IMG/VR virus record: IMGVR_UViG_3300002350_000009
Coordinates: 8,493-32,359 of that record
DNA: 23,867 nt
Reading direction: 5' to 3' (one strand)
Origin: a virus
Under the pieces are notes generated by a model. That model saw only the letters and a list, made by a program, of their open reading frames with translations. It had not been told where the DNA came from and did no database searches. The position numbers and the translations under genes are program-made. Position 1 is the stretch's first letter, and each line of letters opens with the position of its first letter. Of this stretch, positions 1 to 23,867 are shown one piece after another.

Positions 1-1842
1 CCATTCCCAATGATCATCGCTGGTCGTGGTGCGGGTAAAAGTTATATTCTTGCATTATACTCTATGCTCAGACTTTTGTTTACTCAGGGTTGTAAGATTG
101 CAATCATAGGCAAAGTATTTAGGCAGAGTAAAGTTATATTTGAATACATGGAAGGTCTATGGGCGAATGGCGTTATCTATAGAGATATATGTGGTGTTGG
201 TAAAGGAAGAAATAATAGAGATCAAGGCCCAAGACGAGATATAGATAGATGTGAAATGATTGTTGGTGAAAGTGTTGCTATGGCATTGCCATTGGGAACA
301 GGTGAAAAGATTAGAGGTCAAAGAGCTAACTATACAGTTTGTGACGAGTTCGCTTCTATTAGAGAAGACATTTATCAAAATGTGGTAAGAGGTTTTTCTA
401 GCGTAGCATCTAATCCAAGTGAGAAAGTTCATAGGCAAGCAAAAATAAGATTGATGAAACAGCTTGGTGTTTGGACCGATGAAGATGAAGCACAGGAAAG
501 CAAAATACTTAGAAGCAACCAGAACATTGTTGCTGGTACTGCCTACTATTCTTTTAATCACTTCTATAAAACATGGGCGAATTATAAAAGGATAATTGAA
601 AGCAATGGCGAAAAAAAGGCTCTAGAAGAAATTTTTCAAGGGGCAATACCAACTGGGTTTGACTGGAGAGATTATTCTATAATAAGACTTCCAGTAGAAA
701 TACTTCCTGTTGGTTTTATGGATGCCAAACAGATAACATCTGCTAGAATAAATAGTACGAAAGCGAATTATCTAATCGAGTATGGTGCTACATTTGCTAC
801 TGATTCTGATGGTTTTTTTAAACGAAGTTTAATTGAATCTTGTATTGTTGGAAAGCCAGAAAGCCCAATAAGTTTAGCAGATGGAGAAATAGTCTTCCAT
901 GCTTCTTTACTTGGTGATGGCTCTGTACAACATGTTATGGCAATCGATCCAGCTTCTGAAAGAGATAATTTTGCTGTAATTGTGTTGGCTTTACATGCAG
1001 ATCATAGAAGAATAGTTTACTGTTGGACAACTAATAGAAGTGCGTTTAAACAAAAAATGAACAAGGGTATTGCAAAAGAAAAAGATTTTTACAGTTACTG
1101 CTGTAGAAAAATCAGGGATTTAACAAAAGCCTTTCCGAATATGGTGAGAATAGCACTTGATAGTCAAGGTGGCGGTGTTGCCATAGAGGAAGGTTTACAA
1201 GACCCAAATAGAATTAATGAGGCAGAATCACCAATATATAGAGTTATAGAAGCCAACAAATCAAAAGACACAGATGATAAGCGTGGTGAGCATATTCTTC
1301 AAATGATTAATTTTGCAGATGGCAATTGGGTTTTAGAGGCTAATCATGGTCTTCGTAAAGATATGGAAGATAAAGTTTTACTTTTCCCATTCTTTGATCC
1401 AGTATCAATAACTCTTGCAGAAGAAGAAGATATTGCTGCTGGAAGAAAAGAAGATTTAACAAATTTGTATGATACGCTAGAAGATTGTGTTATGGATATA
1501 GAAGAGTTAAAAGACGAATTGGCCAGCATCGTTCATACACAAACTGTTGCTGGAAGAGATCGTTGGGATACTCCAGAAAGTAGAGATGTTGATGGTAAAA
1601 AAAGCAGGATTAGGAAAGATAGGTATTCTGCTCTTTTGATGGCAAACATGGTTGGAAGAATGTTTCAAAGGATTGAAGTTCAAGAAGAATATATACAAGC
1701 TGGTGGTTTTGCATCATCTGTAGAGACTAAGAACAATGGTGGACCTATGTATATTGGTCCAGAATGGTTTAAACAAGCTACGAAGAATAGTGCTAGTTAT
1801 GGTACAGTTATCCCTACAAGGTGTAATAATATTTTAGAGTAA
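1..1842 (+). CDS. terL: Terminase large subunit, ATPase/nuclease (5' partial)
   Basis: This is the motor that translocates and cuts DNA during head packaging, docked on the portal. The frame is open from the first base, and the first ATG (position 10) is only a few residues before the Walker A loop (AGRGAGKS, residues 4-11 from that ATG). Terminases normally have tens of residues before this loop, so the true start lies outside the window. Walker B is VCDEF (110-114) and a probable coupling motif is AGTAYY (175-180). The RNase H-like nuclease domain shows three acidic positions in typical context: AIDPA (D313), ALDSQGGG (D384) and KDRYSALL (D537). The visible 610 residues fit a full ATPase plus nuclease. 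The portal gene follows after 27 bases, the usual order. Family assignment is confident; the packaging type (cos or headful) cannot be told from this. Confidence 0.93.
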   Translation, partial: PFPMIIAGRGAGKSYILALYSMLRLLFTQGCKIAIIGKVFRQSKVIFEYMEGLWANGVIYRDICGVGKGRNNRDQGPRRDIDRCEMIVGESVAMALPLGTGEKIRGQRANYTVCDEFASIREDIYQNVVRGFSSVASNPSEKVHRQAKIRLMKQLGVWTDEDEAQESKILRSNQNIVAGTAYYSFNHFYKTWANYKRIIESNGEKKALEEIFQGAIPTGFDWRDYSIIRLPVEILPVGFMDAKQITSARINSTKANYLIEYGATFATDSDGFFKRSLIESCIVGKPESPISLADGEIVFHASLLGDGSVQHVMAIDPASERDNFAVIVLALHADHRRIVYCWTTNRSAFKQKMNKGIAKEKDFYSYCCRKIRDLTKAFPNMVRIALDSQGGGVAIEEGLQDPNRINEAESPIYRVIEANKSKDTDDKRGEHILQMINFADGNWVLEANHGLRKDMEDKVLLFPFFDPVSITLAEEEDIAAGRKEDLTNLYDTLEDCVMDIEELKDELASIVHTQTVAGRDRWDTPESRDVDGKKSRIRKDRYSALLMANMVGRMFQRIEVQEEYIQAGGFASSVETKNNGGPMYIGPEWFKQATKNSASYGTVIPTRCNNILE

Positions 1843-1869
1843 TCAGATTACAATCAGATTAGGTGAAAT

Positions 1870-4011
1870 ATGTCAGAAGAAAAACCGTTATTTGTTACTT
1901 GGGATGAAAATGATCCAAAATCAAAAGAGGCAGCATTTGCAAAATCTGCGTATGTTGATTCACTTCATCATACTTCTAAGGCTGGCACAGCTTTTCAAAA
2001 TATATTACCCGGAAATGTCTCTATTCGTGAATCATTTGATCGTAGGGATTATGACTTTTTTAGACCAGGCGAAAGCATACCTACTTTAGAAAAAGATATT
2101 ATTTCTGCATGTATGCAAGCATATGAGCGTATAGGCATAGTTCGTAATGTAATAGATATGATGGCAGAATTTGCTTGTCAGGGCATTGATCTTGTTCATC
2201 CAAATGAAAAGATACAAACTTTTTATAGAGAATGGTTTTCAAAAATAAATGGGGCAGAAAGAACTGAGCGTATTTTAAATATGCTTTATAGATCTGGTAA
2301 TGTGATTGTAAAGAGATCAACTGCAAAGTTAAAAAATGCAGATGTTGAAAACCTACAAAAAGGTTTAGCAGCAGACATACCAGTTGGAGAATCAATATCA
2401 TCTCCTAAAAATGAAATACCTTGGGGATATACCATATATAACCCAGTGACCATAGAAGTTTTTGGCGAAGAATTAGTTCCATTTCTTGGGCCAAATTCAT
2501 TTAGGTATGGCGTTAGAATTCCAGAATCTTTGCTGAAAAAAATAAAAAATCCAAAAGATACTATTGAAAAAGATTTGGTTGCTGGAATTTCTTTGCAGAG
2601 TTTAACATCTGTATCTCAGGGCGGTAAAGCTTTACCTCTTCCAGCAGATAAGACTAGTGCTATTTATTATAAAAGAGATGATTGGCAAGTTTGGGCAAGG
2701 CCCATGACATATTGCATACTTGAAGACTTAATGATGCTTAAGAAGATGAAGCTTGCAGATCTTGCAGCATTAGATGGTGCTGTTAGTCATATTCGTGTGT
2801 GGAAATTAGGCTCGCTTGAACACAAGATTTTGCCAACTGAAACAGCCATAGGTCGTTTGGCAGACATGCTTATGAACAATGTTGGTGGTGGTTCAATAGA
2901 TTTAATTTGGGGTCCAGAATTAGATTTTAAAGAAACATCAACTGATGTTGCAGCTTTTTTAGGCGAAGAAAAATACAAGCCAATTTTAAATGCAATATTT
3001 GCTGGATTGGGTATACCCCCATCTTTAACTGGTTTACCAGCAGGGCAAGGATTTTCAAATAATTATATCAGCTTAAGAACGCTGATTGAAAGACTTGATT
3101 ATGGTCGCTCTTTAATGATTGCGTTTTGGGATAAAGAAATCAAGCTTGTTCAACAGGCTATGGGATTTAAAGTTCCAGCCCAAATTGTATTTGACCAACA
3201 TACACTTTCTGATGAAGCTGCTGAAAAAAGATTGCTTATTGATCTTATGGATCGTGATCTTATTAGCGAAGAAGCAATTCAAGAAAGGTTTGATCTTATT
3301 CCTGAGATTGAAACCGTCAGAAGAAAGCGTGAAATGCGTAAACGAGAAAGTGGTAAAATACCTAAGAAAGCTGGACCTTGGCATAATCCACAAGTTGAAG
3401 ATGATCTTAAAAAGATGTGGGTTCAAATGGGTATAATGTCACCAAAAGATTTTGGTATAGATGTTCAAACTCCAGCACCTGTGATTGATCAACCTAAACC
3501 AACTACAGAAGATAATTCTCAAAGTCCAAAAGGAATTTCTGGACAAGGAAGACCAGTTGGCGTTAAAGATTCTGAAAAAAGAAAAAAGAAAGTCATTGTT
3601 CCAAAAACTGCTGCTAGATTAGTAGATACAATGGCATGGGCAGAGCTTTGTCAAAAAAATATATCTGAGCATGTTAACGCTGCTTATTTATCTTCTTTAA
3701 ACAAAAAAAATCTTAGAGAGCTTTCATCTCAAGAATTTGAAAGCTTAGAAAAAACAAAGTTCCATATACTCTGCCAAATTGAAGCAGACCAAAAAGTAGA
3801 CAAGGATTTAATTAAAGGAATAATATCTACAAATATGGAAATACCTTTAAAAATAAGAACTATTGTCAGTATAGCAACTAAAAAATACATAGAAAAAGAA
3901 GGTACTCAACCAAATACTGAAATGAGAAGAAAGATTGAGGCATCATCAATAGCGATTTACAGAGTAAATGAGATGCCATATGAAAACGGTGATACTGATA
4001 ACATTGCATAG
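1870..4011 (+). CDS. Portal protein
   Basis: Portal subunits form the dodecameric ring at the capsid vertex through which DNA enters and leaves. The ATG at 1870 is preceded by AGGTGA (1861-1866), matching the 3' half of a Shine-Dalgarno site. The 713-residue product has portal-like sequence: an N-terminal segment with an aromatic/acidic wing region, a GLGIPPSLTG turn followed by an RTLIERLDYGR helix, and a C-terminal DLISEEAIQERF helix, as in SPP1/HK97-type portals. A long extension after about residue 540 begins with a Pro/Lys-rich linker and ends in predicted helices, making it longer than many portals of 450-550 residues. It sits directly downstream of the terminase, which supports the call. 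The 3' end overlaps the next gene. The extension's role is unknown. Confidence 0.87.
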   Translation: MSEEKPLFVTWDENDPKSKEAAFAKSAYVDSLHHTSKAGTAFQNILPGNVSIRESFDRRDYDFFRPGESIPTLEKDIISACMQAYERIGIVRNVIDMMAEFACQGIDLVHPNEKIQTFYREWFSKINGAERTERILNMLYRSGNVIVKRSTAKLKNADVENLQKGLAADIPVGESISSPKNEIPWGYTIYNPVTIEVFGEELVPFLGPNSFRYGVRIPESLLKKIKNPKDTIEKDLVAGISLQSLTSVSQGGKALPLPADKTSAIYYKRDDWQVWARPMTYCILEDLMMLKKMKLADLAALDGAVSHIRVWKLGSLEHKILPTETAIGRLADMLMNNVGGGSIDLIWGPELDFKETSTDVAAFLGEEKYKPILNAIFAGLGIPPSLTGLPAGQGFSNNYISLRTLIERLDYGRSLMIAFWDKEIKLVQQAMGFKVPAQIVFDQHTLSDEAAEKRLLIDLMDRDLISEEAIQERFDLIPEIETVRRKREMRKRESGKIPKKAGPWHNPQVEDDLKKMWVQMGIMSPKDFGIDVQTPAPVIDQPKPTTEDNSQSPKGISGQGRPVGVKDSEKRKKKVIVPKTAARLVDTMAWAELCQKNISEHVNAAYLSSLNKKNLRELSSQEFESLEKTKFHILCQIEADQKVDKDLIKGIISTNMEIPLKIRTIVSIATKKYIEKEGTQPNTEMRRKIEASSIAIYRVNEMPYENGDTDNIA

Positions 4012-4726
4012 AAGGTACTATGAATTTGTTAATTCGATAAAAAATATTAAATCTAAAAGTATCTTTGCAAATAATTTTCCAAGCATATTTGTAGTTTGGG
4101 CAGATCCAGAACCAAGTAGATATTGGTTATTGAATGAATTGATTGAAGATAAAATAATAGAATTATTAATAACAAGACATGTTTTACCAAGAGAAAATTT
4201 AAAGGTAGCAACAACTTTTTATGAGGCGAATAACATAAGACTTGGTTTAGAAAATGTCTTTAGGACTTATCCAAATTCTTTCTGCATAGTTCAAGCATCA
4301 GATATAATTATAACTAATTATGGTTTTGATTTAATGATAAATGAAATGAATCGTGGTGCAAACGGTGTTGTTTTTTATTGGTCGCCAGATGCATTTCACA
4401 CAAACTGTTTTGCTATATGTAGTAATAAAGATTATTGGCCTCCTTTTGTAAAAAAAAATGATCCAAACATATTAGAATTAATATGGAAAAGAAGTTTAGC
4501 CTCTAAAAAAATAGATAATTTTTTAACAGCAATGTCTAATTATAACAGAATAGCTTTTGAGCATGATCATATTTCAGAGAACATGATTCCGTTTCCTATA
4601 AAATATATTCCAAAAAACACTACAATTAATTGTTATGTTTCTGGTAGTATGAGTTTTATCAGAATTGTTTTGAATTTTTTTCGGTGTATTATTTTAGGAG
4701 ATTGTAATGGCAAAAATAATTGTTAA
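3980..4726 (+). CDS. Putative GT-A-fold glycosyltransferase
   Basis: The product (248 residues from ATG 3980; an alternative in-frame ATG at 3968 adds four) looks like a GT-A, family-2-type glycosyltransferase core. It begins with a beta strand VILITLHRR and a helix, then strand SIFVVWADPEP, an N-x-R-x-GLEN helix near residue 90, and a strand ending in QASDIIITNYG where the family usually has its metal-binding DxD. Only one Asp is present there, so activity is uncertain. Neither start has a good ribosome site, and the gene overlaps the portal end by 32 bases, suggesting translational coupling. It lies inside the head cassette, where a sugar transferase is not standard. The composition is more AT- and Lys/Ile/Asn-rich than the capsid genes, which may point to separate acquisition. 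Fold assignment is by eye from topology. Confidence 0.45.
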   Translation: MKTVILITLHRRYYEFVNSIKNIKSKSIFANNFPSIFVVWADPEPSRYWLLNELIEDKIIELLITRHVLPRENLKVATTFYEANNIRLGLENVFRTYPNSFCIVQASDIIITNYGFDLMINEMNRGANGVVFYWSPDAFHTNCFAICSNKDYWPPFVKKNDPNILELIWKRSLASKKIDNFLTAMSNYNRIAFEHDHISENMIPFPIKYIPKNTTINCYVSGSMSFIRIVLNFFRCIILGDCNGKNNC

Positions 4727-4958
4727 TTATGATACTAAAAAATCTAAATTGGAATTTTATTTTAATAATTCTGAAATAGAAGACATATTTTCAATATTTA
4801 TTTATAGGGATATAACTAACAGTTATAAATACACAATGGAAATTGTGAGCGATGATGGAAGACAAACTATAAAAAATGGCGAAATAGTATCACACAAAAA
4901 TTCTGATTTATTTTTGAAGAAATTTTTAAACGCTATTGAGGTACAGAACAATGAATAA
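4707..4958 (+). CDS. Small hypothetical protein (83 aa)
   Basis: I do not recognise this protein. It is 83 residues, begins at ATG 4707 behind a good ribosome site (TTAGGAG, 4694-4700, six bases of spacing), and overlaps the previous gene by 20 bases and the next by 8. It has no signal peptide, membrane segment or cysteines. The sequence alternates polar and hydrophobic residues (KIIVNYD, KLEFYF, FSIFIY, YTMEIV), suggesting a small beta protein with a C-terminal helix (DLFLKKFLNAIE). Being wedged between portal and prohead protease with overlapping ends indicates co-translation with head genes, so a role in head assembly is possible but not shown. Confidence 0.7.
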   Translation: MAKIIVNYDTKKSKLEFYFNNSEIEDIFSIFIYRDITNSYKYTMEIVSDDGRQTIKNGEIVSHKNSDLFLKKFLNAIEVQNNE

Positions 4959-6387
4959 TATAGCTATTTACAAAGCCGAAATAGAAGATGGTTTAAAAGA
5001 CAAGATTTCTTCTAGTCTTACAATATCGTCTTGTGTAGCAATAGAAGACTGCATTCCTTTTGAGGTTTCAGATTATAAAGCAATTGCTGAAAATAAAGGG
5101 CAAGTAGATTTACATTATTTAAAATCTATTCTTGTTACAACTGGTTGGAACAAAAACGATGATGTTTTTGATCGTGCAGAAGTTTGGGTGGCAAGAACTA
5201 GTCCAGAAGATAAGCCTTTCAATTATGAGCATGATCAAAGTCAAATAATCGGCCATATAACATCTTGCAATGCAATTAATGTTGATGGCAGTAAAATACC
5301 TGACGGTATCACAATAGACGAACTGCCTTCTAAATTTCACATTGCAACATCTGCTGTTCTTTACAAATATTGGGAAGATGCAGAAAAACAACAAAGAATG
5401 AATGAGATTCTTTCTGAAATTTCGCAGGGGAAATGGTTTGTTTCAATGGAAGCTTTATTTACCGCTTTTGACTATGCAATAATCGAAGGTGCAAATTCTA
5501 GAGTTGTAGCAAGAAATGAAGAAACAGCATTTTTAACCAAATATCTTAGGTCTTATGGCGGTAATGGCGTATATAAAGATATGAAAATTGGTAGGCTGTT
5601 AAAGAATATTACATTCTCTGGTAATGGTCTTGTTCGCAAGCCAGCTAATCCAGAAAGTGTTATTTTTCAAGAAACAGAAGCTTTTAAATCAAATTCGGGG
5701 TATCATTTAGGTGAGACTATAGTTTCAAAGGAGATAGATCAAATGAAAGATAATGAGAATCAATTTGAGGACATGCAAAAACAACTTGAAGACCTCAATG
5801 TTTCGTTGGCTGAAGCCAATAAGAAAGTTGAAGATTTTCATGCTGAATCTGGCATGTTAAACAAAGAAAAAGAAAACATGGCCAATCAATTGGCAGAAGC
5901 TAAAAAGATGCTTGAAGAACTCAAGACTTCTTATGATGCTGTGTCCAATGAACTTGGCACTATGAAGAAAGACAAAAAAGCAAATGACCGTCTTTCTATG
6001 GTAATGGAAAAGATGGGCATGAATAAAGATGAGGCTATTAATGTAGTCAACTCTTTAGAATCTCTTGCTGATGAAGCTTTTGCTTCAAGCGTAAGCTATC
6101 AGTCAGAGTACATGAACAAAAAAATGTCTGAGTATAAAAAAGCTGGTTCTGAAGTAGAAGTCGAAATTGAAACTAAAGATCCTTCTGAAAAGAAGGATAT
6201 GAAGAATCAAGAAGAAGACAATATGGAAGAAGATCCAGCAGCTAGTAAAGCCTCAATTTCCGTTTTGGATACCGCAGAAGTTAAGAATGATGCTGCTCTT
6301 GCAACTTCTGAGGTGGCTAGTGAAGTCAGACAAGTAGCATCGCAAATTGCTTCGTATTTTGGTTTAGACAAACACGCCACAGCATAA
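4951..6387 (+). CDS. Prohead protease fused to scaffold/core domain
   Basis: This probably both scaffolds the procapsid and cleaves head proteins during maturation. The ATG at 4951 has GAGG at 4938-4941; an upstream TTG at 4936 is in frame but poorer. Residues 1-240 resemble T4 gp21/HK97-type prohead proteases. A His in NYEHD (H94) lies just before GHITS, and a Ser in WFVSMEA (S165) matches the S-x-E pattern; these are the likely catalytic His and Ser. Residues 265-385 are a long heptad-like, Glu/Lys/Leu/Met-rich coiled coil. An acidic linker and an Ala/Ser-rich tail ending near SYFGLDKH complete the protein, as expected of a scaffold. Its place just before the decoration and capsid genes fits. 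A second strong start lies inside it (see the nested gene). Confidence 0.82.
   Translation: MNNIAIYKAEIEDGLKDKISSSLTISSCVAIEDCIPFEVSDYKAIAENKGQVDLHYLKSILVTTGWNKNDDVFDRAEVWVARTSPEDKPFNYEHDQSQIIGHITSCNAINVDGSKIPDGITIDELPSKFHIATSAVLYKYWEDAEKQQRMNEILSEISQGKWFVSMEALFTAFDYAIIEGANSRVVARNEETAFLTKYLRSYGGNGVYKDMKIGRLLKNITFSGNGLVRKPANPESVIFQETEAFKSNSGYHLGETIVSKEIDQMKDNENQFEDMQKQLEDLNVSLAEANKKVEDFHAESGMLNKEKENMANQLAEAKKMLEELKTSYDAVSNELGTMKKDKKANDRLSMVMEKMGMNKDEAINVVNSLESLADEAFASSVSYQSEYMNKKMSEYKKAGSEVEVEIETKDPSEKKDMKNQEEDNMEEDPAASKASISVLDTAEVKNDAALATSEVASEVRQVASQIASYFGLDKHATA
5727..5734 (+). promoter_or_regulatory. Internal ribosome binding site for nested scaffold
   Basis: AAAGGAGA lies eight bases before an in-frame ATG at 5743. 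It is as strong as the sites in front of the capsid and decoration genes (AAGGAGAG, AAGGAGAGA). It falls at the boundary between the protease domain and the coiled-coil domain, which is where an independent scaffold start would be expected. Confidence 0.65.
5743..6387 (+). CDS. Nested in-frame scaffolding protein
   Basis: Translation from the internal ATG at 5743 would give a 214-residue protein identical to the C-terminal part of the protease gene. It holds an almost uninterrupted coiled coil (QLEDLNVSLAEANKKVED and following heptads) and the acidic, Ala-rich tail, but none of the protease domain. Lambda encodes its scaffold Nu3 as an in-frame internal product of the protease gene C, so the arrangement has a well-known precedent. 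What is seen is the good ribosome site and the exact domain boundary; that the start is used is inferred. A free scaffold in excess over the protease fusion would make sense, since procapsids need many scaffolds and few proteases. Confidence 0.6.
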   Translation: MKDNENQFEDMQKQLEDLNVSLAEANKKVEDFHAESGMLNKEKENMANQLAEAKKMLEELKTSYDAVSNELGTMKKDKKANDRLSMVMEKMGMNKDEAINVVNSLESLADEAFASSVSYQSEYMNKKMSEYKKAGSEVEVEIETKDPSEKKDMKNQEEDNMEEDPAASKASISVLDTAEVKNDAALATSEVASEVRQVASQIASYFGLDKHATA

Positions 6388-6400
6388 GGAGAGAAATCTA

Positions 6401-6871
6401 ATGGCAATTAAACCAGACCGCTTGATTAATGAAACCGACATTTCGTTGGTTTGTAATGATGTCCACGAAAAAGGCACAGTTCTTATTTATGGAACTGCTG
6501 CTTCTGGTGCTGGCATTGTAACCCCAGGTCTTTGCAGCTATCTATCTGGTAGTCCTTCGGGCTATAAGGTTGCTGGCCTTAGCTTGGCAAACTTTGTTGA
6601 CATTGATCAAACAAGGGTTCACCGTAACTTTCACAAAGATGAACAAGTAATTGGCGAAAAAGCACCACTTCTTCGAAAAGGTTATGTTGTTACTGATAAA
6701 GTAACTGGTAACCCTACCGTTGGTGACAAGGCTTATTTGACAGTTAGTGGTTTGTTAACCCCAACTGTTTCCGCTAGTGGTGGTGAAGTTGCCACTCCTA
6801 GAGTTGGAACTTTTGCTGGTGCAAAAGACGAAAACGGTTATGTTAAAGTTTATGTTGAACTTCCAAACTAA
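6401..6871 (+). CDS. Probable capsid decoration protein
   Basis: The 156-residue product starts at ATG 6401 after AAGGAGAG and lies between the protease/scaffold and the major capsid protein, where decoration (head-stabilising) proteins are usually encoded. The sequence is Gly/Val/Thr-rich and beta-like (KGTVLIYGTAASGAGIVTPG, GDKAYLTVSGLLTPT, VGTFAGAKDENGYVKVYVEL). The last part, VGTF-x-G-x-x-D-E-N-G-Y-x-x-V, resembles the C-terminal strand of DUF2190/decoration-type proteins. No signal peptide or membrane segment is present. Family assignment rests on position and general pattern, so it could be another small head protein. Confidence 0.6.
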   Translation: MAIKPDRLINETDISLVCNDVHEKGTVLIYGTAASGAGIVTPGLCSYLSGSPSGYKVAGLSLANFVDIDQTRVHRNFHKDEQVIGEKAPLLRKGYVVTDKVTGNPTVGDKAYLTVSGLLTPTVSASGGEVATPRVGTFAGAKDENGYVKVYVELPN

Positions 6872-6888
6872 TAAGGAGAGATAAGAAC

Positions 6889-7881
6889 ATGAAAAAGCCA
6901 ACACCCGAAATGATTGAATTGCTTAAACAGTCTGGAAGCAATCAATTTGAACATGCGACTGCTGCTCAAGCCGAACTTGCAAAGGCACTAACCCTTCCTT
7001 TGCGACAAGGCGTTCTCAACGGTGACATCATTGGTGGCATCTTTGAACCTATCAATTTCCAGCCAGGTACATCTATTGAATTCCCATTAGATTTCCTTGC
7101 TCCTGGTTCTGAAAAAGATTTCGTTGCTTATACGATTCCTTCTCAGGGCAAGATTCCAGAACGACATGTTGAAGGTGACTTCGTAATGGTTCCAACTTTC
7201 GAAGTTGGTTCTTCTATCGATTTCTCCTTGCGATATGCTAGGGATGCTCGTTGGGATCTAGTTGGTCGTGCTCTTCAAGTTCTTGAAGCCTCCTTTGTTC
7301 GTAAAATGAACAACGATGGCTGGCACACTATCCTCGCTGCTGGTGTAGGTCGTGGAATTGGCGTTTATGACGCTGCTGCCACAGATGGCGTTTTCAGCAA
7401 GAGGCTTGTAGCTCTTATGAAAACCTCTATGCGTAGGAATGGTGGTGGTAATAGCACTTCCATTAATCGTGGTAAGCTTACTGACCTATATCTCTCTCCA
7501 GAATCTATGGAAGATGTTCGTAGTTGGGATATTGGTGAAGCTGACGATTTCACAAGGCGTGAAATCTTCGTAAGTCAAGACTATGGTTTGACCAAAGTTT
7601 TTGGCGTAAACCTTCACGACATCGATGAACTCGGTGTTGGTCAAGCTTACAATGACTACTATGAAAATGTTCTTAGCGGAACTTTTTCTGACGGCAAATT
7701 GGAAATTGCTGTTGGTCTTGATCTTGAAAAATCAGATAGCTTTGTTATGCCTGTTCGTCAGGATATCGAAGTATTTGAAGACCCAACTTTCCATCGTCAG
7801 CGTAGAATGGGCATGTATGGTTTCGGAGAACACGGCTTCGCTGTTCTTGATAACCGTAGGGTGCTAATTGGTCAACTCTAA
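6889..7881 (+). CDS. Major capsid protein (HK97 fold)
   Basis: This protein forms the icosahedral shell. It is 330 residues, starts at ATG 6889 behind AAGGAGAGA, and is the last gene before a strong terminator. Recognisable features are a helical N-terminus, a GIFEPINFQPGTSIEFP segment, a central helix LVGRALQVLEASFVRKMNNDGW as in the HK97 spine helix region, and the C-terminal strand ending DNRRVLIGQL, common in this capsid family. Codon choice here is visibly more GC-rich at third positions (TTC, GGC, ATC) than in flanking genes, consistent with high expression. Whether the N-terminus is cleaved by the protease cannot be seen; no long delta domain precedes the fold. Confidence 0.85.
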   Translation: MKKPTPEMIELLKQSGSNQFEHATAAQAELAKALTLPLRQGVLNGDIIGGIFEPINFQPGTSIEFPLDFLAPGSEKDFVAYTIPSQGKIPERHVEGDFVMVPTFEVGSSIDFSLRYARDARWDLVGRALQVLEASFVRKMNNDGWHTILAAGVGRGIGVYDAAATDGVFSKRLVALMKTSMRRNGGGNSTSINRGKLTDLYLSPESMEDVRSWDIGEADDFTRREIFVSQDYGLTKVFGVNLHDIDELGVGQAYNDYYENVLSGTFSDGKLEIAVGLDLEKSDSFVMPVRQDIEVFEDPTFHRQRRMGMYGFGEHGFAVLDNRRVLIGQL

Positions 7882-7905
7882 GACCATGTTTTTTAAAAAA
7901 AATAG

Positions 7906-7937
7906 CGACTCCAGTATTTACTGGGGTCGTTTTTTTT
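7906..7937 (+). terminator. Rho-independent terminator after capsid gene
   Basis: A ten-base-pair stem, CGACTCCAGT (7906-7915) against ACTGGGGTCG (7920-7929) with one G-T wobble and an ATTT loop, is followed by eight T residues. It lies 25 bases after the capsid stop codon. It should separate head-gene transcription from the fibre module. Confidence 0.9.
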
Positions 7938-7975
7938 AATACAATAGCACAGGATAAAATCTTAAGGAGAGTGCT

Positions 7976-8227
7976 ATGAGTAAAGAACCTAATATTTTTG
8001 AAAAAGCTGCCAATTTTGCAAAGGCTGCTGTTAAGCATGTTGCTTCTGGTATGCCAAAAGTTTCAGACGAGCAATTAAAAATTAGGCTTGATGTTTGTGA
8101 CACATGTCCAGAAGTTAATAAAGATAGCCCAAATTGGACATGCACAAAGTGTGGGTGCAACTTGAAGATAAAAGCTAGTTGGGCTACTCAAGATTGCCCC
8201 ATTAAAAAGTGGCCAGCCATTACTTAA
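7976..8227 (+). CDS. Small cysteine-rich zinc-ribbon-like protein (DUF6171-like)
   Basis: This 83-residue protein starts at ATG 7976 after AAGGAGAG. Its C-terminal half has cysteines in a metal-site pattern: CDTC near residue 42, CTKCGC near 60, and a final CP before IKKW. The order C-x2-C ... C-x2-C-x-C-x-L-K-x-K-x3-W-A ... C-P-x3-W is a pattern I associate with small phage and bacterial proteins of the DUF6171 type, whose function is unknown. The N-terminal part (residues 1-35) is an amphipathic helix. It stands alone between the capsid terminator and the giant fibre gene, so it is probably transcribed with the fibre module. Zinc binding is inferred from spacing only. Confidence 0.75.
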   Translation: MSKEPNIFEKAANFAKAAVKHVASGMPKVSDEQLKIRLDVCDTCPEVNKDSPNWTCTKCGCNLKIKASWATQDCPIKKWPAIT

Positions 8228-8261
8228 AAGATGGTGTATTTATCTTTGGAGAAAATAAAAT

Positions 8262-11200
8262 ATGCATTTCCAAAGAAACATAACAAGAATACAAGATCAA
8301 GACGACTTTTCTGGAGTACCAGCCTCTGGACAAGCCGTTTTTTTTGATGGTGAAAATTTTATCACATCAGATCTTCTTGGATCGCAAGGTCAACAGGGTT
8401 TTCAAGGTTCCCAAGGCTTACAAGGAATGATTGGTGTTCAAGGACATCAAGGACAAATGGGTGAACAAGGTCTACAAGGAGATCAAGGTGACCAAGGTAA
8501 TCAAGGGTCTATTGGTGTTGGGCTTACTTTTCGTGGAGCCTATAACCCTAGTTCACAATATTATGTAAATGATGTGGTTACATATGGTGGTTCGTCTTGG
8601 ATTTGCATATCAACTATTGACGGAGTTACCCCTGCGGAAAATAGTTGGTGGACAATTTTTGCTGAAAAAGGAACAAATGGATCACAAGGATCACAAGGAT
8701 TTCAAGGAAGGCAAGGGTTACAAGGTTTACAAGGAAACCAAGGTTTTCAAGGAAGACAAGGGTTTCAAGGTCATCAGGGAGATCAAGGTTGGCAAGGCCA
8801 TCAAGGCTTTCAAGGAAGACAAGGTTTTCAAGGCCATCAGGGAGAACAGGGTGATCAAGGTCATCAAGGGTTTCAAGGAAGACAAGGTTTTCAAGGTGAA
8901 CAGGGCAATCAAGGATCACAGGGAGATCAAGGCGATCAAGGATTGCAAGGTGAACAAGGCTTACAAGGCTTACAAGGCTTACAAGGCTTACAAGGACACC
9001 AAGGCGAACAAGGTTTTCAAGGGGAACAAGGAAATCAAGGTGAACAGGGTTATCAAGGCAATCAGGGTGACCAAGGATCACAGGGTGATCAGGGTTTTCA
9101 AGGTACAACACCTTTAATTTGCACTACGCAAAACACAGGCGAATATTATTTTCAAACAGTTGGTGAAAATTATTATCAAAGTCCTATAGCAACAGGTTTA
9201 TCATTTGGTGCTGGACAAACACTGTCTGTATACGCACCAACTGATAATGTTATACAGTACATGCGAATAACTTCCTATAATCCCACAACAGGGAATATAG
9301 TTGCAGTTGTTACGCATTCTTCAAGTCCTGGATTTAAAACATACGACACTCTTTCAATTTGTCTTGCAGGAAAAGTTGGTGAGCAAGGTAATCAAGGTTA
9401 CCAAGGACAACAAGGAAACCAAGGACATCAAGGGTTTCAAGGAGAACAAGGTTTTCAAGGAAATCAGGGTGATCAAGGTTTACAAGGTCACCAAGGTTTT
9501 CAAGGTGACCAAGGCTTACAAGGCAATCAAGGATTTCAAGGAGAACAGGGCTTTCAAGGTAATCAGGGAGAACAAGGTTTCCAAGGCGAACAAGGTAATC
9601 AGGGAGATCAAGGAGATCAAGGTTCACAAGGATTTCAAGGAGAACAGGGTGATCAGGGTGATCAGGGTTTTCAAGGTGAACAAGGTTTACAAGGAGATCA
9701 AGGATCACAGGGAAATCAAGGCGACCAAGGATCGCAGGGCGACCAAGGATTGCAGGGTGAACAAGGATTTCAAGGAAATCAAGGCGACCAAGGATTTCAA
9801 GGAGAACAAGGTCAACAAGGCTCACAAGGAAATCAGGGTGATCAAGGAGATCAAGGCGACCAAGGTTTTCAAGGAGAACAAGGTGAACAGGGAAATCAAG
9901 GAGATCAAGGTAATCAAGGAGAACAGGGTAATCAAGGATCACAAGGGGAACAAGGTTATCAAGGTTGGCAAGGCGAACAAGGCTCGCAAGGAAATCAGGG
10001 AGATCAAGGCGAGCGTGGAATTGCTGCATTGTCTTGGACATACAAGGTAAATACAACAACTCTTACAGATCTTGATCCTACTAATGACTATATAAGTTTT
10101 AATGCTGATCCTTTTACTTCGGCTACTCAGGTTAAAGTAGATGATAATCCATACGGAATAAATACTACCCTACATGATTTATTTTTAAGTATTCAGAGTG
10201 GTTATTTAACTTTAACCCATCAAGCCAATCCTTCAACATATGTTACTTATCAAATAACTTCTTGCGTAGATGGTACTGCAACAAATGATACTGTAGATGG
10301 AAGTTATGTAATATTTAATGTGACACTAGTTAGTACATACGGAGTAATAAATAACGAAGATTTTGTTACTCTGTCTATTGGTCTTGTTGGTTCGCAAGGC
10401 TATCAGGGTTTTCAAGGGAACCAAGGCTCACAAGGTTATCAAGGATCACAGGGTAATCAAGGATCACAAGGATCACAAGGAAATCAAGGTGACCAAGGTG
10501 ACCAAGGTGATCAAGGAGAACAGGGTTCGCAAGGCGATCAAGGTTCACAAGGAAATCAGGGAGATCAAGGTGGCCAAGGAGAACAAGGTTTTCAAGGTGA
10601 TCAAGGTGAACAGGGTTTCCAAGGTGATCAAGGATCACAAGGAAATCAGGGATTACAAGGTGAACAAGGCAATCAAGGCAATCAAGGCTTTCAAGGTGAA
10701 CAAGGGTTTCAAGGAAATCAAGGTTATCAAGGTTGGCAGGGTGAACAAGGTTCTCAAGGTAATCAAGGATCAGATGCATTATGGAATTTCACAGGTGCTT
10801 ACAGTGGCGGTGCATCGTATGCTATAGGTGATATAGCAACTTATTTAGGGCAAACTTGGTATCGCATTCATTCTAATGGTGGCAATCTTGGGGATACGCC
10901 CTCAGAAGGAACTTTTTGGACATTGATTGCTCAGAAAGGTGACCAAGGTCAACAAGGTTTACAAGGCAATCAGGGTGACCAAGGTTTCCAAGGAGATCAG
11001 GGTTTCCAAGGCAATCAAGGTGATCAAGGATTCCAAGGTGAACAGGGATTACAAGGCGATCAGGGCTATCAAGGGTTTCAAGGAGAACAAGGTTTTCAAG
11101 GTGAACAAGGTAATCAGGGAGATCAAGGATTACAAGGTTTTCAAGGCGAACAAGGCAACCAAGGATTTCAAGGTTTACAAGGATCACAGGGCGATCAAGG

Positions 11201-14200
11201 ATTTCAAGGTGAACAAGGTTTCCAAGGTAATCAGGGCCATCAAGGTTTTCAAGGAGAACAGGGAGAACAAGGGATTCAAGGCCATCAAGGATTCCAAGGT
11301 TATCAAGGTGAACAAGGTATTCAAGGAGATCAGGGTTATCAAGGTTTTCAAGGAGAACAAGGGTTTCAAGGTGAACAAGGATTTCAAGGTGAACAAGGTA
11401 ATCAAGGCGATCAAGGATTCCAAGGAAATCAAGGAGATCAGGGATCACAGGGTGACCAAGGTTATCAGGGTTATCAAGGCGAGCAAGGCTATCAAGGGGA
11501 TCAAGGCTACCAAGGTGTTCAAGGACCAAAGAACACGGAAAACGCTCACACATCTGCTCGTTTAGCAACAACTACCGCCCTTAATAATTCCCCAACTTAC
11601 ACTGCTGGAAGTGCAGATGCATCTAATGGTACTGGCGTTGGTGCTTATATTCAAGCCACTACAAATGGGGCTTTGTCTGTTGATAGTGTTGCTGTAGCTG
11701 TTGGTGATAGAATATTAGTTAAAAATCAATCTGATGCAAGACAGAATGGTATTTATACAGTTGATGCCACTGGTGGACCATCTGCTTTATACAAACTCAT
11801 CAGAGCAACAGACTTTGATAATCATATCGCTGCTCAAGTTGAGTATGGCGATTATCTATTTATAGTAGCTGGAACAGTAAATAATAATACTTCTTCTTTG
11901 CAAAATAGTGTTGGTTCTAATGTAGATGGAAGTATTCGTATTGGAACTGATGATATAACCTTTACACAAGTTGGTGGTATTGGACCACAGGGTTATCAGG
12001 GCGTTACTGGTGCTGGTGGTGCTTTAGGTTATTACGGATCTTTCTATTCTGATTTAACTCAGACTGCTGCTTCAACAGCTACAGCTTATGCGATGACATT
12101 TAACAATACGCCAGATGCTAATGGCGTTTCTATACAATCAAACTCTCAGATTAAAGTTGCTCATCCTGGAACTTATGATCTACAGTTTTCTGCTCAATTA
12201 TATTATTCTGGCGGTGGTGGTAATGGACAAACTGTACAGATTTGGTTTAAATTAAATGGCGTAGATGTTGCTGATTCTGCCACAAAAGTAAATGTTACTT
12301 CAAATAACCCATTTAATGTTGCTGCTTGGGATTATCTTTTTACTACCACATCTGCTAATGAATATATAGAAATAATGTGGAGTACTGATAATACTAATAT
12401 TCAACTTTTAAGGAACACATCTACATCTCCAGCACCAGCTATACCATCAGTAATTGCAACTGTAATGCAAGTGATGTATACACAAGTTGGTCCACAAGGT
12501 AATCAGGGGTTGCAGGGATTGCAGGGGTCACAAGGTAATCAAGGTTTACAAGGTCATCAAGGTTTACAAGGTCTTAAGGGCGATCAAGGATATCAAGGTA
12601 ATCAAGGATTACAAGGTCACCAAGGCATTCAAGGTCATCAGGGCGTTCAAGGATATCAAGGTTATCAAGGGATTTTAGGCGAACAAGGATTTCAAGGTCA
12701 TCAAGGAAATCAAGGTATACAAGGTCATCAGGGCGAACAGGGTTTCCAAGGTCATCAAGGAGAACAGGGCGAACAAGGATTTCAAGGAGAACAGGGTTTT
12801 CAAGGAAATCAAGGTGATCAAGGTGATCAAGGATTTCAAGGGGAACAAGGTCAACAAGGCCATCAAGGCAATCAGGGTGACCAAGGATTTCAAGGGAATC
12901 AAGGAGATCAAGGTTTTCAAGGTGAGCAAGGATTCCAAGGAAATCAAGGAGAACAGGGATTTCAAGGTTTTCAAGGAGATCAGGGAAATCAAGGTTCGCA
13001 GGGTGAACAAGGTTCACAGGGTGATCAAGGATTCCAAGGAGAACATGGAAATCAAGGTGATCAGGGATCACAAGGTGATCAGGGATTACAAGGCGATCAA
13101 GGCAATTATGGAAATCAAGGCGACCAAGGATATCAGGGAGCAACTGGTAGCTTTGGTGGTGTAACAGTTGAATATAAAATAGACACAAATAATTATTTTA
13201 TCAATGATCCAGGCGACAACTACATAAGATTTAACAATGCTTCTCTTGCATCAGCTACGCATGTTATAATTGATGATAATCCAAATAATGCAAACATAGA
13301 TCTTTCTCTATTCTTAGCCACAATCTCTGCTTCAACAAGCACTATGAAAGGTCATTTCAAATTATCTAAGAAAAATGACTCTACAGTATTTGCACTTTAC
13401 ACTATAAGCAATTCCTCAGAACAAGAGCCTAGCTTCTTTGATGTTACAATTTCTTATTTATCTGGAAGTGGCTCGTTTTCTAATGATGATGAAGTATTGC
13501 TCACCTTTGCAAGAACTGGTGATAAGGGTGATACTGGCTATCAGGGATATCAAGGGTATCAGGGAGAACAGGGGCAACAGGGTTATCAAGGCATAAATAG
13601 GGGTGTCTATACTGCAAGTCCAACTGCTCCATTATCGCCAACTGCTGGCGATCTTTGGATAGATACATCAACTGGTATTTTTTACATATATGTTGTAGAT
13701 ACAGATAGTTCACAGTGGGTTCAATTTGTAGGTGCAAAAGGCGAACAAGGATTTCAAGGTGCTGGTTTCCAAGGAAGTCAAGGAACTCAAGGCACACAAG
13801 GCGTACAAGGAAATCAAGGAGAACAAGGTTTTCAAGGTGCTGGTTTTCAAGGTTTTCAAGGAGAACAGGGCGAACAAGGGTTGCAAGGTTTTCAAGGAGA
13901 ACAGGGAGATCAGGGTGGCATAGGATCGCAGGGAGATCAAGGTTATCAGGGTGAACAAGGATACCAAGGACAACAAGGATTTCAAGGAAATCAGGGCTAT
14001 CAGGGAGAACAAGGAAATCAAGGTTATCAAGGATACCAAGGCTATCAGGGAGATGTGCCTTATACTTATACTGGCACATGGTCTGCTTTAACTACCTATG
14101 TTTTAAATGATGCTGCTACTTATCAAGGATCATTGTATCAATTGACCAATGTTGGAAGTTGGTCTTTGGGAGCGACACCTCCAAACAACGGATGGACTTT

Positions 14201-16571
14201 ATTGGTTCAAAAGGGTAATCAAGGAGATCAAGGAAATCAAGGAGAACAAGGTTTTCAAGGAAATCAAGGTTTCCAAGGATACCAAGGAGAACAAGGATAC
14301 CAAGGTGAACAAGGGAACCAAGGCGAACAAGGAAATCAAGGTTATCAAGGATACCAAGGAGATTTGGGTCTTCAAGGATCTCAAGGGGTTCAAGGAGATC
14401 AGGGAGAACAAGGTTATCAAGGCGATCAGGGCTATCAAGGAGAAATTGGCTATCAAGGCGATCAAGGTTATCAAGGAGATCAAGGGGATCAAGGATATCA
14501 AGGCGATCAAGGTTATCAAGGTTTTCAAGGCGAACAAGGTAATCAAGGACTGCAAGGTGATCAAGGATTTCAAGGAAATCAAGGAGAACAAGGAGAACAA
14601 GGCGAACAAGGTAATCAAGGAGAACAAGGTTATCAAGGAATTAGAGGGTATCAAGGATTTCAAGGAGATCAAGGAAATCAAGGTGATCAAGGAGAACAAG
14701 GCGATCAAGGTTTTCAAGGAAACCAAGGTTTTCAAGGAAATCAAGGATACCAAGGAGAGCAAGGTGATCAAGGAAATCAAGGCTATCAAGGCTATCAAGG
14801 CTATCAAGGAACATCTGGTTCTGGCGTAACCATTCAAGGTTCAGAAACATGGGAAAACATATTTAACAATGAAACTGCTGGTGCATCTTTAGGTGATATG
14901 TGGATTGTCACAAATGTAAATCAAGGAACAGCTACTCAGGCATGTCCTAATCCAACTGGTGGCACAGCATCTATAGGCGATGGTTTGATTTATACTGGTT
15001 CATCTCCAGTATATTGGCAGAATGTGAGTCTTGTAAGAGGACCACAAGGATTTCAAGGTATTTTAGGAAGTCAAGGAAGTCAAGGAAGTCAAGGAGTTCA
15101 AGGATCTATTGGATCTCAAGGTAACCAAGGAAATCAAGGTATTCAAGGTTCTGTTGGACCTCAAGGAAACCAAGGCAATCAAGGAAGACAGGGTATAACT
15201 GGATCTCAAGGTTTTCAAGGAAATCAAGGTAATCAAGGATTTCAAGGAACTGTTGGAACGATAGGATCTCAAGGAAATCAAGGCTTACAAGGTGATCAAG
15301 GTTTTCAAGGCAGACAAGGATTTCAAGGAATACTTGGTAATCAAGGCTACCAAGGTAATCAGGGTTTATCTGGTGGTACTGGATCACAGGGATCGGCTGG
15401 AAATAATGGAAATCAAGGTTTTCAAGGCAATCAAGGCAATCAAGGAAACCAAGGTTTTCAATCTAGTGGTTCTGTGACTTCTGTATCATTATCTGCACCA
15501 GCCATATTCAATGTTTCTGGATCGCCAGTTATAAATGCTGGAACTTTCACAGTTACATTTGTAAATCAATCTGGAAATACTGTACTTGCTTCCCCAAATG
15601 GTTCTACTGGTGTTCCATCTTTTAGATCTTTAGTTCCTGCCGATATACCTACGCTTAATCAAAATACTACTGGTGTAGCTACAACAGCAATAAATATTTC
15701 TGGTGGTTCTATAGGTGGTATTCCATATCAATCTGGAACAAGTTCAACAGCAATTTTAGCAGCAGGAACTAGTGATCAAGTTTTAAAATCAAATGGTTCA
15801 TCTGCTCCATCTTGGATAAATCAAAGTTCAATTACTGCTGGTGGTCTATCGACTACTCTTGCTGTTGGTTCTGGTGGAACTGGGCTTACTTCTGCTGGAA
15901 CAAGTGGGAATGTTCTTACAAGCAATGGCTCTACTTGGACTAGCTCGCCAGCAGTTAGCTCGAATCCAACAGGATCAATAATTGCTTTTGCTGGTACTAC
16001 TGCTCCTGCTGGATGGTTATTATGTGATGGTACAAATACTTATTCTAGAACTACTTATGCTGCATTATTTACTGTAATTGGAACAACATATAGTGCAGGA
16101 AATGGTAGCACATTTGGAGTACCAGACTTAAGAGGCAGAACAATAATTGGTGTTGGAACTGGTGTTGGTCTTACGAATAGGGGATTGGCTGTTAAAATAG
16201 GTACAGAAACAGTCACTTTAAATTCATCTCAAATACCAGCACATACTCATCCTAATGCTGTATATGGTGGTAGCACTGGTGGTATGTCTGCTAATCAAGT
16301 GCATTCACACTCTGCGGTTTGGGTTGCTGGAGGTGGTCAAATAGGAAGAGGTGCTTATGGATTTGCTAATCTTGGTGGTGGTTATCAAGGAAGACTTATA
16401 GTGTCTGGTGGTTCAGAGTATGGACAATACTGTACGGTTGGAGATAGTCCTAGCATTGATCATACCCATACATTTACGCCATATATAAGCAATGCCAACA
16501 ATACTGGTGGTGGTTATTCGCATGATAACATGCAACCAAGCATAGCATTAAACTACATAATAAAAACTTAG
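8262..16571 (+). CDS. Giant modular collagen-like tail fibre with C-terminal collar tip
   Basis: A single intact 2769-residue frame; ATG 8262 with GGAG at 8248-8251. Gly-X-Gln triplet blocks (X mostly F, E, N, D, L, Y, S, H) alternate with globular inserts. In residues: short N-terminal anchor 1-39; CBM5/12-like module 87-136; unknown beta insert 281-372; paralogous inserts 586-709 and 1626-1755; second CBM-like 838-892; tail-fibre module 1088-1242 with GDRILVKNQ-type motif; C1q/jelly-roll-like module 1247-1409; GDLWIDTSTG module 1776-1827; third CBM-like 1931-1984; GDMWIV module 2184-2259; Ser/Thr/Gly-rich stalk 2400-2568; tail-collar domain from about 2569 with HTH, HSH and HTH motifs and an end (QPSIALNYIIK) shared with the collar genes downstream. 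No signal peptide is visible, which fits a virion fibre made in the cytoplasm. It is most likely a long receptor- or surface-binding fibre; which tail part it attaches to is unknown. Confidence 0.88.
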   Translation: MHFQRNITRIQDQDDFSGVPASGQAVFFDGENFITSDLLGSQGQQGFQGSQGLQGMIGVQGHQGQMGEQGLQGDQGDQGNQGSIGVGLTFRGAYNPSSQYYVNDVVTYGGSSWICISTIDGVTPAENSWWTIFAEKGTNGSQGSQGFQGRQGLQGLQGNQGFQGRQGFQGHQGDQGWQGHQGFQGRQGFQGHQGEQGDQGHQGFQGRQGFQGEQGNQGSQGDQGDQGLQGEQGLQGLQGLQGLQGHQGEQGFQGEQGNQGEQGYQGNQGDQGSQGDQGFQGTTPLICTTQNTGEYYFQTVGENYYQSPIATGLSFGAGQTLSVYAPTDNVIQYMRITSYNPTTGNIVAVVTHSSSPGFKTYDTLSICLAGKVGEQGNQGYQGQQGNQGHQGFQGEQGFQGNQGDQGLQGHQGFQGDQGLQGNQGFQGEQGFQGNQGEQGFQGEQGNQGDQGDQGSQGFQGEQGDQGDQGFQGEQGLQGDQGSQGNQGDQGSQGDQGLQGEQGFQGNQGDQGFQGEQGQQGSQGNQGDQGDQGDQGFQGEQGEQGNQGDQGNQGEQGNQGSQGEQGYQGWQGEQGSQGNQGDQGERGIAALSWTYKVNTTTLTDLDPTNDYISFNADPFTSATQVKVDDNPYGINTTLHDLFLSIQSGYLTLTHQANPSTYVTYQITSCVDGTATNDTVDGSYVIFNVTLVSTYGVINNEDFVTLSIGLVGSQGYQGFQGNQGSQGYQGSQGNQGSQGSQGNQGDQGDQGDQGEQGSQGDQGSQGNQGDQGGQGEQGFQGDQGEQGFQGDQGSQGNQGLQGEQGNQGNQGFQGEQGFQGNQGYQGWQGEQGSQGNQGSDALWNFTGAYSGGASYAIGDIATYLGQTWYRIHSNGGNLGDTPSEGTFWTLIAQKGDQGQQGLQGNQGDQGFQGDQGFQGNQGDQGFQGEQGLQGDQGYQGFQGEQGFQGEQGNQGDQGLQGFQGEQGNQGFQGLQGSQGDQGFQGEQGFQGNQGHQGFQGEQGEQGIQGHQGFQGYQGEQGIQGDQGYQGFQGEQGFQGEQGFQGEQGNQGDQGFQGNQGDQGSQGDQGYQGYQGEQGYQGDQGYQGVQGPKNTENAHTSARLATTTALNNSPTYTAGSADASNGTGVGAYIQATTNGALSVDSVAVAVGDRILVKNQSDARQNGIYTVDATGGPSALYKLIRATDFDNHIAAQVEYGDYLFIVAGTVNNNTSSLQNSVGSNVDGSIRIGTDDITFTQVGGIGPQGYQGVTGAGGALGYYGSFYSDLTQTAASTATAYAMTFNNTPDANGVSIQSNSQIKVAHPGTYDLQFSAQLYYSGGGGNGQTVQIWFKLNGVDVADSATKVNVTSNNPFNVAAWDYLFTTTSANEYIEIMWSTDNTNIQLLRNTSTSPAPAIPSVIATVMQVMYTQVGPQGNQGLQGLQGSQGNQGLQGHQGLQGLKGDQGYQGNQGLQGHQGIQGHQGVQGYQGYQGILGEQGFQGHQGNQGIQGHQGEQGFQGHQGEQGEQGFQGEQGFQGNQGDQGDQGFQGEQGQQGHQGNQGDQGFQGNQGDQGFQGEQGFQGNQGEQGFQGFQGDQGNQGSQGEQGSQGDQGFQGEHGNQGDQGSQGDQGLQGDQGNYGNQGDQGYQGATGSFGGVTVEYKIDTNNYFINDPGDNYIRFNNASLASATHVIIDDNPNNANIDLSLFLATISASTSTMKGHFKLSKKNDSTVFALYTISNSSEQEPSFFDVTISYLSGSGSFSNDDEVLLTFARTGDKGDTGYQGYQGYQGEQGQQGYQGINRGVYTASPTAPLSPTAGDLWIDTSTGIFYIYVVDTDSSQWVQFVGAKGEQGFQGAGFQGSQGTQGTQGVQGNQGEQGFQGAGFQGFQGEQGEQGLQGFQGEQGDQGGIGSQGDQGYQGEQGYQGQQGFQGNQGYQGEQGNQGYQGYQGYQGDVPYTYTGTWSALTTYVLNDAATYQGSLYQLTNVGSWSLGATPPNNGWTLLVQKGNQGDQGNQGEQGFQGNQGFQGYQGEQGYQGEQGNQGEQGNQGYQGYQGDLGLQGSQGVQGDQGEQGYQGDQGYQGEIGYQGDQGYQGDQGDQGYQGDQGYQGFQGEQGNQGLQGDQGFQGNQGEQGEQGEQGNQGEQGYQGIRGYQGFQGDQGNQGDQGEQGDQGFQGNQGFQGNQGYQGEQGDQGNQGYQGYQGYQGTSGSGVTIQGSETWENIFNNETAGASLGDMWIVTNVNQGTATQACPNPTGGTASIGDGLIYTGSSPVYWQNVSLVRGPQGFQGILGSQGSQGSQGVQGSIGSQGNQGNQGIQGSVGPQGNQGNQGRQGITGSQGFQGNQGNQGFQGTVGTIGSQGNQGLQGDQGFQGRQGFQGILGNQGYQGNQGLSGGTGSQGSAGNNGNQGFQGNQGNQGNQGFQSSGSVTSVSLSAPAIFNVSGSPVINAGTFTVTFVNQSGNTVLASPNGSTGVPSFRSLVPADIPTLNQNTTGVATTAINISGGSIGGIPYQSGTSSTAILAAGTSDQVLKSNGSSAPSWINQSSITAGGLSTTLAVGSGGTGLTSAGTSGNVLTSNGSTWTSSPAVSSNPTGSIIAFAGTTAPAGWLLCDGTNTYSRTTYAALFTVIGTTYSAGNGSTFGVPDLRGRTIIGVGTGVGLTNRGLAVKIGTETVTLNSSQIPAHTHPNAVYGGSTGGMSANQVHSHSAVWVAGGGQIGRGAYGFANLGGGYQGRLIVSGGSEYGQYCTVGDSPSIDHTHTFTPYISNANNTGGGYSHDNMQPSIALNYIIKT
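8520..8668 (+). other. CBM5/12-like module 1 in giant fibre
   Basis: A segment of about 50 residues, with pattern FRGAY ... NDVVTYGGSSW ... P ... WW ... KG, matches the short aromatic chitin/cellulose-binding type (GD/ND-x-V-x-Y-x-G then W). It is followed at once by a new Gly-X-Gln block. Two related copies lie at 10774 and 14053. Carbohydrate binding is inferred. Confidence 0.6.
8955..8990 (+). repeat. Four perfect tandem copies of a 9-base collagen unit
   Basis: CAAGGCTTA is repeated four times without a change and encodes consecutive Gln-Gly-Leu. The surrounding units are scrambled by synonymous changes, so this run looks recently expanded by slippage. Confidence 0.85.
10018..10386 (+). 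other. Beta insert A1 of giant fibre (paralogue of 13138-13524)
   Basis: About 123 residues separate two collagen blocks. They align by eye with the insert at 13138-13524. Shared landmarks are Y-K-[VI]-[ND]-T near the start, N-D-Y-I-S/R-F-N, S-A-T-x-V-x-[VI]-D-D-N-P, a Y-x-I-[TS] strand and a closing V-x-L-[ST]-[IF] before Gly-X-Gln resumes. I do not recognise a named family. Confidence 0.6.
10774..10935 (+). other. CBM5/12-like module 2 in giant fibre
   Basis: About 54 residues with FTGAY ... GDIATYLGQTWYRI ... TPSEGTFWTLIAQKG. The layout is the same as in module 1: aromatic start, G-D-x-A-x-Y-x-G, then Pro and Trp before the next collagen block. Confidence 0.6.
11523..11985 (+). other. Tail-fibre module with GDRILVKNQ motif
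   Basis: This insert of about 154 residues contains ARLATTTAL, then V-D-S-V-A-V-A-V-GDRILVKNQ-x-D-A-R-x-NGIYTV and a [K]LIRATDFD strand. The arrangement occurs widely in phage tail fibres and appendages, where it precedes a receptor-binding part. It is recognised from memory of the pattern. Confidence 0.65.
12000..12485 (+). other. C1q/jelly-roll-like module
   Basis: About 160 residues, beginning GYYGSFYSDLTQTA and including the strands HPGTYDLQFSAQLYYSG, VQIWFKLNGVDV and IEIMWSTDNTNIQLL. The order resembles the C1q/TNF-like jelly-roll found next to collagen segments in animals and in some bacterial and phage collagen-like proteins. It would be a natural trimerisation unit for the collagen-like rods on both sides. 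Confidence 0.5.
13138..13524 (+). other. Beta insert A2 of giant fibre (paralogue of 10018-10386)
   Basis: About 129 residues, sharing landmarks with insert A1 (VEYKIDTN, DNYIRFNNA, ATHVIIDDNP, FALYTIS, DDEVLLTF). Divergence from A1 is large, so the duplication is old. Confidence 0.6.
14053..14212 (+). other. CBM5/12-like module 3 in giant fibre
   Basis: About 53 residues with YTGTWSALTTY, NDAATYQGSLYQL and TPPNNGWTLLVQKG. This is the most divergent of the three copies but keeps the same aromatic and Gly/Pro/Trp landmarks. Confidence 0.55.
15970..16571 (+). other. Phage tail collar domain at giant fibre C-terminus
   Basis: Features are GSIIAFAGTTAPAGWLLCDG, Y-S-R-x-T-Y-A-A-LF-x-VIGTTY, F-x-V-PDLRGR and a QPSIALNYIIK end, with HTH, HSH and HTH motifs. 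This is the same domain as in the three stand-alone genes at 19414, 20109 and 20801. It probably forms the trimeric tip. Confidence 0.85.
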
Positions 16572-16583
16572 GATATATGCAAT

Positions 16584-18968
16584 ATGCCAATAAATTTTCC
16601 TATTAATCCCGATAATAATGACACTTATACATTCGATGGTAAGACATGGGTTTACAACGATACTGGTTGGGTTGGACTAGGTGTTGCTGGACCACAAGGA
16701 TTGCAAGGATTGCAGGGTAATCAAGGTGATCAAGGTTTTCAAGGAATTGTTGGGGAACAAGGATTTCAAGGAAATCAAGGTGATCAAGGATTTCAAGGTG
16801 AACAAGGACAACAGGGCGATCAGGGCAATCAAGGTTTTCAAGGAGAAATAGGTTTAACTGGTTTTCAAGGTTTTCAAGGATATCAAGGAAGTCAAGGGGA
16901 TCAAGGCGATCAAGGCGATCAAGGTGATCAAGGGTCGCAAGGTAACCAAGGAGAACAAGGAGATCAAGGATCGCAGGGTAATCAAGGATTTTATGGAGAT
17001 CAAGGCAATCAGGGCGACCAAGGATATCAAGGCAATCAAGGCAATCAAGGTTATCAGGGAAGTCAAGGAGATCAAGGAAATCAAGGAAACCAAGGAGATC
17101 AAGGAGATGTAGGTTCACAAGGATTTCAAGGCAATCAAGGAGTTGTTGGAGCAACAGGAAATCAAGGCGATCAAGGTTTATCTGGAAGTACTGGAAATCA
17201 AGGCAGACAAGGTTTTCAAGGATCAATAGGGAATCAAGGATTTCAAGGCAGACAGGGTTTTCAAGGTTTAACAGGCAATCAAGGCAATCAAGGTTCTCAA
17301 GGTAGACAAGGTTTTCAAGGTTTAACTGGAACTGGAAATCAAGGCTTTCAAGGCTTTCAAGGATCTCAAGGATATCAAGGATCTCAAGGATCTCAAGGAT
17401 ATCAAGGCTTTAGGGGCTATCAAGGTTATCAAGGCAATCAAGGTAATCAAGGATTTCAAGGAGAACAAGGAGTTCAAGGATCTCAAGGATCTCAAGGATT
17501 TCAAGGTTTTCAAGGAAGACAAGGTTTTCAAGGAATTGTTGGCAATCAAGGCTTTCAAGGAGAACAAGGATATCAAGGAAGACAAGGTTTCCAAGGAAAT
17601 CAGGGGTTACAAGGCATTATTGGAAATCAAGGTAACCAAGGTTTTCAAGGAAGACAAGGTTTTCAAGGTGTAACTGGAACAGGAAACCAAGGAAATCAAG
17701 GAGAACAAGGTTCACAAGGCGAACAAGGAAATCAAGGTAATTATGGTAATCAGGGTGATCAAGGAAATCAAGGTGATCAAGGAAATTATGGATGGCAAGG
17801 TGAACAAGGATTACAAGGAAATCAAGGTGATCAAGGCAACTATGGATGGCAGGGTTATCAAGGAAATCAAGGCGATCAAGGTATGTATGGCTGGCAAGGA
17901 TGGCAAGGGTCACAAGGTGATCAAGGTATGTATGGCTGGCAAGGTTATCAGGGATACCAAGGAGAACAGGGCGACCAAGGTCATCAGGGCAATCAAGGTT
18001 GGCAGGGTGAACAGGGCGATCAAGGGCATCAAGGTTGGCAAGGTCATCAGGGAGATCAGGGATGGCAGGGAGATCAAGGTTACCAAGGCTCGCAAGGTGA
18101 TCAAGGTCAAGGGAATCAAGGAGATCAAGGTTCTCAAGGAAACCAAGGACTACAAGGTTTAACTGGCCCAGTTGCTGGATCAGCAAATCAGGTTGTCTAC
18201 AAAGACGGAAGCAATGCTGCTGCTGGATCTTCAAGCTTTACTTTTAATGGCACAACAGTAACTACTCCAGTGCTTGCTATAAGTCCTACTGTTGGCACAG
18301 GAACACAGCCTTCTTCAGTTACAGTTACTGCTCCTAATCATACTGCTTTGACAGCAGCTACAGAATATAGCGATGTTTTTCTAAATCTTAATAGAACCGT
18401 TCAATTTTCCGCTGGTTTTTTAAGTTCTCAAAGAGCAATAAAAATATCTGCCCCAACTTATAGTGCGGTAAGTGCGAGTACATTTACAAATGCTGCAACA
18501 ATACAGATTGATTCTGCTCCTATTGCTGGAACTAATCTAACTTTAACTAACGCCTATGCACTTCGTGTTCTAACAGGAACCGATGCTGGCGTTGGTATAG
18601 TTATACGAGGCTCTTCTTCTCAGTCAGGAGATCTATTCAGAATACAAAACTTTGGTGAAACTAAGCTACTTTATGTTGATAGTAACTACTCACTATATTT
18701 AGCAAGGTCTTTAAATCTAACTCCTTTTAATACTTCTGCTGGCAATACAAGCGAATTAAGGTTCTATGAACTAGCAGCTAATGGAACAAACTATGTAGGA
18801 TTTAAAGCTGGAGATAATATAGCAAGTAATGTAATATGGACTTTGCCAACTACAGATGGTGCTAATGGTGGAGTAATAATTACTAGTGGTGCTGGCGTAT
18901 TGTCTTGGTCAACCGCCCCATCAGCAGCAAGCAATGTTTTCTTAGCTAACAACTTTGGAGGTTTATAA
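16584..18968 (+). CDS. Second collagen-like tail fibre protein
   Basis: The 794-residue product starts at ATG 16584, 12 bases after the giant gene's stop; AGGA overlaps that stop. Residues 1-35 (NDTYTFDGKTWVYNDTGWVG) resemble the small Trp-rich module seen at the start of many phage fibre segments. Residues 36-527 are Gly-X-Gln repeats with short breaks, such as TGTGNQG twice and GDQGQGNQ near 18107. Arg often fills X in the first half; Tyr and Trp are frequent at the distal end (GMYGWQG, GNYGWQG). Residues 528-794 begin SANQVVYKDGSNAAAG, then FTFNGTTVT, ALRVLTG and NVIWTLPTTDG, a C-terminal pattern common in tail fibres of uncultured phages. No collar domain is present, so the tip differs from that of the giant fibre. 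It is probably a separate or connecting fibre. Confidence 0.85.
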   Translation: MPINFPINPDNNDTYTFDGKTWVYNDTGWVGLGVAGPQGLQGLQGNQGDQGFQGIVGEQGFQGNQGDQGFQGEQGQQGDQGNQGFQGEIGLTGFQGFQGYQGSQGDQGDQGDQGDQGSQGNQGEQGDQGSQGNQGFYGDQGNQGDQGYQGNQGNQGYQGSQGDQGNQGNQGDQGDVGSQGFQGNQGVVGATGNQGDQGLSGSTGNQGRQGFQGSIGNQGFQGRQGFQGLTGNQGNQGSQGRQGFQGLTGTGNQGFQGFQGSQGYQGSQGSQGYQGFRGYQGYQGNQGNQGFQGEQGVQGSQGSQGFQGFQGRQGFQGIVGNQGFQGEQGYQGRQGFQGNQGLQGIIGNQGNQGFQGRQGFQGVTGTGNQGNQGEQGSQGEQGNQGNYGNQGDQGNQGDQGNYGWQGEQGLQGNQGDQGNYGWQGYQGNQGDQGMYGWQGWQGSQGDQGMYGWQGYQGYQGEQGDQGHQGNQGWQGEQGDQGHQGWQGHQGDQGWQGDQGYQGSQGDQGQGNQGDQGSQGNQGLQGLTGPVAGSANQVVYKDGSNAAAGSSSFTFNGTTVTTPVLAISPTVGTGTQPSSVTVTAPNHTALTAATEYSDVFLNLNRTVQFSAGFLSSQRAIKISAPTYSAVSASTFTNAATIQIDSAPIAGTNLTLTNAYALRVLTGTDAGVGIVIRGSSSQSGDLFRIQNFGETKLLYVDSNYSLYLARSLNLTPFNTSAGNTSELRFYELAANGTNYVGFKAGDNIASNVIWTLPTTDGANGGVIITSGAGVLSWSTAPSAASNVFLANNFGGL
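16689..18168 (+). repeat. Gly-X-Gln repeat block of second fibre
   Basis: About 490 residues of almost continuous nine-base units. A higher-order pattern of NQG-x-QGRQGFQG followed by a short T-G or I-G break recurs between about 17190 and 17690. The distal 17740-18100 part is rich in Tyr and Trp at X. Confidence 0.88.
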
Positions 18969-19414
18969 TGCCAGTCACATCAACGCCTATCTTTGCTCAA
19001 GCACCATACTTTGTTGCAAAAACTCTTGCAGCACAAACAGCTTGTACCACTAGAGGCCCAACAGCAACTGCTAGTCTTGCAGCAGCAAATATTGTAGAGG
19101 TTGTACCAACTTCTACTAATGGATTAAGAATTGATTCAATTCAAGTTAATGCTTGCTCCACCTCTTTTACTTCTGCGACTGCTGGCAATATCGTAGGCAT
19201 ATGGGTATGGGATGGAACTACAGCTTATTTGTTTACAGAAATACTTGTGACTGCTGTAACTCCATCCACTACTGTAGCTGGATTTACAACTACTTTGACT
19301 TTTGCCAACCCTCTTGTTTTACCATCTACATTTAAGCTTTTTGCCTCTGTTAGTGTTACTACTACTGCTAGTACTACCGCATTGCAAGTTTGTGTAATGG
19401 GGGGAAGCTATTAA
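18968..19414 (+). CDS. Hypothetical beta-rich virion/fibre-associated protein
   Basis: This 148-residue product begins at the ATG of a TAATG stop/start overlap with the second fibre gene, and its own stop overlaps the next start in the same way, so all three are translationally coupled. It is rich in Thr, Ala, Val and Ser, with strands NGLRIDSIQVNAC, NIVGIWVWDGTTAYLFTEI, TLTFANPLVLPSTFKLFASV and a C-terminal LQVCVMGGSY. The pattern I-D-x-I-x-V ... W-D-G ... L-x-L-P ... GG-x-Y recurs in small proteins encoded beside phage tail fibres; I know no function for it. It may form a small beta-sandwich knob on a fibre or baseplate. Confidence 0.65.
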   Translation: MPVTSTPIFAQAPYFVAKTLAAQTACTTRGPTATASLAAANIVEVVPTSTNGLRIDSIQVNACSTSFTSATAGNIVGIWVWDGTTAYLFTEILVTAVTPSTTVAGFTTTLTFANPLVLPSTFKLFASVSVTTTASTTALQVCVMGGSY

Positions 19415-20100
19415 TGGCTGGAGCGTTTAACTATGGCATGATACCAAGTAATTCGCCAAAGGGTTCTGCGTTTCAAGCAGTTCAAGACACTTTTATATCA
19501 TCTGGTATCATTCAAATGTTTGCTGGTTCTACTGCTCCAAATGGCTGGCTAATATGTGACGGAAGTACTGTTAGTAGAAGGACTTATGACGACTTATTTA
19601 AAGTAATAGGAACTACATATGGGGCTGGTAATTCTAATACTACATTTACATTACCAGATATGAGAGGGCGATTACCTATCGGTGCTGGAACAGGCACATC
19701 GCTTACCACTAGAACTTTAGGGGCGAATTTGGGTGCAGAGACAGTAACATTAGCACAAACAAATCTTCCACCACATACCCATACCGCTACAGTTGGAACA
19801 CAAAGTGCTAATCATACTCACACAGGAACAAGCGGTGATCAAAGCGTAAATCATACACATAGTTATAACAAACCTATAGGAACTACTGGTTCACAAGTTG
19901 GGATTATAGATTCGCTTACTGCTAGTAGTTCGGGAACACCACAAACAGGTGGGAATTCTGTTGGTCACACTCATTCAACCACATTTGGAACTCAAAGTGC
20001 TACACATACACATAGTGTTACTAATTCAAACACAGGTAGTGGAACACCATTTGGTATTATGCCACCATCAATAGCCGTTAATTTTATTATTAAAATATAG
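19414..20100 (+). CDS. Tail collar domain protein, copy 1
   Basis: The 228-residue product starts at ATG 19414 (TAATG overlap) behind a G-rich stretch (GGGGGGAAG). An in-frame TTG at 19390 would add eight residues but lies inside the upstream gene. The phage tail-collar pattern is clear: FAGSTAPNGWLICDG (37-51), RTYDDLFKVIGTTYG (56-70), FTLPDMRGR (78-86). The C-terminal half has His-x-His motifs at 121, 134, 147, 185 and 198, and ends PPSIAVNFIIK. Such His pairs bind metal ions in T4 tail-fibre tips, so metal-bound trimers are likely. It is the first of three tandem paralogues that also resemble the tip of the giant fibre. The segment between the third and fourth His pairs differs most among the copies and may contact the receptor. 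Confidence 0.87.
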   Translation: MAGAFNYGMIPSNSPKGSAFQAVQDTFISSGIIQMFAGSTAPNGWLICDGSTVSRRTYDDLFKVIGTTYGAGNSNTTFTLPDMRGRLPIGAGTGTSLTTRTLGANLGAETVTLAQTNLPPHTHTATVGTQSANHTHTGTSGDQSVNHTHSYNKPIGTTGSQVGIIDSLTASSSGTPQTGGNSVGHTHSTTFGTQSATHTHSVTNSNTGSGTPFGIMPPSIAVNFIIKI

Positions 20101-20111
20101 GTGAAAAATTG
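20096..20111 (+). promoter_or_regulatory. Stop/RBS/TTG junction between collar copies 1 and 2
   Basis: The TAG stop of copy 1 (20098-20100) runs into AGGTGA (20099-20104), with TTG at 20109. AGGTGA also precedes the portal ATG, so it is a working site in this genome. Protein alignment with copy 1 (MAG-x-F-x-Y) fixes the TTG as the start. Confidence 0.7.
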
Positions 20112-20792
20112 GCTGGATCTTTTTCTTATAATTCGATGCCTACTAACTCTCCAAAGGGAAGTTCATTTGAGCCTATAAAAACACCAATCATACCGACTGG
20201 TATAATAGAAATGTTTGCTGGTTCTGTTGCTCCAATCGGATGGTTAATTTGTGATGGAAGTATTGTTAGTAGGGTAGCTTTTAGTGATTTGTTTAAAGTC
20301 ATAGGCACTACTTATGGCGTTGGTAATTCTAATAGCACATTTACTTTACCAGACATGAGAGGAAGACTACCTATTGGTGTTGGTTCTGGTTCTAGTTTAA
20401 CCACAAGGACATTAGCAGCAACTTTTGGTGCAGAAACAGCTACATTGGCCGAAACTAACTTGCCTTCTCACACACATGCAACTACGGTTGGAACAGAAAG
20501 TGTTACGCATACACACACAGGAACAAGTGGTGGTGAAAGTGCAAATCATGTACACAACTTTAGTCATACTGCGGGTACATCTGGCTCTTACGGATTAATG
20601 GACTCAGGAACAGCTAGTAGTTCTGGTCAACCTAGTACTGGTGGCATTCAGCAAAATCATACTCATGCTACTACAACAGGAACAGAAAGTGCTAATCACA
20701 CACACTCAGTAACAAACTCAAATACTGGAAGTGGAACAGCTTTTGGAATTATGCCTCCGTCAATAGTTGTTAATTTCATTATTAAAATATAG
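20109..20792 (+). CDS. Tail collar domain protein, copy 2 (TTG start)
   Basis: This 227-residue paralogue of the gene before it starts at TTG 20109. Landmarks: FAGSVAPIGWLICDG, LFKVIGTTYG, FTLPDMRGR, His-x-His at 121, 134, 147, 184 and 197, and the end MPPSIVVNFIIK. It is co-linear with copy 1 almost throughout; the main difference is residues 148-183 (NFSHTAGTSGS and following). A TTG start usually lowers translation, so it may be made in smaller amounts than copy 1. It may be an alternative or an additional fibre tip. Confidence 0.87.
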   Translation: MAGSFSYNSMPTNSPKGSSFEPIKTPIIPTGIIEMFAGSVAPIGWLICDGSIVSRVAFSDLFKVIGTTYGVGNSNSTFTLPDMRGRLPIGVGSGSSLTTRTLAATFGAETATLAETNLPSHTHATTVGTESVTHTHTGTSGGESANHVHNFSHTAGTSGSYGLMDSGTASSSGQPSTGGIQQNHTHATTTGTESANHTHSVTNSNTGSGTAFGIMPPSIVVNFIIKI

Positions 20793-20803
20793 GTGAGCAA
20801 TTG
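20788..20803 (+). promoter_or_regulatory. Stop/RBS/TTG junction between collar copies 2 and 3
   Basis: The TAG stop (20790-20792) overlaps AGGTGA (20791-20796), then TTG at 20801. The junction is nearly the same, base for base, as that between copies 1 and 2, indicating that the duplication unit included the ribosome site. Confidence 0.7.
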
Positions 20804-21484
20804 GCTGGATCTTTTTCTTACAGCATGATACCAACCAACTCCCCAAAAGGAAGTTCGTTTCAAGGCTTGCAATCATCTTTTACTCCTATTGGTGTTATAA
20901 GATTTTTTGCTGGATCTGTAGTTCCTAACGGATGGCTTTTATGCAATGGAAGTGCTATTAGCAGAAAGACTTATGGCGATTTATTTAAAGTAATTGGAAC
21001 TACTTATGGTTCTGGAAATTCTAACGATACTTTTACTTTGCCTGATATGAGAGGTAGAATTCCAATTTGTGCAGGAACAGGAACTTCTTTAACTACTAGA
21101 ACTTTGGGTTCAAATGTAGGAGCAGAAACAGTTACTTTATCTGAAGCTAACATGGCTTCTCATACTCATGCTACAACAGTAGGAACACAAACTGCAAATC
21201 ATACACACTCAGGAACAAGTGGTACAGTATCTGTTGACCACACGCATGGTTGGGGAAGAAATGTTGGTTCATCTGGATCATATGGTTTAAGGGATGGTGC
21301 TAACAGAAGTGCTAACGGAACTCCTAATACGCAAGGTGCTCATCAAGGTCATATTCATGGTACTACTACTGGTGTTGAAAGTTCCAATCATAATCATACA
21401 GTTACTAATTCTAGTACTGGAGGTGGAACTGCATTCGGGATTATTCCACCAGCGATAGTTGTTAATTTCATCATAAAAGCATAG
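20801..21484 (+). CDS. Tail collar domain protein, copy 3 (TTG start)
   Basis: The third tandem paralogue is 227 residues from TTG 20801. It keeps FAGSVVPNGWLLCNG, LFKVIGTTYG, FTLPDMRGR and five His-x-His pairs at 121, 134, 147, 184 and 197 (HTH, HTH, HTH, HIH, HNH). The variable stretch (residues 150-183) reads GWGRNVGSSGSYGL and onward, with extra Arg and Trp compared with the other copies. Its end, PPAIVVNFIIKA, is slightly diverged. It has a Cys at residue 90 where the others have Gly. It probably fills the same structural role as copies 1 and 2 with a different binding face. Confidence 0.87.
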   Translation: MAGSFSYSMIPTNSPKGSSFQGLQSSFTPIGVIRFFAGSVVPNGWLLCNGSAISRKTYGDLFKVIGTTYGSGNSNDTFTLPDMRGRIPICAGTGTSLTTRTLGSNVGAETVTLSEANMASHTHATTVGTQTANHTHSGTSGTVSVDHTHGWGRNVGSSGSYGLRDGANRSANGTPNTQGAHQGHIHGTTTGVESSNHNHTVTNSSTGGGTAFGIIPPAIVVNFIIKA

Positions 21485-21492
21485 GAGCAAAA

Positions 21493-22053
21493 ATGTTAAG
21501 CTTAAGTATCATACTGACAAATAGGATAGATAACTCTGGAATAGCAACAGAGGACATATACAACATTAATCTAATTAAAACAAATTCAGATGGTGTTTCA
21601 AGAAATATAACCATGCCAGTTTTACTTGACTCAGAAATTGGCAAATTTATAACTAAACTATCTGATCAAACATGGGATTATATAGCTGCTGCACCTCCAG
21701 ATGCTCTATCTCAAGCAAAGGCATGGTCATTCCAAAATATAGATAATGAATGGGCAGCTTTAGAAAAAGTTGGTTGGGATTCTGGTCGTGGCTATCGTTT
21801 AGGCATTTCTCCCTCTGATGTTGCACTTCTTGTGGGCGTGTTTTCTCTTGCAAAAGAGGCAGCAGCATTGGGCCTAGAACTTCCACACCTAATTAGCATG
21901 GATAATACACCTGTTATTTTCTCGTCTATAGAAGAAATGACTGGTGTTCTACTAGAATATGGACAAGCTCGCTCAGTTTTAGCTGGTATATATGCAGAAA
22001 AAAGAAAGGTGGTAGAGAATGCCACAGAAGTTGGTGTCACAGGTGTAATTTAA
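21493..22053 (+). CDS. DUF4376-like phage protein, possible fibre assembly factor
   Basis: The 186-residue product starts at ATG 21493 behind AGGAGC (21483-21488). The N-terminal half is beta-like; the C-terminal half is helical and follows a layout I associate with DUF4376-type proteins near phage tail fibres: helix with SQAKAWSFQNIDNEW, then SDVALLVGVFSLAKEAAALG, a short D-N-T segment, S-I-E-E-M-T-G-V-L-L-E-Y and a final helix AGIYAEKRKVVENA. In other phages such genes are fibre-assembly or fibre-linked proteins of unclear function. It directly follows the three collar genes, which supports an assembly role. The family link is by pattern and moderately certain. Confidence 0.6.
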   Translation: MLSLSIILTNRIDNSGIATEDIYNINLIKTNSDGVSRNITMPVLLDSEIGKFITKLSDQTWDYIAAAPPDALSQAKAWSFQNIDNEWAALEKVGWDSGRGYRLGISPSDVALLVGVFSLAKEAAALGLELPHLISMDNTPVIFSSIEEMTGVLLEYGQARSVLAGIYAEKRKVVENATEVGVTGVI

Positions 22054-22072
22054 TGTAGGCACAACTACATTA
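22051..22072 (+). other. Inverted repeat between DUF4376-like and holin-like genes
   Basis: TAATGTAG (22051-22058) pairs perfectly with CTACATTA (22065-22072) around a six-base loop. Only three T residues follow, so as a terminator it would be weak. It overlaps the upstream stop codon and lies just before the next gene's ribosome site, so it could also affect translation. Confidence 0.4.
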
Positions 22073-22088
22073 TTTGGGGGTTAGAACA

Positions 22089-22376
22089 ATGGATGAAAAA
22101 GAAATTGTCCTATTAGTTGAACGATTGGGTGTTTCTTGTAGTTTCTTAATATTCTTTGTTTGGACAACCTATAAAGCAGCAAATTGGTTAGGCGAAAAGA
22201 TTATCCTCCCTTTGCATGATAGACACATTAAATTTATAGATAGATTAGAAAATGGACTAGAAAGTGTGGTTAAAAGCCAAGAAAATACTATGGGCATACT
22301 TAATCAGATATTGTTGAACACTAGAGAGCTACATGAACTTAAAAGGAATAAAAAGGAAACAACTAATGCAGAATGA
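22089..22376 (+). CDS. Small one-TM protein, holin-like
   Basis: I take ATG 22089 as the start, with G-rich GGGGG at 22076-22080; an in-frame TTG at 22074 would add five residues. The 95-residue protein has a short acidic N-terminus (MDEKEIVLLVERLG), one hydrophobic segment at about 13-29 (CSFLIFFVWTTY), then an amphipathic or coiled-coil helix (HIKFIDRLENGLESVVKSQ) and a Lys/Glu-rich tail. Size and layout fit small phage membrane proteins of the holin or haemolysin-XhlA type. No endolysin is visible beside it, so a lysis role is a guess; it could anchor another protein. The end overlaps the next small gene. Confidence 0.6.
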   Translation: MDEKEIVLLVERLGVSCSFLIFFVWTTYKAANWLGEKIILPLHDRHIKFIDRLENGLESVVKSQENTMGILNQILLNTRELHELKRNKKETTNAE

Positions 22377-22491
22377 AATTATTTACACAAATGACACTAT
22401 TGTTGCTGTTGAATATACTGTATTAAATAGCAACGAGTGTACTTACATATACACAAATGGGTTTGTACAAAATGAATTTCTTTCAATCTAA
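22366..22491 (+). CDS. Hypothetical 41-residue protein
   Basis: This short frame starts at ATG 22366 with AAAAGGAA (22351-22358) at good distance and overlaps the end of the holin-like gene by 11 bases, as the other genes here do. It encodes about 41 residues (MQNEIIYTNDTIVAVEYTVL then NSNECTYIYTNGFVQNEFLS), beta-like and without a membrane segment. I do not recognise it. Ribosome site and overlap are the only support. Confidence 0.5.
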   Translation: MQNEIIYTNDTIVAVEYTVLNSNECTYIYTNGFVQNEFLSI

Positions 22492-22521
22492 AAACAATAA
22501 CCCAATTCTTAAGGGTTAAAA

Positions 22522-23867
22522 ATGCCTAATTGTATTGATCCACTAAGTTTGGGCATTAATCCATCTTATGAAGGTGAGATTTTTCTTTTTGGTGATTGTT
22601 CTTATACGGCAATAGAAAAAGATGGAAGTTTAAATTGGGAAACAAATGAAGAATTAAAGGTTTATGGAGATTTTAGTACATGCACATCATCTTCTTGTAG
22701 TTGGACCTGGAATTTGGGCTACGGAGAACCAGGCTACTTTACATCATGGAGAAAGACATCTTCGTGCCCACAAGATGGCACATGTCTTTGTTCATATGAA
22801 GGATTTCCTAGTTTTAACGGAACGGAAAATCAAGTCGTATCTTATCCTTGTATATACCCAACTACAACTCAAGAACCAACAACTAGTACTTCTTCTACCA
22901 CTAGTACTTCTTCTACCACTGGTACTTCTTCTACCACTGGTACTTCTTCTACCACTGGTACTTCTTCTACCACTGGAACACCACTTACATCAGAACCTCC
23001 AGATCCAACCACACCACAACCCACTACTACTAATACCACTACTACAACTACAACTACTTCAAATCCTTGTGCTCCTGGAGAATGGAATTGTTCTGGATAT
23101 TGTAGACCTAAAGATCGATATAATTGTAGCGGGTGTGGAGATGCATGTTTAGAAGCACCTTTTGAAGATTGTTGTCCTAATCTTACTGGTGGTGGATTAT
23201 CATGCACAGATTTGCTTTCTAACAATAATAATTGTGGTGGTTGTGGAATAATTTGTGCAGAAGGGGAAGTTTGTTGTTATGGAAATTGTATTACATTAGG
23301 AACAAATGAAAACTGTGCATCTTGTGGCGATTCAGTGCCAGAAGGTACGGTCTGTTGCGATCTTAATAATGATGGTATTTATGGATCAATTTCTCTTGAC
23401 TATTGGAATCTAGGAAACCCTGGATCGTCTGATGATAATAATTGTGGATCATGTGGGAATGTGTGTGTTGCACCATATAGATGTAAAGACGGTGTGTGTA
23501 CTGAAACAACAACATGTTTTGGTGGTTGTACTTGGGAATGGTTGGGGCCAGGAGGCTATTGGTATCAACTTAGTGATTGTAACCCATCATGTATTTGTGA
23601 TTCTCCTACTGATGATGGAACTGAGTTTTATGAGTTTTTTGAATCTCCTTGTTATTCTTTTGTAACAACGACTTCAGAACCAACTACAACGACTTCAGCA
23701 CCAACCACAACGACTACAACCGCTAGTCCAACGACAACGACTACTACAACAACAACCGATAGTCCAACGACTACTACGACTACTTCAGCACCGACTACAA
23801 CGACTACAACCGATAGTCCAACGACTACTACGACTACTACGACTACTTCAGCACCGACTACAACGAC
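22522..23867 (+). CDS. Cysteine-rich, Thr/Ser-repeat (mucin-like) protein, 3' partial
   Basis: The frame opens at ATG 22522 (AAGGG at 22511-22515) and is still open at the window edge after 448 codons. Layout in residues: N-terminal part to about 113 with a C-x4-C-x-W-T-W domain; a Thr/Ser linker with five TSTSST/TGTSST units and more Thr/Pro to about 180; a core at 183-378 with about 30 cysteines, including Stig1-like NNNCGGCG, VCCYGNC and NNCGSCGNVC motifs and a second C-x3-C-x-W-x-W domain (C-F-GG-C-T-W-E-W); then a long P-T-T-T array running off the edge. No signal peptide is visible. It resembles extracellular matrix or mucin-like adhesins and probably decorates the virion or a fibre, but no function is established. 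Many disulfides would be unusual for a protein assembled in the cytoplasm. Confidence 0.75.
   Translation, partial: MPNCIDPLSLGINPSYEGEIFLFGDCSYTAIEKDGSLNWETNEELKVYGDFSTCTSSSCSWTWNLGYGEPGYFTSWRKTSSCPQDGTCLCSYEGFPSFNGTENQVVSYPCIYPTTTQEPTTSTSSTTSTSSTTGTSSTTGTSSTTGTSSTTGTPLTSEPPDPTTPQPTTTNTTTTTTTTSNPCAPGEWNCSGYCRPKDRYNCSGCGDACLEAPFEDCCPNLTGGGLSCTDLLSNNNNCGGCGIICAEGEVCCYGNCITLGTNENCASCGDSVPEGTVCCDLNNDGIYGSISLDYWNLGNPGSSDDNNCGSCGNVCVAPYRCKDGVCTETTTCFGGCTWEWLGPGGYWYQLSDCNPSCICDSPTDDGTEFYEFFESPCYSFVTTTSEPTTTTSAPTTTTTTASPTTTTTTTTTDSPTTTTTTSAPTTTTTTDSPTTTTTTTTTSAPTTT
22882..22980 (+). repeat. 18-base Thr/Ser tandem repeat
   Basis: Five copies of ACT-[AG]GT-ACTTCTTCTACC (18 bases, in frame, T-S/G-T-S-S-T) run from 22882 to 22971, followed by a degenerate partial unit. 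The first two copies have AGT and the next three GGT; otherwise they are identical, which implies recent expansion. Confidence 0.9.
23677..23867 (+). repeat. Threonine-rich Pro-Thr repeat array, open at window edge
   Basis: Degenerate ACN-rich units encode runs of Thr broken by SAP, ASP or DSP. A longer unit of about 54-60 bases, with ACCGATAGTCCAACGACTAC near the start and TTCAGCACCGACTACAACGA near the end, is present nearly twice. The array continues past the window, so its length is unknown. Confidence 0.85.

Follow-up and report, generated by a model that had tools for sequence, protein, structure and literature searches.

Modular collagen-like phage fibres and giant collagen-like phage proteins are known and common; one that is linked to the head and shuffled is unusual. 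In SPP1, gp12 is a collagen-like, capsid-bound trimer whose gene lies beside the major capsid gene (PMC6813328, PMC6316719). In E. coli prophages, collagen blocks alternate with non-collagen trimerisation modules in the fibre proteins EPclA-D, and a triple helix was demonstrated for EPclA (PMC3368898). Domain mosaicism in fibres is already known as well (PMC10684548). The large siphovirus phiCbK encodes gp76, a Gly-rich protein of 2799 aa with a lectin-like domain, near its head genes; as a head-module product, gp76 is a candidate for forming the head filament of ~200 nm, and its presence in virions is not confirmed (PMC3556154). In Agrobacterium phage 7-7-1, the virion is tethered to a surface by long flexible capsid fibres before its tail makes contact, and an N-terminal anchor, a shaft and a knob were postulated for these fibres (PMC12796354). 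In these respects each system resembles the fibre predicted here.

We analysed a stretch of DNA of 23,867 nucleotides (the window), part of a 32.4-kb viral contig from a lake phage. It carries one very long collagen-like gene, which starts with ATG and has zero internal stops. The features of the window are listed in Table 1.

Table 1. Features of the giant fibre gene and its neighbours, in window coordinates.
Feature	Position	Strand	Evidence
Major capsid (head) protein, 330 aa	6889..7881	+	weak PHROG major-head matches, E 0.001
Cys-rich small protein, 83 aa, between capsid gene and fibre	7976..8227	+	phrog_13558, E 2e-14
Giant modular collagen-like fibre, 2769 aa, ~287 kDa per chain	8262..16571	+	ORF reading
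N-terminal anchor, residues 1-39, family F2, RIQDQDDFSGVP	8262..8378	+	conserved in complete-start fibres adjoining the capsid gene
Rod, 16 triplets	8379..8522	+	
Module F1, CBM5/12-like, copy 1, residues 88-136	8523..8669	+	PF02839 E 6e-4, sub-cut-off
Rod, 49 triplets	8670..9110	+	
Module F5, residues 284-369, no family match	9111..9368	+	segment clustering, Pfam/PHROG scans
Rod, 73 triplets	9369..10025	+	
Module F0, copy 1, residues 589-706	10026..10379	+	segment clustering
Rod, 44 triplets	10380..10775	+	
Module F1, CBM5/12-like, copy 2, residues 839-892	10776..10937	+	PF02839 E 1e-3, sub-cut-off
Rod, 66 triplets	10938..11531	+	
Module F12, residues 1091-1237	11532..11972	+	PHROG 2647 head decoration E 2.5e-11; PDB 9efk orf22 E 6e-22
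Short rod, 8 triplets	11973..12044	+	
Module F6, C1q/TNF-like jelly roll, residues 1262-1409	12045..12488	+	AlphaFold2 model
Rod, 75 triplets, longest	12489..13163	+	
Module F0, copy 2, residues 1635-1752	13164..13517	+	AlphaFold2 pLDDT 86, pTM 0.81
Short rod, 9 triplets	13518..13598	+	
Module F9, phage-fibre motif, residues 1780-1834	13599..13763	+	PHROG 9729 tail fibre E 3e-7
Rod, 9 + 24 triplets, one phase shift	13764..14057	+	
Module F1, CBM5/12-like, copy 3, residues 1933-1984	14058..14213	+	PF02839 E 1e-4, sub-cut-off
Rod, 68 triplets	14214..14825	+	
Module F3, residues 2189-2259	14826..15038	+	26 copies in fibre family
Rod, 47 triplets	15039..15461	+	
C-terminal tip, phage Collar domain, residues 2401-2769	15462..16571	+	PF07484 E 8e-21
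Second collagen-like fibre, 794 aa, 167 triplets	16584..18968	+	PF01391 E 2e-78
Three tandem Collar-domain proteins, 236, 227 and 227 aa	19390..21484	+	PF07484 E 1e-26, 8e-23, 3e-24

The described systems differ from this gene in several ways. SPP1 gp12 is 64 aa long; it has a single short collagen block and neither modules nor a tip. The EPclA-D proteins carry a lambda-type fibre N-terminus (PfN) and other modules; EPclA has 111 collagen residues, and no member of the family exceeds 322. phiCbK gp76, compared here by published architecture and gene position only, has no described Gly-X-Y pattern. Phage 7-7-1 has a contractile tail and fibres of 88-114 nm with no assigned fibre protein. An earlier note on this DNA had called the design unlike standard single-tip fibres. 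This was too strong, given the E. coli prophage precedents (PMC3368898) and the wide spread of Gly-X-Gln rods.

The protein contains 12 Gly-X-Y runs, a run being at least 5 consecutive triplets, and ten inserts of 49-148 aa; its N-terminal segment has 39 aa and its C-terminal part 369 aa. The rods alternating with globular modules that the earlier note had read from the sequence were thus found again, and so was its collar tip, as the Pfam Collar domain lies near the C-terminus. With phmmer, the tip also matched a long tail fibre (PDB 8kec, E 8e-9) and T4 gp12 (1ocy, E 0.003).

The three copies of F1 scored 19.6-22.6 bits with PF02839, below the curated cut-off of 26.2, and hence are called CBM5/12-like only. 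The best PDB matches of F6 were the BclA C-terminal domain, ExsFA and 4-1BBL (E ~1e-6). In Foldseek, the moderately confident model of F6 was closest to the BclA C-terminal domain of Bacillus (E 3e-7, TM-score by target 0.71), which makes F6 a C1q/TNF-like jelly roll. Only the F6 fold was used from the joint AlphaFold2 model of F12 and F6, because its F12 half was poor (mean pLDDT 61). By its sequence matches, F12 appears related to phage virion and head-decoration modules. F0 is the commonest module in the fibre family. Its model gave zero fold matches in the PDB below E 0.04, and the same fold was found in proteins with a collagen triple helix repeat annotation from unrelated viruses, namely uncultured Caudovirales and giant viruses (Marseillevirus LCMAC102, Indivirus, Klosneuvirus), with TM-scores of 0.83-0.96 by query. 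The models suggest that the F0 fold is a fibre module common to phages and giant viruses. Binding along the rod by the CBM5/12-like and C1q/TNF-like modules is plausible; the modules may be trimer clamps instead of binders.

We consider it fairly probable that the gene encodes a giant trimeric fibre whose first 39 residues attach it to the capsid and which extends Gly-X-Gln rods and modules outward to a Collar tip. The earlier note had named no attachment point; the head is indicated by the position of the gene and by the N-terminus, which is strictly linked to the capsid protein. Complete in-frame fibre starts of the group read MHF.....RIQDQDDF.G(V/I)P.SG, with one exception (L055). A DNA pattern search for RIQDQDDF matched 74 viral stretches, and in 52 of them the motif begins a collagen-like ORF. 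The same capsid-protein family was encoded upstream of the RIQDQDDFSGVP anchor in all contigs with enough upstream sequence (66/66); the remaining 8 matches comprised 6 that were too short upstream and 2 chance matches. The anchor is therefore encoded and co-inherited with the major capsid protein wherever there is room to see it.

In a sister group, whose capsid protein is ~70% identical, the anchor heads a stand-alone protein of 88 aa, and its gene starts 115-414 bp after the capsid gene. This small protein ends in DGGNW. Several giant fibres end in IDGGSF, DIDGGAF or VDVDGGTW, and in the window phage the DGGNW-like ending is replaced by the Collar tip. From these similar ends, it looks as if the giant fibre arose by insertion of rods and modules into a small capsid-associated protein. 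In L055 and L343 the anchor forms a separate 35-aa frame ahead of a 2845-aa fibre, which is either an assembly error, a frameshift or stop, or a sign that the fusion is not essential. We found no description of a capsid-linked anchor with a minimal form in the open-access literature. In another relative, with a capsid gene 70% identical, the position behind this gene is filled by a 1095-aa non-collagen repetitive protein of the SVSNFPAATTVVGVSGIPTVQG type (L084:11092-14379).

We found 61 loci related to the capsid protein, which itself is remotely similar to the major head protein of Bacillus phage G (22% identity, E 2e-4). Named phages gave no close relative for the capsid protein, and the best terminase match had 28% identity. 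Upstream of the fibre gene lie genes for a terminase, a putative portal, a cement-like protein, the capsid protein and the Cys-rich 83-aa protein, whose position is kept in near relatives. The second collagen-like fibre, a 148-aa protein, the three Collar proteins and a Thr-rich protein follow downstream. In longer relative contigs the order is capsid protein, small gene, fibre 1, fibre 2, collar proteins, neck and tape measure, the neck genes being assigned by position only. The three Collar paralogues just downstream of both fibres are kept in relatives and are possibly exchangeable tips.

The tape-measure genes encode 4984 aa in G006, the contig with the identical fibre, 4941 aa in G004, 4694 aa in G001 and 3976 aa in G002; the match was scored on the G001 copy, and the others were assigned by length, position and similar start. 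With the conversion of 0.15 nm per residue used by the phiCbK authors (PMC3556154), the predicted tail measures ~600-750 nm, with ~750 nm for 4984 aa. A search for a sheath gene gave zero matches in nine contigs, all of them fragments, and on these a contractile tail was rejected. Thus the phage is likely a long-tailed, sheathless siphovirus. Gemmataceae were considered as the host and rejected, since the sole genome-collection match, the L084 contig in a Gemmataceae MAG bin, was too weak.

The fibre could instead be a long side or tip fibre of the tail, with the Collar tip binding the receptor at the end of a shaft of rods and modules and the gene merely sitting in the head region. For these uncultured phages, the position of a gene does not prove where its product sits on the virion, and databases label Collar and several of the modules as tail fibre, with PHROG tail-fibre matches for F1 and F9. 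F0 occurs in a putative tail fibre of pelagiphage HTVC010P, and in Pseudomonas jumbo phages the tail-fibre proteins contain a motif weakly similar to the anchor (E 0.003-0.01). We nevertheless judge a tail fibre unlikely, if worth serious consideration. The anchor is strictly linked to one capsid-protein family and its 88-aa stand-alone form adjoins the capsid gene, ~18-24 kb of DNA separate the fibre gene in the head module from the tape-measure and tail-tip genes downstream, and F12 matches a head-decoration PHROG. A capsid-anchored fibre is most likely on this evidence.

The 12 runs comprise 488 triplets or 1464 residues, and range from 8 to 75 triplets, three of them being short (8-9 triplets). 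When the protein was shuffled 1000 times, the versions reached at most 30 triplets in total and a run of 11, which rules out a chance repeat. Gly therefore occupies each third residue over long runs well above chance, as in a collagen repeat. The composition of the triplets is peculiar. Gln is at Y in 441 of the 488 (90%), and X is chiefly Asn, Phe, Asp, Glu, Tyr or Ser. Pro makes up ~1% of X and 0 of Y, aromatics make up 25% of X, and Lys and Arg 2.5%. In IMG/VR, 25 perfect Gly-X-Gln triplets in a row were found in at least 120 stretches. Among the 80 such stretches examined, 10 had the rods in open frames of at least 2000 aa, the longest frame having 3533 aa. We found no publication on Gly-X-Gln phage collagens in the open-access literature.

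A triple helix is not assured with this composition, since Pro is at 1%, Lys and Arg are almost absent and a quarter of X is aromatic, unlike in proven phage collagens. The E. coli prophage collagens are Pro- and charge-rich, with about half Pro at X, and aromatic-free (PMC3368898). Pfam and PHROG scans of the inserts and tip found no EPclP-type lambda fibre modules, and with its 1% Pro the window fibre falls outside that family. The Gly-X-Gln blocks might then be flexible or otherwise folded linkers, and the protein a compact or floppy string far below 400 nm with any attachment site. We regard such linkers as rather unlikely. Gly is kept strictly at every third residue for up to 75 triplets, and PF01391 exceeded its curated cut-off in the identical fibre gene of G006. 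Selection is also seen inside the rods, where the window gene and its relative L009 differ at 20, 15 and 91 sites of codon positions 1, 2 and 3, with indels in frame. Furthermore, the C1q/TNF-like and Collar neighbours of the rods are trimeric in other proteins. The arithmetic behind the ~400 nm of the earlier note stood (1464 x 0.29 nm = 425 nm), but this length presumes that all triplets are triple-helical and is an upper bound, because the rods are nearly proline-free and aromatic-rich.

Attachment at the head-tail junction, as a neck or collar-whisker fibre, would explain why the gene lies between the capsid and neck genes, and Collar proteins are encoded directly downstream of it. The linkage is to the capsid protein, no adjoining neck component was identified and nothing positively distinguishes such a fibre, and we consider it improbable.

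An artefact, whether from chimerism or misassembly of a repeat-rich contig or from a frame that is not translated, was ruled out and is hardly credible: misassembly is frequent for repeat-rich genes and the lengths of the relatives differ widely, but the 8.3-kb gene was found base for base in the independent assemblies L008, L058 and L063 and its differences from L009 are biased by codon position. L006 differed from the window by 1 base over 11.9 kb, and L007 was identical to the gene as far as its contig reaches. Over the distal 1234 codons, the window gene and L009 differ at 45, 36 and 194 sites of codon positions 1, 2 and 3, and all indels are of 3 nt. This bias, its recurrence in the rods and the 3-nt indels mean that the frame has been selected as protein. 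The single intact 8.3-kb gene of 2769 residues claimed by the earlier note was therefore confirmed at the sequence level, as an intact, constrained gene whose product is a very long string of beads and rods with a collar tip.

On the preferred reading of a capsid-anchored fibre, the N-terminal 39 residues would fix the trimer to the capsid, and the rods would supply reach, up to ~0.4 µm if fully helical. The inserted domains would hold the three chains in register. The CBM5/12-like, C1q/TNF-like and Collar domains are probable binders of surface glycans or particles and could tether the virion to a cell or particle ahead of tail engagement. Rods and modules would be gained, lost and swapped among lineages by recombination in rod DNA, with the anchor kept.

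We compared the fibres of related phages. The loci with the capsid protein contained 45 distinct collagen-like ORFs with 256 non-rod segments, which fell into about 20 recurrent module families and five singletons. The same modules recur across fibres in varying order and number, and complete fibres range from ~690 to 2800 aa. Pairs of phages with 73-75% DNA identity in the capsid gene shared copies of F0, F1, F5 and F12 at 86-99% identity. At fourfold sites in the same pairs, the modules were 77-96% identical, compared with 52-57% for the capsid gene. In 81 divergent pairs the best module had a median identity of 85% and the whole capsid gene 54%. The bias from taking the best of many was checked with the best windows of the capsid gene: the best 45-site window had a median of 67% in divergent pairs. 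A module was shared at 80% or more in 49 of the 81 pairs. A 25-site capsid window reached 80% or more in 16 of 82 pairs, and the excess therefore rests on the medians and on the longer modules, not on every pair. Conversely, L013 has a 98% identical capsid gene, yet is without most of these modules.

Since module identity is far above that of the capsid gene, modules have been exchanged between phages. The high-identity blocks start and stop inside rods, and repeated 18-mers account for 19% of all 18-mers in the rods but 0.2% of those in the modules. The simplest explanation of the exchange would be recombination inside the repetitive rod DNA. We found no description of bead exchange at such a scale in the open-access literature. 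By bead exchange, the virus surface would be rebuilt module by module, with the capsid gene staying put.

A more far-reaching reading is put forward tentatively. The fibre could be a capsid-anchored adhesion string of up to ~0.4 µm whose beads bind along its length, grown by insertions into the 88-aa protein and re-edited by bead exchange; it would be a modular tether and not a single-tip fibre, built on a nearly proline-free Gly-X-Gln helix of novel composition. The Gly-X-Gln rods, widespread in environmental viruses, pose a question in collagen chemistry. The head filaments of phiCbK and 7-7-1 are visible by microscopy but their proteins are unassigned or unproven. Here a candidate class emerges from the sequence: its anchor is recognisable and linked to the capsid gene, its minimal form has 88 aa, and it varies naturally in length.

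Other proteins of the structural region were also observed. Thr-run, mucin-like and Cys-rich proteins are encoded at 22522-23865 of the window, by a 1090-aa ORF of G006 and by 1081- and 1202-aa ORFs of G001, with a weak STIG1 match. A family-2 glycosyltransferase lies within the structural module of one relative (L078:12854-14641), and a GDP-mannose 4,6-dehydratase lies directly upstream of the terminase in another (L005:6712-7761). Given these two enzymes, the virion proteins might be glycosylated.

What the first reader, a model, noticed from the sequence alone, without database searches (positions are those of the whole stretch)
22522..23867. Mucin-like, disulfide-type protein in a phage fibre locus
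The frame combines long Thr/Ser/Pro tracts with about 30 cysteines in Stig1-like NNCGxCG and VCC patterns, plus two copies of a C-W-x-W domain at each side of the array (22678-22860 and 23516-23655). It looks like an animal or plant extracellular protein rather than a phage one. Beside collagen-like and C1q-like parts it suggests an extracellular-matrix-like coat or adhesin, possibly O-glycosylated.
Basis: partly seen in the sequence, partly recalled or inferred. Interest (0 to 1): 0.8.

Follow-up and report, generated by a model that had tools for sequence, protein, structure and literature searches.

The report
Cysteine-module arm on phage virion anchor
The truncated gene is the first half of a phage protein in which small cysteine-rich modules, strung on long threonine-rich linkers, are tethered to a phage-particle attachment domain; related phages swap the modules for others, including a protease and a propeller enzyme fold, so it looks like an interchangeable arm on the virus particle rather than an animal- or plant-like coat protein.

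Summary
The open frame has 38 Cys, four NCxxCG motifs, a significant Stig1 match, two C-W-x-W modules and Thr/Ser/Pro linkers. The contig ends inside the second linker. An IMG/VR contig identical to the window over 11,346 bases completes the gene: 1,090 aa, with capsid/fibre genes upstream and predicted connector/tail genes downstream. So it is a phage gene.

The complete protein is N-cap, Cys modules on Thr linkers, a second Stig1 array, a beta domain, then a C-terminal ~110-aa domain. That domain is the conserved core. It also occurs as a bare gene in sister phages, and a paralogue follows as the next gene. Its predicted fold best matches the TP901-1 BppU N-terminal domain and Sf14/Bas63 neck proteins, which are virion attachment folds. 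Relatives carry other loads on the same anchors: ten Stig1 stretches, a trypsin-like protease, a lactonase-type propeller, or nothing.

Best reading: a swappable, probably disulfide-bonded adhesin-type arm on the virion, most likely at the neck, like lactococcal neck-passage proteins but with the anchor at the opposite end. O-glycosylation is possible but unproven: a GT2 gene is nearby, but it also occurs without this arm. "ECM-like coat" is not supported. New variant of a known kind.

The parts
22522..23865 (+). 5' part (448 aa) of the arm gene ('gene A' with load); runs off the contig. Complete in IMGVR_UViG_3300042372_000620 (L003:10001-13273, 1,090 aa)
   Evidence: window 12522-23867 is 100% identical to L003 over 11,346 bases
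22522..22668 (+). N-terminal cap (49 aa, MPNCIDPLSLGINPSYEGE...), conserved in relatives with different modules
   Evidence: alignment A13, 51-86% identity; 23 IMG/VR loci
22675..22857 (+). C-W-x-W module 1 (six Cys); replaced by an unrelated Cys module in L016
22858..23067 (+). Thr/Ser/Pro linker 1; length varies between alleles
   Evidence: 24 residues shorter in L007
23068..23514 (+). Stig1-like Cys array (four NCxxCG)
   Evidence: Pfam PF04885; AF2 model shows successive beta-hairpins, pLDDT ~80 only in the first ~70 residues
23515..23658 (+). C-W-x-W module 2 (six Cys)
23659..23865 (+). Thr-rich linker 2; the contig breaks here. In the complete gene it is followed by a second Stig1 array, a Thr linker, a beta domain, a Thr linker and the C-terminal anchor domain
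22089..22376 (+). Upstream 95-aa gene with one hydrophobic segment, conserved in synteny next to the anchor genes
   Evidence: hydropathy maximum 2.2
19390..21484 (+). Three tandem Collar-domain genes just upstream (fibre locus)
   Evidence: PF07484 E 1e-22 to 1e-26

Best explanation
The gene encodes a modular accessory arm of a tailed-phage virion. Its C-terminal ~110-aa domain has a BppU-N-like beta-sandwich fold and docks the protein on the particle, most likely at the neck because the gene sits between the capsid/fibre genes and the predicted connector genes; a baseplate site is not excluded. N-terminal to it, small cysteine-rich modules (Stig1-like hairpin arrays and C-W-x-W modules), probably disulfide-bonded after lysis, are spaced by long flexible Thr/Ser/Pro linkers and reach outwards. 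The modules probably bind host-surface or environmental ligands and are exchanged whole by recombination in or beside the low-complexity linkers. Shown by computation: complete architecture, phage context, coding constraint, Cys conservation, module exchange, homologous bare anchors, fold match. Inferred: virion incorporation, neck position, disulfides, ligand binding.
For: (1) The gene is completed in a contig identical over 11,346 bases and the locus continues into predicted connector and tail genes; in the syntenic relative L036 it runs on to a tape-measure gene (PF10145 E 1e-9). (2) The ~110-aa 'RWSYE' domain occurs in two tandem paralogous genes; gene A is bare (109-121 aa) in L036, L037, L038, L039 and L065, and gene B is bare (214 aa) in L003, L007, L016, L036 and L037. 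Loads are fused to A in L003, L007, L016, L033, L044, L112, L098 and L100, and to B in L039, L041 and L044. (3) Loads differ: Stig1 x10 (E 1e-79), lactonase-type propeller (E 9e-43) plus an FN3-like domain, trypsin-like protease (PHROG protease E 1e-8, TNAH and GDSGS motifs), joined through (T)n or (S/T-P)n linkers. (4) Anchor model: best PDB alignments are TP901-1 BppU 4v96 (Z 8.6), Bas63 connector 9mt4 (8.3), Sf14 neck 9c39 (8.2) and, fifth, NF5 baseplate 9m8o (7.5); BFVD matches include BppU-domain and minor tail proteins, TMt about 0.6-0.7 for the single-domain matches. (5) All 17 complete linker-delimited modules with 6 or more Cys have an even Cys number. (6) No strongly hydrophobic segment near the N terminus, as expected of a virion protein rather than a Sec-secreted one.
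Against: The anchor model has modest confidence (mean pLDDT 61, pTM 0.46; C-terminal domain mostly 57-81) and Z around 8 is near the tool's warning level. No sequence-profile match links the anchor to BppU or any PDB chain. The neighbouring 'connector' gene has no family match, so the neck position rests on gene order and fold analogues. The known analogues put the anchor at the N terminus; here it is at the C terminus. One undelimited Cys-rich relative (L041, 173 Cys) is odd. No proteomics or microscopy exists, and neither ligand nor host is known.
Confidence: 0.7

Rival explanations
1. One reading: a mucin-like O-glycosylated, extracellular-matrix-like coat or adhesin, with glycans on the Thr tracts made by phage-encoded enzymes.
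For: Thr-rich tracts are kept at amino-acid level while synonymous sites diverge (linker dS 0.67-0.84, aa identity 77-88%). A GT2 glycosyltransferase lies a few genes downstream (E 4e-11) and a GDP-mannose 4,6-dehydratase upstream (E 1e-106). Full-length GT is in 8 of 8 main anchor-bearing viral records and partial GT in 2 more; all ten carry Thr or Thr/Pro runs, while the two viral records without GT have none.
Against: The GT is also present in L036, whose anchor genes carry no arm (that record has Thr runs elsewhere). Linkers can be Ser/Pro or Thr/Pro instead of Thr. GT best PDB matches are polymer and teichoic-acid enzymes; polypeptide GalNAc-transferase only at E 0.6. The co-occurrence is phylogenetically confounded. 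Nothing indicates a coat.
Confidence: 0.2
2. The Cys modules bind metal (zinc/iron clusters) in the cytoplasm and act during infection rather than as a disulfide-bonded virion arm.
For: The protein has no N-terminal signal-like segment, so it folds first in a reducing cytoplasm.
Against: Even Cys parity per module; the modules match Stig1 and a bacterial Cys-rich class, not zinc-finger families; no His in the window's 448 aa. Disulfide-rich phage virions are known (Milano, PMC10491603).
Confidence: 0.1
3. A non-structural cargo gene (moron) expressed on or secreted from the infected host, unrelated to the particle.
For: Stig1-like repeats also occur in cellular bacteria (Sandaracinus plasmid hit). 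Presence and load vary between relatives.
Against: Fused to the conserved anchor whose fold resembles virion attachment domains; the anchor genes keep their place in the structural block in the relatives read there; no signal-like segment.
Confidence: 0.12
4. Assembly chimera or repeat artefact at a contig end.
For: The contig ends inside a Thr linker, as do at least two other contigs (L005, L008).
Against: Complete copies with the same order in independent contigs (L003, L006, L007, L009, L016).
Confidence: 0.01

Closest known systems
Neck passage structure (NPS) proteins of lactococcal 936 and P335 phages (PMC6669499, PMC10747895)
   Same: BppU-N-like beta-sandwich anchor kept constant while the distal part falls into exchangeable groups; elongated protein thought to ring the neck; optional (about two thirds of 936 phages); proposed host-surface binding
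   Different: Here the anchor is C-terminal; the arm is Cys modules on Thr or Pro linkers rather than a coiled coil ending in carbohydrate-binding modules; two tandem anchor paralogues
TP901-1 BppU upper baseplate protein (4v96) and Sf14 neck whiskers gp30/gp31 (9c39, PMC11821841)
   Same: Predicted anchor fold; Sf14 also has two whisker proteins with adjacent gene numbers near the portal gene
   Different: No sequence-level match; BppU carries receptor-binding protein trimers, not Cys modules
Stig1 family (PF04885) and bacterial MXAN_6577-like cysteine-rich proteins (NF041328)
   Same: NCxxCG / CC-G-C repeat; significant Pfam score (72.8 vs cut-off 24.1)
   Different: Plant STIG1 proteins are small secreted single-array proteins (own knowledge); here the repeat is one module type in a long phage fusion; NF041328 score is below its cut-off (68 vs 100)
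Mucins
   Same: Thr/Ser/Pro-rich tracts between Cys-rich modules
   Different: No signal-like segment, no proven glycosylation, linkers replaceable by Ser/Pro repeats
Agrobacterium phage Milano (PMC10491603)
   Same: Precedent for disulfide-rich neck, collar and capsid in a phage particle
   Different: Disulfides cross-link structural shells; no protruding fibres on that collar

Membership tests
Stig1 (PF04885) | Pfam profile score above the gathering cut-off | tested here: met
   25.2 bits (window part); 72.8 bits (complete protein); cut-off 24.1
Stig1 (PF04885) | Secreted small protein with N-terminal signal peptide (plant STIG1) | tested here: not met
   1,027-1,240 aa; hydropathy of the N terminus below 0.8
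MXAN_6577-like cysteine-rich (NF041328) | Score above NCBIfam cut-off (100 bits) | tested here: not met
   68 bits for the completed protein; relative L043 gene B scores 174.9
BppU-N / NPS anchored virion proteins | BppU-N-like beta-sandwich domain | tested here: met
   fold only: 4v96 Z 8.6, rmsd 3.0, 103 residues; BFVD BppU-domain proteins; model confidence modest; no sequence match
BppU-N / NPS anchored virion proteins | Anchor at the N terminus | tested here: not met
   Anchor is C-terminal in every load-bearing copy read to its end
BppU-N / NPS anchored virion proteins | Distal part exchangeable between relatives | tested here: met
BppU-N / NPS anchored virion proteins | Located on the neck or baseplate of the particle | not testable with these tools
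   needs electron microscopy or proteomics; gene order favours the neck
Mucin-like glycoprotein | Thr/Ser/Pro-rich tracts conserved at amino-acid level | tested here: met
Mucin-like glycoprotein | O-glycans on the tracts | not testable with these tools
   only indirect: GT2 gene and GDP-mannose dehydratase
Disulfide-bonded modules | Even number of Cys per module, all Cys conserved | tested here: met
   17 of 17 complete linker-delimited modules with 6 or more Cys even; 73/73 Cys kept between alleles; bonding itself not shown

The most novel reading that the evidence does not exclude
An uncultivated phage group carries a dedicated display platform: two tandem virion anchors, each able to carry exchangeable outward loads (disulfide-rich Stig1/C-W-x-W arrays, a protease, a propeller) on Thr or Pro linkers, with the Thr linkers O-glycosylated by a phage-encoded GT2 enzyme, which would be a true mucin-like glycoprotein on a phage particle.
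Probability: 0.15. Interest if true: 0.85.

Novelty: new variant of a known kind. Interest (0 to 1): 0.55.

Why it matters
The searches found no related protein in 50,697 isolate phage records and no open-access paper treating Stig1 repeats in phages, so this load type on a virion anchor appears undescribed. Bare and loaded versions of the same anchor in related phages give a natural comparison for testing what such arms do, and the swapped protease and propeller loads suggest a general attachment point for exchangeable functions on phage particles.

Tried and rejected
Animal/plant gene or host gene outside a prophage: rejected by the completed phage locus. GT as specific partner of the Thr tracts: weakened, because L036 has the GT without the arm. 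GT as GT27 polypeptide GalNAc-transferase: D-S/C-H motif seen by eye, but profile E only 0.6. Fold of the Stig1 + C-W-x-W stretch: AF2 pLDDT 60, no PDB match at E<=0.001, so no fold is claimed. Isolate phage relatives of the arm, anchor, GT and a neighbouring gene: none; the terminase only weakly resembles Slash-group Bacillus phages at 25-26%. Host: not found. The one genome hit (L065) is a phage-like contig in a proteobacterial MAG and says little; Stig1 was in 1 of 145 genomes of that MAG's phylum, namely that contig itself. A scan with the C-W-x-W alignment failed for lack of a conserved stretch, and a local profile found no further members. No tRNA genes in the stretches scanned. Myxococcota survey not possible because a plasmid record cannot serve as centre. 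Neck versus baseplate could not be settled; the profiles tried for the connector and tail-tube candidates had no significant PDB match.

Full report
Observation. The open frame at 22522 is real and runs off the contig. It holds 38 Cys, four NCxxCG motifs (0.19 expected for NCxxC, maximum 3 in 20,000 shuffles), two C-W-x-W modules and Thr/Ser/Pro linkers. Stig1 (PF04885) is matched just above its cut-off in the window part and strongly in the completed protein.

Completing the gene. IMG/VR scans with the two halves found close relatives. IMGVR_UViG_3300042372_000620 (59.7 kb; L003) is identical to window 12522-23867, 11,346 bases with no mismatch, and holds the complete gene of 1,090 aa. Alleles of 1,027, 1,057, 1,069 and 1,240 aa exist. 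At least three contigs, the window's among them, stop in the same Thr linker, which explains the truncated window.

Architecture. Aligned alleles show N-cap, C-W-x-W module, Thr linker, Stig1-like array with a second C-W-x-W module, Thr linker, second Stig1-like array, Thr linker, beta-type domain, Thr linker, C-terminal domain. Linkers vary in length; folded parts hardly do. L016 replaces the first module by an unrelated one and inserts two more whole modules. Folded parts are under purifying selection (dN/dS about 0.33-0.41) and all 73 Cys are kept in each pair compared; linkers keep Thr while synonymous sites diverge (alignment of repeats makes those dS values rough). Linker-delimited modules hold 8, 30, 32 and 2 Cys, and the modules inserted in L016 hold 2 and 6. 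Over all relatives, 17 of 17 complete linker-delimited modules with at least 6 Cys are even; the one undelimited Cys-rich protein, L041 with 173, is odd, and modules with 1-4 Cys are mixed. Homologous modules are not independent, so this is support, not a formal probability.

The conserved core is the C-terminal domain. Searching with it and reading the hits showed two tandem paralogous genes, A and B. A is bare in L036, L037, L038, L039 and L065; B is bare in L003, L007, L016, L036 and L037. Loads are fused N-terminally to A or to B. They include Cys arrays (Stig1 x10 in L043/L044 gene B), a lactonase-type propeller with an FN3-like domain (L041 gene B), and a trypsin-like protease (L044, L112, L098 gene A), through (T)n or (S/T-P)n linkers. 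The N-cap also heads a separate gene between A and B in L044 and L112 and the Cys-rich gene before B in L041. Larger Stig1 proteins (2,654 aa, 455 Cys) occur in more distant large phage contigs L056/L057.

Fold of the anchor. AlphaFold2 on 19 rows gave a modest model (pLDDT 61). Foldseek against PDB returned mainly generic Ig-like matches. Against viral models it returned ~105-120-aa phage proteins, BppU-domain proteins, minor tail proteins and a baseplate component. VIA-align of residues 106-214 ranked first TP901-1 4v96 (Z 8.6), then Bas63 connector 9mt4 (8.3), Sf14 neck 9c39 (8.2) and, fifth, NF5 baseplate 9m8o (7.5). A profile search of PDB sequences found nothing, so this is fold-level evidence only.

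Comparison with the literature. In 936 lactococcal phages the neck passage protein keeps a BppU-like N-terminal domain and varies distally in seven groups, most with carbohydrate-binding modules (PMC6669499); in TP901-1 such domains are modelled as a ring over the adaptor (PMC10747895). Sf14 has two whisker proteins encoded near the portal (PMC11821841). Disulfide-rich phage particles are known (Milano, PMC10491603). The present protein works like a neck passage protein but with the anchor at the opposite end and different arm chemistry.

Glycosylation. A GT2 enzyme (595 aa) lies downstream and a GDP-mannose 4,6-dehydratase upstream in G000. GT is full-length in eight anchor-bearing viral records and partial in two others; all ten have Thr or Thr/Pro runs, and the two viral records without GT (G004, G007) have none. 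But L036 has GT with bare anchors, and linkers can be Ser/Pro, so the link is suggestive only. PDB relatives of the GT are polymer and teichoic-acid glycosyltransferases, with GalNAc-T2 only at E 0.6.

What is shown and what is inferred. Shown by computation: phage gene, complete architecture, Cys conservation, module exchange, bare and loaded anchors, fold match. Inferred: presence in the virion, neck position, disulfides, flexible spacing, ligand binding, glycosylation. Host and ligand are unknown. Verdict: a new variant of a known kind, interest 0.55.

Noticed in passing
window 8262-16571: 2,769-aa collagen-like fibre protein with a CBM_5_12 match near its N terminus (aa 93-131) and a Collar domain near its C terminus.
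   Followed up: no
L002:6712-7761 (G000, upstream of the window): Phage-encoded GDP-mannose 4,6-dehydratase (PF16363 E 1e-106), a possible source of a nucleotide sugar.
   Followed up: partly
L044:2102-4099, L112:6117-8324, L098:4086-6125: Trypsin-like protease (TNAH and GDSGS motifs, PHROG protease E 1e-8) joined by a Thr-Pro repeat to the same anchor domain.
   Followed up: partly
L041:4190-6577: Seven-bladed lactonase-type propeller (E 9e-43) joined by a long Thr-Pro repeat and an FN3-like domain to anchor B.
   Followed up: partly
L056:1389-9353 and L057: 2,654-aa protein with 455 Cys and 27 Stig1 stretches in viral contigs of 77-136 kb; the 136-kb record has no GT match.
   Followed up: partly
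L081:953-2362 (minus strand), L080:1459-3330 (minus strand): Other Thr-linker proteins: one beside a large tail-type protein in the record whose anchors are bare, one with discoidin-like repeats by eye.
   Followed up: no
L003:15056-16843, L078, L079: GT2 enzyme with a D-C/S-H motif and a GFGGEEGY...WxHRF region; remote homologues in two other viral records.
   Followed up: partly
window 22377-22521: Gap before the arm gene holds a possible 41-aa frame (MQNEIIYTND...), overlapping the end of the 95-aa gene; read by eye only.
   Followed up: no
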